Assembly (NCBI GenBank): GCA_018970725.1 | Contig: JAGWVU010000027.1 | Coordinates: 1 to 64,000, forward strand | Reading direction: 5' to 3' | DNA length: 64,000 nucleotides | DNA from: Verrucomicrobiota bacterium | GTDB taxonomy: Bacteria; Verrucomicrobiota; Verrucomicrobiia; Verrucomicrobiales; DEV007 | Shown: positions 1 to 64,000 of the stretch, piece after piece | How the letters are laid out: every line of letters starts with the position of its first letter | Numbering within the stretch: the stretch's first letter is position 1 | Translations under genes and position numbers: made by a program | Notes under the pieces: model-generated | Told to the model about the DNA's origin: nothing | The model's input: only the letters and a program-made list of their open reading frames with translations | Databases searched by the model: none

Positions 1-572
1 AGCCTCCGCTCAGCAGCCAGAGGATTGCCTAACTTCGCCAACTTCAGAGCCAGAATCCTGTTCCACCTGGGCGACCTCGACATGAATCCCGCATGAGACC
101 AGCAACCAGAAATCCGCAAGCGCCAATTTCTTCGATGCAGTCTGATCTGGCGCGGTTGTCCAGCATGAAGGCATAACCATCGTGCGGGTGAAAGGAGACT
201 TCGCGAACTGCATCCACCCGGTCGAGGCAACCAGCAACAGCCGGAAGGATTAAGAGCCCCACATGATCGATCCGTCAAGCCTTTCGGCATCCATGAGTTG
301 GAATTGCGGTGACCTCGGTCATTTTGGAATCGGTTGAAATCCCCCGAGACGCTGCGAAGGGCCTGGTTCCGGGAGACAAATGGGATTTGGCGTTTGCCTT
401 CGCGGGTTTTTCAGAAGGTCTTTCCCTCCGTGCTTATGTTCCTGAAGAGTGTCACCCCGGAGCGTTGCAACCGGCTGTCAGGCGCTGATCCCGCCGAAAT
501 TCATCAGAGATCTGGCCCCAGGGCATTCACGCGATAGGCCCGCCGAGTTCAAGCGAAGCTCGTTGAGGAAAG
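1..572. other. No supported gene; noncoding or decayed DNA
   Basis: This stretch holds only short open frames of 60 to 75 codons on both strands. None has a recognisable motif, a good ribosome binding site or a family resemblance that I can name. The minus-strand frames at 10-262 overlap each other in different frames, which argues against both. The 330-540 part includes the 8-base palindrome GTTGCAAC and short frames that read like the degenerate peptides seen in PVC-group dispersed repeats, but no second copy occurs in this window. It lies downstream of the ECF sigma gene, where an anti-sigma gene might have been expected, and none is visible. Confidence 0.5.
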
Positions 573-1088
573 TCAAGCCACCTGTTCTTTCCGGTCCTCG
601 AGCAATTTTTTGAGGTGCTCCAGCCCGTAGCGGTAACGGGAGGCCACTGTGTTCGGAGATTCCCCCAATTGACCCGCAATCTGGGCGAAGGTCAGACCTC
701 CCCAGATTTTCAATGCGATCACCTCCCGGTGTTTCTCCGGAATCCGCGCCAAGGCTTCCTGAACCGATTTGGCGAAAACCTCGTTGTCCTCAGCGAACTC
801 AAAGAGGGCCTCCTCGGTCTCCGGCTGTTCCCCCGCCACCATGTGCTCCCGCTCCTCCCGCCGCAAATTCGACCGGGCCCGGTCAATCGCACACCGCCGG
901 ATGTTGGTGAAGACCAAACTCGAGGTCTCGGCACCAATCCGTCCTTCGCACGTCTTCCAGGTCTTGACCAGCGCGTCCTGCAAGACATCTTCCGCATCCG
1001 CTTGGGAACGCGTCTGTTGACGGGCGTAAAAAAGCCATTTGGCGCCGTTCGCCTCAAGCCATTCCTGCCATTCCCGACGGTTGCTCAT
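573..1088 (-). CDS. ECF-type RNA polymerase sigma factor
   Basis: A 171-residue sigma-70 family protein that would direct RNA polymerase to a specific promoter set. Region 2 is seen at about residues 18-50 (ARQQTRSQADAEDVLQDA, then KTWK), and region 4 with its helix-turn-helix at about 115-165 (IPEKHREVIALK, then GLTFAQIAGQL and NTVASRYRYG). I chose the ATG at 1088 because the family normally starts just before region 2. Longer in-frame starts at 1142 and 1220 have no better ribosome binding site and add residues without similarity. No anti-sigma or FecR-like gene is adjacent on either side, so how it is controlled cannot be read from this window. The family is sure; the regulon is unknown. 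Confidence 0.88.
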   Translation of the reverse strand: MSNRREWQEWLEANGAKWLFYARQQTRSQADAEDVLQDALVKTWKTCEGRIGAETSSLVFTNIRRCAIDRARSNLRREEREHMVAGEQPETEEALFEFAEDNEVFAKSVQEALARIPEKHREVIALKIWGGLTFAQIAGQLGESPNTVASRYRYGLEHLKKLLEDRKEQVA

Positions 1089-1427
1089 TGCATTTCGCGT
1101 TGCCGGATCCCTCTCGACAATGTAAAACAATTTCTCCGTCATGTTGCGAAAATCTGTCCGGTTTTTTACGTCGCCGGGGGACAGATCCTGACATTGAGAC
1201 GGATTCGCGGCCGGAACCATTCATGGGATTTCCCTTCAAAAGCCTGAAAATCAGCGGATCCAAACGATCCTCCCCCGCCCGCCTGCCCTCGTTTGACCAA
1301 ATATCCGGGCCCCCGCTTTCGTCTAGAAACCGCCGCCACCGGACTTCCGGCCCGGCTCATGCGGAGTTTCCCCAACAAAAGTTTACGTTGCCTGATAATT
1401 GACAATTCGGAATTTTGTCCTGCTACT
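1089..1427. other. Divergent intergenic region
   Basis: This gap separates the ECF sigma gene (minus) from a secreted-protein gene (plus) and must hold both promoters. The AT-rich part at about 1378-1420 includes a TGATAAT hexamer-like sequence and a TTGACA at 1399-1404. The spacing to a convincing partner and to the start codon is poor, so no promoter is called. No gene is seen here other than 5' extensions of the flanking frames. Confidence 0.4.
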
Positions 1428-2279
1428 ATGCCCATGCAATCCCTCCGTCTTGCCGCGATCTTCCTCGGGGCGGCCGTCTCCACTCTCCGGGCGGAACCAT
1501 CCGCTCTCCCGGTCGAGTCCTCCCGCGAACTCAACGGGCCCCCGCTGATCATTGAAACCGCCGCACCGAAGCGCTTGCAATCCGATGAAAGTTGCCAAGG
1601 CAGGCTCCAAACCGGACAACCGGAGTTCTCCAAGCCCGAGGGACGCGACACCGTGCGCTTTCCCCTGACCAACCTGACCGATACCCCTCTGAAAATCCGG
1701 GTTGCCACCTCCTTCATCCTGTCGGATGGCGAAGTCGTCCGCAACCCCTACGGCGATGTCAAAGGCGGGTTCGAAGGCATGAGCCGGGGCTTCCTCGGCG
1801 TCCTCTCCCTCGGCGCTTCCGAAATGGCCATCGTCAACGACACCTCCGAAGCCACCCTCATCACCACCCATACCCTTCCCCCGGGACGCTCCCTGATCGT
1901 CGAGCACCAGCTCCCTTTCGCCAGCCATGATGTCGTCGGCTCCCGTTCCCGGGTCTGCGTCATCACCGAAACGGTGGACGCCGACCACGCCAAGGAAGTC
2001 CGCCGCATCGTGAAGGAGCAGTATTGGAAGGTGCGCGACACTTACTTCGAAGACCGGCTCGCGGAAACCAAACGCTGGGAGGACCTCCGCAACCGGTTGG
2101 ACAAGGAACGCTCCGCGCTGGAACCACTCAGCGATGCTTATCGAGAGGCCATGTCCGCGTATTGGCAAGCCCATCAGTCGCATCAGGATACCCTTTCGTC
2201 CCTCGAACAAAAGTTCCTCAACTTCGCCCGTTCCCAGGAAAAATCGCTGCGCAGCGTGCTCAGCCCGGAAACGCCCTGA
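1428..2279 (+). CDS. Secreted protein of unknown function
   Basis: A 283-residue protein with an N-terminal signal peptide (SLRLAAIFLGAAVSTLRA) that should send it across the inner membrane. The middle part (about 50-190) looks like an all-beta region with repeated small hydrophobic strands, including TLPPGRSLIVEHQLPF. The last 80 residues are charged and probably helical or coiled-coil (RRIVKEQYWKVRDTYFEDRL and onward). I do not recognise a family. The ATG at 1428 is preferred because it puts the signal peptide at the very N-terminus; an ATG at 1434 is equally possible. The frame extends upstream to 1293, but that part has no signal-like or conserved content. Confidence 0.7.
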   Translation: MPMQSLRLAAIFLGAAVSTLRAEPSALPVESSRELNGPPLIIETAAPKRLQSDESCQGRLQTGQPEFSKPEGRDTVRFPLTNLTDTPLKIRVATSFILSDGEVVRNPYGDVKGGFEGMSRGFLGVLSLGASEMAIVNDTSEATLITTHTLPPGRSLIVEHQLPFASHDVVGSRSRVCVITETVDADHAKEVRRIVKEQYWKVRDTYFEDRLAETKRWEDLRNRLDKERSALEPLSDAYREAMSAYWQAHQSHQDTLSSLEQKFLNFARSQEKSLRSVLSPETP

Positions 2280-2336
2280 GAGGTTCCCGCGAAGCCCTAG
2301 GCGGCAGCTGTCCTTGCGGAAAAGGCGCAGCGACCA

Positions 2337-2372
2337 TTTATTTAAGGAATATTAATAATAATTACTTGCAAA
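2337..2372 (+). promoter_or_regulatory. AT-rich probable promoter region of outer-membrane gene
   Basis: A sharply AT-rich tract (TTTATTTAAGG, then ATTAATAATAATTAC, then TTGCAA at 2367-2372) stands out in otherwise GC-rich DNA just upstream of the gene starting at 2445. It probably carries the promoter or an upstream element. No standard -35/-10 pair with good spacing could be fixed. Confidence 0.35.
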
Positions 2373-2444
2373 GTATCCGGGTGTCTTCAATGATTGGCAA
2401 TCAAGCCTTCATCGGCTTGTCAACCCAACACTGAAGAACCCAAC

Positions 2445-3185
2445 ATGATCAAGACTCGTCATCTCGCAGCGCTCGCTGCCCTGGTTGCCGCCTCAGCGGT
2501 CGCCGGTCCCGCCATTGAAGATCCGGTCTGCGCTGTTCCCTTCACCGGGGAATTGTCCGTCGGATACGAAACCAACTACATCTTCCGTGGGGTCAACCTC
2601 GGGGAAGACGCTCCTTGGGCCAGCATCGGGCTCAACTTCCCGATCAGCGAAAAGCTGAGTCTTGATGTCGGCACCTGGTATCTCAACTCCACCAACAACC
2701 CGGACAACTTCGACGAACTCGATACCTACGCCTTCCTGAACTTCTCCGTTCTCGGTTTGGACGCGTCCTTCGGCGGAACGTGGTACAACTTCCCGGAGCC
2801 GGGTGGAAACACCGGAGAACTCTCCATGGGCCTGAGCAAGGACCTGAAAATCTTTGAGCTCGGCGGTTTCGCGGCATTCGACATGGGCAACGTCGGCGGC
2901 TGGTATTTCGAAACCCGCGCCCTTCGCACCCTGGCCCTGACCGATTGCCTTGACCTCAACGTGGGCAGCGGCCTCAGCTTCACCCAAGACTACAGCTTCC
3001 GCACTCCCTACCTGGGTGCCGACGGCTGGAACCACGCTTATGTCCGCCTCGGACTTGGCTGGCACATGACCCAAACCGCCACCTTGAACACCTACATCGG
3101 AGGCAACTTCGCCCTCGATGCCTTGGAAAACATCGACGACGCCAATCGTCTCCACGGCGGGGCCAGCGTTTCCGTGGCCTTCTGA
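2445..3185 (+). CDS. Outer-membrane beta-barrel-like protein (TorF-type family)
   Basis: A 246-residue exported protein with a signal peptide (LAALAALVAASAVAGPA) followed by alternating amphipathic strands and a C-terminal aromatic residue (SVAF), as in outer-membrane barrels. The segment SVGYETNYIFRGVNLGE matches the YxFRG motif near the N-terminus of the small conserved barrel family often annotated TorF or gcw_chp. Its cargo is unknown. The ATG at 2445 has a purine-rich CTGAAGAA upstream. The frame extends to 2394, but the extra residues would precede the signal peptide. The gene appears monocistronic, lying between an AT-rich tract and a strong terminator. Confidence 0.72.
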   Translation: MIKTRHLAALAALVAASAVAGPAIEDPVCAVPFTGELSVGYETNYIFRGVNLGEDAPWASIGLNFPISEKLSLDVGTWYLNSTNNPDNFDELDTYAFLNFSVLGLDASFGGTWYNFPEPGGNTGELSMGLSKDLKIFELGGFAAFDMGNVGGWYFETRALRTLALTDCLDLNVGSGLSFTQDYSFRTPYLGADGWNHAYVRLGLGWHMTQTATLNTYIGGNFALDALENIDDANRLHGGASVSVAF

Positions 3186-3231
3186 AAAACCCCACCTGAC
3201 GACAACTTCCACCGCTGTTGAAAACAGCCGG

Positions 3232-3259
3232 GGCCGTCCCTCACCGGGGACGGCCTTTT
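3232..3259. terminator. Rho-independent terminator, probably bidirectional
   Basis: GGCCGTCCC at 3232-3240 and GGGACGGCC at 3247-3255 form a perfect 9-bp GC stem, with TTTT following on the plus strand. It sits between the convergent ends of the barrel gene (3185) and glcD (3285), so it can stop the plus-strand transcript and perhaps the minus-strand operon as well. Confidence 0.85.
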
Positions 3260-3284
3260 GCGTTTCGGCGCGGGCGGCCGGCGC

Positions 3285-4667
3285 TCAATCGAGAAACTTG
3301 CCCGGATTGAGGATCCCGCGGGGATCGAGGGCGGCTTTGAGGGCCCGGTGGGTGGCGAGGTTGACCGGATCGAGCGCCTGACCGATCCACCGTTTCTTGG
3401 CGAGACCCACGCCATGTTCGCCCGTGATGGCCCCGCCCCAAGCCAGGACCTGACGGAACAGGCGGTCCAAGGCGGCGTCCACCTGATCCCGTTTCTCCTG
3501 CATGTCCCCGGGATGAACCATGATGTTGACGTGGATGTTCCCATCCCCCGCATGACCGAAGCTGGCCACGGCGAACCCGGTCTCCTCCTGAAGCTGGCGC
3601 GAGAATCTGGCCAGATCAACCAGTCGCCCCCGCGGCACCACGATGTCCTCGTTGAGCTTGATCAATCCGGTCGCCTTGAGGCTGTAGGAGAAGCTCCGCC
3701 GGATCTCCCAGATGCCCTCGCAAGCGGCCTCGGAAGCGGCGGTCTCGAGACGCGTGGGCCCGAGTTCCGCCAGCAGCTTTTGCAACTTCAGGCAATCGCC
3801 CGCCACCGCCTCCGGCTGGCCGTCGATCTCGAGCAGGAGATGGGCGTCCCCGGGTGGCACGTTGCGCGGGGCATCAGGGTTTTCCCGGGCAGCCCGCAAG
3901 GTGAAGGCATCGGAAATCTCGAGGGCCGAGGGGAGAAAGCCGGCGGCAAACACGGCTTGGACGGCGGCGGCGGCTTCCTCGAAGGTGCGGAAACCAGCGG
4001 AAAGCGCGGCCCGGGCGGGCGGGAGTGGAATGAGCCGGAGAGTGATTTCGGTCACCACGCCCAACATGCCTTCGGATCCGACAAAGAGGCCCACGAGATC
4101 GAAACCGGTCTTGTTTTTGTGAGTCCGCCCTCCGGCCCGCAACACGTCTCCCCCGGCCAACACCGCTTCCAGCCCCAGCACGTAGCTGCGGGTCACCCCG
4201 TATTTGAGGCATTTCGGACCGCCGGCGTTGGTGGCCACGTTGCCCCCGAGGCTGCACTCCCGCAAACTGGCCGGGTCCGGCGGGTAATACCAGCCGAGCC
4301 GTTTCACCGCGTCCTGCAGATCCCCGGTGATGACGCCGGGTTGCACCACGGCCAGGCCATCCTCCGGACTGATCTCGAGAATCCGGTTCATCCGCGCCAC
4401 CGACAGAGCGATGCCCGCCCGGACCGGGACGCATCCGCCGACGTAACCGACTCCGGCGCCCCTCGGGGTGACCGGCACCCCGTGTTCCTGGGCGAAAGCG
4501 AGGACGCGGGAGACATCATCGGTGCTCTCCGCGAACACCACCACTTCGGGCTCATGGGAGGCATACCATTTGTCCGTGGCATGAACCTGCAACTGCCGCG
4601 GGTCGGTGGAGACCTGATCCTCGCGGAAGAGGCCGAGGAGATGGGTCCGCAGGAGATCGGGGTGCAT
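3285..4667 (-). CDS. glcD: FAD-linked glycolate/D-lactate oxidase, GlcD-type
   Basis: A 460-residue flavoprotein that would oxidise a 2-hydroxy acid such as glycolate or D-lactate. The FAD-binding PCMH domain is at about 35-215, with PRGAGVGYVGG at 68-78 and LGGNVATNAGG at about 145. The FAD-oxidase C-terminal domain follows, with FGHAGDGNIHVN and GEHGVGLAKKRW. Length matches GlcD. The ATG at 4667 lies two bases after the dgkA stop, so translation is probably coupled. The longer frame to 4889 runs through dgkA in another frame and is not used. No glcE or glcF partner is next to it, so it may act alone or with remote subunits. The exact substrate is uncertain. Confidence 0.88.
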   Translation of the reverse strand: MHPDLLRTHLLGLFREDQVSTDPRQLQVHATDKWYASHEPEVVVFAESTDDVSRVLAFAQEHGVPVTPRGAGVGYVGGCVPVRAGIALSVARMNRILEISPEDGLAVVQPGVITGDLQDAVKRLGWYYPPDPASLRECSLGGNVATNAGGPKCLKYGVTRSYVLGLEAVLAGGDVLRAGGRTHKNKTGFDLVGLFVGSEGMLGVVTEITLRLIPLPPARAALSAGFRTFEEAAAAVQAVFAAGFLPSALEISDAFTLRAARENPDAPRNVPPGDAHLLLEIDGQPEAVAGDCLKLQKLLAELGPTRLETAASEAACEGIWEIRRSFSYSLKATGLIKLNEDIVVPRGRLVDLARFSRQLQEETGFAVASFGHAGDGNIHVNIMVHPGDMQEKRDQVDAALDRLFRQVLAWGGAITGEHGVGLAKKRWIGQALDPVNLATHRALKAALDPRGILNPGKFLD

Positions 4668-4669
4668 GG

Positions 4670-5053
4670 TCAGGAAACCAGAAGAGTCCAGAGCCGCGGT
4701 CCAAAGATGGCCAGCCCCGCCCCGGCCGCGCCGAGAGAGACGATGAGCACCCCGCCCGCCGCGGCGTCCTTGGCGTGTTTGATGAGGAAATGATCTTCCA
4801 TGGAGACCCGGTCCGCCAGTCGTTCCAAGGCGGAATTGATCGCCTCCGCGGCCATGACTTGGGCGACACAGAGGATGAGCACGGCCCATTCCACGGGACT
4901 GACCTGGAAAAAAGCGGCAGCGGCGGCCACAAGCGCGGCCACGACAAAATGGAGCCGCATATTCTGCTCCGTGGCGATGACGTGGACCAGGCCGACCGCG
5001 GCGCAGGCGAAACTTCGCCGCAGTTTCGCAAGGTCAATTCCGGCCAACTTCAT
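4670..5053 (-). CDS. dgkA: Diacylglycerol kinase / undecaprenol kinase family membrane protein
   Basis: A 127-residue DgkA-family integral membrane kinase that phosphorylates diacylglycerol or undecaprenol with ATP. Three hydrophobic helices are visible. The family signature is present as AAEAINSALERLADR (about 68-82) and IKHAKDAAAGGV (about 90-101), which includes the catalytic and metal-binding Glu and Asn-Ser. The start overlaps the rnr stop by four bases (ATGA), and glcD starts two bases after this gene's stop, so it is the middle gene of a coupled three-gene unit. Sequence alone does not separate the two lipid substrates. Confidence 0.88.
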   Translation of the reverse strand: MKLAGIDLAKLRRSFACAAVGLVHVIATEQNMRLHFVVAALVAAAAAFFQVSPVEWAVLILCVAQVMAAEAINSALERLADRVSMEDHFLIKHAKDAAAGGVLIVSLGAAGAGLAIFGPRLWTLLVS

Positions 5054-7302
5054 CCTCGGGTCGAAGCCTGATGGCCCGTGACGAGGGCAAAATCAAGATG
5101 TTTGCGTTCCAGATCGACCCGCAGAACCCGGACCGGGAGGATCATGCCGGCTCTGGCGACGATCTTGCCGCGGGGCCCGGTGATGCGTTGGAGGCGGGCC
5201 TCCATTTCGTAACCGGGCGGAAGATCGGCGGATTTCAGCATCCCGCGGAGCTGCAACGCCTGCAGTTCGACGAACGCGCCCCTCGGCAGAACCTCGGTGA
5301 CCACCGCTTCGAAGGAGACCTCCCGGTTCTCGCGCATCAGCCGCATGAGGTATTCGTATTGCTTCAGCAGCTTGGACTCCTGCTCCGCAGCGGCTGCGGT
5401 GCGCTCGGTGGTGGACAAGTGTTCCGCCGTATCGGCCAGTTCGGGCTTCTTCGGAAGCGGGCCCGCGTCGCGGGGAGCGGTGGCCAGTTTCTCGAGAACG
5501 CGATGGACGACGAGATCGGCATACCGGCGGATCGGGCTGGTGAAATGGCAGTAATTGAGTTTGGCCAGCCCGAAATGACCGGAGGGCTCCCCGCTGTAAA
5601 CGGCCCGTTTCAGGCTCTTCAACAAGCTGAGCTTGAGCACGTGTTCCTCCGGCTTGCCGCGGATCCCGAGCAACAGCTTCTGCAGTTCCTTGCGGACCGT
5701 GACATCCCCCACCGGATGTCCATAGGCGGCCGCCATCTCCCGGAAATCGAACAACTTCTCCGGGTCCGGATCTTCGTGAACCCGGTAAATCGCCCCGGCC
5801 TGACGGTTCTTGATGAACTCCGCCACCGCCTCGTTGGCCGCCAGCATGAACTCTTCAATCAGTTGGTGGGAGATGTCGTAGACCACCAAACGGACATCGA
5901 CCGGTTCGCCGACCTCGTTGAGGATGACCTTCACTTCCGGGAAATCGAGGTCCAGCGAACCATGCTCCATCCGCAGCCGCCGCAGGCGCCCGGCCAAGTC
6001 CCAAGCCTCGTGCAACGCCCGGCTGAACGGGGCGTCCCCCTCCGCGCCGCCCTGCGCCGGCTGATCCAAAAGGGCAAACGCCTCCTCGTAACTGAACCGG
6101 CGTTTGCTCCGGATCACCGCCTTGGCGAACCGCGCCTTGGTCCGCCGCCCCCGGGCGTCGAATTCCATGATCACGGCGTGGGTCAAGCGGTCGACCTGCG
6201 GGTTCAGGCTGCAGATCCCGTTGCTTAGATGGAACGGCAGCATCGGAATCACCCGGTCCACCAGATAAACGCTGTTCCCCCGCTTCCGCGCCTCCCGGTC
6301 CACCGCACCCCCGGCCCTGACGTAATGAGCCACATCGGCGATGAACACGCCCAGTTCCCAACCTCCATGGTCCAGCCGGCGCACACAGATGGCATCGTCG
6401 AAATCCCGGGCATCGAAGGGATCGATCGTCATCACGAAGGCCTCCCGCCAGTCTTCGCGCCCCCCGATTTCCTCCGGACTTACTTCGAGCGGAGCCCCGG
6501 CGGCCTCGAGCAGAACCGGCTCCGGAAAATCCAACGGGAGGTCATGGCGATGGATGATGGAGAGGATGTCGACGCCCGGGGCACCCGTCGGCCCCAGGAC
6601 CTGGACCACCTTGACCTTGGGGGCCCGCAAAGCCTGGGTCCATGCGGTCAATTCAAAGACCACCTTGCAGCGGTCCGCCGCGCCCGGGGGCAGGTCCGCC
6701 GCATCGGCCTCGCCATCCCGGTGGAACGCCGGTTCATCGGGAACCACCCGCGCATAACCGCGGGCCAGATGCAGCGTACCGACGTAATGCCGCCGCTTCC
6801 GCCGCACCACCTCCTCGATCCTGGCTTCCCAACGCGAGCGGGGTGCCTCACGAAACTTCCGGACGTGCCGCTGCCAAGCCGGCGGCGGACCTTGGACGAC
6901 CGAGAAGCGCACCGTATCCCCGGGCAATGCCGTCCCGCTATTCCGTTCGCTAAAAAACAAGGCTTCCTTCCCCACCCGGGCCTTCAAGGTGGCACGGCCG
7001 GCGGCCTCGACCTCGACCCATCCGTTGCGATTCTTGCCGGGCGAGGGAAACTCCACCGTGCCGACCCAGGAATCCCCGGCCACGGCAACCGGTCGCGGCA
7101 CGCCGTAACGGGATTTCTTGTGGAGAGCGACCACGCCGCGCTCCTCGAGGCGACGTAGAGCGAGGCGGAGATTGGCCCGTTCGGCCGAAGGGACCTCGAG
7201 CACGCGAGCCAGTTCGGAACGCGTCATGGGCTGGGCTTTCGGCGCTTCCAGAATCTGCTGAATGCGCTTTTCGAGTTCGGCGCTGCCGGGATTGGAGTCC
7301 AA
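5050..7302 (-). CDS. rnr: Ribonuclease R (RNase II/R family 3'-5' exoribonuclease)
   Basis: A 750-residue processive exoribonuclease for degrading structured RNA. An N-terminal winged-helix segment (about 8-65) is followed by cold-shock OB domains (GTVEFPSPGKNRNGWV at about 80 and a second near 170-230). The RNB catalytic domain begins near 290 with the metal-binding cluster DPFDARDFDDAI, and the S1 domain lies at about 650-745. It is somewhat shorter than the 813-residue E. coli enzyme. The start at 7302 is TTG. It keeps the whole winged helix, but a candidate promoter lies almost on top of it; the ATG at 7227 would remove 25 residues. First gene of an rnr-dgkA-glcD unit. Confidence 0.93.
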   Translation of the reverse strand: MDSNPGSAELEKRIQQILEAPKAQPMTRSELARVLEVPSAERANLRLALRRLEERGVVALHKKSRYGVPRPVAVAGDSWVGTVEFPSPGKNRNGWVEVEAAGRATLKARVGKEALFFSERNSGTALPGDTVRFSVVQGPPPAWQRHVRKFREAPRSRWEARIEEVVRRKRRHYVGTLHLARGYARVVPDEPAFHRDGEADAADLPPGAADRCKVVFELTAWTQALRAPKVKVVQVLGPTGAPGVDILSIIHRHDLPLDFPEPVLLEAAGAPLEVSPEEIGGREDWREAFVMTIDPFDARDFDDAICVRRLDHGGWELGVFIADVAHYVRAGGAVDREARKRGNSVYLVDRVIPMLPFHLSNGICSLNPQVDRLTHAVIMEFDARGRRTKARFAKAVIRSKRRFSYEEAFALLDQPAQGGAEGDAPFSRALHEAWDLAGRLRRLRMEHGSLDLDFPEVKVILNEVGEPVDVRLVVYDISHQLIEEFMLAANEAVAEFIKNRQAGAIYRVHEDPDPEKLFDFREMAAAYGHPVGDVTVRKELQKLLLGIRGKPEEHVLKLSLLKSLKRAVYSGEPSGHFGLAKLNYCHFTSPIRRYADLVVHRVLEKLATAPRDAGPLPKKPELADTAEHLSTTERTAAAAEQESKLLKQYEYLMRLMRENREVSFEAVVTEVLPRGAFVELQALQLRGMLKSADLPPGYEMEARLQRITGPRGKIVARAGMILPVRVLRVDLERKHLDFALVTGHQASTRG

Positions 7303-7310
7303 GTCCTTCC

Positions 7311-7339
7311 AGTTAGCGCTCCGGTCAATGCCTTGTCAA
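7311..7339 (-). promoter_or_regulatory. Candidate sigma-70 promoter for rnr operon
   Basis: On the minus strand TTGACA (7339-7334) is followed after 17 bp by CTAACT (7316-7311). The -35 element is perfect and the -10 is weak. Transcription would begin within a few bases of the TTG start at 7302, implying either a leaderless transcript or a start further downstream. Confidence 0.25.
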
Positions 7340-7352
7340 ACCAGGAATCTTC

Positions 7353-7382
7353 TTGACTTTAAACCTTTATTCAGGCTTTTAT
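7353..7382 (+). promoter_or_regulatory. Candidate sigma-70 promoter for lipoprotein-nth unit
   Basis: TTGACT at 7353-7358 and TTTTAT at 7377-7382 are separated by 18 bp in an AT-rich patch, about 50 bp before the ATG at 7433. Both hexamers are imperfect but the position is right. Confidence 0.4.
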
Positions 7383-7432
7383 CCCCTTTTTTGTGTCCGG
7401 ACTCTGCGTCCTGAACCCCGGCGGCAGCACCC

Positions 7433-8068
7433 ATGAAGCAACCAAAACGCGCTCAGACTTGGCCATGGACCCTCGTCCGGACCGGCATTCTCCTGATGTC
7501 GGCCACCCTTGCCGCCTGCACCAGCGCCCGGATCCAACTTGCGGAGATCCGTCCGCTGGAGCGTTTCCGCCAGTCCAGGGTCCCCACCCCGCAGGCGCCT
7601 CCGAACAAGTTCGTGATCAAGACCACGGCCTACTGCCACCAGGAGTCGGACAGCCAACCCTACGGCAAACTCACGGCCCGCGGCACCAGCCTGCGCTGTT
7701 CCGGCCCCGTCCGCAGCGCCGCCGCCGATTGGTCCCGCTACCCTGTCGGCACCCGCTTCCGCATCATCGGCCAGGCGCAAATCTACGAAGTGGATGACTA
7801 CGGCAGTGCCTTGGTCGGAACCGATACCATCGACATTTATCAGCCATCGATCCGCTCCATGCGCAACTGGGGTGCTCCGGTGGTCGGCATCGAGGTCATC
7901 CACTGGGGAAGTTTCGCGGAAAGCGAGGCCATCCTCGCCCCCCGCGCCTCCAAATCACCGCACGTCCGCAAGATGCTGACCGGGGTGCGCGCCAAGAGCC
8001 TCCAGCTTGAGCAAGGCCTCCAACCCGTCGGCGGCCTCGCCCCCTCCGGGCCCCGCAAATCCGCCTGA
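7433..8068 (+). CDS. 3D-domain lipoprotein, possible cell-wall enzyme
   Basis: A 211-residue exported protein. The N-terminal hydrophobic stretch ends in a lipobox-like LAAC, so it is probably a lipoprotein with the Cys near residue 29 anchored in a membrane. Residues about 60-165 resemble a 3D (double-psi beta-barrel) domain, the fold of MltA and RlpA-type peptidoglycan enzymes: KTTAYCHQE, GTRFRI, and EVDDYGSALVGTDTIDIY with its Asp residues. The C-terminal 45 residues look disordered. Three bases separate its stop from nth. The fold is fairly sure; lytic transglycosylase activity is only inferred. Confidence 0.72.
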   Translation: MKQPKRAQTWPWTLVRTGILLMSATLAACTSARIQLAEIRPLERFRQSRVPTPQAPPNKFVIKTTAYCHQESDSQPYGKLTARGTSLRCSGPVRSAAADWSRYPVGTRFRIIGQAQIYEVDDYGSALVGTDTIDIYQPSIRSMRNWGAPVVGIEVIHWGSFAESEAILAPRASKSPHVRKMLTGVRAKSLQLEQGLQPVGGLAPSGPRKSA

Positions 8069-8071
8069 GCC

Positions 8072-8722
8072 GTGACCAAGACCGAGCGCGCCGCCTTCAT
8101 CGAACAGCGGCTCGCCGAACTTTATCCCGATACCCCGATCCCGCTCGATCACCGGGATCCTTACACCCTTCTTGTGGCCGTGCTGCTCTCGGCCCAATGC
8201 ACCGACGCCCGGGTCAACCTCGTGACCCCATCCCTCTGGACGCTTGCCTCCAATCCGCGGGACATGGCGCGCCGTTCCGTCGAGGAAATCGATGCCATCG
8301 TCCGGCCGTGCGGTCTCGCCCCGCGCAAAGCACGGAACATCCGCGACCTCTCGGCCATCCTCGTCGAACAACACGGAGGCCGGGTGCCCGCCGATTTCGA
8401 GGCGCTCGAGGCCTTGCCGGGTGTCGGTCACAAAACCGCTTCCGTGGTCATGGCTCAAGCCTTCGGCGTTCCCGCCTTCCCGGTGGATACCCACATCCAC
8501 CGGCTCGCGCAACGGTGGAAACTCACTCCCGGCAAAAACGTGCAGCGGACCGAGGCCGACCTGAAACGACTCTTCCCCAAGGAAAGCTGGAACCAGTTGC
8601 ACCTCCGCATCATCTTTTACGGCCGGGAATATTGCACCGCGCGGGGCTGCGATGGCACCGTCTGCGACATTTGCCGGACCTGCGTTCCGGAACGCAAGAA
8701 ACCGGTCGCCACCAAAAAATAA
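8072..8722 (+). CDS. nth: Endonuclease III (base-excision DNA glycosylase/AP lyase)
   Basis: A 216-residue repair enzyme that removes oxidised pyrimidines and nicks at the abasic site. The helix-hairpin-helix with the catalytic Lys (LPGVGHKTASVV, about 111-122) and the catalytic Asp in FPVDTHIHR (about 138) are both present. The C-terminal iron-sulfur segment has five Cys spaced at 0, +5, +10, +13 and +16. E. coli Nth has Cys at 0, +7, +10 and +16, so one ligand appears relocated. The start is GTG at 8072, three bases after the lipoprotein stop, so the two genes are probably co-transcribed. Confidence 0.93.
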   Translation: MTKTERAAFIEQRLAELYPDTPIPLDHRDPYTLLVAVLLSAQCTDARVNLVTPSLWTLASNPRDMARRSVEEIDAIVRPCGLAPRKARNIRDLSAILVEQHGGRVPADFEALEALPGVGHKTASVVMAQAFGVPAFPVDTHIHRLAQRWKLTPGKNVQRTEADLKRLFPKESWNQLHLRIIFYGREYCTARGCDGTVCDICRTCVPERKKPVATKK

Positions 8723-8746
8723 ACTGCGCCGCGAAAAGCGACCGGT

Positions 8747-11700
8747 TCAGACCGGCTTCGCCTCTTGGTCGGTCTTGGCCAGTTCGGCGACGTCGTCCGT
8801 GGCGATGAGTCGATCCAAGCCGCGGATGACGTCCGGAGCGGATTCGTTCCAATATTGGGTATGGGCTCCCGGACCGATGCAGGTCTCGCGAACGGGCCGG
8901 GCGACCCCGTCTTCGGTCTGGAAATAGTCCAACCCGGGGGTGAAGCATTCGGCCTTCTGCTTTTTCTCGGTGCGGAACAACATCCGGCCCACGTAGTCCC
9001 CGCTCCGGTAGGCGTTCCACCAGCATTCGATGCCGCGGTGGCCGGGCCGGGGATCGGCGTCCGGATCCCAGGCGAAGAGGTCGGGGAAACGGCTGGCGTA
9101 AAGCTGCTGCAACGGACTTCCCATCGTGTAGAACCGGACGGGAAGACCGCCCGCGGCCGGATCCCCGCCGATCACTTCCAGACCGTTTTCGGCCGCCACG
9201 CTGCCGCACGAGAGGGCGCGCAACAGGTCGGAGGAAATCACGCTCCCCTGGCTGTGGGCCAGAATCACCACCCGCGAATAGCCGACCCCGGGATCGGCCG
9301 GGTCGCGCCAATCCGCGATGTATTTCAGAAGCGAGGCATAACGGGACAGGATCCGGGCCCGGTGGGTTCGACGCCTCGGGTTCGGGTTGAGGTAATTGAC
9401 GACATCGAGCGCGATGTCGAGACCGCCCCGCAACCCGGCAAAGATGGGATCGGCCAACCTCGCAAAGAAAAGATACCCGATGGCCAGAACCATGATGACC
9501 ATCCCGAGGGCGCTGGTCAGGGGCCCCTGATTGAGGAATACCACGAACTCGGTGATCATCTTGACCCACCAGCCCGGCTTCGGCTCCTCCCGTGGCAGAG
9601 ACGGGGCCGGATCGACCTCTTTCAAAGCCCTGATATCCTGACCGCCAAGAATCTCCTGCACCGAGCGCGCAAGTTCCTCACGCTCCTCCTTTACGATCTG
9701 TTGCTGCACCGTGGTCGCGGTGCGGGTTCCCTCCACCGGCGTCAGCTTCGTCAAAACCCGCCTGCCGGCAAGCGGACGCCCGAACCGGTCCCGACCCGTA
9801 ACAGGCACCGAGCTGACCTTGGCCGCGGGAGCGGGCCTCGTGGCCGCCGGGGGCCGTGGGACCTCGGGCGCAGGAGGCACGACCGCCGGAGGTGGCGGGG
9901 TCGTCACCGGGGCCGCAGCCGGAGCGGGCGGCTCGGCCACGGTTGCGGCGGATGGCGAGGCTGCCGCGAGCATCGATTCGGGCAAATACTTCAACTCGCG
10001 GACGCCGAGGAACCGATCCACCAGACGGATCACCGGATCGGCCTCCGCCTGCTTGAACCCCTTCTCCCGGACTTCGTTGGCCCGGATGGCGCGGAAAGCG
10101 AACAATCCCTGGTTCAGCAGAAGGCAGGCCGCGAGAAGCACCTGGCCCGCCCAGAGCCACCGATATCCTTGGGAAAGGTTGCGCCCGAGGCCCTTGGTGA
10201 TTCGCTCCCACCGCTTGTCATTCCGCTTCAAGCCACTGGCTGCGTATTCCGCGAACGCGGCCGGGGCCACCGTCCACAACGAATACCCGAGGACCAGGAT
10301 GACCAGCAGGAAGGTGGCCTCGAGGAACGGGATCACCATCTGGCCGGCCGCGAAATTCGCGTAATCGGAGAAACGGACATCCACGGCCGCGGTGGCCTTG
10401 TCCCAATCCTCAAAACAAGGCATGCTCGACATCCGGTCAATCCACGGGTCGATCTTCCCGTCCACCACTTGCTCGATCCCCTTGACCCAAGCCGGCGCGT
10501 TCGCGGTGCGGTCCACCCGCGGCACGACCGAGTTCACCCCGCCCAATCGCGCCGGGATCAACGCCAGTTGGAAAAACGTCGCATTGAGGAAACTGATCAG
10601 CAATACCGGCATCGCCAACGACAGAACCGCCGTCCGGATCCGGTCCCGCTTCCGCCGGATCACCTCGGGCGAAAGCCAGCGCCGGAAGGGCAGCGTCAGG
10701 CCCTCGATCGTGGCGAGGACGATGAAAAGGTTTGCTGCGGTCGACAACACGATCCAAATCAAGGGCAACATCGCCAGCGCGGTGCGGATCGCCATGATCG
10801 GCCCGGTGAAGAGCAAGGGCCAATGCGTCTGCTGCGACACGCCCATCCCGAGCCCGACGGTGAACAAACCCATGAGACCGACGCCAAGAATCGCGGTCCC
10901 GGGGAACAGGCGGTTCAGCATCGGCAGCACGGTGACCCCCACACAGACACACATCCCGAGCCAGGCCAGCATCGCGACACCCGCTTCCGCCCACCAAGTG
11001 GAGAGATCCTTGTCGGCCAGCGCGCCGTAGGTGAAGGTCCAGACGAGAAAGCAGACCGCCACCACGAGCACGAACACCGGCGGCCAGGGCAGATGCCGCC
11101 AGAACTTGGAGGCCAGGCCGATGAGCGTTCCCGCCGTGAAAAACACCACCCCGCCCGCGAACAATCCCCGGTATCCTCCCAAGCCGCTCAGGGCGGTCTG
11201 CGCCCATTCCGTCTCCACCAGGGGAATCGCCGTCAGCGAAAGCATCGCGATGAGAAGCAGGTAGAGCAGCGGCATGACCCGCGTCAGGATCACGCTGGCG
11301 ACCGTGTGGAAAAACATCATCAAACCCCGCAACGAGGTCACGGCGCTGAATTTGCCCACATCCTCGCCGAAAGAGGCCCACTTGCCGATCGTCCGGCCGC
11401 CGAGCCATGAGGTCTCGAAAAGCAAACGGTAAATCGCCAGGAAAATGTTCAGGGCCCCGATCTTCAACCGGCTGACGTCGGCCCAGTGCAATTCGTAGAT
11501 ATGCACCGCCCGGTCGGTCCGTGGTGCTTCGTTGCGGGTGTCGCGGGTATGGCGCAACCCCTCGAGGCGGATCGTCTCATAGGCTCCCCGGCTCCCCTCC
11601 CCCTCGAACTCCCCGAGATGCTCCCGAAGCTGGTGGGACCATGCGTCCTCCCCCTGCAAACTCTCCACCCGCAGCGGTTCCACACCCACCCGGATGACCC

Positions 11701-11887
11701 GCTCGTTGAATCCCGAATAGCCACGCTCCGGCCCTTCTTTGCCCGTCCCGTCTTCCAACTGGTCCAGGTGCAGGAGCAGGTTCGCCGCCGTGGCCGCGGT
11801 ATCGTTCTTGCCTTGGTCCGCCACGCCGTGCACGGCGATCACCGCCACCGGGCCCCGTCGGGAAGCATGAGCTGGAGAGACTGACAT
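8747..11887 (-). CDS. Large membrane protein with a split alpha/beta-hydrolase (lipase-like) domain
   Basis: A 1046-residue protein. The N-terminus (about 10-45) has VAVIAVHGVADQG, like the first strand and oxyanion-hole HG of alpha/beta hydrolases. Many transmembrane helices follow at about 165-460 and 560-640, then a Pro/Ala-rich linker at about 650-710. The C-terminal part carries the nucleophile elbow AHSQGS with Ser879, and a candidate His in GPGAHTQYW near 1010. The hydrolase thus seems interrupted by a long membrane insertion. The ATG at 11887 has AGGA five bases upstream; the frame extends 13 residues further without support. It stands alone. Substrate is unknown; a lipid or ester is a guess. 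Confidence 0.72.
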   Translation of the reverse strand: MSVSPAHASRRGPVAVIAVHGVADQGKNDTAATAANLLLHLDQLEDGTGKEGPERGYSGFNERVIRVGVEPLRVESLQGEDAWSHQLREHLGEFEGEGSRGAYETIRLEGLRHTRDTRNEAPRTDRAVHIYELHWADVSRLKIGALNIFLAIYRLLFETSWLGGRTIGKWASFGEDVGKFSAVTSLRGLMMFFHTVASVILTRVMPLLYLLLIAMLSLTAIPLVETEWAQTALSGLGGYRGLFAGGVVFFTAGTLIGLASKFWRHLPWPPVFVLVVAVCFLVWTFTYGALADKDLSTWWAEAGVAMLAWLGMCVCVGVTVLPMLNRLFPGTAILGVGLMGLFTVGLGMGVSQQTHWPLLFTGPIMAIRTALAMLPLIWIVLSTAANLFIVLATIEGLTLPFRRWLSPEVIRRKRDRIRTAVLSLAMPVLLISFLNATFFQLALIPARLGGVNSVVPRVDRTANAPAWVKGIEQVVDGKIDPWIDRMSSMPCFEDWDKATAAVDVRFSDYANFAAGQMVIPFLEATFLLVILVLGYSLWTVAPAAFAEYAASGLKRNDKRWERITKGLGRNLSQGYRWLWAGQVLLAACLLLNQGLFAFRAIRANEVREKGFKQAEADPVIRLVDRFLGVRELKYLPESMLAAASPSAATVAEPPAPAAAPVTTPPPPAVVPPAPEVPRPPAATRPAPAAKVSSVPVTGRDRFGRPLAGRRVLTKLTPVEGTRTATTVQQQIVKEEREELARSVQEILGGQDIRALKEVDPAPSLPREEPKPGWWVKMITEFVVFLNQGPLTSALGMVIMVLAIGYLFFARLADPIFAGLRGGLDIALDVVNYLNPNPRRRTHRARILSRYASLLKYIADWRDPADPGVGYSRVVILAHSQGSVISSDLLRALSCGSVAAENGLEVIGGDPAAGGLPVRFYTMGSPLQQLYASRFPDLFAWDPDADPRPGHRGIECWWNAYRSGDYVGRMLFRTEKKQKAECFTPGLDYFQTEDGVARPVRETCIGPGAHTQYWNESAPDVIRGLDRLIATDDVAELAKTDQEAKPV

Positions 11888-12010
11888 AATCCTGGGAAGT
11901 AGAGCAGGTCTTCGTGCGGAAACCAATCAAGATCTTCGGCAAAACGTTCAGGTTGCGGCGGGCGGTGGAAAGGGAATCTTTCCCGGCCACGTGTTCTCCC
12001 CACGCCCCCG

Positions 12011-15000
12011 ATGATGCAACGCTCCCTCCCCTTCCCCGCGCTTTGCCTTCTTCTCGCGGTCGTCCGGGCAGACGCCGCGGACCCGGCCCCCTTGCAATTC
12101 AACCGGGATATCCGCCCCATTCTCTCGGAAAAATGTTTCCAGTGCCACGGTCCGGACCCGAAAAAACGCGACTCCGGTCTCCGGCTCGACGAGGGGGCGG
12201 CCGCCACCGCGGACCGCAAGGGGATCCGCGCGATCGCCCCCGGAAATCCCGGGGCCAGCGAACTGTTGGCCCGGGTGACCAGCAACGACCCCGACGAGGT
12301 CATGCCCCCGCCCTCGGCCAAAATCGGCAGCCTTTCGGCAGGGGAAATCGCCACCTTGCGCCGCTGGATCGAACAAGGCGCGCCCTACGAAAAACACTGG
12401 GCTTTCAATTCGCTCAAACCGCCTGCGGCCGGTCACTTCGACGACCTCGTGGCCCGGGGCCTCGCCGCCCGTGGTCTCGCCTTCCAACCGGAGGCCGATC
12501 GCGCCACCCTGATCCGCCGCATCTCCTTCGACCTGACCGGCTTGCCGCCCGCCCCCGGCGAGGTGACCGCGTTTGTCAACGATCCCTCTCCCGATGCCTG
12601 CGAACGCCTCGTCGACCGCCTGCTCCAATCCCCGCGCTTCGGCGAGCGCATGGCGGTGGATTGGCTCGATATCTCCCGATACGCGGACAGCTACGGCTTC
12701 CAGGTGGACCGGGATCGCGACGTCTGGCCTTGGCGGGATTGGGTGGTCAAATCCTTCAATGAAAATCTTCCTTTCGACCGGTTCATCACCTGGCAACTCG
12801 CCGGCGATCTCCTGCCGCAGGCCACGGACGAACAAATCCTCGCCACCGCCTTCAACCGGCTCCACCAACAGGAGAGCGAGGGCGGAAGCGTCGAGGAGGA
12901 ATACCGCGTCGAGTATGTCGCCGATCGCGTCCAGACCTTCTCCACCGCTTTCCTCGGGCTCACCTTTGAATGCGCCCGATGCCACGACCACAAATTCGAT
13001 CCGCTCACTCAGAAGGAATACTTCCAGTTTTTCTCGATGTTCCAGAACATCGACGAGGCCGGCCTCTACTCCTTCTTCACCAACGCGGTGCCCACCCCGG
13101 CCCAGCCCCTCGCGGACGAGGCCGCCAAATCCAAAATCGCCGCCCTCGCCGCTACCGTTGCCCGCGAAGAGTCCGGTGCCGCCGCCCTCAAACCCCTCGA
13201 TCCGACCGCGGCCGCCCTCCCGTCCGGGGAACTGGCGCGGTTCGATTTCGAAACGCTGTCCGGGGGCAACCTCGAAAACGCCCTCGACCCCGCCAAACCG
13301 GCCAAACTGAAAGGCGAGAACAAACTCGTCCCCGGCCGCGTCGGCCAAGCCGTCCGGTTCACCGGGGACGATGCGGTCGATCTCCCGCTCGGGAACTTTC
13401 ATTCCTATGAACCCTTCAGCGTCTCCCTCTGGCTCAAGACGCCGGACCGCAAGGAGAGGGCCGTGGTCTTCCACCGATCCCGGGCGTGGACCGATGCCGG
13501 GAGCCGGGGTTACGAGCTGCTGCTCGAGGAAGGAAAACTGAAGTGGTCCCTCATCTATTTCTGGCCGGGCAACGCGATCTCGATCCGCTCCACGACCGAG
13601 CTCAAGCCGGAAACATGGACCCACGTGGTGGTCACCAGCAACGGCAGCGGCCGGGCTTCCGGACTCCGGCTTTACGTGGACGGCCAACCCGCCGCGACCG
13701 AGGTCGTGGCCGATTCGCTGACCCGGGATGTCACCGGGGGCGGGGGCGACCACATCGCGCTGGGCGAGCGATTCCGGGACCGGGGGTTCAAGGGAGGATC
13801 GATCGACGCCTTCCGGGTTTTCGGCCGGGAACTCTCCCCGTCGGAGGCACGCGGGGCAATGAATCCGGAGGGTGCGGTGCTCCTTCCGGAGAACCCCGGA
13901 TATGCGGCGCGTCTCGAATCCCTGAAACAAGCGAGGGCCCAACTGGTCGATGCGGTCGGCGCGTTGCCGGAAATCATGGTGATGCGGGAACTGCCCCAAC
14001 CCAAGAAAGCCTATATTCTGTTTCGCGGCGCGTATGATCAACGGCGGGAGGAGGTCGGGCCCGGCACCCCGGAGATCCTGACCCCATTTCCGGCGAAGGC
14101 TCCGAAGAACCGGCTCGGTCTGGCCATGTGGTTGACCGAACCCCAACATCCCCTGACCGCCCGGGTTAGCGTCAACCGGTTCTGGCAGAGCCTCTTCGGC
14201 CAAGGACTCGTCAAGACCTCCGAGGATTTCGGCTCCCAGAGCGCTTTGCCCGTGTATCCCGAGGTGCTCGACTGGCTTTCCTGGCGCTTCATCGAGAGCG
14301 GTTGGGACACCAAAGCGCTCTTCAAAACCATCCTGACGAGCCGCACTTACCGCCAGCGAAGCTTCGCCAGCCCGGCGCTCATGGCCGACGACCCGGAGAA
14401 CGAGTTGCTGGCCCGGGGCCCGCGTTTCCGGCTTCCCGCCGAGATGATCCGGGACAACGCGCTCGCCGCCGCCGGGCTCCTCTCGGACAAGGCCGGCGGT
14501 CCGCCGGTCAACCCGTATGAAATGAGCGAGGCCTTCAAACCGGTGACCCCGGCTCCCGGCGATACGGTCTACCGCAGAAGCCTCTACACCACTTGGCGGC
14601 GCACCAGCCCGCCTCCGGCCATGGTCACCTTCGACGCCCCGCGCCGCGGCATTTGCGTGGCCAAGCGGGAACGGACCAACTCGCCTCTCCAGGCGCTGAT
14701 CCTCCTCAACGGCGAGCAATACGTGGAAGCCGCCCGCGTCCTCGGGCAGAAACTCCACCTCGAGTCCGGAGGCGATCCCGCCGGGATGATCCGGGCCGGC
14801 TTCCTCCGTTGTCTCAGCCGGGCGCCGGACCCGAGGGAACTGGAGATCTGTGCCCGCCTCTACGCGGAACAAGTCGCCTACTACACCAACGCCACGGCCG
14901 AAGCGGAAGCCCTGCTCAAGATTGGCCGGGCGCCGCGCGACGCCGCGATTCCCCCTCCCCAAGCGGCCGCCGCCACCGCCTTGGCCCAAGCCCTCTTGAA

Positions 15001-15028
15001 TCATGATGCCTGTGTCGTGAAGCGATGA
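12011..15028 (+). CDS. Planctomycete-type cytochrome/DUF1549/LamG/DUF1553 protein
   Basis: A 1005-residue exported protein of the PSD1 family typical of the PVC group. A signal peptide precedes a cytochrome-c-like domain with the haem motif CFQCH (42-46). DUF1549 follows at about 135-360 and holds a second haem-like motif, CARCH, at 321-325. A LamG/concanavalin-like domain is inserted at about 400-620, and DUF1553 occupies about 690-990. The stop overlaps the next gene's start (ATGA), and that gene is the DUF1501 partner normally found with this family. The biochemical role is not established; glycan breakdown is the usual inference. The frame begins ATGATG, so residue 1 or 2 may be the true start. 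Confidence 0.9.
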   Translation: MMQRSLPFPALCLLLAVVRADAADPAPLQFNRDIRPILSEKCFQCHGPDPKKRDSGLRLDEGAAATADRKGIRAIAPGNPGASELLARVTSNDPDEVMPPPSAKIGSLSAGEIATLRRWIEQGAPYEKHWAFNSLKPPAAGHFDDLVARGLAARGLAFQPEADRATLIRRISFDLTGLPPAPGEVTAFVNDPSPDACERLVDRLLQSPRFGERMAVDWLDISRYADSYGFQVDRDRDVWPWRDWVVKSFNENLPFDRFITWQLAGDLLPQATDEQILATAFNRLHQQESEGGSVEEEYRVEYVADRVQTFSTAFLGLTFECARCHDHKFDPLTQKEYFQFFSMFQNIDEAGLYSFFTNAVPTPAQPLADEAAKSKIAALAATVAREESGAAALKPLDPTAAALPSGELARFDFETLSGGNLENALDPAKPAKLKGENKLVPGRVGQAVRFTGDDAVDLPLGNFHSYEPFSVSLWLKTPDRKERAVVFHRSRAWTDAGSRGYELLLEEGKLKWSLIYFWPGNAISIRSTTELKPETWTHVVVTSNGSGRASGLRLYVDGQPAATEVVADSLTRDVTGGGGDHIALGERFRDRGFKGGSIDAFRVFGRELSPSEARGAMNPEGAVLLPENPGYAARLESLKQARAQLVDAVGALPEIMVMRELPQPKKAYILFRGAYDQRREEVGPGTPEILTPFPAKAPKNRLGLAMWLTEPQHPLTARVSVNRFWQSLFGQGLVKTSEDFGSQSALPVYPEVLDWLSWRFIESGWDTKALFKTILTSRTYRQRSFASPALMADDPENELLARGPRFRLPAEMIRDNALAAAGLLSDKAGGPPVNPYEMSEAFKPVTPAPGDTVYRRSLYTTWRRTSPPPAMVTFDAPRRGICVAKRERTNSPLQALILLNGEQYVEAARVLGQKLHLESGGDPAGMIRAGFLRCLSRAPDPRELEICARLYAEQVAYYTNATAEAEALLKIGRAPRDAAIPPPQAAAATALAQALLNHDACVVKR

Positions 15029-16434
15029 ACCCGATCAACCGACGTCACCTTCTCAACCGCTTCGGCATGGGCCTCGGCGGCCTCGCCCTCTCCGAAATGC
15101 TGGCGGCGGATTCCGGCGGAGTCGACCGCGGCGTGCTCGGCGGCACCCATCTTCCGCCCAAGGCCAAGCGGGTCATCTACCTGTTCATGTCCGGCGGACC
15201 CTCCCAAATCGATCTTTACGACCACAAACCGCTGCTCAACCAACGCCACGGCGAGCAACTCCCGGATTCGGTGCGCGGCGGGCAGCGCCTGACCGGGATG
15301 TCGGGAAACCAGTCTTCCATTCCCATGGTCGGCTCCCCGTTCAAGTTCGCTCCTTACGGCCCCTCCGGCGCCACCATCAGCGAATTGCTCCCCCACACCG
15401 CCTCCATCGCGGAGGATCTCTGCCTCGTGAAGTCGATGCATACGGAGAGCATCAACCACGGCCCCGGCGTCACCTTCTTCCAAACCGGCTCGCAGATCCC
15501 CGGCCGCCCCAGCTTCGGCTCCTGGCTCAGTTACGGCTTGGGCCAGGGCAATGCCAACCTGCCCTCCTTCGTCGTCCTCATCACCAAGGGCAAGGGCGGC
15601 CAACCGCTCGGCGCCCATCTCTGGGGCAGCGGCTTCCTGCCAACCCGGCATCAAGCGGTCCAACTCCGCGCCGCCAAGGACCCGGTCCTCTATCTCGGGA
15701 ATCCCGACGGCGTGAGTCCCGCCAGCCGGCGCCTCTTGCTCGACCGGCTCCGGGACTTGCACGAACACCAGTTCTCTGCCACGCCCGACACCGAGATCCA
15801 GGCGCGGGTCGATCAGTATGAGATGGCCTTCCGGATGCAAACCAGCATCCCGGAGGTCACCGATCTCTCCGGTGAATCCGCCGCCACCCTCGAAAGCTAC
15901 GGTCCCGATGTCAAAACGCCCGGGACCTTCGCGGCAAATTGTCTGTTGGCCCGGCGCCTCGCCGAAAGCGGCGTCCGCTTCATCCAACTCTATCACCAGG
16001 ACTGGGACCATCACAGCGGTCTGCCCGGGGCCCTGCCGAAGCTCTGCCGGGAAACCGATCAACCCGCGGCGGCCTTGGTCAGGGATCTCAAACAGCGCGG
16101 CCTTCTTGAGGACACCTTGGTTGTCTGGGGAGGCGAATTCGGCCGCACGAACTATTGCCAGGGCAAGATCCAACCCAACTTCGGGCGCGACCACCATCCC
16201 CGTTGCTTCTCCATCTGGATGGCCGGTGGCGGCGTGAAAGGGGGAACGGTCCACGGGGAGACCGACGAGTTCGGTTACAACATCGTCCGGGACGGCGTGC
16301 ATGTCCACGACTTCCAAGCCACCGTCCTCCACCTCCTCGGCATCGATCACGAGCGCCTCACCTACAAGTTCCAGGGCCGCCGCTATCGCCTCACCGATGT
16401 CCACGGACATGTCGTGAAGGAAATTCTCGCGTAG
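15025..16434 (+). CDS. DUF1501 protein (sulfatase-like fold, exported)
   Basis: A 469-residue DUF1501 family protein. The N-terminus (NRRHLLNRFGMGLGGLAL) is Tat-signal-like, with twin Arg. Family features include IYLFMSGGPSQIDLYDHKP near 55, YHQDWDHH near 325 and WGGEFGRT near 370, which resemble metal-site segments of the alkaline phosphatase/sulfatase superfamily. It overlaps the preceding DUF1549/DUF1553 gene by four bases, so the pair is translationally coupled. Members are almost always paired this way in planctomycetes and verrucomicrobia, with no proven reaction. Confidence 0.92.
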   Translation: MNPINRRHLLNRFGMGLGGLALSEMLAADSGGVDRGVLGGTHLPPKAKRVIYLFMSGGPSQIDLYDHKPLLNQRHGEQLPDSVRGGQRLTGMSGNQSSIPMVGSPFKFAPYGPSGATISELLPHTASIAEDLCLVKSMHTESINHGPGVTFFQTGSQIPGRPSFGSWLSYGLGQGNANLPSFVVLITKGKGGQPLGAHLWGSGFLPTRHQAVQLRAAKDPVLYLGNPDGVSPASRRLLLDRLRDLHEHQFSATPDTEIQARVDQYEMAFRMQTSIPEVTDLSGESAATLESYGPDVKTPGTFAANCLLARRLAESGVRFIQLYHQDWDHHSGLPGALPKLCRETDQPAAALVRDLKQRGLLEDTLVVWGGEFGRTNYCQGKIQPNFGRDHHPRCFSIWMAGGGVKGGTVHGETDEFGYNIVRDGVHVHDFQATVLHLLGIDHERLTYKFQGRRYRLTDVHGHVVKEILA

Positions 16435-16478
16435 CCGCGGGGCGGCCGACCCTTTGGATTTCCGTCTGATCAATCTTC

Positions 16479-16507
16479 TTGCGTTTCTAAGTTATCCAAA
16501 CTATTCT
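16479..16507 (+). promoter_or_regulatory. Candidate promoter for the glycan operon
   Basis: TTGCGT at 16479-16484 and TATTCT at 16502-16507 are separated by 17 bp in an AT-rich patch. The first ATG of the operon is at 16519, which leaves a very short leader. The hexamers match the consensus only partly. Confidence 0.3.
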
Positions 16508-16518
16508 GACGGGTTGCA

Positions 16519-18210
16519 ATGCCGCTCGTCCTGAATCGTTCTTCCTTTGCCGCCGGGCGCCTTCTCCTGACGGCCGGCGGACTGGCTTTGGCGGCCCAAC
16601 TCTTCTATTTCCTGTTCGGATTGGCCACCTGGCTGGACGAGGGAAATTACCTCTACGGAGCGACCGCTTTCGTCCGGCACGGCATCAAATTATATAGCGA
16701 GCGGCTGCCCTGTTGGTATACGCCGCTTTATTTCGTCGCCCTCGGCTGGTGGCAGGAGATCGCCGGACTCGGTTTGCGTCCGGGCCGGCTCTTCTCCGTG
16801 CTCTGTTTTTGCGGAGCACTCGGCTTTCTCACGACGAGCTTTCCAGAGCGGAAACAGCCGGCCGCGGCTTACCTCTGGCTCGCGGTTCTCTCACCGGCGG
16901 TGGCCCTTTATCACGCCAGTGTCTCCCAGTTCGCCTTCGTCAACCTGCAGATCGCCGCGCTCCTCTGGACGCTTTTTCATCCGGGCCGCCTTTCCCGGGA
17001 CCTGCGCTGGCTCGCGGCGGGCCTCCTCACCGGGACCATCCTGATGACCCGCCCGAATTACCTGCTGCTCCTGCCGCTTCTCATGGTGGCGGAAGTCTGG
17101 CTCCACGGCCGGCCCGGCCCGCGGTCCACCGGGTTTTTCCTCGCTGCCCTCCTCGGGGTGAGCGGCCTCATCGTCGGGATTTTCGGGCCCGGCGCGTTCT
17201 GGAACCTGATCCGGACCTACCCCGGAGCCGGGGGACTGGCCCGTGTCCTCGGCCTGACGGCGGATCCGGCGGTCGGGCCACTGGACGGGGCGGACCTCGG
17301 CCTGCGGATGCAAGCGTGGTGGGCCTCCCGCCCTGAAACCTTCCGGGGCATCCACGAGTGGTTCCTCGAGGGCGTGATCTGGCCTTACCTGCCGCTTCTC
17401 CTCGCCAATGCATTCGCCCTCGACCGCTGGCGGCAACGCGGTTTCGATCGTTCCCCGGACGCCGCCATGGCGCTCCTCTTCTTTGCCAGCGTCCTGCTCC
17501 ACTTTGCCGCCACCCAGACCTTCTGCCGGTCCTGCGCCCTGCCTTATGTCAATTACTCCCTCATCTTCGGATTGGCGGGCGGCGCGCCATCCGCCTGGGA
17601 CGCGGCAAACGCCTTCCGCCAGTCCCTCGCGGACGCTTTCCGCGACCGCACCTGGCTGAGTTGGCCGACGGCGCGGGCGCTCCTCATCTCCGCCCTCGTC
17701 CTGCTCCCCTCGGTCTCCGCCTTCACGGCCGATGGCATGTATCGGAAGTGGATCGACTTCCAAACGCCCGCTCAGGTGCGGACCTTGGCCGCCGCGCTCG
17801 CCTCCGCCGTTCCTCCGGAGGCCGAGGTGCTGCCCCTCGGGATGGATATCCGCCTCACCGAGGCCATCCATCTCTCCGGACGGCTGGCGGACCCGCTGCT
17901 CATCAATTACATCTTCTCCCTGCGCGACCCCATGGAAGCCGATGCCGTGTTTTCGGACGAGGCTCAGGCCCGGATCCGGGCCCGGGGACTCTGGACCAAG
18001 GAGTTGATGCGGGACTGGCTCCGCGAGCGGCACCGCCATGTGCTCTTTCGCGAGGGAGGCGTGATCGACCTCCGGTGCCGGGAGATCCTCGCCGAGCGTT
18101 TCGATGTCAGGCCGCTCCTGCCGGAAGCGCCCCCGGAAAGTTTTTCAGGCAGCTACCGCCTCGCCATCCGCCGAACCGTCTCCTCCACCACCATCCCAAC
18201 GACCCCATGA
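16519..18210 (+). CDS. GT39-like multi-pass membrane glycosyltransferase
   Basis: A 563-residue protein with roughly ten or more hydrophobic helices over the first 420 residues and a soluble C-terminal part. The first periplasmic loop carries WLDEGNYLY (about 38-46) and then WYTPLYF, which resembles the acidic loop-1 motif of PMT/ArnT-type (GT39 or GT83) transferases that use polyprenyl-phosphate sugars. It is the first gene of a seven-gene overlapping unit, and its stop overlaps the GT2 start (ATGA). A GT2 that makes polyprenyl-phosphate sugar next to a GT39-type enzyme is a common donor/transferase pairing. The family is inferred from topology and this motif. Confidence 0.68.
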   Translation: MPLVLNRSSFAAGRLLLTAGGLALAAQLFYFLFGLATWLDEGNYLYGATAFVRHGIKLYSERLPCWYTPLYFVALGWWQEIAGLGLRPGRLFSVLCFCGALGFLTTSFPERKQPAAAYLWLAVLSPAVALYHASVSQFAFVNLQIAALLWTLFHPGRLSRDLRWLAAGLLTGTILMTRPNYLLLLPLLMVAEVWLHGRPGPRSTGFFLAALLGVSGLIVGIFGPGAFWNLIRTYPGAGGLARVLGLTADPAVGPLDGADLGLRMQAWWASRPETFRGIHEWFLEGVIWPYLPLLLANAFALDRWRQRGFDRSPDAAMALLFFASVLLHFAATQTFCRSCALPYVNYSLIFGLAGGAPSAWDAANAFRQSLADAFRDRTWLSWPTARALLISALVLLPSVSAFTADGMYRKWIDFQTPAQVRTLAAALASAVPPEAEVLPLGMDIRLTEAIHLSGRLADPLLINYIFSLRDPMEADAVFSDEAQARIRARGLWTKELMRDWLRERHRHVLFREGGVIDLRCREILAERFDVRPLLPEAPPESFSGSYRLAIRRTVSSTTIPTTP

Positions 18211-19208
18211 TCCCCGTCACCGAACCCGCCGGCGTCTCCGTCATCATTCCGGTCTACAATGAATCGGGAAATCTCGAGATCCTTTGTCACCGGACGCTGG
18301 ACATCCTGCGCGCCATGGATCGGCCGCACGAGATTCTCTTTGTGAACGACGGTTCCCTCGACGGGTCCTCGGAGGAACTGGACCGGCTCGCGTCCGCGCA
18401 CCCCGGGGTGCGGGTCCTCCACCTGCGCCGCAATTTCGGCCAGACCGCCGCGATGATGGCGGGGATCGACCACGCGCTTCACGAGATCCTCGTGCCGATG
18501 GACGGGGACCTGCAAAACGATCCGGCGGATATTCCCCGGCTGCTGGCCAAGCTCGATGAGGGCTACGACGTGGTCTCCGGGTGGCGGAGATCCCGTCAGG
18601 ACGGTTTTTTGCGCGTCCTGTTGAGCCGGGTGGCGAACCGGTTGATTTCCATGATCTCCGGGGTGCGTCTCCAGGACTACGGTTGCTCGATGAAAGCCTA
18701 TCGCCGTGAGGCGCTTGACACGGTGCGACTTTACGGGGAGATGCACCGGCTGATCCCCATTTATGCGGACTGGAACGGCGCCAGGGTCACGGAGATGGAG
18801 GTGAACCATCACCCGCGCGTCAACGGCAGGTCCAAATATGGCATGGGCCGGATTCCCAAGGTGATGCTGGACCTTCTGGTGGTCACCTTTTTGCGGCGTT
18901 ATGCAGAGAAGCCGATCTATATCTTCGGGGGCATCGGCCTCCTCGCGTTCCTCTCCAGTTTCGCCATTCTCGCCCTCGCCTTCGGCTACAAACTCTTCGC
19001 GGGAGTCTCCCTCATCCAGACGCCGCTGCCGCTCCTCGCCGGCCTGGCATTTGTCACTGGAATCATCTGCTTCCTGATGGGCCTGCAAACCGAGCTGATC
19101 GCAAGGACCTACCATGAGAGCCAAGACAAGCGCACCTATGTGGTGCGGGGAACCCCCGGTTTGAAATCATGTGCGGCATCGCGGGAATTTGGGGACAAGG
19201 CAGCCTGA
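18207..19208 (+). CDS. GT2 polyprenyl-phosphate glycosyltransferase, DPM1/ArnC-like
   Basis: A 333-residue protein with a GT-A domain at the N-terminus (VSVIIPVYNESGN, then FVNDGSLDGS, then the metal-binding MDGDLQNDP near 100) and two C-terminal transmembrane helices (about 235-300). This is the layout of DPM1, ArnC and GtrB enzymes that transfer a sugar to undecaprenyl or dolichyl phosphate. The start at 18207 overlaps the previous stop. The 3' end overlaps asnB by 40 bases in another frame. It probably supplies a lipid-linked sugar to the preceding membrane transferase. Confidence 0.9.
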   Translation: MIPVTEPAGVSVIIPVYNESGNLEILCHRTLDILRAMDRPHEILFVNDGSLDGSSEELDRLASAHPGVRVLHLRRNFGQTAAMMAGIDHALHEILVPMDGDLQNDPADIPRLLAKLDEGYDVVSGWRRSRQDGFLRVLLSRVANRLISMISGVRLQDYGCSMKAYRREALDTVRLYGEMHRLIPIYADWNGARVTEMEVNHHPRVNGRSKYGMGRIPKVMLDLLVVTFLRRYAEKPIYIFGGIGLLAFLSSFAILALAFGYKLFAGVSLIQTPLPLLAGLAFVTGIICFLMGLQTELIARTYHESQDKRTYVVRGTPGLKSCAASREFGDKAA

Positions 19209-21037
19209 CCCTCACGGGCCGGATGATCGGCCGCCTCGTCCACCGCGGACCGGACGGCTCCGGACTCTGGGCGGATGAGGAAGCCGCCGTCTTCCTCGGC
19301 CATCGCCGGTTGTCGGTCGTCGATCTCGCGACCGGCGCCCAGCCGATGACGAGTTCCTGTGGTCGTTATGTCATCACCTTCAACGGTGAGATCTACAACC
19401 ACGCCGTGCTTCGCGCCGAACTTGAGAGCTTGGGACGCAAGTTCCTCACGGATCACTCCGATACCGAGGTGCTGCTCAACGGCTATGCAGAGTGGGGCCC
19501 GGGGCTGCTGGAACGCTGCAATGGCATGTGGGCGTTCGCGATCCATGACCGGCGGCAACGCACCCTTTTCCTCGCCCGGGACCGTTTCGGTGAAAAGCCG
19601 CTGTATTATGCTTCGCGCCCCGAGGCTTTTGTCTTTGCCTCCGAGCTGACCGCCCTGACCGCCCACCCTGCGGTCTCGACTTCCGTCTGCCCCACCGGGC
19701 TGCGCAAGTTCTTCGCTTACGGCTATCTCCCCTCCCCTTGGACCGGTTTGGCGGACGTCCGCAAACTGCCCGCGGCCCATTGGATGACGGTGGATTGCCG
19801 GACCGGGGCCATCGAAGTGCGGCGGTATTGGCGCTACCTCTCCCGTCCCCTCGGCGAATATGAGCGGGCGCATCCCCGGGATCTCGCCTCGGAGTTGCGG
19901 GAACGATTGAAGAAGTCGGTGCGCTTGCGCTACCTCTCCGATGTCCCGGTCGGACTCTTTCTCAGCGGCGGGGTCGATTCCTCCACCCTCGCGGCGTTGG
20001 CCGTGGAAGGTGGTCAGCAGGTGCGCACCTATTCGATCGGGTTCGAGGAGAAGAGTTTCGACGAATCGGCGCACGCGGAACGGGTGGCCCGGCATCTCGG
20101 AACGGAACACCGCTGCCGCACCTTGCGCGCCTCCGCGGTTCCGGAATTCGCGGAAGAAGTTTTGCTCGGTCTGGACGAGCCCTTGGGAGATGCTTCCCTG
20201 TTGCCCACCTCACTGCTCTGCGCCTTCGCTCGTGAGGAAGTGACCGTGGCGCTGGGTGGTGATGGCAGTGATGAAATGCTGTTCGGCTATGATCCCTTCA
20301 AGGCACTGCGCATGGCCTCGCTCTATCGCTCCCTTATGCCCGGACCGGTTCACCAGGGCATTCTGCATCTCGCCGCCCGGATGCCGGTCTCCCACCGGAA
20401 CATGAGTCTGGACTTCAAGGTGAAACGCGGCCTGCGCGGGGCCGGTTATCCGGCCTCGCTTTGGGGTCCGGTCTGGATGTCTTCCCTGACGGAGACGGAC
20501 TTGCGCGCCTTCACGGGGAGCGACGCCCCGCTCGAAGAGACCTTTTCAGAAGCGATCGAGGCCTGGGACGCCTGTGAGGCTGGAGCCCTCGAGGACCGGC
20601 TCTGCCAGTTCTATATCGAGTTATATTTGCAGAATGACATCCTCGCCAAAGTGGATCGCGCCAGCATGCGGGTTGGTCTGGAAGTCAGGGCTCCGTTCCT
20701 CGACACGGAGGTGGTCGACCTGATCCGCCAGATCCCGGCCCGGCTCAAGTTCGCGGATGGCGCGGGCAAAGTGATTCTGCGCAACGCCATGGCCTCGCAC
20801 CTCCCCCCCGGAATCCTCGACCGGCCCAAAAAAGGGTTCGGCATGCCGGTGGGCAAATGGTTTCGCGACGGCGTGCTCGAACCGGGTGAGGCCCTGTGGG
20901 GCCGGCCGGAGACCGCCCGGGAAATCCACCGCCGCCATCTTGGCAACCGGGCGGACGAGCGCGGTTTTCTCTGGAGCCTGCTGGTGGTGAACCGGTGGAT
21001 GGAGACGCTCAACAAGCCCGTGGAGGTGCCCGCTTGA
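19169..21037 (+). CDS. asnB: Asparagine synthase (glutamine-hydrolysing), polysaccharide-cluster type
   Basis: A 622-residue AsnB family enzyme. The N-terminal class II glutaminase domain begins MCGIAG with the catalytic Cys2, followed by LVHRGPDGSG and FNGEIYNH. The synthetase domain contains the pyrophosphate loop SGGVDSSTLA at about 266-275. The start is fixed by the need for Cys2 after Met removal, although it lies 40 bases inside the GT2 gene. Paralogues of this length occur in exopolysaccharide and O-antigen clusters and may amidate sugars or a carrier rather than make free asparagine. Here it sits between two glycosyltransferases. Confidence 0.92.
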   Translation: MCGIAGIWGQGSLTLTGRMIGRLVHRGPDGSGLWADEEAAVFLGHRRLSVVDLATGAQPMTSSCGRYVITFNGEIYNHAVLRAELESLGRKFLTDHSDTEVLLNGYAEWGPGLLERCNGMWAFAIHDRRQRTLFLARDRFGEKPLYYASRPEAFVFASELTALTAHPAVSTSVCPTGLRKFFAYGYLPSPWTGLADVRKLPAAHWMTVDCRTGAIEVRRYWRYLSRPLGEYERAHPRDLASELRERLKKSVRLRYLSDVPVGLFLSGGVDSSTLAALAVEGGQQVRTYSIGFEEKSFDESAHAERVARHLGTEHRCRTLRASAVPEFAEEVLLGLDEPLGDASLLPTSLLCAFAREEVTVALGGDGSDEMLFGYDPFKALRMASLYRSLMPGPVHQGILHLAARMPVSHRNMSLDFKVKRGLRGAGYPASLWGPVWMSSLTETDLRAFTGSDAPLEETFSEAIEAWDACEAGALEDRLCQFYIELYLQNDILAKVDRASMRVGLEVRAPFLDTEVVDLIRQIPARLKFADGAGKVILRNAMASHLPPGILDRPKKGFGMPVGKWFRDGVLEPGEALWGRPETAREIHRRHLGNRADERGFLWSLLVVNRWMETLNKPVEVPA

Positions 21038-22182
21038 AGCTGCTTTTGGTGAACTACGAATATCCGCCCCTCGGCGGAGGCGCGGCCACCGCCACCCGGG
21101 CCTTGGCGCGCTCGCTCACCGGGCTCGGCGTGGACGTCCATGTGCTCACCTCGGGAGCACCCGGCCTCCCCGGAGCTGAAACCGGGGAAGGATTCCGGGT
21201 GGAACGCCTCTGGACGGGCCGCCGCCATCGGGACCGGTGCGGTCTGGCCGGTATGGCCCTGTTCCTCGCCGCAGCCCTGATCCGCCTCCCCGGGGTGCTC
21301 TGGCGCGGCGGGTTTGGCGGCGCGGTGCTCTTTTTCGGCTTTCCCTGCGGCCTGCTCGGCCTGCCCTTGAGACATCTCTTCGGGGTCCCCTATGTGATTT
21401 CCCTCCGGGGCGGGGATGTCCCCGGGACGGAGCCGGGACTCGACCGGCTGCACGCGCTGCTTCGTCCGCTGCGCCGGCACCTCTATCGTGCGGCGGCGGC
21501 CGTGGCGGCCACGTCTGAAGGCTTGCGGCAGCGCTCTCTGGCGGCGGATCCGCTGCCCGTGACGGTGATCCCCAACGGAGTGGACCGCTTTCCGGAGAGG
21601 GAGGATCCACCCCGCGGCGGAGCGCGTCTGCTCTTCGTGGGCCGCCTCGTGGCCCAGAAAAACGTGGCCCTCCTCCTCCACGCTTTCGCCGCCATGACCC
21701 GGAAGGAGGCGCAACTCGAGATCGCCGGGGACGGTCCCTTGCGCTCATCCCTGGAAGCCCTGGCCCGGGAGCTGCAGCTGGAAGGCCGGGTCATCTTCCG
21801 CGGATGGCTCGACCGCTCGGAAATGCCGGAGACCTACCGCAACGCCACCCTGTTGGTCCTGCCCTCCCACTACGAAGGCATGTCCAACGCGGTGCTGGAA
21901 GCCATGTCCGCCGGCCTCCCGGTGGTCGCCACCGCCGTGGAAGGCATCGGCGAACTGATCGAGGATGGCCTAACCGGCCTCATTGTTCCCCCCGGGGATG
22001 CCGCGGCCCTGACCCGGGCCATGGACCGGCTGCTGGAGGATGCCGCGCTCCGCCACCGGCTCGGCAACGGGGCGCGGGAGCGGGTGGCGGACCGTTTTTC
22101 ATGGGATGCGGCGGCGCGCGCCTATCTGCGCCTGCTGCCCCGGCCCGAACCCGAACGCACCTATGCAGGCAGCCATCGATAA
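21034..22182 (+). CDS. GT4 family glycosyltransferase
   Basis: A 382-residue GT-B fold transferase. The N-terminal Rossmann half starts LLLVNYEYPPLGGGAATATR. The C-terminal half has LLFVGRLVAQKN, the family Glu motif in SHYEGMSNAVLEAMSAGLPVV, and a VVATAVEGIGELI segment. I set the start at the TTG at 21034, which overlaps the asnB stop (TTGA) and leaves the first beta-strand intact. The longer upstream frame is a shadow of asnB. The donor and acceptor sugars are unknown. Confidence 0.88.
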   Translation: MKLLLVNYEYPPLGGGAATATRALARSLTGLGVDVHVLTSGAPGLPGAETGEGFRVERLWTGRRHRDRCGLAGMALFLAAALIRLPGVLWRGGFGGAVLFFGFPCGLLGLPLRHLFGVPYVISLRGGDVPGTEPGLDRLHALLRPLRRHLYRAAAAVAATSEGLRQRSLAADPLPVTVIPNGVDRFPEREDPPRGGARLLFVGRLVAQKNVALLLHAFAAMTRKEAQLEIAGDGPLRSSLEALARELQLEGRVIFRGWLDRSEMPETYRNATLLVLPSHYEGMSNAVLEAMSAGLPVVATAVEGIGELIEDGLTGLIVPPGDAAALTRAMDRLLEDAALRHRLGNGARERVADRFSWDAAARAYLRLLPRPEPERTYAGSHR

Positions 22183-22900
22183 CCACGCCATCTATCAGGA
22201 ACACTGGCCGGACTGGGTGGAAATGAAGAAGTTCGGCCCGGCCTCGCGCTGGTTGCGCTGGTTGGTGGGGAAATCGGTCCGGGAGATCGACGCGTCCGTC
22301 ATCCGGGACATTCTGGACGTGGGTTGCGGGGAAGGAACCCTGACCGCACACCTGTCCAACCTTTTTCCCGGCGCTGCGGTCCGGGGCATCGATGTCTCGG
22401 CCGCCGGAGTGGAGATCGCCGAGCGGGCCTATGGCAAAATCGGTCTCGCGTTCCAGTCGCTGCCGGTGCAGGAGGAGTCCGGTCTCTACGACCTCGTCTC
22501 CGCGTTCGAGGTGCTGGAACACATTGAGGATTGGGAACCGTTCCTCGCCGAGTTGGCCCGGAGGTCCCGCCGCTTTCTCCTGCTCTCGTTCCCCACCGGC
22601 CGGATGCGGCCGTTCGAAGTGCAGGTGGGGCATTACCGGAACTTCGCCAAGGGGGAAATGGAGGCGGCCCTGGCCAAGCTGGGATTCGTTCCCAAGACCA
22701 TCCGGCACGCCGGCTTCCCCTTCTACTCCCCGCTCTACCGGGACCTCTGCCAACTGACCAACGCGGGAAGCAACGCGGTGAGCACCGGATCGTTCGGGCC
22801 CGGCAAACGGTTCATCTCGGAAATCTTTTATCTGGCTTTCCGGCTCTCTTCCCGGCGTCATTGGGGGGACCAGTTCTGCGGCATCTTCGAACGGGCATGA
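22163..22900 (+). CDS. Class I SAM-dependent methyltransferase
   Basis: A 245-residue protein with the SAM-binding motif I ILDVGCGEGTLTAHL (about 50-64), an acidic motif II near RGIDVSAAGVE and motif IV-like LYDLVSAFEVLEHIEDW. This order fits the Methyltransf_11/23 type that often methylates sugars or lipid-linked intermediates. The ATG at 22163 lies 20 bases inside the GT4 gene, and the stop overlaps the next start (ATGA). Target unknown. Confidence 0.85.
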   Translation: MQAAIDNHAIYQEHWPDWVEMKKFGPASRWLRWLVGKSVREIDASVIRDILDVGCGEGTLTAHLSNLFPGAAVRGIDVSAAGVEIAERAYGKIGLAFQSLPVQEESGLYDLVSAFEVLEHIEDWEPFLAELARRSRRFLLLSFPTGRMRPFEVQVGHYRNFAKGEMEAALAKLGFVPKTIRHAGFPFYSPLYRDLCQLTNAGSNAVSTGSFGPGKRFISEIFYLAFRLSSRRHWGDQFCGIFERA

Positions 22901-23838
22901 CGTGGAACCTCCCAAGGCAGGCCCGTTCCTGGATCGCCGGTTCCGTGAGCCTCCTCGCGGCCGGCCTCTTCGCGGGTCGGATCTGGCCACATCTCGGGGC
23001 GATGCGCGGCCACTTCCATCCGTGGGCCGCCTGCCTCATCGCGCTCGTGGTCCTCTCGGTCCAAGGGTTGCAGGCTTGGAAACTCCGCCTCCTGCTCCCG
23101 CAACCGCCCCCGTTCCCCAAGCTGCTCGGGGTTTGTCTCCTCGGCAATTTCTTCGGTGCCATGTTTTTCACCCAGTTGGCCGGGGACCTTTGCAAGCTCT
23201 GGATGCTCGGTCAGGACGATGACACCCCCGGGAAAACCATGGCGGTGCTCCGCGACCGGCTCTCCAGTTGCGCCGCCGTGGGCCTCACCTTGGCCTGGGC
23301 CGCCGCCGGCGGTGGGCCCGCCGCCTCGGCGCTCAGCCTGACCCTGCTCGCCAGCGCCGCCGCCCTTTCGAGACCCGGGGAACGATGGGTGGTGGCGCTC
23401 TTGGCGTGGTGCAGCGGACGATGGAAAACCATTCCCCGTTTCGATCCGGAGGCAGTCGTCCCGCCAGGCCGTTGGCGTTGGCTGGCGGTGCACACCCTGT
23501 CCGGGGGGATCCAAGCCGCGGGCGCCCTCGCCGTCTGGGCGGCCTTGCGATGGGCCGGGGCCGATCTGGATGGAACCGGTTGCGCATTGCTGGCCTCGGT
23601 TTCGGCCCTCGCGGTGTTGCTGCCCCTCACCGCGGGAGGGCTGGGCGTGCGGGAGGTTTCTTCGTATGCCCTGCTGCTTCACTGGGGCATTGCGGAACCT
23701 TCCGCCGCGGCCGGGATCGCCCATCTCACGACCGGCTTTCTCCTCGGGTGCGGTCTCGGAGCCCTCATCGGCTGGCCTTTGCTGAAACCCCGCCACGCCC
23801 CCGCGCCCAACGCTCATCTCTCCCAAGTGCAACCATGA
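22897..23838 (+). CDS. Lysylphosphatidylglycerol synthase TM-region/flippase-like membrane protein
   Basis: A 313-residue membrane protein with about eight hydrophobic helices. The segment FFGAMFFTQLAGDLCKLWML (about 83-102) followed by AVLRDRLSSC (about 115), and the late PLTAGGLGVREVSSYAL (about 245-262), are characteristic of the LPG_synthase_TM/flippase-like family found in glycan clusters. It overlaps both neighbours by four bases. It may move or shield lipid-linked intermediates; that role is inferred. Confidence 0.78.
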   Translation: MTWNLPRQARSWIAGSVSLLAAGLFAGRIWPHLGAMRGHFHPWAACLIALVVLSVQGLQAWKLRLLLPQPPPFPKLLGVCLLGNFFGAMFFTQLAGDLCKLWMLGQDDDTPGKTMAVLRDRLSSCAAVGLTLAWAAAGGGPAASALSLTLLASAAALSRPGERWVVALLAWCSGRWKTIPRFDPEAVVPPGRWRWLAVHTLSGGIQAAGALAVWAALRWAGADLDGTGCALLASVSALAVLLPLTAGGLGVREVSSYALLLHWGIAEPSAAAGIAHLTTGFLLGCGLGALIGWPLLKPRHAPAPNAHLSQVQP

Positions 23839-24659
23839 GTTCCCCCGGACCGGCAGACGGAAAGCAATTCGACTTCGGCGAAAACTGGATCAGCTTCGCC
23901 GGCAGGGCCCTCACGCCGCAACGGCTCGAAGAAGCCGCCCGCGCCTTCCAGCGCCTCTTCGACCGGATCGAGCTCCGCGGGAAATCCTTCCTCGACATCG
24001 GCTTCGGCCAAGGCCTGAGCCTGATCAACGCGCATCGCGAAGGAGCCGTCGTCGTCGGTACCGATATCAACCCGAAGTGCCGGGAAGCCCTGCGCCGCAG
24101 CGCGGCGGTGGCCGGTTCCGGGATCGATTGCCCGCTGGTGGAGGGTTCCATCCTGGATCCGCTCACCCAAGAACGGCTCCGCGCGGCGTCACCGGAAGGG
24201 GACGGCTTTTACGACGTGGTTCATGCGTGGGGTTCCCTGCACCACACCGGGGCCATGTGGAAGGCCATCGACGCCGCCGCCGCCCTGGTCCGTCCGGGAG
24301 GGCATCTGATCCTCGCGATCTACCATCCCCATTGGTCAAGCCCCGGCTGGAGCCTCATCAAGTGGGCCCACGTGCACGCCTCCCCTCCCCTGCGGAAACT
24401 GTTGGAATGGACGCTTCTCCCGCCGATCGCGGTGGCCAAGTGGCTGGTCACCGGATTTCGCAACCCCTTCCGCCAGGACCGCGGCATGGATTTTTATCAC
24501 GACCTGGTCGATTGGATCGGCGGTTACCCTTACGAATACGCCACGCCGGCGCAAATCGCGCGGCACCTCGGGAGCGAGGATTGGCAGCTGGGCGCGGTCT
24601 TCCCACCCCAGGTGCCCACCGGCTGCAGCGAGATGGTGTTTGCCCGCGTGGCGGGGTGA
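23835..24659 (+). CDS. SAM-dependent methyltransferase
   Basis: A 274-residue methyltransferase, the second in this cluster. Motif I is SFLDIGFGQGLSLINAH (about 50-66), followed by GTDINPKCREAL and DVVHAWGSLHHTGAMWKA near 130-150. The C-terminal 90 residues (IYHPHWSSPGW onward) are less typical and probably shape the acceptor site. The ATG overlaps the previous stop (ATGA). It ends the run of overlapping genes; the next gene begins 39 bases on and belongs to a different functional type. Confidence 0.85.
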   Translation: MSSPGPADGKQFDFGENWISFAGRALTPQRLEEAARAFQRLFDRIELRGKSFLDIGFGQGLSLINAHREGAVVVGTDINPKCREALRRSAAVAGSGIDCPLVEGSILDPLTQERLRAASPEGDGFYDVVHAWGSLHHTGAMWKAIDAAAALVRPGGHLILAIYHPHWSSPGWSLIKWAHVHASPPLRKLLEWTLLPPIAVAKWLVTGFRNPFRQDRGMDFYHDLVDWIGGYPYEYATPAQIARHLGSEDWQLGAVFPPQVPTGCSEMVFARVAG

Positions 24660-24698
24660 AGGTCCAAACCCCGGACGCGTCGGGAAACCTCAAGCCAA

Positions 24699-26063
24699 AT
24701 GCCCATGCATCCCACGTCCAACCGCCGTCGCTTTCTGGGAGCCGCGGTCTCCTCCCTCCCGCTCTTCCAGTTCCAGTTTCTTCCCGGGCGCGTGCTTGCC
24801 CAATCACCGAACGATCGCCCGAACCTCGCCTTCATCGGGGCCGGGGGCCGGGGGACCGCGAACATCACCGGCTGCGATGAAGCGGGAGCCAACGTCTATG
24901 CGCTGGCGGACGTCGATCTGCGCCGTTGCGCGGCGATGCGGGCCAAGTATCCCGGGGCCAAGTTCTACCAGGACTGGCGCCAGATGCTGGACAAGGAGGC
25001 CAAAAACCTCGACGGCATCGTCGTCTCCACTCCGGACCACACCCACGCGGTGGCGGCTATGGCCGGCATCAAGCTCGGGCTCCACGCCTATGTGGAAAAA
25101 CCGCTGACCCGCACCATTTCCGAGGCCCGGGCGCTCCGTGAGGCCGCCCGGAAAGCCGGGGTCTGCACCCAAATGGGGAACACCGGCCATGCTTCCGATG
25201 GCTCCCGCCTCACCAATGAATACATCCGCTCCGGGGCCATCGGCACCGTGAACCTGGTTCACTGCGTCACCAATCGCCCCTCTTGGCCCCAGGGCATCTT
25301 CCGCGGAGCCAGCGCCCCTATCCCCGAAGAACTCGATTGGGACGGCTGGATCGGACCCGCCCCAATGAAGCATTACGCGGAGAAAATCGTGCCTTTCAAC
25401 TGGCGCGGCTACGTCGATTACGGCACCGGCGCCCTTGGCGATATGGGGGCCCACATCGTCGATCACCCCGTCTGGGCTTTCGGCCTCGGCACTCCGAGCC
25501 ACATCGAGGTGACCAGCGAACGCGCCCAACCCGGAAGCGAGACCGATACCCACCCGAACTCCTGCACCATCACCATGATGTTCGACCGCCCCGGTCAGGA
25601 ACCGCTCAAGCTGATTTGGTTCGATGGCAAACACCGGCTCCCGGTTCCTCCAACCTACCCGCGCACCCTCACCGACAAAGAGGGAAAGCAGAAGATCGTC
25701 CCGAACATCGAAAACGGTGTCGTCTACTTCGGCAGCAAGCATGTCATGGCCCACGGGTCCCACGGCGGCACCCCGGAAATCCTGACGAATCCAGACGCCT
25801 TCGTGAAGCCCCCGGAAACACTGAAACGTTCCCCCGGCCATTACGTGGAATGGATCCAGGCCATCCGCGAGAAGGATCCGGCGCGGGCGGAATCGAACTT
25901 CGAAGTAGCCGCCCATCTCACGGAAATCCTGCTGCTCGGCTCCATGGCCGCGCTGGCCGGGAATGGAACCAAGCTCCACTGGAACCCGCAAACCATGCAG
26001 ACCGGCCATGCCGGAGCCGACGCCATGGCCCATCACCAATACCGCGCCGGCTGGAGCCTCTGA
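24699..26063 (+). CDS. Secreted Gfo/Idh/MocA family oxidoreductase
   Basis: A 454-residue NAD(P)-dependent sugar oxidoreductase of the exported type common in planctomycetes and verrucomicrobia. The N-terminus has a Tat-like signal (NRRRFLGAAVSSLP). The Rossmann domain has LAFIGAGGRGTANI, then VVSTPDHTHAV, and the conserved EKPLTRT with the family Lys. The C-terminal part (about 180-450) is the GFO_IDH_MocA_C type. ATG 24699 and ATG 24705 are both possible. These proteins usually keep their cofactor by Tat export; the sugar substrate is unknown. Confidence 0.9.
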   Translation: MPMHPTSNRRRFLGAAVSSLPLFQFQFLPGRVLAQSPNDRPNLAFIGAGGRGTANITGCDEAGANVYALADVDLRRCAAMRAKYPGAKFYQDWRQMLDKEAKNLDGIVVSTPDHTHAVAAMAGIKLGLHAYVEKPLTRTISEARALREAARKAGVCTQMGNTGHASDGSRLTNEYIRSGAIGTVNLVHCVTNRPSWPQGIFRGASAPIPEELDWDGWIGPAPMKHYAEKIVPFNWRGYVDYGTGALGDMGAHIVDHPVWAFGLGTPSHIEVTSERAQPGSETDTHPNSCTITMMFDRPGQEPLKLIWFDGKHRLPVPPTYPRTLTDKEGKQKIVPNIENGVVYFGSKHVMAHGSHGGTPEILTNPDAFVKPPETLKRSPGHYVEWIQAIREKDPARAESNFEVAAHLTEILLLGSMAALAGNGTKLHWNPQTMQTGHAGADAMAHHQYRAGWSL

Positions 26064-26073
26064 GGCGATCGGA

Positions 26074-26454
26074 TCAGGAATCAACCACGGAATCGATCGC
26101 GTATTCCTCAAGGATCGATCGGCTCACATAGTCCAGGGCCGCCCGGTGCGTCGCTCGCAAAAAGACCGGCGGCGCATAACCCGCTTCCAGCGCTTCCTTC
26201 CAGCGGGGCGCGCAGAGGCACCACCGGTCCCCGGGTTGGAGCCCGGGGAACCCGTAGAGCGGCATCGGCGTGCTCAGGTCGTTCCCGGCGTCGCGGGAAA
26301 ACGCGAGGAACTCCGCGCTGACCTGAACGCAAACCGCATGACATCCCACGTCTTCCTCTCCGACGGAGCACCGGCCGGTGCGATAAAATCCTGTCAGCGG
26401 GTCGAAGGAACAAGCCTCCAACGGCCCTCCCAGCACGTTCACATCTCTGTCCAT
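26074..26454 (-). CDS. DUF2237 family protein
   Basis: A 126-residue protein that matches the DUF2237 pattern: SFDPLTGFYRTGRC near the start, VGEEDVGCHAVCVQ, EFLAFSRDAGNDLSTPMP, and PGLQPGDRWCLCAPRW. Conserved Cys and Asp/Asn residues suggest a metal or redox site, but no activity is established. The ATG at 26454 is chosen because a strong GGAGGAGG lies eight bases upstream and because it leaves a normal divergent gap to the OmpA-like gene. The longest frame, to 26583, would overlap that gene. Confidence 0.85.
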   Translation of the reverse strand: MDRDVNVLGGPLEACSFDPLTGFYRTGRCSVGEEDVGCHAVCVQVSAEFLAFSRDAGNDLSTPMPLYGFPGLQPGDRWCLCAPRWKEALEAGYAPPVFLRATHRAALDYVSRSILEEYAIDSVVDS

Positions 26455-26460
26455 CCCGAG

Positions 26461-26470
26461 TCCCTCCTCC
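26461..26470 (-). promoter_or_regulatory. Strong Shine-Dalgarno deciding the DUF2237 start
   Basis: Read on the minus strand, GGAGGAGGGA ends six bases before the ATG at 26454. This is one of the best ribosome binding sites in the window and argues against the longer frames starting at 26472 and 26583. Confidence 0.7.
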
Positions 26471-26573
26471 ATGAATCCCGGCGCCGCATCAACTATTTCT
26501 TCGTTCGCCGCGCAATTCCGCATCCTGAAGGTTGCGTTCCACGCGTCGTAAAGTTTGCTGATCACCTCTGCCG

Positions 26574-27611
26574 ATGAATCCAAGAAGCCTGCTCATTCCG
26601 ACCCTCCTGCTGCTCTCCGGCGCGGTCGCCCGGGCGCGCACCGCCGCCGAGAACATTTTCTTTATCAAGCCGGACGGCATCACCTACCTCAATTACTCCA
26701 CCACACGGAGCGATTACCCCAACTACAGCCTCTTCCTCAAAAAGGACGAGACCGACGGTTTGTTCGATTACATTTATCCGAACGAATACCGCTTCGATTC
26801 CAAGTCCGAAACGGAGCGCAACGTGATCCTCTTTGATCAGGGGAGTTATGCGACGATGCGGCCCGGGCGCCTTGCCGACCGGGTCACGGTGGACAAGGGC
26901 GTCTTCACCTTCGTCAATTGGGAGGAATCGAAAAACCCGAAACTTCCGGGCGGCTATTTCGGCGAGTGGACGTCCCCGAACGACTTCGCCCAATACGTCT
27001 ATGTCTGGGTCTTGCCGGACAACTTGGAAATCGTCAGTTTCGAGGCCAACCAACCCGTGGAAAAGGGCACGTGGCAACCCCGTCGCAATACCCTCGCTTG
27101 GTATGGGCGCGACGTGAACAACATCGTCTTCAAGATCCAATACCGCCAGAAAACCTGCCGCGTCGCCGAGCTGGTGAGCACCGCCCTCCGATCCAACGGC
27201 ACCGCCCCGAAGGACATCGGAGTCCTCCCCGAACAAGAGGACGTCCGGGTCATCCTTCCCAGCAGCATTCTCTTCCCTTCCGGAAGCCCCACCCTCTCGG
27301 ACCCTGGCAAAACGGTGATCGGGCAGATCGCAGCCGCCCTCAAGGGGGAGGAATCCCAGCACTGCATCGTCGAGGGACACACCGACAACTCCCCCATCGG
27401 TCCCGCTTTGCAGGGCCGGTTCTCCTCCAATTGGGAACTCTCCGCCGCCCGTTCCCTCGAGGTCGTGAAGTTCCTCGAGCAGGCCGGCATCAGCGGTCAG
27501 CGACTCGAAAGCCGCGCCTTCGGCCCCAATCGCCCGGTGGCCCCCAATGACACCGAACCCAACCGCAACCTGAACCGCCGCATCGTCATCCGCATCCGGC
27601 CCGCTTCCTGA
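26574..27611 (+). CDS. OmpA-family peptidoglycan-binding protein
   Basis: A 345-residue exported protein. After a signal peptide (SLLIPTLLLLSGAVARA) comes a beta-rich domain of about 185 residues that I do not recognise. The C-terminal OmpA domain (about 220-343) has IVEGHTDNSPIG, WELSAARSLEVVKFL and PNRNLNRRIVIRI, the usual peptidoglycan-binding elements. It would tie the outer membrane or periplasmic proteins to the cell wall. No lipobox is visible. It is transcribed away from the DUF2237 gene and 16 bases ahead of the nitrilase-family gene. Confidence 0.88.
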   Translation: MNPRSLLIPTLLLLSGAVARARTAAENIFFIKPDGITYLNYSTTRSDYPNYSLFLKKDETDGLFDYIYPNEYRFDSKSETERNVILFDQGSYATMRPGRLADRVTVDKGVFTFVNWEESKNPKLPGGYFGEWTSPNDFAQYVYVWVLPDNLEIVSFEANQPVEKGTWQPRRNTLAWYGRDVNNIVFKIQYRQKTCRVAELVSTALRSNGTAPKDIGVLPEQEDVRVILPSSILFPSGSPTLSDPGKTVIGQIAAALKGEESQHCIVEGHTDNSPIGPALQGRFSSNWELSAARSLEVVKFLEQAGISGQRLESRAFGPNRPVAPNDTEPNRNLNRRIVIRIRPAS

Positions 27612-27627
27612 AGACCGTCCCGTCATC

Positions 27628-28488
27628 ATGCGCGTCACCCTCTTGCAACTCGATCCCGTCTGGGAAAATCCGGCCGCCAATCTCGACCGGATCACCGCCA
27701 TCTGCGAGAATCACCCGCCCCTGCCCGGGGATCTCATCGTGCTCCCGGAACTGGCCACCACCGCCTTCTCGGTGGCCACCGCCCGGGCCCTCGCGGAACC
27801 CGAAGACGGGCCTTCCGTGCACCACCTCCAAGACCTCGCGCGGCGTTGGGACATCCACTTCATGGCGGGCCTCGCGCTCCTTGATGCCGCGGGCACACCG
27901 CGCAACAGCTCGGCCCTGATCGGCCCCAACGGGATTCAGGCACGCTACGACAAGCTCCAACCCTTCTCGCCGCCGGGGGAATACGAGGCTTACCCGCCCG
28001 GAAACCACGTCGTGCTCACCCCCTTCGCCGGGCATCCGATCAGCCCTTTCATCTGCTACGACCTCCGCTTCCCCGAGATTTTCCGCCAAGCCGCCGGGGC
28101 CGGGGCGGTTCTCTTCACGGTGATCGCCAGTTGGCCGGAAATGCGCACCGAACACTGGCGGCTCCTTCTCAAGGCCCGCGCCATCGAGAACCAGGCGTTT
28201 GTCATCGGCGTCAACCGGGCTGGCACGGACCCCTTCTTCCGTTATCCGGGCCGCAGCGCGGTCATCGATCCCATGGGCCAGGTCCTCTGCGAAATGGATG
28301 ACCGGGAAGGCGCCGCCACCACCACGATCCGGCTCGAAGACGCCGTGGAATGGAGGGACCGCTTCCCCGCCTTGCGCGACCGCCGCGCCGAATCCCCCCG
28401 CGTGGTCTGGCAACCGGATCAGAAATCGTCTGGAACCGGCGCGTCCGGGGCAATGACCTCGCCTTCCCAGACCGGGGTCTTGTCGTAG
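27628..28488 (+). CDS. Carbon-nitrogen hydrolase (nitrilase superfamily, omega-amidase-like)
   Basis: A 286-residue amidase with the full Glu-Lys-Cys triad: Glu41 in LPELATTAF, Lys109 in YDKLQPF and Cys143 in ICYDLRFPE. The sequence around these sites resembles omega-amidases, which hydrolyse alpha-keto acid amides such as 2-oxoglutaramate, but other small amides are possible. The last 24 codons overlap the 3' end of the convergent sulfatase gene by 70 bases. The normal C-terminus for the family would be reached around there, so both genes are likely intact. Confidence 0.88.
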   Translation: MRVTLLQLDPVWENPAANLDRITAICENHPPLPGDLIVLPELATTAFSVATARALAEPEDGPSVHHLQDLARRWDIHFMAGLALLDAAGTPRNSSALIGPNGIQARYDKLQPFSPPGEYEAYPPGNHVVLTPFAGHPISPFICYDLRFPEIFRQAAGAGAVLFTVIASWPEMRTEHWRLLLKARAIENQAFVIGVNRAGTDPFFRYPGRSAVIDPMGQVLCEMDDREGAATTTIRLEDAVEWRDRFPALRDRRAESPRVVWQPDQKSSGTGASGAMTSPSQTGVLS

Positions 28489-29945
28489 AGGGTGAGGATC
28501 CGGCTCCCGCTGCCCGGAGCGGGTCCATGGTCGATCTTGGGGATCCAGGCGCGCAGTTCCTTGCAAACCCCGGGCCGCTGCGAGGCGAGGTTTTTCCATT
28601 CCTTCGGATCCGCTGCCAGATCATAAAGCTCCTCGGCTCCGTTGACGTAACGGATGTAACGCCAGGCCGGGGTCACGACGGCGTGGTTCCCCTGATTGTG
28701 GGAGATGATGGCAGGACGCTCGCGCCCCGCGGACGCGTCCGCCAACTGGGGCTTGAGGCTCAGGCCCTCGAGCGCATGGGGCGCGGGCGGTAAACCGCAG
28801 AGGTCGACCAGTGTCGGGTAGATATCGAGCAGTTCCACCGGGTGGGAACATTTCTGGCCCGGCTTCACCCCGGGCCCGGCAAAGAGGAGCGGCACCCGGG
28901 TGGAGCGCTGCCACAAGGTATTTTTCCCGGTGATCTCCTTTTCCCCCAAATGCCAGCCGTGATCACTCCAAAGGACCACGACCGTATCGTCCGCATGTCC
29001 GGTGCGGTCCAGGGCGTCCAGCACGCGCCCGATCTCGGAATCCGTGTAGCTGATGCAGGCCAGATAGGAACGGACCAGGTTCACGTCCTGCCGCTGCTCG
29101 CGGACCCATTTCCAGCGCGGCTCCGGCAGTTTCCAGTGAATCCACCAGGAAGCACGCGGCGTGTCGTCCCGGTCCCCCTCCAACATCGGAGGCAGGATGG
29201 AGTCGTCCGCGGGATACAGGTCGTGCCACTTCTGCGTGGCGTAGCACGGCACGTGCGGCAGAAAAAATCCGGCCGCGAGAAAGAACGGCCGATCCCCGGG
29301 AAGGCTTTCCAACTTCTCCACGGCCCAGGAGGCCACCGCGTGATCCCCCTTGGTGGAGTCGTCACCGTCCAAGGGCCAGACTCCCCAATCGACAAGCGGA
29401 TGATTCCCGAACGGCGTGTTCGCCACCAACTTTTGCGGAGGCAGCGCCCCCGGACCTCCGGCCGGACCGGCCTCACCGAACTCGGGTGGCAGGGAGGAAG
29501 CGACCCGGTCTTTCGGCTTGGGCCCTCGCCAGCTGTGGTGGATCTTCCCCGCGCTCAAGGTCCGGTAACCTTGGGCCGCGAAATGCTGCGGCAAGGTCAC
29601 GTGGGAGGCCCATTGCGGCACGTCCCGAAACCAAGGGGAAAGCCCGTGAATCCCCGTGGTGCCCGGTCGCAGGCCGAGGAGGAGACTGGTCCGGGACGGG
29701 TTACAAAGCGGAGCCTGGCAATGGGCGTTGGCAAACAGGGTTCCGCGCCCGGCCAGGCGGTCGATGTTCGGGGTCTTGACCAGCGGATGGCCGCCGAGAC
29801 AACCAATCCAATCGTTCTGGTCGTCAATCGCAAGGAACAGAACGTTCGGCCTCGAAGACTCCGCCGCCCCAAGAAAAGCGAGGCCCGCCAGCAGGAACTG
29901 CACGATGACAACCCAAACAACCGACGGACGGATCATGATTTCCAT
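28419..29945 (-). CDS. Secreted sulfatase (type I, formylglycine-dependent)
   Basis: A 508-residue exported sulfatase. A signal peptide spans about residues 5-28. The metal-binding Asp pair is in FLAIDDQNDW (41-42). The formylglycine site is C81-N-P-S-R, which fits the CxPSR consensus, so a maturase is needed. It resembles iduronate-2-sulfatase-like enzymes (HCQAPLCNPSR, GKIHHS). It would remove sulfate from algal or animal polysaccharide outside the cytoplasm. It lies 49 bases downstream of a GT4 gene on the same strand and may be part of that transcript. Start at codon 1 or 4. Confidence 0.92.
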   Translation of the reverse strand: MEIMIRPSVVWVVIVQFLLAGLAFLGAAESSRPNVLFLAIDDQNDWIGCLGGHPLVKTPNIDRLAGRGTLFANAHCQAPLCNPSRTSLLLGLRPGTTGIHGLSPWFRDVPQWASHVTLPQHFAAQGYRTLSAGKIHHSWRGPKPKDRVASSLPPEFGEAGPAGGPGALPPQKLVANTPFGNHPLVDWGVWPLDGDDSTKGDHAVASWAVEKLESLPGDRPFFLAAGFFLPHVPCYATQKWHDLYPADDSILPPMLEGDRDDTPRASWWIHWKLPEPRWKWVREQRQDVNLVRSYLACISYTDSEIGRVLDALDRTGHADDTVVVLWSDHGWHLGEKEITGKNTLWQRSTRVPLLFAGPGVKPGQKCSHPVELLDIYPTLVDLCGLPPAPHALEGLSLKPQLADASAGRERPAIISHNQGNHAVVTPAWRYIRYVNGAEELYDLAADPKEWKNLASQRPGVCKELRAWIPKIDHGPAPGSGSRILTLYDKTPVWEGEVIAPDAPVPDDF

Positions 29946-29994
29946 CCTAGGCGCTTCCCTCCCCCCGCATCAACCGAAAACAAGACGCCGGTCT

Positions 29995-31212
29995 CTACAT
30001 CAGCTCATACGCGGCGAGCAATGCGCGAAAGGTTCCGTTCCAATCCAGCCCCGCCTCGATCACATGTTGCCGGGCCCGGGCTCCCATCGGACCGCGCTCC
30101 CGTGCGGCGGCTTCGATTTGCCGCGCCATGGCCCCGGGATCATCCACCGGGACGAGAAAGCCCGTGCCCGGCACCACCCGTTCTCGCAAGGCCCCGGCGG
30201 CCACGCCAACCACGGGGAGCCCGCAGGCCTGAGCCTCGACCACCGAAAGGCCGAAGGTTTCGTGCGGGCCCGCCGTCGCGTAAACATCGGCGGAGGCGAG
30301 CAAGGTGGCAAACTCCTCGCGGCTGCTGGCGTAGGGCCGGACGAGGAAGCCCGGGAGCGCCTCCGCCCGTTCCTCGAGTCGTTTGCGGAGGGAGCCCTCC
30401 CCGGTCACGAGAAGCATGGACTGCGGGACGCGGACGCGCAGGTCCTCATACGCCGCCACCAGGGTTTCCACATGTTTTTCGGCATCCAATCTCCCGCCGT
30501 AGAGGATCAGGATGGTCCCGGCCGTGGCCCCGAGACGCGAGCGCACCTCCTCACTGCGACGCCCCGGATGGAAGAGTTCGGTGTCCACCCCCAAAGGAAC
30601 CAGCCGCGTGTGATCCGTCCGGTGATCCCCGAGATAATGGCGCAGTCGGTCGAGCTGCGCCGGACTGGCCGCGAACACCAGGTCACACCGCGCGAAGAGC
30701 GAACCGAAATACTTTTCCGCCCCGAACTCCGCCGCCTCCGCGAGGCTCAATCCCCATCGACCGAGAAGTTCGCCGGATTCGCTGAGGTGCTCGTGAAGCA
30801 CCTCGCGCAAGGGCGACCCGAAATACGCGTCCGCCAGATCGGTATGGAAATATCCGCTCACGAGGCAACGCCCGCCTTTCTCCTCCCGATGCCTCCGATA
30901 CTGAAAGGCCGCCCAGGGACACGCGAAAAAACTCCCCAGTTCCACGATGTCCGGGCGCTCCTCCTCGAGCGCTTCCAGAAGGCGGAGCGGGTGCCAGAAA
31001 AATCGGTAGGGGGCGCACCCGGGAAGCAACGGCCCGGCCAGCGTGCGGACCGTGAAACGCCCGTCCGAACGACGGTCATCCTTTTCCCCGGGGATGAGGA
31101 GCACGTGTTCATGCCCGGTCTGTTCCCGCAAATAGCGTCGCTTCGCGTCAATGTAAGTGCGGATGCCCCCGCTCGTGGCGGTGTAGGCCAGGGTGAGGTC
31201 ACAGTATCTCAT
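29995..31212 (-). CDS. GT4 family glycosyltransferase
   Basis: A 405-residue GT-B enzyme. The N-terminal half begins RYCDLTLAYTATSGGIRTYI, and the C-terminal half has LILYGGRLDAEKHVETL and the conserved Glu in GPHETFGLSVVEAQACGLPVV. Its start overlaps the stop of the GH63-like gene by four bases (ATGA), so the two are coupled. A transferase fused in expression to a glycoside hydrolase suggests synthesis and turnover of one small glycoside or glycan, such as a compatible solute, but the sugar is not identified. Confidence 0.85.
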   Translation of the reverse strand: MRYCDLTLAYTATSGGIRTYIDAKRRYLREQTGHEHVLLIPGEKDDRRSDGRFTVRTLAGPLLPGCAPYRFFWHPLRLLEALEEERPDIVELGSFFACPWAAFQYRRHREEKGGRCLVSGYFHTDLADAYFGSPLREVLHEHLSESGELLGRWGLSLAEAAEFGAEKYFGSLFARCDLVFAASPAQLDRLRHYLGDHRTDHTRLVPLGVDTELFHPGRRSEEVRSRLGATAGTILILYGGRLDAEKHVETLVAAYEDLRVRVPQSMLLVTGEGSLRKRLEERAEALPGFLVRPYASSREEFATLLASADVYATAGPHETFGLSVVEAQACGLPVVGVAAGALRERVVPGTGFLVPVDDPGAMARQIEAAARERGPMGARARQHVIEAGLDWNGTFRALLAAYELM

Positions 31213-32855
31213 GGCTGCGGATCGGCGGGATCAATGGCGATGCGCTCGCCAAAAGCGGCCGGCACCTCGAAACAGCGCGACGGCGTACGGATGCTCACTC
31301 GCACCGAATCGACGCCTTGCACACAAAAATCCAAGGCGAGGGATTCTCCGGGCAGCCGCAACGAGTAAGCCTTGCCCACGGCGGGAGGCGGAAACCGCGG
31401 CTGCACGAAGCGGCGCCCGTTCTCCCGGTGGAACCCGGCCAGTTGTTCGATCACCAGGGTGTTGACCAAGCCGGTCCAACCCACGAAATCGGCCTGCGGT
31501 TTGACGCCGAGAGTGAACGCTTTCCAACGGTTGCCCTTCTTCCGGTACAGCCGGTGCACCCCGGCCTCCTCCGGGTCGTAGAACTCATAAAACCGGCGAT
31601 CCTTACGGAACATCCGGTAGACGTGATCACAAAGCCGGTAAGCCATCCCGCTGGCCTCTTGCTCCAGCCCGTGGCGCTTCAATCCCTGCAACACCCCGAA
31701 CGCCAAATTGATCCAGACCGGGCCCCGCCACATATCGAGCGAAAAGTCCGGGTCAGTGACCGCCACGGACGGGAACGGCAACAACGGGTTGAACCCTTCC
31801 GGGGAAAAAAGGTGCGCCAGCAACCGGCGCAACTGCCCCTCATCCGCCACCCCGGCCCAAAGCGGCAGAATCGAAGCGATGGTCCGGCTCCGGATGAACT
31901 CGCCGGTGTCCACGTGCCGATCGTAAAACAAGCCGTCCCCGGCATGCCACAACTCCTCCCCGATCCGGGTCCGCAGCGTGGCGGCCTTCTCGAGGAATGG
32001 GTCCGGGTCCCGGTGCAGGATCCCGGCCATGGTGGCCAACGCCTCATGCTGCAGGACCATGTAGGCGCTGAAATCCGGCGCGGCCAACTTCGTGGTGTCC
32101 CGGAAAACGCTCTCGTCCCGGGAACTGAAACGCGGCGCGTTTTCGACCCCGGACTCATAGGGATGCTGCCAGAAGAAAAGCCCGTTGGGCAGGCGGCGAT
32201 TCGATTCCAACCAATCGTTGTAAGCGCAGAGCGCGGGAAAAAGCGGCTCGAGCCGGGCCGCGGCCTCCTCGCGCCGGTGACCTTCCCAAAGCCGGGCCAA
32301 CGACCAGGCGATCAAGGGCGGCTGGGTGTAAACCGAGGCCACCAGATCCGACACCACGTGCTGCAAGCGGTCGCCATCGCGCAGATGGATGACCACCCGG
32401 CTCACATCGTGGGCCACCTCGGCATCCCAGGCCTTCCAAACTTGCGAGATGAACGCGGAATCCCAGAGATACACCCCGCGGAAGGCGGGCGCGGGATGAG
32501 CGTAGCGGATCGGGGAAAGAATGTCCGGGACCTGCAGATTCTCGAAGAGCACCGCGTAGACTCCGGCGAAGCCATCATCCCAGTGCGCCACCTCGGCTTG
32601 CATCCCGGAAACGTGCAGCACCGGCGCCTCCGACCCGACGTTCTTGCGCCGCAGCATCTCCAGCGGCAACTCCACCGGGATCGGCCCGCGGCGACTGCGG
32701 AAGAGCCGGGACCAGAGCACCAGATCCAGCGCATGGAAGAGGAGCCGGTTGAACCGGGTCGCCAAGCCGGTCACATGCCGGGTGCGCCTCCGGAGAAAAC
32801 CCTCGGCTTGGCGCAGGAAGGACAGGATCGATTGACGCCACATGGTGAGGTCCAC
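31209..32855 (-). CDS. GH63-like glycoside hydrolase ((alpha/alpha)6 barrel)
   Basis: A 548-residue enzyme that resembles the GH63/GH37 group and mannosylglycerate-hydrolase-like proteins. Motifs in order are YLWDSAFISQVW near 130, with the general-acid-type Asp, DTTKLAAPDFSAYMV near 255, SLDMWRGPVWINLAFGVLQ near 375, and FYEFYDPEEAG near 425. No signal peptide is seen, so it is probably cytoplasmic. It is coupled to the downstream GT4 gene. The promoter must lie in the 78-bp gap shared with murJ, which is transcribed divergently. ATG 32843 is an alternative start. Confidence 0.75.
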   Translation of the reverse strand: MDLTMWRQSILSFLRQAEGFLRRRTRHVTGLATRFNRLLFHALDLVLWSRLFRSRRGPIPVELPLEMLRRKNVGSEAPVLHVSGMQAEVAHWDDGFAGVYAVLFENLQVPDILSPIRYAHPAPAFRGVYLWDSAFISQVWKAWDAEVAHDVSRVVIHLRDGDRLQHVVSDLVASVYTQPPLIAWSLARLWEGHRREEAAARLEPLFPALCAYNDWLESNRRLPNGLFFWQHPYESGVENAPRFSSRDESVFRDTTKLAAPDFSAYMVLQHEALATMAGILHRDPDPFLEKAATLRTRIGEELWHAGDGLFYDRHVDTGEFIRSRTIASILPLWAGVADEGQLRRLLAHLFSPEGFNPLLPFPSVAVTDPDFSLDMWRGPVWINLAFGVLQGLKRHGLEQEASGMAYRLCDHVYRMFRKDRRFYEFYDPEEAGVHRLYRKKGNRWKAFTLGVKPQADFVGWTGLVNTLVIEQLAGFHRENGRRFVQPRFPPPAVGKAYSLRLPGESLALDFCVQGVDSVRVSIRTPSRCFEVPAAFGERIAIDPADPQP

Positions 32856-32933
32856 TGTAGCGCATCATGGCAAGGCTTGCGCTTCCGCCGGTTCTGCGGG
32901 ATCACTTCACGCGGCCACAGCCCCGCCCAACCC

Positions 32934-34625
32934 ATGAACGAGCCCTCCGCCGCGCCACCTTCGCCCTCTCCGGCCGCCTCCTCCACCCCGGCGGGAGGAA
33001 CCGCCGGAAAAGCGGGCTTGGTCTCGATCGCCATCATGTGCAGCCGGGTCCTCGGGCTGGTTCGCGAGGTGGTGTTGGGCGGTCTCTTCGGCGGGAGCAA
33101 ATGGATGGACGGCTACATGGTGGCCTTCCGCATCCCGAACATGCTGCGGGATCTCTTTGCCGAGGGTGCCCTTTCGACCGCTTTCGTCACCACGTTTTCC
33201 CAAACGATCAAAAAGGAAGGGGACGAATCCGCCTTCAACCTCGCGCGCAAAATCCTCACCCTCACCGCCGTCGTCATGGCGCTGGTGACCCTCCTCTGTG
33301 TCGGCATCGCCCCCTGGCTGGTGCCTTTATTCGTCCCCGGCTGGACTTCCGGGGAGACCGCGCGGCCCGAACTCATCGCCCCCACCATCTTCTGGACCCA
33401 GATCATCTACACGTTCATCCCCATGCTTTCCCTCGCCGCCGTGGTCATGGGCATCCTCAATTCCAAAGGCGTGTTTTTCGTGCCCGCCATGGCCTCGAGC
33501 TTTTTCAATCTCGGTTCCATCGTCAGTGGTGTCCTCATCGGCTACTGGCTGGAACCGGAATTCTTCGCCCCGGTGCCCGAGGGAACCCTGGCTCCAACCG
33601 GTCAGAAGGCGCTCACCGGCATGGCCATCGGGGTCGCCATCGGCGGCCTCTGCCAGTTCGGCGTGCAACTCCCCTCCCTCGCCAAAGCCGGCTTCCGCTT
33701 CCGGCCCGACTTCGCTTGGAACGATGCCAAGGTGCGGCGTGTCCTCACCCTCATGGGACCAGCCATTGTTTCCAGTGCCGCCGTCCAGGTCGGCGTGGTC
33801 ATCAACACCGTCTTCGCCGCTTACCTGCCCGAGGAAGGTGCCGTCAGCTCCCTGCAATGGGCCTTTCGCCTCATGCAACTGCCCATCGGCGTCTTCGGCG
33901 TGGCCATCTCCACCGTGACCTTGCCCGCCGCCTCCCGAGCCGCCGCTGAAGGCATCACCGACGAATTCCGCGGCATCCTCGCCCGCGGCATCCGCCTCGC
34001 CATGCTCGTCACGGTTCCCTCCGCCATCGGTCTCACGATTCTCGCGGAACCGATCATCGCCACCATCTGGCAACGCGGCCGGTTCGATGTCGAGGACACC
34101 CTGGCCACCGCCGCCGCCCTGCGCGGATACGCCCTCGGCCTGATCTTCTATTCCGCCATCAAGATCCTCCAACCCACCTTCTACTCCATCGAACGCAAAT
34201 GGGTGCCCATGTGGGTCAGTCTCGGCGCCATCCTCCTCAACGCGGGCCTCAACTCCATCTGGATCTTCGGCCTCAAACTCGGGCACGAATATCTCGCCCT
34301 TTCCACCACCATCGGTTCCGTCTTCAACTTCGCCGCGCTCTATCTCATGATGTTGCACCACGCGAAACGGCTCGAAACCGCCCGCCTCTTCCGCAGCCTC
34401 GCGCAAATCGGAGTCGCCAGCACCGCCCTCACCGCCGTGGCCATGGCCGGCCAAATGACCCTCCTCGCCAATTGGCGGGAACAGGGCCTCCTCCTCAACG
34501 GAGCCGCCTTGGCGCTCACCATCACCCTCGCAGCGATGGCTTATTTCGGCGTGGCCAAACTCCTCCACGTCGAGGAGATGAACCTGTTCGTCTCCATGAT
34601 GCGCCGCAAACTCGCCAAACGCTGA
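32934..34625 (+). CDS. murJ: MurJ lipid II flippase
   Basis: A 563-residue integral membrane protein of the MOP exporter superfamily that flips lipid II for peptidoglycan synthesis. It has about fourteen hydrophobic helices and the conserved N-terminal block CSRVLGLVREVVL, FRIPNMLRDLFAEGALSTAFV, followed later by RFDVEDTLATAAALRGYALGL. The ATG at 32934 gives an N-terminal Pro/Ser/Ala-rich tail of about 25 residues before the first helix, longer than in E. coli. The long upstream frame is a shadow of the GH63-like gene. Its presence argues for a normal peptidoglycan wall. Confidence 0.93.
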   Translation: MNEPSAAPPSPSPAASSTPAGGTAGKAGLVSIAIMCSRVLGLVREVVLGGLFGGSKWMDGYMVAFRIPNMLRDLFAEGALSTAFVTTFSQTIKKEGDESAFNLARKILTLTAVVMALVTLLCVGIAPWLVPLFVPGWTSGETARPELIAPTIFWTQIIYTFIPMLSLAAVVMGILNSKGVFFVPAMASSFFNLGSIVSGVLIGYWLEPEFFAPVPEGTLAPTGQKALTGMAIGVAIGGLCQFGVQLPSLAKAGFRFRPDFAWNDAKVRRVLTLMGPAIVSSAAVQVGVVINTVFAAYLPEEGAVSSLQWAFRLMQLPIGVFGVAISTVTLPAASRAAAEGITDEFRGILARGIRLAMLVTVPSAIGLTILAEPIIATIWQRGRFDVEDTLATAAALRGYALGLIFYSAIKILQPTFYSIERKWVPMWVSLGAILLNAGLNSIWIFGLKLGHEYLALSTTIGSVFNFAALYLMMLHHAKRLETARLFRSLAQIGVASTALTAVAMAGQMTLLANWREQGLLLNGAALALTITLAAMAYFGVAKLLHVEEMNLFVSMMRRKLAKR

Positions 34626-34653
34626 CCCGGTCGCCCGGAGTTTTGGCTGCCTC

Positions 34654-35502
34654 TCAGGAGACTTGCGGACCCACCACACGGATCCCGTCGGGCTCGATCA
34701 CGATCAAACGTTGCCGGAACAGGCCTCCAATCGCTTGTTTGAAGGCCTTTTTGCTCATGCCGAACGCGTTGCGGATCGCTTCCGGCGAGGAACCATCGTG
34801 ATACGGCAGGTGACCACCCGCCTTTTCCAGGGCCCGCAGGATCTGTTCCGAAAACGGAAGAATCCGGTCGGCGCCCGCGGGGTCGAGACCCACGTCGATT
34901 TTCCCATCAACCCGCACGGTGCGGACAAAGCCGTCGAGCGATTGGCCGATGGCGAGCGGCCCGGCCAGTTCCGTGCGATACAGGAGACCGGCATGGGCGT
35001 GATTGACGACCACCCTGTAGCCCAGCAGCGTCTCGCTTTCGACGATCAGTTTCACGGCCTGCCCCTTGCCGTAGGTCGGAGCGCTGAGATTGAGGTGACG
35101 GTTGATCCGACAGGTGGCCACGATGCGGTTGGAGCGTTCATCGACGGTGACGAAGACAAGCGCATGACCACCGGGATGCACCCCGCCGGCATATTCCCGG
35201 CGGGGCAGGAGGAGATCCTTCTCAAGCCCCCAGTCGAGAAAGGCGCCCATGGAATGGTGATGCGAGAGGACACGCAGCCAGGCCACCTCCCCCACCATGG
35301 CCAATGGAGTCCGGGTCGTGGCGACGAGCCGGTCCTCGGAGTCCCGGTAGACAAAGACGTCCACGCTCTCACCGGGCTGGACCCCGCTCGGTGCCGAACG
35401 GCCCGGCAAAAGGATTTCCCCGAGCGGGCCGCCATCCAGATAAAATCCGGGCGCGGCCTGACGGACGACGGGGAGGAAGGCGCGTTTTCCGAGGATTGAC
35501 AT
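34654..35502 (-). CDS. cvfB: S1-like RNA-binding protein, CvfB/YitL family
   Basis: A 282-residue protein with several S1-type OB segments and a C-terminal winged-helix. Family features are GPLGEILLPGR near 25, VDVFVYRDSEDRLVATT near 47, LDWGLEKDLLLP near 92, VGLDPAG near 210, and a C-terminal IRNAFGMSKKAFKQAIGGL. CvfB-type proteins bind RNA and affect virulence and gene expression in Gram-positives; the role here is not known. The ATG at 35502 matches the family N-terminus. The frame extends to 35682 without support. Confidence 0.88.
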   Translation of the reverse strand: MSILGKRAFLPVVRQAAPGFYLDGGPLGEILLPGRSAPSGVQPGESVDVFVYRDSEDRLVATTRTPLAMVGEVAWLRVLSHHHSMGAFLDWGLEKDLLLPRREYAGGVHPGGHALVFVTVDERSNRIVATCRINRHLNLSAPTYGKGQAVKLIVESETLLGYRVVVNHAHAGLLYRTELAGPLAIGQSLDGFVRTVRVDGKIDVGLDPAGADRILPFSEQILRALEKAGGHLPYHDGSSPEAIRNAFGMSKKAFKQAIGGLFRQRLIVIEPDGIRVVGPQVS

Positions 35503-35705
35503 GGGCGCGGGATGCAGTCCGGAATCTACATCCACGAGGGGGAACGTCGAGGAGGAGGTTGGGATCTTCCGATCTTCAGGGGTGGAGAATCCCGGACAAC
35601 GTGTTGCCGGGGCGCGGATCCCGAGGGAACAAAGACCTCGAAGGAGCGCTTGGATGCGGGGCATTCCGGGGCCGGACTCCACGCTGGACGGTTTGCCTCG
35701 CCGCC

Positions 35706-37862
35706 TTACCGGGCCTTCGGGCTCACTTTCATCATGCCTGCGCTGCTTTGCCGCGCATTGGCGGCCGTGGGGACCGTGTAGTGCCCCAAGAGGCTTTTGC
35801 CGTCCGGCGAGCGCATGCCGCGGAACGTCAGGCTTCGCCCGCGCTTGCCGCGACTCTGTCCCAGCACCATGCTGCCGGTGACCACGCCGCTCCGTGGATT
35901 GTAGCTGACTTTGACTTGCGACACCTGCTCCACGGCGGGTGCCACCAAAATCTGGCTGCCGCGCAAGCTCAGGTTTGCCTCACTGCCGGAAGGCACTTCG
36001 TCGCCCATCAAATCCAGTTGGGCATCCGCTATGCTCTGCTCCAGGCCGAGGCGATTGAGCCCCTCACGCTGGGCCACGTGACGCGAGCCAATCACCCCCT
36101 CATAAGATATCAGGTCGATGCCTTCCGGAAAGGCCCCGCGATGGCTGGCAGGCTGTTGCCAGTTTAACTGCCCGGCGGCATCGCCATCAGCATTCAAGAA
36201 AAGCTCTCCCATCAGTGCGCTGGAGCCGCTGCTGTTCTTGAGGAGAGCGTAGACCGGAATGAATGCGCCAATGCCGCTCTCCGTCAGGGTGGTGGCCAGC
36301 GAAACCGGCGGGCTGCCGTCAGCCGCCCACACCGTGATCGTGGCATTGCCGGACGTCGAAACAGACATGACCATGAAGCCCGCCCCACCGAAGTCGCCCT
36401 GTTGCACCATCTCATTCCCGGAGACAAAGAGAATGTTGACGGGCTGGGCGCTGCCATACGGACTCGGCGATGCCGTCGAGCGAGGAGTGGCGCGCCATCC
36501 CGCCAGCGCTGCCGCATCCTCCCCTGCCCCGGCCTGACCCACAAAGCGGAGAAGAGGCGATTCCTCATCCACGCCGTAATTGTGGTCCTCGATGAAGTTG
36601 CCGCTGAGTTGCAAACCTGCGTTCGGCGGGTTGATGCGCCATTGGTTCGCTTCCTCGTCAAATTTCGCGGCGGAGGACACGAAAGGGAACCGACGCCCCT
36701 GATGAATCAGAAAACCGCTGATCTGCCCACCGGTCGTGATGTTGAAACGCAGCCTGCCGCCCATGTTGCCGTTCAGGGTTTCACTGCGCTCAATCTGGCA
36801 ATCATAAGTGCCCGCATACTGCGCCAGTGGCAGGGACGGGCGCACCTGGAGATTCAGACTCCGGGTATTGGTTTTGGCACCATTGGGCAGGGTGACCTGC
36901 AGGCTGATTTCAAAAGACCCGGCTTGCGTCGGTCTCCCCACGAGATGACCTTGCGCAGAGAAGGACATGCCATCGGGCAGCCCACTGGCCTCGCTTGCAA
37001 AGGGGCCGGCGCACCGACGGCCAAATTGATCTTCCACATAAAACCAAGGCGCTTGATAGCCTTGATCACTGTAGCTCACCCACTGGCGCAGTGGCGAAAG
37101 CGAGATCAACGTCAGTTCATAGTTCCGTTGGGACTCATCATCCGGCAGCACCTCGATGGTGAACTGGTAGGACGCAATCAAGGTGTTGTTATCAGGCCAG
37201 CGAAACTCCACGCTCACCGGATACGTCCCCGGGGTTTTGGGTGTTCCGGTGAGCAAGTGGTATCCCTCGCCCGAACGTGAGGTCAGTGCAACCCCCTCAG
37301 GCAACCCGCTGACACTGGCCTGTGTGGGCGCGCGCAGCAATTGATACCGCGAGCTGATCACCTGAAGACCTGCGTTGCCGATCTCCACTCCGGCAAGCAA
37401 CCTCCCGGTGCCCCAGCTCTGCACGCGGTAACTGCGCGCCTTGGGATCCTCAATGGAAAAGGTGACCGTGGCGCTGCCCGTCTTCAGACCGTCGGACATC
37501 ATGGCGCTGATCTGCACCGTGTAAGTTCCGGCACGGGTGGGTGTGCCTGCAAAGTGCGCCAAATCATGGAACCCCGGGCCTTTCTGCACCAACTCAATGC
37601 CCGGGGGCAGTTCTCCGGCCACCTCCACGCGGTGCGGCAGCCGATACCAAAAATTGTCTCCAGGACTTGGGCGCAGGATCACAATCATTCCCTCGTAACC
37701 CAGGGATTCACCCACCGTGAGCGTGCCCAGCCCCACTTGGATGGGATACTCAGGCGCAGCCTGGAGGGAAGCAGAGGCCCACGCCAGCAGAGCCATTCCC
37801 AAGGAAGTCAGACGGAGCGACCTTCGGGAGCCGGTCAAGCAGGGGGCTGCGGTGCTTTTCAT
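35706..37862 (-). CDS. Secreted protein with Ig-like repeats
   Basis: A 718-residue exported protein. The signal peptide is at about 15-36 (LTSLGMALLAWASASLQA). Several putative Ig (He_PIG) type repeats follow at about 40-340, recognised by LPPGIELVQ...FAGTPTRAGTYTVQI, LPEGVALTS...TGTPKTPGTYPVSV and LPDGMSFSA...GRPTQAGSFEISL. The rest (about 345-718) has repeated LxxxxGxI/V strands and ends with a weakly conserved beta domain (SYNPRSGVVTGSMVLG). Similar proteins in verrucomicrobia are surface or secreted, of unknown job. Base composition is visibly less GC-rich than the neighbours, so recent arrival is possible. Confidence 0.75.
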   Translation of the reverse strand: MKSTAAPCLTGSRRSLRLTSLGMALLAWASASLQAAPEYPIQVGLGTLTVGESLGYEGMIVILRPSPGDNFWYRLPHRVEVAGELPPGIELVQKGPGFHDLAHFAGTPTRAGTYTVQISAMMSDGLKTGSATVTFSIEDPKARSYRVQSWGTGRLLAGVEIGNAGLQVISSRYQLLRAPTQASVSGLPEGVALTSRSGEGYHLLTGTPKTPGTYPVSVEFRWPDNNTLIASYQFTIEVLPDDESQRNYELTLISLSPLRQWVSYSDQGYQAPWFYVEDQFGRRCAGPFASEASGLPDGMSFSAQGHLVGRPTQAGSFEISLQVTLPNGAKTNTRSLNLQVRPSLPLAQYAGTYDCQIERSETLNGNMGGRLRFNITTGGQISGFLIHQGRRFPFVSSAAKFDEEANQWRINPPNAGLQLSGNFIEDHNYGVDEESPLLRFVGQAGAGEDAAALAGWRATPRSTASPSPYGSAQPVNILFVSGNEMVQQGDFGGAGFMVMSVSTSGNATITVWAADGSPPVSLATTLTESGIGAFIPVYALLKNSSGSSALMGELFLNADGDAAGQLNWQQPASHRGAFPEGIDLISYEGVIGSRHVAQREGLNRLGLEQSIADAQLDLMGDEVPSGSEANLSLRGSQILVAPAVEQVSQVKVSYNPRSGVVTGSMVLGQSRGKRGRSLTFRGMRSPDGKSLLGHYTVPTAANARQSSAGMMKVSPKAR

Positions 37863-38043
37863 GGTTCGATAATGGACTGCAAGAATGGGGCGAGAGACGG
37901 ACCGTCAGAGCTCTCCCATACGCGACCTGAATGTCGAACCTTTTCTGATTCAGGAAACTTGATTTGCCGTCCGTTGCGCCTTCCGGGACACGGGATCTCA
38001 AACCCGCTTCAGCGCACCGACCGGTCTCAAACGTAAACCCTCC

Positions 38044-39825
38044 GTGCCCGCCTCCCCGTCATTCACCAACCGCGAACTCTGTGCCCGTATCTGGACGAGG
38101 CTGCGGCCGTATCGCGCCCGGATCTTTCTTTCGCTCGGGTTGCTCGTCTTCTCCGTGCCTTTCATGAATTTCCATCCACTCGTGTGGGGTTACGTGGCGG
38201 ATGGGCTGGTGGAAAAGACCCTCACCCCCGCCGTCCTCGGGATCTGGCTGGCGGTGATGTTCGTCTCCTATTTCATCGGCATCGGCACCTCGGCGGTGCA
38301 TTCCTACCTCATGGAAAAGTCTGGACAGGCCGTGGTGCGGGATCTGCGCTGCGAACTCTTCGCGAAGTTCGAGACCCAGTCGCTTGCCTACCACCGCGAC
38401 ACCAGCACCGGCGAGCTTGTCACCCGCGTCACGAGCGATGTCGATGCGATGGAGGCCTCCGTTCTGCAGGGGCTCACCAGCCTGCTCGAGGAGATCGTCA
38501 CCTTCATCGTCGTCGCGGGAATGGTGCTCTGGATCAGCCCCGTGGTCGGCGCCGCCTCGATCCTGCCACTCGCCTTCGCCTTCATCTTCATCCGCAACTA
38601 CAACCTCCGCGTAAAGTCCATCTACGAGGGCGTGCGGCAGAAACTGGGGCGGATCGGGTCGTTCGTACAGGACCGCCTCGCCGGCGTGCAGGTAACGCAG
38701 TCCTTTGCCCGGGAGGAGGCCGAGAAGGCCGACTTCAACGACCGCGCCGCACTCTTCTACGAGGCAAGTGCCCGGGCGAGCCGCCTGCGCAACACTTACT
38801 TCCCCGTCGTGTCGATGTTCGGCTTCATCAACAACCTCGTCATGCTCGGCGTGGGGGCCTGGCTCATCCTGAAGGGCAGCGAACTCTTCACCCTTGGGGC
38901 CTTGCTCGCCTACCGCGGATTCTGGTGGCGGCTGCAGAGCCCGATCCGCACCATCGCCCAGACCAGCGATATCCTCCAGCGCGCCCGCGCCGCCGCCCAG
39001 CGCGTCCTTGAGCTGCTCGAGGCCCCCGTCGCCGTCACCGAAAAGGCCGAACCCTGCCTGTGGAGCGATCCCCGGGGAAAGATCCAGTTCCGCGACGTCT
39101 CCTTCCACTACCTGCCCGCAAAGCCCATCCTCCGCGGACTCGACTTCACGGTCGAAGCCGGCGAATTCGTCGCCCTCGCCGGAGGCAGCGGCTCGGGCAA
39201 AAGCACCATCCTCAACCTGATCCCGCGGTTTTATGACGTCGTGTCAGGATCCGTCGACGTCGACGGAACCGACCTCCGCGACCTCTCCTTTGCCGCGCTC
39301 CGCGGCCGCATCGGTTACGTGGGGCAGGACAACTACCTCTTTGATGGCACCATCCGGGAGAACCTCCGCTACGGCAAACCCGATGCCAGCGAAGAGGAAA
39401 TGATTGCCGCGGCGCGCTCGGCGAATGCCCACGACTTCATCCTCGCCCTGCCCGGGGGTTACGAAACCCGCGTCGGGCAGAACGGGGTGAAGCTCTCCGG
39501 CGGACAGCGTCAGCGGCTCAGCCTCGCCCGCGCCTTTCTCACCGAACCTGTCATCCTGCTCCTTGATGAACCGACCGCCAGCGTCGAGCCCGAGAGCGAG
39601 GCCCTCATCCACGATTCCATCCTCAAACGCACCCGTGAAGGCGCCGGCACCACCCTGCTCGTCACGCACCGCATTGATCTGCTGCGCCAAGCGCCCCGGA
39701 TTCTGTTTTTGGAGGATGGCCGTCTCACCGGCGATGGAACCCATGAGGAACTTGTGGCGCATTGTCCGGGGTATGTGGAGGCCTATCACCGATGGGAAGT
39801 GGCGGAGGTCGCGGCAAGACCGTAG
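38044..39825 (+). CDS. ABC-type exporter, fused membrane and ATPase domains
   Basis: A 593-residue half transporter. Six transmembrane helices are at about 20-310. The nucleotide-binding domain has Walker A GGSGSGKST near 380, Q-loop GYVGQDNYLFDG, signature LSGGQRQRLSLARA near 487, Walker B VILLLDEPTA and the switch His in VTHRIDL. It would form a homodimer, or pair with a remote half, and export a lipid or drug-like substrate in the manner of MsbA or LmrA. The start is GTG at 38044. There is no adjacent partner that names the substrate. Confidence 0.92.
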   Translation: MPASPSFTNRELCARIWTRLRPYRARIFLSLGLLVFSVPFMNFHPLVWGYVADGLVEKTLTPAVLGIWLAVMFVSYFIGIGTSAVHSYLMEKSGQAVVRDLRCELFAKFETQSLAYHRDTSTGELVTRVTSDVDAMEASVLQGLTSLLEEIVTFIVVAGMVLWISPVVGAASILPLAFAFIFIRNYNLRVKSIYEGVRQKLGRIGSFVQDRLAGVQVTQSFAREEAEKADFNDRAALFYEASARASRLRNTYFPVVSMFGFINNLVMLGVGAWLILKGSELFTLGALLAYRGFWWRLQSPIRTIAQTSDILQRARAAAQRVLELLEAPVAVTEKAEPCLWSDPRGKIQFRDVSFHYLPAKPILRGLDFTVEAGEFVALAGGSGSGKSTILNLIPRFYDVVSGSVDVDGTDLRDLSFAALRGRIGYVGQDNYLFDGTIRENLRYGKPDASEEEMIAAARSANAHDFILALPGGYETRVGQNGVKLSGGQRQRLSLARAFLTEPVILLLDEPTASVEPESEALIHDSILKRTREGAGTTLLVTHRIDLLRQAPRILFLEDGRLTGDGTHEELVAHCPGYVEAYHRWEVAEVAARP

Positions 39826-39896
39826 CCTCGCGTTCATCGTGCCAGGCATTTTTCCGGTTTGCGATCCGGGTCGGGAGCGTTGTAGCCTCTGGGCCG

Positions 39897-41459
39897 ATGT
39901 CCCTTTCCCGCCGCTCCTTTTTGCACCACGCCGGTCTTCCGGCCCTCACCTTGGTTTCCGACACCCGTCTTTCCGGGGCCGGGGAGCCGGTCTCCGCCCT
40001 GCCCCGCGGCACGGCAGAGGCGGAGGGCGTCGATCCGCGGCGGATTCTCGACTTTCTTGAGGCCGCCGGGGAGAACGGGTTCGAGCTGCACAGCTTCATG
40101 ATGCTGCGGCACGGACGGGTCATCGCCGAGTTGTGGTGGGAACCTTACGGACCGGAATGGGTTCACTCCATGTATTCGATGAGCAAGAGCTTCACCTCCA
40201 CGGCGGTCGGGTTGGCGGTGAGTGAAGGCAGACTGACGGTGGAGGACCGGGTGATCTCTTTTTTCCCGGAGGACGTTCCCTGGCAGGTCACGGAAAACCT
40301 CGCGGCGATGCGGGTGCGCGACCTGCTGACGATGTCCGCCGGGAACGAGAAGGAACCGACCCAGGCCTGCGTGCGCTCGGAGAACTGGGTCCGGACCTTT
40401 CTCGCGCAGCGGATCGCGCAGCGCCCGGGGACGCAATTTCTCTACAACAGCGCGGCGACCTACATGTGCTCGGCGATCGTGCAGCGGCTGACCGGCCAGA
40501 CCGTGCTGGAGTATCTGAAGCCGCGCCTTTTCGAGCCGCTCGGCATCCGGAACGTGCGGTGGGAGACTTGCCCGCGCGGGATCAACACCGGCGGATGGGG
40601 CCTCAGCATCCAGACCGAGGGCCTGGCCAAGTTCGGGGAACTGCTCCTCCGGAAAGGCCGGTGGAACGGCACGCAGATTCTCCCCGAAGCCTGGGTTGAT
40701 GAAGCCACCCGGTTCCAGATCCAACAACCCGGCGGCGACAAGCCGGACCGGCCCAAGGCGGAAAACGACTGGCTCCAAGGCTATGGCTATCAGTTCTGGC
40801 GCTGCCGCCACGGCGGATTCCGGGGCGATGGCGCGTTTGGACAGTTCACCATCGTCCTCCCCGCGCAAGACGCCGTCATCGTGATGACGAGCGAGAACAA
40901 GAACATGCAGGGCCAACTCGATCTGGTCTGGCGATATCTCGTGCCGGCGTTTTCGGACCCACGCGGCTCCGGAGGCCAACCCGTCGCCTTGCCCCAGACC
41001 CGGCTCCCCTTGCCGCCCGGGCGGACGGAGACCCCGCCGGCCTTCGCCGCGCAACGGACCTACCGGCTCGAGCCCAACGATCTGGGGATCGATACGGTTT
41101 CCTTCTCTTTCACGCCGGAACGCTGCCTTTTCACGGCGGACGCCCGTTCCGTCGCCTGCGGATTCGGATCCTGGCTCCGGGGAGAGGTTGCATTTCCCGG
41201 GGCGCCACCGCGCCTGATCCAGGGCGGTCGTCCCCCGGAAACGGAGAAAACCAAGGTATCGGCGGCGGCCGCCTGGACCGGGGAACAGATCCTGACGATG
41301 AGTTGGCGATACCATGAAACCCCGCACCGGGACACGGTGACTTGTGAGTTTGATGAATCCGGTGGCACCGTCACCCTGACGTTCCTCAACAGCATCACGG
41401 CCATGAACCCGTCGGCCAAGGATTCCCGGGCCCCGCTCCGCGGCAGAATGGCGGGGTAA
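39897..41459 (+). CDS. Class C beta-lactamase-type serine hydrolase
   Basis: A 520-residue protein with a Tat-like N-terminus (SLSRRSFLHHAG), so probably exported. The beta-lactamase/transpeptidase-like domain spans about 40-370, with the catalytic SxxK as S94-M-S-K97 and a Tyr-Asn-Ser motif in FLYNSAATYM near 185. The C-terminal 130 residues form a beta-rich extra domain that family members often carry. It could act on esters, D-amino acid peptides or beta-lactams. The ATG at 39897 puts the signal at the N-terminus; the frame upstream overlaps the ABC gene. Confidence 0.87.
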   Translation: MSLSRRSFLHHAGLPALTLVSDTRLSGAGEPVSALPRGTAEAEGVDPRRILDFLEAAGENGFELHSFMMLRHGRVIAELWWEPYGPEWVHSMYSMSKSFTSTAVGLAVSEGRLTVEDRVISFFPEDVPWQVTENLAAMRVRDLLTMSAGNEKEPTQACVRSENWVRTFLAQRIAQRPGTQFLYNSAATYMCSAIVQRLTGQTVLEYLKPRLFEPLGIRNVRWETCPRGINTGGWGLSIQTEGLAKFGELLLRKGRWNGTQILPEAWVDEATRFQIQQPGGDKPDRPKAENDWLQGYGYQFWRCRHGGFRGDGAFGQFTIVLPAQDAVIVMTSENKNMQGQLDLVWRYLVPAFSDPRGSGGQPVALPQTRLPLPPGRTETPPAFAAQRTYRLEPNDLGIDTVSFSFTPERCLFTADARSVACGFGSWLRGEVAFPGAPPRLIQGGRPPETEKTKVSAAAAWTGEQILTMSWRYHETPHRDTVTCEFDESGGTVTLTFLNSITAMNPSAKDSRAPLRGRMAG

Positions 41460-41509
41460 GGGCGGTCCCCGCCTTGCGCCCGCCGGATTCCGGGCGTTTG
41501 GTGGAGGCC

Positions 41510-42673
41510 ATGCCGTTTCCGTCCCTCATTGATGCCGGCCGTCTGGCCGCGGTCCAACTCGGCGCGTCCGATCTGGAACGCTACGCCCGTCACCTCACCC
41601 TCCCCGAGGTCGGACCGGAGGGACAACGGCGGTTGCGGGCCGCCTCCGTGCTCTGTGTGGGCCTGGGCGGTTTGGGCAGTCCGGCGACGATGTATCTGGC
41701 GGCGGCCGGGATCGGCAAACTCGGGTTGGTGGACTTCGACCGGGTGGATCGCTCCAACCTGCAACGGCAGATCCTGCATGGCGAGAGTGATTTGGGGCGG
41801 TCCAAGCTGGATTCGGCGGAGAAGACCTTGCGGGAGATCAATCCTGGCGTGGAAACGGTGCGGCACGAGACGCGGCTCACGGGCGCCAACGCGATGGAAA
41901 TCGCCCGGGATTACGACCTGATTCTGGACGGGACGGACAACTTCGCGACCCGTTACCTGAGCAACGATTTGGCGGTGCTTTCGGGGAAACCGAACGTGTA
42001 TGGGTCGATCTTCCGCTTTGAGGGGCAATGCTCGGTCTTCGCGCCCCATCTCGGCGGGCCGTGCTACCGTTGCCTGTTCCCGGTGCCCCCGGAGCCCGGG
42101 ACGGTGCCGGGTTGCGCGGAGGGCGGCGTGCTCGGGGTGTTGCCGGGCATCGTGGGGACGTTGCAAGCCTTGGAGGCGATCAAGCTGATTCTGGGGATTG
42201 GCGAGCCGTTGGTGGGCCGGCTGGTGCATTTCGATGCGTTGGGCTTCCGCTTCCGGGAGATCAAGCTGCGCCGCGATCCGGAGTGTCCGGTCTGCGGGGA
42301 GAACCCGACGGTGCGCGCCTTGATCGATTACGAGCAATTCTGCGGCGGCGGACCACCGGCGGGCCCGGCGCTGGGCGTGGCGGAACTGCGCGAGCGCCTT
42401 GCAGCCGGGGACATTCACCTGATCGATGTCCGGGAGCCGTTCGAACGGGAGATCTGCCGGATCCCGGGGGCGGTGCCGATCCCGCTGGGAGAATTGCCGG
42501 ACCGGATGGCGGAGGTGCCCCGGGACCGGGACGTGGCCATCCACTGCAAATCCGGCCGCCGCAGCGCGGAAGCGGTCAAGCTGCTGCAAAAGGCGGGTTG
42601 GACCCGGGTCCGCAACGTCGAGGGAGGCATTCTGGCCTGGGCGGAGATCGATCCGGGCGTGCAACCATATTGA
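41510..42673 (+). CDS. ThiF/MoeB-type E1-like adenylyltransferase with rhodanese domain
   Basis: A 387-residue protein that would adenylate the C-terminal Gly of a small ubiquitin-like sulfur carrier and pass sulfur to it. The ThiF domain has the ATP loop GLGGLGSP (51-58) and FDRVDRSNLQRQ. Zinc Cys pairs are CYRC (about 185) and CPVC (about 259), and a possible catalytic Cys is in PGCAEGG (about 203). The rhodanese domain (about 280-387) has active-site Cys in IHCKSGRRS (about 346). The ATG at 41510 with GGAGG just before it is chosen; a TTG at 41474 is the longest option. No ThiS or MoaD gene is adjacent, so its pathway is open. Confidence 0.88.
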   Translation: MPFPSLIDAGRLAAVQLGASDLERYARHLTLPEVGPEGQRRLRAASVLCVGLGGLGSPATMYLAAAGIGKLGLVDFDRVDRSNLQRQILHGESDLGRSKLDSAEKTLREINPGVETVRHETRLTGANAMEIARDYDLILDGTDNFATRYLSNDLAVLSGKPNVYGSIFRFEGQCSVFAPHLGGPCYRCLFPVPPEPGTVPGCAEGGVLGVLPGIVGTLQALEAIKLILGIGEPLVGRLVHFDALGFRFREIKLRRDPECPVCGENPTVRALIDYEQFCGGGPPAGPALGVAELRERLAAGDIHLIDVREPFEREICRIPGAVPIPLGELPDRMAEVPRDRDVAIHCKSGRRSAEAVKLLQKAGWTRVRNVEGGILAWAEIDPGVQPY

Positions 42674-42682
42674 GGGGAAGAC

Positions 42683-44626
42683 ATGCACCATTTTCTGAGC
42701 TGTTTGGTGATCACCGGTTGGTTGGGCCTCGCCCTTGCGGCCGTAGGCGCGGAGGACGGAAAACTTTGGCTGGCGCATTATCTGCCTTGGTATGCCAGCG
42801 CGGCGGAAAGCGGCGGCTGGGGATGGCATTGGACGATGAATCACTTTGATCCCGAGCGTTTCCTCTGGGAGGGCAAGCGCGAGGCGGCTTCCACCGATTA
42901 TCCGCTGATCGGGCTTTATGATTCGGGCGATCCGGCGGCGCTGGAATGTCAGGTGCTCCAGATGAAGTTCGCGGGCTTGGACGGGGTGATCATCGATTGG
43001 TATGGGATCGGTGACTTCAATGATTCCGCCCAGATTCACGAAAACACGCGGCGGATGGTGGAACAGATCAAGCGGGCGGGTTTGCGGTTCGCGATCTGTT
43101 ATGAAGATCAGGCGCTCGGACGGATGGTGGGCGGCAAGGTGTTATCCGAAGCCGGCGCCTTGGACCAGGCGCGGAAGGATTTGCAATGGGTGCAGGATCA
43201 GTGGTTCCGGGATCCGGCCTATGTCAGGCTGGGGGACAAGCCGGTGTTGCTGGTCTTCGGTCCCCAATATCTCAAGGTGGAAGCATGGCGCGAGGTGCGC
43301 GCCAGTCTTTCCCCAGAGCCGTTGCTCTACGGCTTGCCTCACCTGGCCCGGGGCACGGAGATGGATGGCTCGTTCGCCTGGCCGCCCGTGACCGGAGGCC
43401 AAAAGGTCCCTCCGGAACGCTGGCGCAAGGAACTGGAGGGGAACGGTATCCCGGTGGTCTTTCCCGGCTTCAACGACATCTACCAGCGGGCCGGAGTCCA
43501 CCCCAGCTATGGCTCGATCGATGACCGGGACGGGGCCACCTTCTCCGAGACCTTGGGATACGCCTTGAAGGGGAAGGATCGGTTGGTCCAGATCGCGACT
43601 TGGAATGACTATGGCGAAGGAACGGTGATTGAACCGGCTTGGAACCATGGCTACCGCCATGTGGAGGCCTTGCAGAAAAGCCGGCCGGGTATCCCGTATT
43701 CCCCGGAGGACCTGCGGCTGCCCGCCCAACTCTATCGGCTGCGCAAGCGGAACGGTCCCCGGGCCGATTTGGATCGGGCCGCAGAGTGCCTCTTCTCCGG
43801 CCGGACGGAGGAAGCCGCGGCAAAGCTGACCGCCATCCGCAACCGGCTGGAAGAGGGCCCGGCCGTCTTTGCGGAGACGCCGGACCGTCCGGATCCAGAG
43901 TATCGCCTCCACACGGAAATCCCCTACCGCGAAGGGGCGGCCCGTTGCCGGCTCGATGTCTATTCCCCGGCTCAAGACCGCGGGTTCCCCACCGTGGTCT
44001 GGTTCCACGGCGGCGGACTCTCCAAGGGAAGCCGTGCCGTGCCCCTGGCCCTGCGCCGCCAGGGACTGGCGGTCGTCACGGTGGACTACAGGCTCTCTCC
44101 GGAGCACGCCTCCCCGGCGTTTTTGGAGGACGCGGCGGCGGCGGTGGCCTGGACTTTCCGGCACATCGGCGATTTCGGCGGGTCACCGGACAAGATCTTT
44201 GTCAGCGGGCATTCCGCCGGCGCCTATCTCGCCACCATGATCGGTCTGGATCGGAAATGGCTCGCAGCGCACGGCATCGAGGCGGACCGGATCGCCGGCT
44301 TGATCCCGTTGAGCCCGCAAGCAATCACCCATTTCGTCATCCGCAAGGAACGGGGCATCGGTCAGAACACGCCCGTGGTGGACGCCCTGGCCCCGCTCCA
44401 TCATGTCCGCGGGGATGCCCCGCCGATCCTGCTGGTGACCGGTGATCGTGAGTTGGAACTGGCCGGGCGATACGAGGAAAACGCCTATTTCTGGCGCATG
44501 CTGAAACTCAACGGGCACAAGGACGTGACTCTCAAGGAAATGGCGGGGTTCGACCACGGCAAGATGGCGGAACCCGCCCTGCCACTTCTCCTGAAATTCG
44601 TTCGGGAACGATCCGGGCGTCCGTGA
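42683..44626 (+). CDS. Fusion of GH99-like domain and alpha/beta-hydrolase esterase
   Basis: A 647-residue exported protein with a signal peptide (about 3-22). Residues about 27-370 resemble the GH99/WbsX-type barrel: LAHYLPWY, WGWHWTMNHF, VIIDWYGIGDF, ICYEDQ and ATWNDYGEG. Residues about 410-645 form an esterase of the hormone-sensitive-lipase type, with the oxyanion motif FHGGGLSKGS near 441, the nucleophile GHSAG near 509 and a candidate His in GFDHGKM near 623. A hydrolase that cuts mannan-like glycans joined to a deacetylase would suit acylated polysaccharide. GGGGAAG precedes the ATG. It starts nine bases after the MoeB-like gene. Confidence 0.82.
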   Translation: MHHFLSCLVITGWLGLALAAVGAEDGKLWLAHYLPWYASAAESGGWGWHWTMNHFDPERFLWEGKREAASTDYPLIGLYDSGDPAALECQVLQMKFAGLDGVIIDWYGIGDFNDSAQIHENTRRMVEQIKRAGLRFAICYEDQALGRMVGGKVLSEAGALDQARKDLQWVQDQWFRDPAYVRLGDKPVLLVFGPQYLKVEAWREVRASLSPEPLLYGLPHLARGTEMDGSFAWPPVTGGQKVPPERWRKELEGNGIPVVFPGFNDIYQRAGVHPSYGSIDDRDGATFSETLGYALKGKDRLVQIATWNDYGEGTVIEPAWNHGYRHVEALQKSRPGIPYSPEDLRLPAQLYRLRKRNGPRADLDRAAECLFSGRTEEAAAKLTAIRNRLEEGPAVFAETPDRPDPEYRLHTEIPYREGAARCRLDVYSPAQDRGFPTVVWFHGGGLSKGSRAVPLALRRQGLAVVTVDYRLSPEHASPAFLEDAAAAVAWTFRHIGDFGGSPDKIFVSGHSAGAYLATMIGLDRKWLAAHGIEADRIAGLIPLSPQAITHFVIRKERGIGQNTPVVDALAPLHHVRGDAPPILLVTGDRELELAGRYEENAYFWRMLKLNGHKDVTLKEMAGFDHGKMAEPALPLLLKFVRERSGRP

Positions 44627-45610
44627 TCAGTTGCTCAGCTTGAGCCAACTGGCCAAGCTGGGCCGCTTCCGTTCGTCGCGCTTGGTTTTGAATTCGGAGA
44701 GCTGGGATTGGAGCCGCCTTCTTTTGTCGGTTTCCGCCCAAAGTTTATCCCGGACCTGCTCCACCAGTTGGGCGGAGCGCACCGCATCCGCAAGGAGATG
44801 TTCGATCAGCCTCGCGGTCCCGGGAGCGGCGGCGAGCGTTCCTTGGATCCCCGTCAGGACTTTCCGCCAGACCGGTTCGAAGACCTCGAACAACCATTGC
44901 CGGTCTTCCGGGGCCTGCAGGTCGGTCCGATGATGGACGACGAACCGTCCGCAGCGCCGCCGGGAGAACACGGCCTTCAAATTCCGGGCATTTTCCAGAC
45001 CGAACAAGGTATCACCGAAATGCCGGGCATGGGTGGGGAACGGGTTGACCTGCAGGACCGAGGTCCGATACAAGTTGCTGGCCGAGCTTCCCATCCAGCA
45101 GTCATAACGGAACGGCGGATGGCAGTGGAACAAGGCGAAATAAGCGAGTTCCTCACCGGACAACACCAGCTCGTCCTGCCCGGGATGCGCCTCGAGAAGT
45201 TGCAAGACCGGCCAGTTCGGATCCGGCAAGGCCTGACCCTCCTCATCCACGAAAACCGGCGGAGCCACCACCACATCCGCGTCGTTTTCTTCCGCGGTCC
45301 GGACCAGATGCACCAGATCCTCCCTCCGGAGCGCATCCCCGGCGGTGGCGATATGCACCCACTTCCGGGTCGCCTGACCGATCCCGAAATTCCACGAAGC
45401 GTAGAGGCCCGGAGGATGGGTCAGGAACCTGACGTGCGGAAAATCCAGCGCCTCACGGAGCCGTTCCATCGTCCCATCCGTCGAATGGCTGTCGACCACG
45501 ATCACCTCACCCACCTCCTCCAGCCAAGACCGCATCTCCGGCAGGACCGGTTGCAACAGCCGCATCGAGTTCAAGGTCGGGATGACCACGGATACCTGTT
45601 GGAGAATCAT
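44627..45610 (-). CDS. GT2 family glycosyltransferase
   Basis: A 327-residue protein with an N-terminal GT-A domain: SVVIPTLNSMRLLQPVL, EVIVVDSHSTDGTMERL and GIGQATRKWVHIATAGDAL. The usual DxD is replaced by a GDA-type segment. The C-terminal 70 residues are charged and helical, ending in KTKRDERKRPSLASW. The stop is directly adjacent to the stop of the convergent GH99-esterase gene with no spacer. It lies 138 bases downstream of the giant Calx-beta gene on the same strand. Acceptor unknown. Confidence 0.85.
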   Translation of the reverse strand: MILQQVSVVIPTLNSMRLLQPVLPEMRSWLEEVGEVIVVDSHSTDGTMERLREALDFPHVRFLTHPPGLYASWNFGIGQATRKWVHIATAGDALRREDLVHLVRTAEENDADVVVAPPVFVDEEGQALPDPNWPVLQLLEAHPGQDELVLSGEELAYFALFHCHPPFRYDCWMGSSASNLYRTSVLQVNPFPTHARHFGDTLFGLENARNLKAVFSRRRCGRFVVHHRTDLQAPEDRQWLFEVFEPVWRKVLTGIQGTLAAAPGTARLIEHLLADAVRSAQLVEQVRDKLWAETDKRRRLQSQLSEFKTKRDERKRPSLASWLKLSN

Positions 45611-45719
45611 CGACTGGAAGGTGTTCGAGGTTGGTCCGGGAAAAAGGCTTTCCTTGCCGAAGCAAAAAGCTAACAGAATCTGAATTTACCGATTTTTCGT
45701 TATTTTCAAGCCCTCAATC

Positions 45720-45737
45720 GATCTTCTCACAAAGATC
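45720..45737 (-). terminator. Weak stem-loop after the giant gene
   Basis: GATCTT (45720-45725) and AAGATC (45732-45737) form a 6-bp stem with a 6-base loop, eleven bases after the stop of the giant minus-strand gene. There is no U-run on the minus strand, so it may be a weak terminator or a processing hairpin. Confidence 0.3.
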
Positions 45738-45748
45738 CTCCCCTGCCC

Positions 45749-48700
45749 TCAGCGGCTCACCCTGACACGCATAAACCGGGTTTGCCCGTTGGTGGCCGGA
45801 AGGTAATCGCGGACAGTAAGCAGCGTGGCGGTGTCGGCCTCGATGATCAGGCCCGAACGGCTCCAGTTTTCAAGGTCGCCACTCACCTCGACGATGAAAG
45901 TGACATCGGTGGCGGCCGGGTTTTTGGGAATCGACAACCGGAGGAACCGGTCGCTGCCCACGGGGGCCAGGGAAAGGACCTGCGGGAAGGGGCCGGTGAG
46001 GGTGCCGTTGGTGCCGACGGCGTATTCCAGTAGATTGAGAAGCCCGTCGCCATCGGGATCGGCGGAGGCTTCGGCGAGGTCGTTGTCAGGATCTCCGGTG
46101 CCGGAGCTGGCCAGCCAGTGGTTGAACCCGCTTTTGTAACCGGTGAAGGAAAGATCCTTGAACGTGACGGTATCCCCGTCCCCTGCGGTGAGGCGCAGGG
46201 TGTAGGGGCCGTTCAAAGAAAGGATGGCGGAAGCATCCTCAAGGAGAGGATTGGCCAAGGTGACCGTGCCGGGCCCACTGACTTTGGACCATTCCGAGGA
46301 GATGGCGGCGGGCGGGGAAGGCTGACCATCGTCGGTCACCGTTCCGTCGAGCGCCACCGGGGAGGCACCGGTCCCGGAGATGGCGACCTGCACGACGGGA
46401 GCGGTGTTGAGCGGGGTCACGCTGAAATTGGTGAATGTGCCGGTGGCGGAGACGGAGTTGCTGGCGGAATCGACGATGAGCCCGACCTGCAATGGGCCGG
46501 TCAGGATGACAGGGAGATTGCCCGAGTTCAGAGCCCAAGGCCCGGACAGGCTTGAGGCCTTGTAAGCATTGACCGTATTGCCCTTGCGAACGAGGCGGAG
46601 GAATCCGGCGCCGCTGCTTTGGAGGGTGCCGCTCGACCCTCCGGGGGTGCTGCGCCAGTGGACTTGGTAACCATCCACCGTGGTATTGCCGTAAAAGGCG
46701 AAGGCTCCGTTGTCGGTGGTATCGCGCAGCCCGATCCCACTCTGGGCGCCACGGAAAGAACCATTGTGATTGGTCAGCCGGGCGGTGATGACACAGTCTC
46801 CCCAGATCTGTTGGTAGCGGAAGTGGCCGCCAGAGCCGTCGTGGCTCCCGTAAGCGGTCACGGTCACGGTCCCGGCGCTCTCGGTGGATGATCCGGCAAG
46901 GGGGTAGTTCCCGAGGTCCTCCGAGTGCAGGGCGGGGCCGCTGAAGCCGGGAGTCACGCTGAGGTTGTCGAAGATCGCGGTGGCGGTGGCGGTGGTGCTC
47001 GAGCCCGCGCTCACCACCAGGCCGACAATGAGATTGTTGTTCATCGCCACCGTGGAGGTGCCATCCGTGATCCAGGAACCGGGGGAGCCCGACTCGTCCG
47101 CGGCATGGGACGCGGTGACCACGCCGCCGGACCGCTCGAGTTTCAGCCAAAGCGGGACGGAGGAGCCGGTGACGGTGGAACTGGAGTCCGCCGTGTTCAA
47201 GGTGGCGCGCTGGCGGAACTGGACCGTGCCGCTCCCGTCCTGCAAAAGATTGACGCGCCGCCCACCTTTCCAGGAAGAATCGCGCAAGGTGATGCCGGCC
47301 AGTCTTGTGGCCGGTCCGGTGAGGCTGGTGAGGCGGGCGACGAGGACGGCGTCTCCGGTGGCCGTGAAAAGCTGGCGGAAAAGAAGATGCCCGCTGTCGT
47401 TGTTCCCGCTGTAACCGCTGCCGCTCCCCAAAAGAACGAACGAGCCCGAGGATTCCCCGGCGATCCCCCGCGTGACGGGCGGACCCTGGTCTTGGCTGAT
47501 CCAGGAAGCGGAACTGAAACCCCCGTTCTGGACAAAGAGGTCATCGCTGGCGCTGAACTGGCCGTCGCTCACCGTGACCCGCAAACCATAGACACCGGGG
47601 CTGGTGAAGACGGCGGTGGTGGTGGCGGCGGCGGGATCACCGAAGGAAGTTGCGCCCGGACCGAAGAGCTGCGTCCAGGTGTAGGTCAACGGCGAGGGCA
47701 GCCCGTCGTCGCTGGCCGTGGCGGTCAGCACGAGACCGTTGTCGGCGCTGATGATGGTGGATTTCCCGACGGGGCTGCCGATAAAGACAGCGGGCGGCAG
47801 GTCGTCATCCACAAGGGTCACGCTCGCCACGGCGGACGATCCGTTGAGATACCCGGACGAGCTGTTGAGGGAGACGACGACGACCTCGTTGCCCTCGGTG
47901 AGGGTGTCTTGCATCACGGTGAGGGGAATGGTGATGGTGTTGGAACCGCTGGCAAACGTGTGCGAGGTGGGGATGGCGGTGTAATCCGATCCCGCGGTGG
48001 CGGTGCCGGTCACGCTCAGGCTCACCGTGAGGCTGGCGGTCAGCGGACCGGACCGGGAAAGCTGGAACTGTCCCCCGTTCCCCGCGAACTCGGAGGCGTC
48101 CGGATCCGAGGCGATCAGGGAAACCGTGTTGACATCGTCATCATGGATCGTGACGGTGCCAGTTGCGGGCGAGCCGGGGTTGTAACCGGCGCCGGACGCC
48201 AGCGTGAGGATCACCGTCTCGGCCACTTCGGCAATGGAATCCTGAAGGGTGGCGACCGTCACGACGGCCGATTCCGCCCCATCCGGGATGGTGACCGAAC
48301 CCGAGGCCGGAATGGCGGTGTAGTCGCTACCGCTCACGGCGGAACCGGAGCGGGTGAAATTGACCGTGAGCGCCCCGGTCACCGGACCCGTGCGCGAGAT
48401 GGCGAACGCGCCGCCATCGCCGCCCTCCGTCGCGGTGGCATCGGGGACGGTGAGGGTGACCGTGGGGGTATCGTCGTCCAGGATGGTGACGGTGTGCGTT
48501 CCGCTGCCGCTGATGATCGCCCCCGATGGATTGCCGAGGGCGACGGTGAAGGTCTCGCCCGGCTCCACGTTCGGGTCGTCGAGCAGCACCGCGGAGACGG
48601 AGGCCAACGTTTGCCCGGGGAGAAACGTGAGGGTGCCACCGGCAGCGACAAAATCCGCATCGGCCGTGGCGGAGACGGCGGTGAGGGAATAGTCCACGGT

Positions 48701-51700
48701 GACGACGCTTCCCGCCGGTTCACTGAGGACGACCGGGATCTCGAGGGCCGCGCTGTTTTCCGGTTGCGAGGATGAGGCGGCGGCAAAACCGAGGACAGGC
48801 GGGGCGGAGACCACGTCGTCATCCACGATGGTGTAGGTGAACGTGGGGGAACCGCCGCCGATGACTGCCGCCGTGGGGTTGCGCAGCAGCACGTTCACGA
48901 ATTCCAACGGTTCCACGAAGAGGTCATTGGTCACGTTGAGCGTGATGTTCCGGGTCTGCTCGCCTGTGGAGAACGAGAGCACGCCGGGGGTGAGGCTGTA
49001 ATCGATGCCGTTCCCTTCCCCGGATTGGGTGGCGGAAAGCCGGGCCCGCCACTCGACCGGACCGCTGCCAGTGCCGGTGAGGCAGAAGGAGACCGCCCGC
49101 GCCCGGTAATTCGTGGTTTCCCGGGCCATGATTCCCGCCTGGGCGTTGGCGGTGGAGATGGCGGTGATCCGGGTCGTGAACGAAAAATCACCGGTGACGG
49201 GGACACAGAGGAAATGGCCTTCATCCTCCGTGGAAGAAGCGGATGGCAGCAGGCCGGAACCGGCGCCGGAAATCACGCAAACGCCCGCGTTCCACGTGGA
49301 GAATCCCCCGGGATCAAGGAAACCGATGGTGCGATCCTGAAAGGAGGAGGACGGAGCCGGGTTGAGATTGACGTTGTCGAACGTGCCTTGGGCCAAGGCG
49401 CCATCGGCCCGGGAGGAAACCGCCAGCCCGACGAGCAACTGGGAGCCGAGGCCCAGGGTTTGCGGACCTCCGACCGGGGTGAAGGTGAGGCCGTCGGTGG
49501 AGGTGGAGGCGGTGAACTCGTTTCCGGTCCGGGCCAGGCGAAGCCAGCCGGGCTTGGCCACGTCCGGATTCGTTCCCGAGGCGTTGGTGGCGCCCCCATT
49601 CGTGGTGCTCCGGTAGGATTGGGAAGGCGGACCGGTGCCGGTATGGAAGGCCATGCGCATGGCACCCGCGGCGGTGGAATCCCGGATCATGACACCGGCT
49701 TTGGGGGAAGAGGTGCCGGTCAGGTTCACGATGCGCGCCGTGACCGTGCAGTTCGCCGAGTTGGTGACCGGGAAGTAAACGAAGCGGCATCCGTCCGAAG
49801 AGGTGGCGGCCACATCGGGGCCACCGCCGCTCACCTGATGGACTCCGCTCCGGACCTGGCTGGCTCCCTTGGGCGAGGTGGAGCCGATCTCGTTCGCGGT
49901 CATGGCTCCGGCGCTTCCTCCCGCGCTCAGGCCGGTGACACTGAAGTTGTCGATCGTGGCCAACGCGGTGGCGGAGGACGTGCCGCTGGTCACGAAAATA
50001 CCCGCGAGGTAGGAAGTGGAGGAAAGGTTCAAGGTCCGCGCCAAGCTTTGCGTGGTCCACGTCACGCCATCCGGCGAGGTGCTGGTGGCGAAGCTCGTGC
50101 CGGTGCGTTGGATGCGCACCCAGGTTCCCTGGAGAAAGGTCGTGTTGCGGGTGCCCGCCTCCAGAGTGTATTCCACCGAGACCGGCCCGGCGGCGGGAGC
50201 ATCGAGGGAAACCGGAATCGCGACTTCCGTCAGACTTTCGGAACCAGCCCCGCCCGGTGTCTCGAAGGCCACGCTCCGCGTCCCGTTGTCATCATCGGAG
50301 ATCCAGAGGATCCCGTTGCCGCCCCTTGCATAACTTCCCGGAGCGAGCTGGAGAATCACGGTCTCCGTGCCCTCGAACACCGCGTCGGACACGGTGTTGA
50401 AGCTGAGATCGACCCCGGCCGCGCCTGCCGGAATGACCACGCTCCCGGTCAAATTGGTGTTCGTGTAGTCCACCCCCGCCGTGGCGGTGCCGCCGAGCGT
50501 GTAGTTCACCGTGAGGGCGTTGGTCGTGGCTCCGGTGCGCGACACAAAAAACTTCAGGGTGGTCGTGGTGGTGCCCTCGGCGATCACGTCCGAGCCTCCG
50601 GTTCCCACCTGACCGTCCACGAAAACGGTGGGCTGTTCGTCATCGCGCAGGGACATCGTGGCGGCGGCGAGCGGCTCCCAGAGCGCATAATTCGGGCTCG
50701 GTGAAAGGGTGAGCGTGATGTTTTCCATCTCTTCGGGGCTGGTGTCGTTGAGCACCGTCAGAGTGAGGTTGGAAGTCACGGTGCCGCCAGTCAGGGTGAT
50801 CGTGGTGGTCCCGGTGAGGGTGGCCGGATTCAGACCGGTGAGGGTGTAATCACTTCCCGCCGTGGCGGTCCCGGTGATGGTGTAGTTCACCGTGAGGGCT
50901 CCTGCGGTCCCTCCCTTTGCGGTGATCCGGAACGTCCCGTTGCCGGACGGCTCCGACGCAATGCCGGAAGACGCGGTGACCTCGAGGAGGGGTTTGTCCG
51001 TCGGGGCATCGTTAAGGGTCACCGTGGCGCTCCCGTTGGCCCCGGCCTGATAGAAACCAAAGCCCGAACCGATGGCGAGGACGACCGTTTCCGCCCCTTC
51101 CCCGAAGTTGTCGCTGCGCGGCATGATGGTGATGGACGCCTGCGCCCGGCCCGCCGGAATGATCACCGAACCCGGCAACGCATCGTAATCGACACCATGC
51201 AGAGCCGTGCCCGCAACGCTGTAAAACACGGTGAGCGGGGCGGCGGTATCGCCCGACCGCGTGATCAGGAAGGTGCCCGGATCCGGGAGCCCGGTCCCCG
51301 CTCGGTCCACCTCGGTGGCGTTGGCGTCCGCCGCCGTCACGTTCACCGTCCGCGTGTCGTCATCGATCAATCGCACCGTCACCGTGTTGGCGCTGACGTC
51401 CGCAATCAGGTTGGCGGTGCCGGAAATCGAAAGGGTCAGGCTCTCGGTCGATTCCGCCTCCGGATCATCGAGCGGTTGGATGACGAAGGAGGCCGACGCC
51501 GCGCCGCCCGGGATGGTGACCGTGCCGGGGAGCGCGAGGTAATCGGCCCCGCTCGTCGCCGTGCTGGTGGCCGCCACGGCATATGGCACCGTGAGCGCGT
51601 CGGTCGTTGCTCCGGTGCGGGTGACCGTGACCGTGACCGGAGCGCCCGCCTCGGACGTCTGGGCATCGCCCGCGGTGAGCGATACCCGCGGCAGGCTGCT

Positions 51701-54427
51701 GTTCGCGTCCTGGATGGCGACGGTGGCGCTGTTTTTCGCGCCGGGGACATACGAGGTATCGTTGGCGAGGACCAGCGTGACCGTCTCATACCCCTCGGAG
51801 CTGCCATCGTTGCGGGCGGCGACCGTCACATCGACGAAGCCGCTGCCGGCAGGGATGGTCACACTCTGGAACACCCCGGCCAAGACCAAGTCGGGAGACA
51901 AGGTGTAATCTCCGGTGGTGGTGGTTCCCTTGGCCGCGGTGCCCTGCGGCGCGAAAAGGAGCACCGCTTGCGCCAAGCCGTCCGGTCCGGTGCGCGACAG
52001 GCGGAAAGTACCCGAAGACCCGCCCTCGACGGCCACAGGAGAAACCGCCTCGATGGCGATGACGGGCAGATCCTCCGCGGTGAAATCCGCGCCGCTGAAA
52101 GAGGGCCCGACCGTGACGCTGTTGTTGAACAGCTCGCTGAAGACGAGTCCGTGGGCGGCGGGAGTGACGCTGTAGTTTCCGGCGGCGAGATTGGCGATGG
52201 TGAAGCAGCCGTCGCTATCCGTGAGCGTGCCGTTGGCGCCTCCGGTGCCGACGTTGACGTTGGGGATCCCCGAGCCGTTGCGGGTGATCCGGCCGGAGAT
52301 GGTGAACCGGTTGTTGCCATTGCCCACGGTGATGACGGCATTGCGCACCGCCAATCCACCCTTCATGTCCGAAACGACGCAACTTAGGGTGTAGACACCG
52401 GCCACGGAGAAGGACCGGGTGACGGTGGGTCCGTTTCCGGAAATGACGTTGTCGTGCCATTGCCAGGAATAGGCGAGCGTGTCGCCGTCAGGGTCCGAGG
52501 CGGAAGCGGTGAAGGTCACGTTGGTACTGAGGGGAACCACCGTCGAGGCCGGCGTGAGTTGCAACAAGGGGGCCCGGTTGGAGGGGAACGTTCCCAGGTT
52601 CACCACCACATCGAGACTTGCCGGCATGGTGTTGTTCACGGCCAGCGTGGTCAGGTGGATCCCGCTCTCGATATCGGAAAACGTCCGCCCCACCGTGATC
52701 CCGGCATCGCTTTTGCCATTGATCGAGCCGGGGGTGGTATCGAGCAGCTGCTGGTTGCTCCCTCCGTTGGCCGCCCATTTCCATCCCAAGAGCAGGCCAC
52801 TGTTCGTCCAGTTGTTGCCACCGAGGAGACGGTATTCCCCCCAATAGGTCCGGTCGTTGTCCTTGCGGAGGCGCAAAGCATAACGCTTGCCCGGCTCCAA
52901 CCCGGCCTGGTCAAACCGATGCACCCGGTAGGTCCCGCTCGCGGTGACCGGGGGCGCGAACTCGTCCGGCATCCATCGCACCTGGTTCTTGGCCTGGGCG
53001 TTGTAGTGACCGTTGGGCGGGCTCGCTCCGCCCATGTTGTCATAATTGTTGCCATATTCGACATTGCCCCCGGGCCCGATGACCGAGGCGCCGTTCGTTT
53101 CCCAAAAATTGGCATGGGCCAGCAAGAAGGCATGCCCGATCTCATGCGTCGCGGTGCTGACGCTGTCCACCCGCATCCAAACATTCCCGCTGCCGCCGTA
53201 GCTGGTGGGCGCACGGGCCCCGCCGTTGGCCCGGACCACGGTGGCATGGTAATCCTGCCAGTCATAGCCGGCCCGGCGCGCCGCCTCCTTGGCATGGCTC
53301 ATCTCCAGACCGAGGCCATCAATCTCCTTGATGAACCCCGACGTCGTGTCCTTGCCGGAATACCACGCCCGGTTGTGCGGCAACCGGACCGGAGGCGTGA
53401 CCGTGGCCACCAAGGTGAGGCGGCCGAACGAGTTGGCCTGATAAAAATCCGCCGATTGCCTCATCATGTCGTAGGCCCCCGCCTCCGTGATCGGCGTCTC
53501 GTTCTGGTCCGTGAAGATGGCGGGAATGAAGAGCACCTTCACCACCCCGACCGACGGCGTCGCCGCCGCAGGCAGAATCCCCGTGAAACTCTGCGCGCCT
53601 CCACTGCTCGACTCCCCTTGGATCAGCAGGCGCTCGAACACTTCCGTATGGCTGCCGTCGCAAAGGTAAACCACTTCACCATTCGCCACCACGGCCGGCG
53701 TCTCCGTGGTGATGGCTTCTCGCACCGGGTCGAACACCGTGCGCCTCCCCGACACCGGGCACACGGTCACCCGCGGCAGGCCGGCCGGCGGAAACTCCCC
53801 CGGTTCCATCACACGGAGCGGACGCTCGTCGAGCGCCAGTTGCCCGTCCACGCTCACGCCAATGACCGACAGGTTCGGCACCCATTCCACCGACTCCGCG
53901 CGCCGACCGAAGACATGGGCCTCGTAGGTTTCACCTCCGACCGTCTCCACCTGACGAACCTGCGGAGGTTGGCCGGCCGCCACGGATTCCGGGCCCGCCT
54001 GGTAAACGCGCATCACCCCGCGGGCCGCCACCCGCCGCTCCAACAAGGCCTCAATTTCCGGGGGCAGTTTTTGCCGGGTCACCACCGGGACGGCTTGACG
54101 GAGCGCTTCCCGCGGATCCTCGCGGATCAACGCCTTAAAGCGCGCCCGGCGTTCCCTTGCCAGGTTCACCCCCTCGGCCACCCAATCCGGATTCCCCGCG
54201 TCCAGATAGTCTTCCACCCAACGGGAGAAGTCGAACACCGGATCTCCGGAGCGATCCGCCGGAGGCCGCGGCCCGTTTGCGCCGACCACCCGGGCCGCAG
54301 GGGAAACCGGACTTTCCCGGGAACCCGTCTCCCTCCGCGCGCCATCCTCCGGCCGGGCTCCCGGTCCGGGCCAAACCAAGACCAGCGCCAACATCCCCGC
54401 CAGGAAGAGCGGGAGGCGGAAGCGCAT
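45749..54427 (-). CDS. Giant secreted M6-like metallopeptidase with Calx-beta and concanavalin-like modules
   Basis: A 2892-residue exported protein. A signal peptide (about 1-25) is followed by a propeptide-like region to about 290. A zinc peptidase domain lies at about 290-600, with H428-E429-I-G-H432 and a third His at 438 (HExxHxxxxxH), closest to M6 immune-inhibitor-like peptidases. Next are a PKD domain (about 617-705), a carboxypeptidase-regulatory-like domain (708-788), nine Calx-beta domains (about 789-2210) and a second PKD-like domain. Two concanavalin-like (DUF1349-like) modules follow, then a calcium-binding DPDGDG tail ending in a beta domain. The sixth Calx-beta is split by residues 1427-1800. 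It probably digests protein at the cell surface with calcium-stiffened arms. Confidence 0.85.
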   Translation of the reverse strand: MRFRLPLFLAGMLALVLVWPGPGARPEDGARRETGSRESPVSPAARVVGANGPRPPADRSGDPVFDFSRWVEDYLDAGNPDWVAEGVNLARERRARFKALIREDPREALRQAVPVVTRQKLPPEIEALLERRVAARGVMRVYQAGPESVAAGQPPQVRQVETVGGETYEAHVFGRRAESVEWVPNLSVIGVSVDGQLALDERPLRVMEPGEFPPAGLPRVTVCPVSGRRTVFDPVREAITTETPAVVANGEVVYLCDGSHTEVFERLLIQGESSSGGAQSFTGILPAAATPSVGVVKVLFIPAIFTDQNETPITEAGAYDMMRQSADFYQANSFGRLTLVATVTPPVRLPHNRAWYSGKDTTSGFIKEIDGLGLEMSHAKEAARRAGYDWQDYHATVVRANGGARAPTSYGGSGNVWMRVDSVSTATHEIGHAFLLAHANFWETNGASVIGPGGNVEYGNNYDNMGGASPPNGHYNAQAKNQVRWMPDEFAPPVTASGTYRVHRFDQAGLEPGKRYALRLRKDNDRTYWGEYRLLGGNNWTNSGLLLGWKWAANGGSNQQLLDTTPGSINGKSDAGITVGRTFSDIESGIHLTTLAVNNTMPASLDVVVNLGTFPSNRAPLLQLTPASTVVPLSTNVTFTASASDPDGDTLAYSWQWHDNVISGNGPTVTRSFSVAGVYTLSCVVSDMKGGLAVRNAVITVGNGNNRFTISGRITRNGSGIPNVNVGTGGANGTLTDSDGCFTIANLAAGNYSVTPAAHGLVFSELFNNSVTVGPSFSGADFTAEDLPVIAIEAVSPVAVEGGSSGTFRLSRTGPDGLAQAVLLFAPQGTAAKGTTTTGDYTLSPDLVLAGVFQSVTIPAGSGFVDVTVAARNDGSSEGYETVTLVLANDTSYVPGAKNSATVAIQDANSSLPRVSLTAGDAQTSEAGAPVTVTVTRTGATTDALTVPYAVAATSTATSGADYLALPGTVTIPGGAASASFVIQPLDDPEAESTESLTLSISGTANLIADVSANTVTVRLIDDDTRTVNVTAADANATEVDRAGTGLPDPGTFLITRSGDTAAPLTVFYSVAGTALHGVDYDALPGSVIIPAGRAQASITIMPRSDNFGEGAETVVLAIGSGFGFYQAGANGSATVTLNDAPTDKPLLEVTASSGIASEPSGNGTFRITAKGGTAGALTVNYTITGTATAGSDYTLTGLNPATLTGTTTITLTGGTVTSNLTLTVLNDTSPEEMENITLTLSPSPNYALWEPLAAATMSLRDDEQPTVFVDGQVGTGGSDVIAEGTTTTTLKFFVSRTGATTNALTVNYTLGGTATAGVDYTNTNLTGSVVIPAGAAGVDLSFNTVSDAVFEGTETVILQLAPGSYARGGNGILWISDDDNGTRSVAFETPGGAGSESLTEVAIPVSLDAPAAGPVSVEYTLEAGTRNTTFLQGTWVRIQRTGTSFATSTSPDGVTWTTQSLARTLNLSSTSYLAGIFVTSGTSSATALATIDNFSVTGLSAGGSAGAMTANEIGSTSPKGASQVRSGVHQVSGGGPDVAATSSDGCRFVYFPVTNSANCTVTARIVNLTGTSSPKAGVMIRDSTAAGAMRMAFHTGTGPPSQSYRSTTNGGATNASGTNPDVAKPGWLRLARTGNEFTASTSTDGLTFTPVGGPQTLGLGSQLLVGLAVSSRADGALAQGTFDNVNLNPAPSSSFQDRTIGFLDPGGFSTWNAGVCVISGAGSGLLPSASSTEDEGHFLCVPVTGDFSFTTRITAISTANAQAGIMARETTNYRARAVSFCLTGTGSGPVEWRARLSATQSGEGNGIDYSLTPGVLSFSTGEQTRNITLNVTNDLFVEPLEFVNVLLRNPTAAVIGGGSPTFTYTIVDDDVVSAPPVLGFAAASSSQPENSAALEIPVVLSEPAGSVVTVDYSLTAVSATADADFVAAGGTLTFLPGQTLASVSAVLLDDPNVEPGETFTVALGNPSGAIISGSGTHTVTILDDDTPTVTLTVPDATATEGGDGGAFAISRTGPVTGALTVNFTRSGSAVSGSDYTAIPASGSVTIPDGAESAVVTVATLQDSIAEVAETVILTLASGAGYNPGSPATGTVTIHDDDVNTVSLIASDPDASEFAGNGGQFQLSRSGPLTASLTVSLSVTGTATAGSDYTAIPTSHTFASGSNTITIPLTVMQDTLTEGNEVVVVSLNSSSGYLNGSSAVASVTLVDDDLPPAVFIGSPVGKSTIISADNGLVLTATASDDGLPSPLTYTWTQLFGPGATSFGDPAAATTTAVFTSPGVYGLRVTVSDGQFSASDDLFVQNGGFSSASWISQDQGPPVTRGIAGESSGSFVLLGSGSGYSGNNDSGHLLFRQLFTATGDAVLVARLTSLTGPATRLAGITLRDSSWKGGRRVNLLQDGSGTVQFRQRATLNTADSSSTVTGSSVPLWLKLERSGGVVTASHAADESGSPGSWITDGTSTVAMNNNLIVGLVVSAGSSTTATATAIFDNLSVTPGFSGPALHSEDLGNYPLAGSSTESAGTVTVTAYGSHDGSGGHFRYQQIWGDCVITARLTNHNGSFRGAQSGIGLRDTTDNGAFAFYGNTTVDGYQVHWRSTPGGSSGTLQSSGAGFLRLVRKGNTVNAYKASSLSGPWALNSGNLPVILTGPLQVGLIVDSASNSVSATGTFTNFSVTPLNTAPVVQVAISGTGASPVALDGTVTDDGQPSPPAAISSEWSKVSGPGTVTLANPLLEDASAILSLNGPYTLRLTAGDGDTVTFKDLSFTGYKSGFNHWLASSGTGDPDNDLAEASADPDGDGLLNLLEYAVGTNGTLTGPFPQVLSLAPVGSDRFLRLSIPKNPAATDVTFIVEVSGDLENWSRSGLIIEADTATLLTVRDYLPATNGQTRFMRVRVSR
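47800..52075 (-). repeat. Array of nine Calx-beta repeats
   Basis: The repeats encode about 110 residues each and share TVTIPxGxxSAxVxVxxxxDxxxExxExVxLxL and a closing DDD. Copies begin near 52070, 51710, 51370, 51010, 50660, 50300, 48820, 48480 and 48130. The large step between copies six and seven is caused by the inserted 1122-bp segment. The copies are clearly diverged, not recent duplicates, and can be aligned only at protein level. Confidence 0.8.
49028..50149 (-). other. 1122-bp in-frame insertion splitting a Calx-beta repeat
   Basis: These 374 codons (residues 1427-1800) hold the C-terminal half of a concanavalin-like module (TWVRIQRTGTSF onward), one complete module, and the N-terminal half of another that ends VEWRARLSAT. 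The flanks, ending LEAGT and resuming QSGEGNGIDYSL, join into one normal Calx-beta domain. Both borders fall at a Thr codon inside the same five bases, CACCC on the coding strand. The two half modules together make one complete module, so the segment reads as a circularly permuted pair. Confidence 0.65.
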
Positions 54428-54471
54428 CGGACCACGGGTGGGATGGCGTTGAGGGTCGATTTCCTCGGGAG

Positions 54472-54499
54472 CCTATCAAAAATCAGCCGCCACCGTCAA
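54472..54499 (-). promoter_or_regulatory. Candidate promoter for the giant gene
   Basis: On the minus strand TTGACG (54499-54494) and GATAGG (54477-54472) are 16 bp apart, with a TTTTT run in the spacer. It lies about 45 bp before the ATG at 54427. The -10 is weak. Confidence 0.3.
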
Positions 54500-54573
54500 C
54501 TTTCGCGGAGCGGACGATCGCGGGACTTGCACGCCCGGGAAATTCCGGTTTCCTGTGTCCCGAGCCGATCCGC

Positions 54574-55584
54574 ATGCCCTCCCCTTCCGACCGGCCCAGG
54601 GCCAATGTCATCTATGCCGCGACCGCCACGGCGGTGATCGTGGCCGTGTTCACCCTGGGCTACCGGATGGCGGGCTGGTCGTGGGGCGACGCCTTTTACA
54701 TGGTCATCATCACCGTGTTCAGCGTCGGCTTCGGCGAGGTGATGCCGGTCGATGATCCCTGGCTCCGCGCCTGGACCATCGCGATGATCATCTTCGGCTG
54801 CACCGGGACCATCTTCATCACCGGCACCCTGGTGCAATGGCTCACCCAAGCTCAAATCGAGCGGGCGCTCGGAGGCAAACGCATGGAAAACGAAATCGAA
54901 AAACTATCCAACCACGCCATCATCTGCGGCTGCGGCCGCATCGGGCGCATGATCGCCCGCCAGCTCGAAGCCGGCAGGATCCCCTTTGTCATCGTCGACC
55001 GGTCCCAGGAACGGGTGGCCGAGGCCAAGGAATGCGGCTGGCTCACCCTCCAGGGAGAGGCCACCGACGAGGCCTTCCTCCGCACCGCCGGGATCGCCCG
55101 GGCCCGCGTCCTCGCCACCGTCCTGCCGGACGACGCCGCCAACGTCTTCATCACCCTCAGCGCGCGCAACATGAACCCCTCCATCCAGATCATCGCGCGC
55201 GGCGAGGTCCCGGCCACCGAACGCAAACTCCTCCAGGCGGGCGCCGACAAGGTCGTCCTCCCGGCCCACATCGGCGCGGACCGCATCGCCTACCTCATCC
55301 TCCATCCCAACGCCCGGGAGATCCTGGGCGAGAAGACCAAGGACCGGCTCGCCTTCGAACATCACCTCGACGAACTCGGCCTCGATGTCGAGGAAATCGA
55401 GATCGGCCCCGGCAGCCCGTGGTTGCAACGGACCATCGGCGAGGTCGAAAGCGAGGCCGCCGGCCGTTTCCTCGTCGTGGCCATCGTCCGCAAGGAAGGC
55501 GGCACCGACGTCAATCCCGGCCCCAAGGCCACCCTGCTGCCCGGCGACGCCCTCGTGGTCATGAAGCGGGCGGCCCGAGGGTGA
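54574..55584 (+). CDS. Two-helix potassium channel with RCK (TrkA-N/TrkA-C) domains
   Basis: A 336-residue channel subunit. Two transmembrane helices (about 12-32 and 68-90) flank a pore loop with the selectivity filter TVFSVGFGE near 47-55. The RCK domain begins ICGCGRIGRMIARQLE near 115 (a Rossmann nucleotide site), and TrkA-C covers about 265-335. This is the MthK/Kch layout, gated by ligand or nucleotide. The ATG at 54574 is selected because it places the first helix close to the N-terminus. The stop overlaps the GTG of the rhomboid gene (GTGA). Confidence 0.9.
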   Translation: MPSPSDRPRANVIYAATATAVIVAVFTLGYRMAGWSWGDAFYMVIITVFSVGFGEVMPVDDPWLRAWTIAMIIFGCTGTIFITGTLVQWLTQAQIERALGGKRMENEIEKLSNHAIICGCGRIGRMIARQLEAGRIPFVIVDRSQERVAEAKECGWLTLQGEATDEAFLRTAGIARARVLATVLPDDAANVFITLSARNMNPSIQIIARGEVPATERKLLQAGADKVVLPAHIGADRIAYLILHPNAREILGEKTKDRLAFEHHLDELGLDVEEIEIGPGSPWLQRTIGEVESEAAGRFLVVAIVRKEGGTDVNPGPKATLLPGDALVVMKRAARG

Positions 55585-56441
55585 TCCCCCACCCCGGCGA
55601 ACCGGAACACGACGTCCCGGTCGGCTCGTTCGCCTGCCCGGCGGAAGCGGAGGACTACGCCCTCGCGGCCCTCGCCCTCGGCCGGGAAACGAGCTTGCGC
55701 CGGGAGAATGGCGCGTTCGTGATCCTCGCCGCCGCCGCGGACGCGGAAACGCTGCGGCGCGAGTTCGCCCTCTACGCGGCCGAGCGCGCCGCCTTCCCCG
55801 CGGAACGCGAGGCCCCGGAACCGAGCCCCTTCCGCGGCGGCCCGGACCAGGCCCGGGTCCCGACCCTGCTTTGGATCTTGGGCCTGCTCGCCGCCTATCA
55901 CGGCCAGAGGGAAATTCCCGGATTCACGGATCGCTTCGCCAACTCCTCGCGGGCGCTCCTGGAGCGGGGCGAATGGTGGAGACCCTTCACCGCGCTCTTT
56001 CTGCACGCGGACCTCGGCCACCTCTCCGGCAACCTCGTGTTCGGGGCCGCCTTGTTTTCCTGGGTCACCTCCTGTCTCGGCCCACGGGCCGGATGGCTCG
56101 CGATCTTCGCCAGCGGCACCCTCGGCAACCTGCTCGCCGCCTGGATCCAACATCCGGCGGACCCCGGCTACCAATCCCTCGGTGCCTCCACCGCCCTCTT
56201 CGGCGCGCTCGGCATCCTCACCGCCCTCTCCACCCGGCATCGCCGGCGCGAGGTCCAAGCCTCCCCCGCCCGGCCAAAGCCCAAGCCCTGGTCCAGCCTC
56301 GGCCCGGCCGTCGCGGGCCTCATCCTCCTCGCCTGGCTCGGCGCCGGGGAACGCCCCACCGACGTCCTCGCCCACACCCTCGGCTTCGCCGCCGGATGCC
56401 TGTCAGGATGGTGCGCCGCAGGACGCCGGACAGCCGCTTGA
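55581..56441 (+). CDS. Rhomboid family intramembrane serine protease
   Basis: A 286-residue membrane protease. An N-terminal cytoplasmic domain of about 95 residues is followed by six or so helices. Motifs are WWRPFTALFLHADLGHLSGNL near 137-157, GASTALFG with the catalytic Ser near 203 and AHTLGFAAG with the catalytic His near 264. The start is GTG at 55581, overlapping the channel gene by four bases. The longer frame upstream is a shadow. Whether the two products work together is unknown. It is the last gene before the change in base composition. Confidence 0.88.
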   Translation: MIPHPGEPEHDVPVGSFACPAEAEDYALAALALGRETSLRRENGAFVILAAAADAETLRREFALYAAERAAFPAEREAPEPSPFRGGPDQARVPTLLWILGLLAAYHGQREIPGFTDRFANSSRALLERGEWWRPFTALFLHADLGHLSGNLVFGAALFSWVTSCLGPRAGWLAIFASGTLGNLLAAWIQHPADPGYQSLGASTALFGALGILTALSTRHRRREVQASPARPKPKPWSSLGPAVAGLILLAWLGAGERPTDVLAHTLGFAAGCLSGWCAAGRRTAA

Positions 56442-56746
56442 ACGGTCCGGAGGTTCCCTCACCCAACCGCCGCGCCCGGCAAAGCCGAAGACCAAACGTT
56501 CAACCTGCTTGAGGATCTCCCGCTTTTCCCTTTCCCCGAATCAAGCCGAACCGGGGGGGCATTGCGGTCGGAAAACAGGGGGGATGGGCCCTGAGGAAAA
56601 AAGCGAGGTCGTTCACCTTTCGGCCGGGACCTGCCCAAATCGCATCACTGACTTGACCACATGGAAAAATTGGGGTTTTCTCATGACGCATCGGCCGCAG
56701 GCAAATTCCCATTTGTCCTTTGCACCTGATTGAATCTCTCTACCCT
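56442..56746. other. Intergenic left border of the defence island
   Basis: About 300 bases without a supported gene. GC content falls through this stretch from the level of the rhomboid gene to that of the island. It includes a G7 run at 56552-56558 and TTGACC at 56653-56658, followed after 17 bp by TTTTCT, which is a weak promoter candidate for the island operon. No tRNA, integrase, terminal repeat or insertion sequence is seen at the border. Confidence 0.45.
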
Positions 56747-56917
56747 ATGGAAGATCCGATAGACGAACTACGGAAAATTATCGAGCAATCGGGATCTGAC
56801 GTGGAAACAATTTTTGGGCCAGCATTGACCATCTTCGCCGGGAACCGCGCAGCTGCGAGAGAATTGAATGAAAAGCTGGGGGAACTTGAGCGCCTGATCA
56901 GTCAAGAGCCTCAGTGA
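56747..56917 (+). CDS. Small protein at the head of the defence operon
   Basis: A 56-residue acidic, probably helical protein (MEDPIDELRKIIEQ, then LNEKLGELERLIS at the C-terminus). No family is recognised. It ends twelve bases before the DndD-like ATPase gene, so it is likely co-transcribed and may be a partner of that ATPase. The ATG at 56747 is preferred to a TTG at 56720. Leucine spacing in the last third fits a short coiled coil. Confidence 0.6.
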   Translation: MEDPIDELRKIIEQSGSDVETIFGPALTIFAGNRAAARELNEKLGELERLISQEPQ

Positions 56918-56929
56918 TTTTGGCGGATT

Positions 56930-59062
56930 ATGATCATTCGCAAACTGACATTACATCATTTTCTGTCCTATCACGGAGTCCAGGCGATTGAATTGCCTGG
57001 CGCCGAACAGGACCGTTTGGTGATCGTGGTCGGACCGAACAACACTGGCAAAACATCCCTCATCCGGGCCCTTAAGTTTTGGTTTTATGGCGAAAAAGGG
57101 GTAGCGACAAGAGCGGATCTGTCCACTCTCCCCAACAACAAAGCCAAAGCCGAGACCGAGGTCGGAAAAACCTTGGAGGCTTGGGTCGAAGTGACATTCG
57201 AGCATGAGACCACTCAGGGCAGGGAGACCGTGACCCTTCGCCGGACGATCGAAGCAAAAAAGGTCAGTGCCCTGCAGTGGGAGGTTCGAACGATTTCCCT
57301 CAAACACATCGTTCCTCGCGCCAACCCGGACAATTCCGAACCAGCCCTTCAGCGATGGGAGCGTCTCCTCGAAGGATTGATGCCCATGGCCCTCTTTGAT
57401 GCCTTCTATTTCAAAGGAGAGCCACTGGACGGGAAACTTCTGGAAGACGTAAACACGATTCGGCCGGCCCTGGGACTTTTTCTGCACGAGGATCAATGGC
57501 GGGAAGCGGAATCTGCAGCGGCTAGGATTCGCGATAAAATGGATACGCAGTTGAAAAAATTGGTCCAAGCGAACGCCGAACTTACGAAGGCGATTGAGAG
57601 TCGAAGAGAGCTTGAAGAGCGACTGGAATCACAGCAGAATGCGCTTCAGGGTGAGCTCAATAAGAAGGCGGATCTGGAGGCGGAGGAGAATAGAGAGACC
57701 GACAAGCTCTCCAAACTCGGCGATGAAGAAGCGGCCAGAGAGGCAAGAGCGCAACTCGACCGGGCACGTCAAAGCGAGCAAAGCGCCAATCATCGGCAAT
57801 CCAAAGCCAATGGCGATTTGGGGCAAGCGATCAATATGTCTCTGGGCCTGCCCTTTCTTCAGAGTGCGATCGCACCAGTGAGGGAGATCCTGACGGAAAT
57901 GGAGCGAGAGAACATCCTGCCCGCCGACATATCGGAAGGATTCGTGGACCGCGTTCTTGCCCGTAGCAATTGCATTTGTGGCCGGGAACACGATCGGGGC
58001 TCACGGGAATCCTGGGAAACCTATCGAAAAAAGACTCTGGCGGCCGACATCAACGAAGGGCTCTCCAAATTACTGAATTGGGTCAAACCGGACGGCCATC
58101 TCTCGGTCGCCAAACGCGCCTCTGACTCCGTGGATGAGATCCACCGACTCCTCCATGAGCGCAGGAGTGCAGTGGCAGACGCGAACGAAGCCCGGGCGAA
58201 GCGACAAGGAGCGGAAACGATCCTTGCCAACCTACCTCACGAAGAAATCGCCCGGATTGGCACAGCCCTCCGGCGTCTTCGCGAGGAGATCCGGACCACC
58301 GGCGCCCGGGTGGCCCACATTCAGAGGACTTCCGAAGCGACGGCATCCAATCTGAGGCAACAACAGGAAAAGGTGGCGGCTCTTAGCGCTCGGGGCGGTG
58401 TGAATCAGCGAGAATTCGAAAACGTTCAACGCTCCCGGGACCGGGCCCACCGGCTGTACACGGCACTAACCGAGTGCCGGTCCCGGCTCGGCACTTACTT
58501 CCATCGGGTCCTACAAAACGACGTTTCCGCCTCCTATGATTCCAAGGCAACGGACGGAAGTCGCGCCATCATCGACCGACGGACCTTGCTCCCTTCCATC
58601 CAAGTCCAAGGCCAACGAATCAATCATCTGGGGGGCGGTCAATCCCAATTTCTGGCTTTGGCCTATGTGGTGGCGTTGGCCCGACTGCGCCAGAATATGC
58701 ATGCCGAAATGGAAAGATTGGGTGTTCGCCTGGGGCGGATCAGCGACTTGTCGTTTTTCATGGATTCCCCACTCGGAAACATGGAGGAGCATTACAAGAC
58801 AGCCGCGACCCTTTTGGCTCCAGGTTGCGCAAAACAGGTGGTCCTCCTTCTGTGGAAAGAAGAGTGGGACTTTGTGCGGCCGCTTCTCGAGGAACGGGCG
58901 ACCGCCATCCACGCGGTGGAGTTTCACACGCGCGCCGAAGATTACGAAAAATTGTCCCTCGAAGCCCCGCACTACAAATTCGGGAGTGGAAGCCTGCAAC
59001 TGATTCATCCCCTGCCACCGGAAGATGACCAGCCTCGCAGCAAGCTCATCCAGATCAAGTAA
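56930..59062 (+). CDS. DndD-like SMC/Rad50-type ATPase
   Basis: A 710-residue ATPase that resembles DndD of the DNA phosphorothioation systems and other coiled-coil defence ATPases. Walker A is GPNNTGKT (35-42). Long coiled coils span about 190-300 and 400-520, with a CxCG hook at C348 and C350 between them, as in the zinc-hook region of Rad50. The ABC signature LGGGQSQFLALAYV lies near 566, and Walker B with D-loop, FFMDSPLGNM, near 605. It is followed with no gap by the next gene. GC is lower than the preceding genes. DndD-like is a family resemblance; this copy could also belong to a Rad50-type defence branch. Confidence 0.82.
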   Translation: MIIRKLTLHHFLSYHGVQAIELPGAEQDRLVIVVGPNNTGKTSLIRALKFWFYGEKGVATRADLSTLPNNKAKAETEVGKTLEAWVEVTFEHETTQGRETVTLRRTIEAKKVSALQWEVRTISLKHIVPRANPDNSEPALQRWERLLEGLMPMALFDAFYFKGEPLDGKLLEDVNTIRPALGLFLHEDQWREAESAAARIRDKMDTQLKKLVQANAELTKAIESRRELEERLESQQNALQGELNKKADLEAEENRETDKLSKLGDEEAAREARAQLDRARQSEQSANHRQSKANGDLGQAINMSLGLPFLQSAIAPVREILTEMERENILPADISEGFVDRVLARSNCICGREHDRGSRESWETYRKKTLAADINEGLSKLLNWVKPDGHLSVAKRASDSVDEIHRLLHERRSAVADANEARAKRQGAETILANLPHEEIARIGTALRRLREEIRTTGARVAHIQRTSEATASNLRQQQEKVAALSARGGVNQREFENVQRSRDRAHRLYTALTECRSRLGTYFHRVLQNDVSASYDSKATDGSRAIIDRRTLLPSIQVQGQRINHLGGGQSQFLALAYVVALARLRQNMHAEMERLGVRLGRISDLSFFMDSPLGNMEEHYKTAATLLAPGCAKQVVLLLWKEEWDFVRPLLEERATAIHAVEFHTRAEDYEKLSLEAPHYKFGSGSLQLIHPLPPEDDQPRSKLIQIK

Positions 59063-59512
59063 ATGGCCAGCATCCGCATTCCCGAATCCGCGATCGATCT
59101 GCTGCCTCTGTGCCGTCGATACGACGGGAACAATTCAGATCCTTTGATCACGCCTTGCTTCGATACCTACGCTGACCTGTTGGTCTTTGCGGCCTCCTTC
59201 GGATTTCGCGAAATGTCCGGGGCACTGCCCAATCGCACGACCCGGTTTGCGGATTCCCCATACCCGATCGATCTGGCGATTTTCAAAAATGACCGGAGGT
59301 ATCCTCAGCTTCTCCTCATTGCGCTCGCGGCGTCCCAGGATCGAAATGTGGTTCGGGATGAAGACCTGATCTGCAAGTTGACCGAAGACTACGCGGCCTT
59401 CGGATGCGAACGCATCAAGCGCCTGCTTGATGCCAGTCCCGGCCTCGCCCATGTCACAATTGCCCAGCGGATCGCGGAAGAAGCGAACCCCGGTCCAGGC
59501 GATCAAATCTAA
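59063..59512 (+). CDS. Dnd system-associated protein 4-like
   Basis: A 149-residue cytoplasmic protein. The stretch FDTYADLLVFAASFGFRE (about 33-50), then PIDLAIF and LLLIALAASQDRNVV, resembles the small family annotated as DNA phosphorothioation (Dnd) system-associated protein 4. Its molecular role is not established. It starts on the base after the ATPase stop (TAAATG), so translation is coupled. It sits 25 bases before the helicase-nuclease gene. I recall the family from pattern, not from a search. Confidence 0.65.
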   Translation: MASIRIPESAIDLLPLCRRYDGNNSDPLITPCFDTYADLLVFAASFGFREMSGALPNRTTRFADSPYPIDLAIFKNDRRYPQLLLIALAASQDRNVVRDEDLICKLTEDYAAFGCERIKRLLDASPGLAHVTIAQRIAEEANPGPGDQI

Positions 59513-59537
59513 GCCACGATACTCCCCCACCTGCGAG

Positions 59538-61658
59538 ATGCTTCCTTCACTGAACCTTCGTCTTTGCTACCGGACGGTCCGGGACGATTTGGTTCGGGAC
59601 TTTTTCGTTCCCTGCCTGGACGCCTCGATTCTCTACCGGCGCAGTGCCGGATACTTCACGAGCGCGGGCTTGGCCTTGGCTGCCAGGGGCGTGGCCAGTT
59701 TGGCGGCGCGCGCTGGGGAAATGCACCTCGTGGCCTCCCCGCACCTTGAACCGGATGACGTGGCCGCCTTGCAGCGAGCCATCGATCGCCCGGCGGACAT
59801 TCTTCACTCCATCGCGGCCCGCTCCCTGGACGACATCGAGGACGCGTTGATCCGCGACCGGCTCAACGCGTTGGCCTGGCTCGCCGCTTCCGGTCGGCTT
59901 CAGGTGAAGATCGCCGTCCGGGTGAACCAAACCGGGTCCGTGGAACGCGGGATTTTCCACGAGAAATCAGGAGTGTTTTCCGATGAAGCCGGGAACCAGG
60001 TCGCCTTTACCGGATCTTCGAACGAAACCGCCGGCGGATTGGTGGAGAATTTCGAGAGCATCGACGTGTTCCGATCTTGGAACGATCCCGAAGGCCGCGT
60101 CGCCGAGAAGGTCGCCAACTTCGACGCGCTTTGGTCCGACGAGGCGCCTGGGCTCCGGGTCGTCGCTTTTACGGACGCCTCCAGGGAATTGCTGGAGCGG
60201 TTCCGCGATCCGGATTCGCCCCCGGACGGGATGACCTGGACTCGGGTCGCCCAACCCTCTCCGAGCCGTTCCTTTCGCCTTCCCGCCGGACTGGAACTTC
60301 GCGAATACCAGAAGGAGGCGATCCGAGCTTGGAGCAAGGCTGGGGGCCGGGGCATCCTCGCCATGGCCACGGGGACAGGCAAGACGGTCACGGCCCTCGC
60401 CCTTGCTAGCAAGGTCGCGGAGAAGAACTCGCCCTTCGTCCTCATCGTGGTCTGCCCCTTTCTCAATCTGTGCAAACAATGGATGCGCGAGATGGCGGCC
60501 TTCGGGCTGCGGCCGTTGGGCTGTTATGAGGCAAGTGACCGGTGGCGCCCTCGCTTCGAGAGCGGATACCAAAGTCTCGCGGCGGGGCTCTCCACGGTCC
60601 ATGCCATCGTCACCACCAACGCCACCTTCCAGAGCGAGATCTTCCAGAGCTGCCTCAGACCTCACCTTGCCGGAGGCACCAAATTCCACCATCTCCTCAT
60701 CGCCGATGAGGTCCACAACCTTGGCGCCAAGGCGGTGAGCGAAGCCCTGCCCGAGGCGATCACGCTGCGCCTTGGCCTCTCCGCCACGCCAGAGCGTCAC
60801 CTCGATCCCGTGGGCACCGGTGCCGTGCTCGACTACTTCGGCAAGGTCATCTACGAATTCGCCCTGCCACAGGCCATCGCCGAGGGGCGTCTTTGCCGCT
60901 ATCGTTACCATCCCCTCCTGGTGAACCTTACCGATGAGGAATCCCAACTCTACGCGGAAATCACGTCCAAGCTGGGACGCCTTCTCGCCGGAAGTGAGAA
61001 GGATCCCGAGCTGGGCCAGGCGGCCATGGCGCTGCTCATCCAGCGGGCACGGCTTCTCGCAGGGGCCGAAAACAAGATCCCTGCTCTGGACCGATTGCTC
61101 ACCTCGCTACCCGAAAAGCCGAGCCGGGCCATCTTCTACTGCGGTGACGGCACCACCACCGACAAGATCCGCGACGAGGAGGTGCGGCAGATTCAGGCCG
61201 TCTCGCGGCTGCTCGGGGAAAAGCATGGATTGAGGGTCCGCAACTTCACCTACCTCGAGTCGCCAGCAGAGCGCGAGGAAATTCTGCGCGATCTCGCCAG
61301 TGGATTTTTGGATGGCGTAGTCGCGATTCGGTGCTTGGATGAAGGCATCGATCTCCCCGACCTCCGCATGGGCTTTCTCCTCGCCAGTTCCACCAATCCC
61401 AGGCAATTCGTGCAACGTCGCGGACGCATCCTGCGCCAGGCTCCGGGGAAGAAGTTCGCAGAACTCTACGACTTCGTCGTGGCGCCGGCGGAACTGGGGA
61501 GCGAGGTGGACGACGCGGCTTTCAATCTGGAGAGATCGCTCTTTCGGCGGGAGCTTAAGAGGATAGAGGAGTTCTGTAATACGGCGGAGAACGGGCCGGA
61601 AGCTCAACTACGCATCCGGGAAATAAGAACTACACTCAACGCACTGGGCGCAACCTAG
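59538..61658 (+). CDS. PLD-nuclease/DEAD helicase, phosphorothioation-system restriction protein type
   Basis: A 706-residue protein. The N-terminal part (about 1-190) is a phospholipase-D-type nuclease domain: CLDASILYRRSAGYFTSAGL near 25, then FHEKSGVFSDE with the HxK at about 141, and FTGSSNET. The superfamily 2 helicase part has motif I MATGTGKT near 275, motif II ADEVHN near 390, SATPERH near 413 and QRRGRILRQ near 624. The N-terminal sequence closely matches my memory of proteins named DNA phosphorothioation system restriction enzyme. It probably finds and cuts DNA lacking or bearing the mark. The ATG at 59538 is chosen because the family starts at this point. Confidence 0.85.
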   Translation: MLPSLNLRLCYRTVRDDLVRDFFVPCLDASILYRRSAGYFTSAGLALAARGVASLAARAGEMHLVASPHLEPDDVAALQRAIDRPADILHSIAARSLDDIEDALIRDRLNALAWLAASGRLQVKIAVRVNQTGSVERGIFHEKSGVFSDEAGNQVAFTGSSNETAGGLVENFESIDVFRSWNDPEGRVAEKVANFDALWSDEAPGLRVVAFTDASRELLERFRDPDSPPDGMTWTRVAQPSPSRSFRLPAGLELREYQKEAIRAWSKAGGRGILAMATGTGKTVTALALASKVAEKNSPFVLIVVCPFLNLCKQWMREMAAFGLRPLGCYEASDRWRPRFESGYQSLAAGLSTVHAIVTTNATFQSEIFQSCLRPHLAGGTKFHHLLIADEVHNLGAKAVSEALPEAITLRLGLSATPERHLDPVGTGAVLDYFGKVIYEFALPQAIAEGRLCRYRYHPLLVNLTDEESQLYAEITSKLGRLLAGSEKDPELGQAAMALLIQRARLLAGAENKIPALDRLLTSLPEKPSRAIFYCGDGTTTDKIRDEEVRQIQAVSRLLGEKHGLRVRNFTYLESPAEREEILRDLASGFLDGVVAIRCLDEGIDLPDLRMGFLLASSTNPRQFVQRRGRILRQAPGKKFAELYDFVVAPAELGSEVDDAAFNLERSLFRRELKRIEEFCNTAENGPEAQLRIREIRTTLNALGAT

Positions 61659-61670
61659 GAAAATTGCTTC

Positions 61671-63503
61671 ATGCAGATTCAGTCCGAACCACAAAAGCTT
61701 GAAAGCATCTTCCACGGCGTCACTACTCGATACGCTGTCCCGCACTATCAGCGGGATTACAGCTGGAATCAAGACCAGTGGGCGGAGCTGTGGAACGACA
61801 TCACAACGGCGTTTAGAGGGAACATGGAATACTTCCTCGGAAGTATTGTCCTCAACACTGAGAATCTTGAAACGCAAGGAGTATACGAAATCGTAGACGG
61901 TCAGCAGCGGCTGACGACTTTCACGATCCTCTTCTCGGTAGTGCGGGACCTCGCGCTTCACTATAGCCAAAACCCATCAGACAGTGCTTACGTTGCGATG
62001 GCGCTTAACCATCAAGAGAATAAAGCTAAAGCGAATCGAGCAGTCGCCAAAGCAAACCAGCTTGTCGTTCACTACAGCGAGCCGGACAACTACTTTTTGC
62101 GCCTCAACGACAAGGACCACCAGACTTTCCACGAGAAGATCCAAAAGGAGGGACTTCCGCTCCTCAGCAAAGAGGAGCGACAAACGTATAAGGCCGAATC
62201 TCGCCTTACAAAGGGCAAAAAGTTTTTCACCCGTAAAGTTCTAGATGATTTCCTCAATGACGATCAGGGCTTCGTCCAGTTGGAGAGATTCGTCACCTTT
62301 TGTATGACCAAGCTAGTACTGTTGCGGATTGCCGTCGGCAGTGACAATGACGCCTACCTCCTTTTTGAGACCCTTAACGACCGCGGGCTTGATCTCTCGA
62401 TTTCAGACCTCGTCAAGAACCGCTTGTTGCTTGGATGCGACGGAAATGAGGAAACAAAGAAGCGCGTACTGGGGAAGTGGAACGAGCTGATCACCAGACT
62501 CGGCAAATCCAGGTTCCTGCCGCAGGATTACCTTCGGTTCTACTGGAACGCATTCGAAGGGAAATGCACCAAGAAGGAGCTCTATCGGCTAATTCGGGAA
62601 AAACTCGCCTCGATGAATGGCGAACAGCTCCTGGATGCCTGGCTCGAAAGCTCGGAGTTCTTCTGTGAGATTACTGACAATTCGCTCCGCTTTCCCCACT
62701 CCGCATTGCGTCTCGGATCGACACGGTGCAGCTACGCCGAGCTGAATACCCTCGGCTACTCCGTTTACATTCCACTCTTCCTCTATCTTCGTCGCCACCG
62801 GCGCTCGTTGCTGGACAAGATCACAGGCCCATCTGCGTCTTATCTTTTCCGAATCATCACGGTGGGAAGTTTTTCGGCGGGAAGGCCGGAGAGCCGGTTC
62901 GAGAAAATCCAGGAAGCGGTTAAGCGGGGCGACTCCGACGAAGCCGTGCTTGGAATTTTTGCTTTGGATCCGGAGGCAGCAGACGATAAATTCCAGGAAC
63001 GGATCCGGACGCAGAGATTCGAGGACAACAAGGCTGCGCGGCATTTCCTCTCCAAGTGGCACCTAAATGAATGTGGCGAGGGCCATCCGCTCAATCAAGA
63101 TGTCCAATTGGAACACGTCTTACCTCAGAAGGAAGACGCCTGGTCCAGTTTCAGTGTGGCTGGACGGGCGCGTGAGGATTGGGTCTATTGCATTGGCAAT
63201 ATGACCCTCCTCGAGCAAGGGCTAAACAAGTCAGTGCAAGCGTCCGATTTCGCAACAAAGGTGATCCGTTACCGTCAGCGCGACTCACAGAATCCCAATG
63301 GCTCGTCGCTTCCCATGACTTACCGGATCGCTGCCGCGCACGATCACAGCGGCAGGATTTGGGACCAAGCCTGGATTACGGAACGCGCTGAGACCTTCGC
63401 CGCCGGGGCCGCCGCCATCTGGCCACTGCCACCCGCTGTTCCGGCAACTTGCGAGAGCCAGGGCGGGGTCTCGTCAGTCGAATCTGAAGACGGAATGTTC
63501 TAG
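61671..63503 (+). CDS. GmrSD/SspE-like DUF262-DUF1524 restriction nuclease
   Basis: A 610-residue fusion. The N-terminal DUF262 domain has VPHYQRDYSWNQDQW near 24 and the nucleotide-hydrolysis motif DGQQR at 76-80. The C-terminal DUF1524 domain carries an HNH-type site in VQLEHVLPQKED (about 480) and YCIGNMTLLEQGLNKS (about 505). In GmrSD this pair cuts modified DNA, and in SspE the same domains sense phosphorothioates and nick DNA. It has AGGAAA eight bases before the ATG and starts 12 bases after the helicase gene. GC is the lowest of the island and codon use differs from the core genes. Confidence 0.88.
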   Translation: MQIQSEPQKLESIFHGVTTRYAVPHYQRDYSWNQDQWAELWNDITTAFRGNMEYFLGSIVLNTENLETQGVYEIVDGQQRLTTFTILFSVVRDLALHYSQNPSDSAYVAMALNHQENKAKANRAVAKANQLVVHYSEPDNYFLRLNDKDHQTFHEKIQKEGLPLLSKEERQTYKAESRLTKGKKFFTRKVLDDFLNDDQGFVQLERFVTFCMTKLVLLRIAVGSDNDAYLLFETLNDRGLDLSISDLVKNRLLLGCDGNEETKKRVLGKWNELITRLGKSRFLPQDYLRFYWNAFEGKCTKKELYRLIREKLASMNGEQLLDAWLESSEFFCEITDNSLRFPHSALRLGSTRCSYAELNTLGYSVYIPLFLYLRRHRRSLLDKITGPSASYLFRIITVGSFSAGRPESRFEKIQEAVKRGDSDEAVLGIFALDPEAADDKFQERIRTQRFEDNKAARHFLSKWHLNECGEGHPLNQDVQLEHVLPQKEDAWSSFSVAGRAREDWVYCIGNMTLLEQGLNKSVQASDFATKVIRYRQRDSQNPNGSSLPMTYRIAAAHDHSGRIWDQAWITERAETFAAGAAAIWPLPPAVPATCESQGGVSSVESEDGMF

Positions 63504-63505
63504 CC

Positions 63506-63691
63506 ATGCCCGACCAACCCCAACCACCCACAAACCTCACCCGAGCCCAGCAAACCTTCAAATCCTCTCCCGAGGAACTCCAACGGCTCATCCGGGAGAT
63601 TCTCGAAGAGGAACGCAAGGTCATGCACAAACTCCGTCGGCCGAACATCCATCAGAACCTTTACGACCACGTTAAGCGCGTCATCCGATGA
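63506..63691 (+). CDS. DNA modification system-associated small protein-like
   Basis: A 61-residue basic protein. The segment EEERKVMHKLRRPNIHQNLYDHV (read as two halves, about residues 33-55) resembles the short proteins annotated as DNA modification system-associated small protein, which sit just before dndD-like genes. It starts two bases after the GmrSD-like stop and its stop overlaps the start of the second DndD-like gene (ATGA). Its function is unknown; the tight coupling suggests a subunit or regulator of the ATPase. Confidence 0.65.
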   Translation: MPDQPQPPTNLTRAQQTFKSSPEELQRLIREILEEERKVMHKLRRPNIHQNLYDHVKRVIR

Positions 63692-64000
63692 TCCTGGAGC
63701 GTCTCGTCTTTGAAAACTTCCGGCAGTTCAAGGGCCGGCAAGAGCTGGTCCTTTCAGACTCGCGGGATCGGAATGTGACCGTGGTGCATGCGGAGAACGG
63801 CTTCGGCAAGACCACCATTCTCAAAGGCCTTCTTTGGGTGCTCTACGGGCGCGACGGGTTGATGGGGACGGACGGGCAGCCGGACGACTTCGAGATGCCC
63901 GACCGGATCCTCAACGAAGGCGTCGCGGCTCAGGCGAGCGATCCCACGCGGGCAGAGGCGGTGATCGAGCTGGCGTTCAAGCATGAGGGCGACCGCTACA
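63688..64000 (+). CDS. Second DndD-like ATPase, 5' part only
   Basis: The frame is open from the ATG at 63688 to the window end and gives 104 residues, truncated by the edge. The start MILERLVFENFRQFKG and the Walker A AENGFGKTT (35-43) are typical of DndD and SMC-like ATPases. A helix after Walker A ends LLWVLYGRDG, as in DndD. It overlaps the small-protein stop by four bases. It differs from the ATPase at 56930, so this is a second family member rather than a repeat copy. The rest of the gene, and perhaps dndB, dndC or dndE-type genes, would lie downstream. Confidence 0.75.
   Translation, partial: MILERLVFENFRQFKGRQELVLSDSRDRNVTVVHAENGFGKTTILKGLLWVLYGRDGLMGTDGQPDDFEMPDRILNEGVAAQASDPTRAEAVIELAFKHEGDRY

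What the first reader, a model, noticed from the sequence alone, without database searches (positions are those of the whole stretch)
56747..64000. Variant phosphorothioation-linked defence island
Seven tightly packed genes of lower GC combine a DndD-like ATPase, a Dnd-associated protein 4-like protein, a PLD-helicase of the phosphorothioation restriction type, a GmrSD/SspE-like nuclease, two small proteins and a second DndD-like ATPase. Established knowledge: Dnd and Ssp systems put sulfur into the DNA backbone, with separate restriction modules. No dndC (sulfur transfer) or dndA is inside the window. The gene order, with restriction genes between two ATPases, is not one I know.
Basis: partly seen in the sequence, partly recalled or inferred. 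Interest (0 to 1): 0.75.

Follow-up and report, generated by a model that had tools for sequence, protein, structure and literature searches.

The report
PbeABCD-type defence with duplicated scanner
This is a bacterial anti-virus gene cluster of a known kind (PbeABCD, usually partnered with sulfur tagging of DNA), unusual because it carries two different DNA-scanning ATPase sets around one nuclease-helicase; the sulfur-tagging genes were not found, but part of the island is missing from the assembly just where close relatives keep them.

Summary
The "DndD-like" ATPases are CxC ABC-ATPases (PbeC), the PLD-helicase is PbeA, the "Dnd-associated protein 4" genes are the DndE-type partners (PbeD), and the small genes are PbeB-type proteins. 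Continued past the window, the operon is SP1-CxC1-DndE1-PbeA-GmrSD-SP2-CxC2-DndE2, and the contig ends inside DndE2. What differs from textbook PbeABCD: (i) an extra SP-CxC-DndE triad upstream, from another CxC clade; (ii) a GmrSD/DndI-like gene inserted between pbeA and pbeB. A Verrucomicrobiaceae MAG and a same-family genome also have two triads, but their first triad is unrelated (22% identity), so that position looks exchangeable. Of 27 other Pbe loci, only these two have two triads. No DndC or true DndD was found in the assembly. However, all five closest Pbe loci carry a convergent dndBCDE module within about 2.2 kb of DndE2. Our island is split by an assembly gap: contig C81 resumes at the far side of the insertion site. 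Absence of PT modification is therefore unproven, and a dnd module in the gap is the likelier reading. Verdict: new variant of a known kind, moderately interesting.

The parts
56747..56917 (+). SP1, 56-aa small protein (PbeB position of triad 1)
   Evidence: resembles the small protein at the same position in L073 (local score 59, none of 2000 shuffles reached it)
56930..59062 (+). CxC1, 710-aa CxC-type ABC ATPase with coiled coil and Zn-hook (PbeC-like, divergent clade)
   Evidence: PADLOC PbeC 7.8e-51; Walker A GPNNTGKT, CIC hook, GGGQ signature, DSP Walker B; groups with L073 CxC, 34% identity, support 100
59063..59512 (+). DndE1, 149-aa DndE-type partner (PbeD-like)
   Evidence: NCBIfam dnd_assoc_4 4.7e-10, 39.8 bits against a cut-off of 74.25; 37% identical to the L073 DndE; AlphaFold/Foldseek against DndE 4lrv not significant
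59538..61658 (+). PbeA, HKD/PLD nuclease fused to SF2 helicase, 706 aa
   Evidence: PADLOC PbeA 3e-228; dnd_restrict_1 600 bits, at the cut-off; HxK...GSxN, GTGKT, DEVH and QRRGRILR motifs intact; 74% identical to L005
61671..63503 (+). GmrSD-type (DUF262-DUF1524) protein, 610 aa, inserted between pbeA and pbeB
   Evidence: Pfam GmrSD_N 1.9e-38, GmrSD_C 1.2e-14; PADLOC Orf5 1.9e-138, HEC-06 8.5e-89; nearest solved structure 9jfl = DndI, E 1e-16; DGQQR and EH..P/GN.TL motifs intact
63506..63691 (+). SP2, 61-aa small protein (PbeB)
   Evidence: 66% identical to L005 SP2; conserved ERxVMHxxRRxxIH motif in the clade
63688..64000 (+). CxC2, PbeC; continues past the window to contig position 65790 (700 aa), followed there by DndE2 (PbeD, from 65787, truncated by the contig end at 66123)
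   Evidence: CxC2 PADLOC PbeC 3.3e-138, 82% identical to L005 CxC2; DndE2 dnd_assoc_4 73.0 bits over the truncated 112 aa, 78% identical to L005 DndE2
56396..56746 (.). left border of the island: similarity to the empty site of G074 stops at about 56395, near the 3' end of the rhomboid gene

Best explanation
It is a PbeABCD-type (CxC ABC-ATPase/DndE) antiviral island. Two SP-CxC-DndE triads are the DNA-scanning and recognition units; PbeA (HKD nuclease fused to an SF2 helicase) is their common effector; a GmrSD-type nuclease is added as cargo. The PbeA-SP2-CxC2-DndE2 core is the ancestral set, and triad 1 is an added set taken from another Pbe lineage without that lineage's own PbeA. Working model (inferred, not shown): the ATPase clamp with its DndE partner scans incoming DNA for a motif, DNA lacking the host's backbone mark is engaged, and PbeA then blocks or cuts it. 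Self DNA is probably marked by a DndABCDE phosphorothioation module that sits in the unassembled part of the same island.
For: Family identity of the genes. CxC hook invariant in 14 of 14 aligned ATPases, both of ours included. The core clusters with L005, L037, L041 and L071 in the PbeA tree (100, five rows) and with those plus L039 in the CxC tree (100, six rows). In all five of these loci a convergent dnd module (dndE first) begins within about 2.2 kb of DndE2, with dndC present. Triad 1 groups with the complete system of L073, where it sits beside a different PbeA and near dndDCB. Contig C93 ends inside DndE2 and contig C81 ends 70 bp before the J-domain gene, the far side of the empty site seen in G074, so an island stretch of unknown length is missing. 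In H. jeotgali, pbeABCD needs PT modification to block virus SNJ1 (PMC6459918).
Against: No DndC and no true DndD in the 96.5%-complete assembly. The same DndC model found four genomes of the family, including the three Pbe carriers G007, G025 and G052, so it works as a control. 13 of 27 other Pbe loci show no DndC in the stretch fetched; some of these have Ssp or methyltransferase neighbours instead. Sharing of one PbeA by two triads is inferred from gene order only.
Confidence: 0.65

Rival explanations
1. Two systems merely lie side by side: triad 1 is the leftover of a second Pbe system that lost its own PbeA, and it has no function with the second set.
For: L037 carries the fuller form, PbeA0-SP1-CxC1-DndE1-PbeA-SP2-CxC2-DndE2, and L005 the same without PbeA0, as expected for stepwise loss. 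Tandem piling-up of defence systems is common (general knowledge).
Against: Triad 1 is intact in frame and in ATPase motifs; junctions are tight enough for one operon. A PbeA-less triad in front of a complete set occurs in two loci with unrelated triads (window and L005, 22% identity), which is unlikely if such triads are only decaying. No PbeA remnant was found upstream.
Confidence: 0.35
2. A Pbe system without phosphorothioation in this organism, either idle or paired with another mark such as methylation.
For: No DndC or DndD in the assembly; 320 of 553 pbeAC in PMC6459918 had no dnd genes nearby; plasmid Pbe loci with methyltransferases.
Against: 5 of 5 closest core relatives have dnd genes adjacent, and our island is cut exactly there. 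The own genome was not searched for methyltransferases.
Confidence: 0.25
3. The GmrSD gene is not part of the Pbe machine but an independent modification-dependent (type IV) or general restriction nuclease that moves between defence operons.
For: It is absent at this place in L005, L037, L071 and L039, while L041 has three other genes there. The two annotated plasmid homologues examined sit in a type I R-M operon and in another non-Dnd neighbourhood. Its GC is 0.54 against 0.63 for PbeA.
Against: Its nearest solved relative is DndI, a PT-sensing nickase (9jfl; PMC11662687), but identity is low and the shared motifs are general to DUF262 proteins.
Confidence: 0.5

Closest known systems
PbeABCD of Haloterrigena jeotgali A29 (Xiong et al. 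2019, PMC6459918)
   Same: The four components and the order A-B-C-D in PbeA-(GmrSD)-SP2-CxC2-DndE2
   Different: Extra SP-CxC-DndE triad in front, GmrSD gene between A and B, and dnd genes not found in the available assembly
CxC ABC-ATPase/DndE-centred systems (Rakesh et al. 2024, PMC10853773)
   Same: CxC Zn-hook ATPase with DndE partner, small protein and HKD-SF2 helicase; often beside DndD-DndE systems
   Different: That paper counts DndD plus CxC tandems and duplicated DndDE; in the main text read I found no case of two CxC triads with one PbeA. Its supplements were not readable.
DndI with IscS-DndBCDE (PMC11662687, PDB 9jfl)
   Same: DUF262-DUF1524 layout, YQRxYxW and DGQQR motifs; best PDB match of the GmrSD protein
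   Different: Low identity; sits inside a pbe operon rather than beside dndFGH; PT sensing untested
SspE (PADLOC SspE models; SspABCD-SspE)
   Same: DUF262-DUF1524 layout
   Different: SspE models score about 1e-14 against 1.9e-138 for Orf5; the cassette holds no SspB, SspC or SspD
DndD (NCBIfam TIGR03185)
   Same: Coiled-coil ABC ATPase
   Different: Both ATPases score well under the cut-off, have the CxC hook and fall outside the DndD clade

Membership tests
PbeABCD / CxC-DndE system | PbeA: HKD nuclease fused to SF2 helicase | tested here: met
PbeABCD / CxC-DndE system | PbeC: coiled-coil ABC ATPase with CxC Zn-hook | tested here: met
   both ATPases
PbeABCD / CxC-DndE system | PbeD: DndE cognate (dnd_assoc_4) | tested here: met
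   DndE2 73.0 bits though truncated (cut-off 74.25; its L005 orthologue has 92.3); DndE1 39.8 bits, below the cut-off but E 4.7e-10
PbeABCD / CxC-DndE system | PbeB: fast-evolving small protein before PbeC | tested here: met
   SP2 and SP1 by position and by relatives; no curated model matched
PbeABCD / CxC-DndE system | gene order A-B-C-D | tested here: inconclusive
   kept for PbeA...SP2-CxC2-DndE2 but with GmrSD inserted and an extra B-C-D in front
PbeABCD / CxC-DndE system | linked PT-modification genes (dndCDEA) | tested here: inconclusive
   none in the assembly, but the island is interrupted by an assembly gap and 5 of 5 closest relatives have them
PbeABCD / CxC-DndE system | PT-dependent antiviral activity | not testable with these tools
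   needs phage assays and DNA chemistry
DndD-based modification module | DndD above curated cut-off, with DndC | tested here: not met
   52.5 and 145.4 bits against 245.85; no DndC in the assembly
DndI | DUF262-DUF1524 with DGQQR | tested here: met
DndI | linkage to dndBCDE and PT-stimulated ATPase | not testable with these tools
   gap in assembly; biochemistry needed (PMC11662687)
SspE | linkage to sspBCD | tested here: inconclusive
   no ssp gene in the cassette; the whole genome was not searched for Ssp

The most novel reading that the evidence does not exclude
A two-specificity Pbe machine: two unrelated, exchangeable CxC-DndE scanning triads with different DNA targets serve one shared PbeA nuclease-helicase, much as alternative specificity subunits serve one type I restriction motor, with the upstream triad position working as a swap slot for new specificities.
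Probability: 0.3. Interest if true: 0.62.

Novelty: new variant of a known kind. Interest (0 to 1): 0.42.

Why it matters
How PbeABCD recognises foreign DNA and what PbeA does to it is unsettled: Xiong et al. saw no cleavage, while Rakesh et al. argue for it. Loci in which a second, unrelated scanning triad has been placed in front of one PbeA offer a natural swap experiment: if the triad sets the target, exchanging it should change which DNA is attacked. The locus also shows that the pbeA/pbeB junction accepts extra nuclease cargo.

Tried and rejected
Reading the ATPases as DndD was rejected (below cut-off, CxC hook, tree). A single-protein scan of genome contigs gave one locus only, so relatives were taken from the genome search and plasmids. 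Searching for a C-terminal DndE2 fragment on another contig found none. Looking for relatives of CxC1 in 388 genomes of the phylum and in plasmids gave only matches of about 23% identity; a profile search then found L073. The single-sequence fold of DndE1 was poor; the alignment-based fold reached pLDDT 80, but Foldseek gave no significant match, with E. coli DndE 4lrv third at E 3.2, so the DndE assignment rests on dnd_assoc_4 and on position. Promoter and terminator scans gave no more than chance. CxC2 had no PDB relative by sequence.

Full report
What is there. Eight genes on the + strand form one tight block: SP1 56747-56917, CxC1 56930-59062, DndE1 59063-59512, PbeA 59538-61658, GmrSD 61671-63503, SP2 63506-63691, CxC2 63688-65790 and DndE2 from 65787, the last two continuing past the window. 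The contig, C93, ends at 66123 inside DndE2. Family searches name the parts: PbeA (PADLOC 3e-228; NCBIfam dnd_restrict_1 at 600 bits), PbeC for both ATPases (7.8e-51 and 3.3e-138), dnd_assoc_4 for both DndE-type proteins, and GmrSD_N/GmrSD_C for the DUF262-DUF1524 protein.

What the ATPases are. Both fall well below the DndD cut-off (52.5 and 145.4 bits against 245.85), both carry the CxC hook, which is invariant in 14 of 14 aligned relatives, and both lie outside the DndD clade. They are CxC-type ABC ATPases. Rakesh et al. (PMC10853773) showed that PbeABCD is the CxC ABC-ATPase/DndE system, with PbeA the HKD-SF2 helicase, PbeB the small protein, PbeC the CxC ATPase and PbeD the DndE partner. 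The locus therefore belongs to a described system. Catalytic motifs are intact in PbeA, GmrSD and CxC1 and, from the alignment, in CxC2.

What is different. PbeA-SP2-CxC2-DndE2 is a complete set. In front of it stands a second SP-CxC-DndE triad, and a GmrSD gene lies between pbeA and pbeB. The core is 66-82% identical to that of a Verrucomicrobiaceae MAG (L005). L005 and a genome of the same family (G025, L037) also have two triads, but their first CxC forms a separate clade from ours; the L005 one is only 22% identical to ours. Our first CxC groups instead with that of L073 (G663; 34%, support 100), where it stands in a complete system with its own, divergent PbeA (30% to ours), a similar small protein and a dnd module nearby. 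So the upstream position has been filled by unrelated triads. L037 keeps a second PbeA before its first triad; L005 and our window do not. Of 27 other loci with both PbeA and CxC that I read (14 chromosomal, 13 plasmid), only L005 and L037 have two CxC genes. GC content agrees with a mosaic: PbeA 0.63 and CxC2 0.62, against CxC1 0.56, DndE1 0.57, SP1 0.50 and GmrSD 0.54.

Is there a sulfur-modification module? A DndC model and a DndC protein find nothing in the assembly, and a DndD model finds only our two CxC proteins and an unrelated weak hit. The DndC model does find four genomes of the same family, so it works. But the five loci closest to our core (L005, L037, L039, L041 with L074, L071) all have a convergent dndE-D-C-B module starting within about 2.2 kb of DndE2, and in those with enough flank a cysteine-desulfurase-like gene (dndA-like, judged from its YLDCNATTP start only) follows. 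In two genomes of the same genus the site is empty: G074 has TrkA channel, rhomboid, J-domain gene, carB, and G073 has TrkA channel, J-domain gene, carB. In our genome, similarity to this site stops at 56395 of C93, and contig C81, which carries carB and the J-domain gene, ends 70 bp before the J-domain start, aligning with G074 from about its third base. The island is therefore inserted near the 3' end of the rhomboid gene and is interrupted by an assembly gap of unknown length. Absence of dnd genes cannot be concluded; their presence in the gap is an inference from synteny. My estimate is about two in three.

The GmrSD gene. Its nearest solved relative is DndI (9jfl, E 1e-16), a PT-sensing nickase that works with IscS-DndBCDE (PMC11662687). 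But the best PADLOC models are Orf5 and HEC-06, the two annotated plasmid relatives examined lie in a type I restriction operon and in another non-Dnd setting, and the gene is missing at this place in most close relatives, while L041 has three other genes there. I read it as exchangeable cargo; a PT-sensing role is possible but untested.

Mechanism. Shown here: gene content, intact motifs, clade membership, exchange of triad 1, island borders and gap. Known from the literature: PbeABCD blocks viral DNA replication in a PT-dependent way in a haloarchaeon (PMC6459918). Inferred: each CxC-DndE pair scans DNA for a motif, PbeA is the common effector, and host DNA is spared through phosphorothioation. 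The main rival is that triad 1 is a leftover of a second system. Against that, two unrelated triads have ended up in the same PbeA-less position and ours is intact.

Limits. Organism names are not given for the G-handle genomes; the phylum is inferred from L005 (Verrucomicrobiaceae). Supplements of the two key papers were not readable, so an earlier mention of double CxC triads cannot be excluded. Trees were quick ones with SH-aLRT support only. The groupings used here have support of 98 or more, but the CxC1/L073 pair sits on a long branch, so its deeper placement is unsure.

Noticed in passing
L080 (Rhizobium indigoferae plasmid), L107 (Sphingomonadaceae plasmid), L077 (G544): Pbe cassettes next to what look like Ssp-type genes (cysteine desulfurase, DUF4007, large ATPase, PAPS reductase) instead of dnd genes: Pbe seems to pair with single-strand PT systems too.
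   Followed up: partly
L080 9345-14145; L044 9164-13800: Alternative gene order with PbeA last (SP-CxC-DndE-PbeA in L080; CxC-DndE-PbeA in L044).
   Followed up: partly
L005 4489-7050, L037 235-3153, L041 3207-6251, L061, L062, L109: A large protein with a sigma-70 region 4 domain repeatedly accompanies Pbe genes; role unknown.
   Followed up: partly
L073 13252-14241; L109 6412-7497: RelA/SpoT-like synthetase genes close to Pbe/Dnd loci in two unrelated genomes.
   Followed up: no
L041 6272-9012: Between PbeA and the following genes lie a 707-aa DndB-like protein and a 204-aa protein with a weak GIY-YIG match, at the place where the window has GmrSD.
   Followed up: partly
L005 14952-15809: A PT-DNA-binding restriction endonuclease gene (NCBIfam NF045808, 219.8 bits) sits between DndE2 and dndE: a PT-cleaving type enzyme beside a PT-making module.
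   Followed up: no
L105, L106, L081: Pbe loci on plasmids beside DNA methyltransferase genes, with no DndC in the stretch fetched.
   Followed up: partly
window 45749-54427 (-): A 2892-aa protein with several Calx-beta and PKD domains, close to the island's left flank and also present in G073.
   Followed up: no
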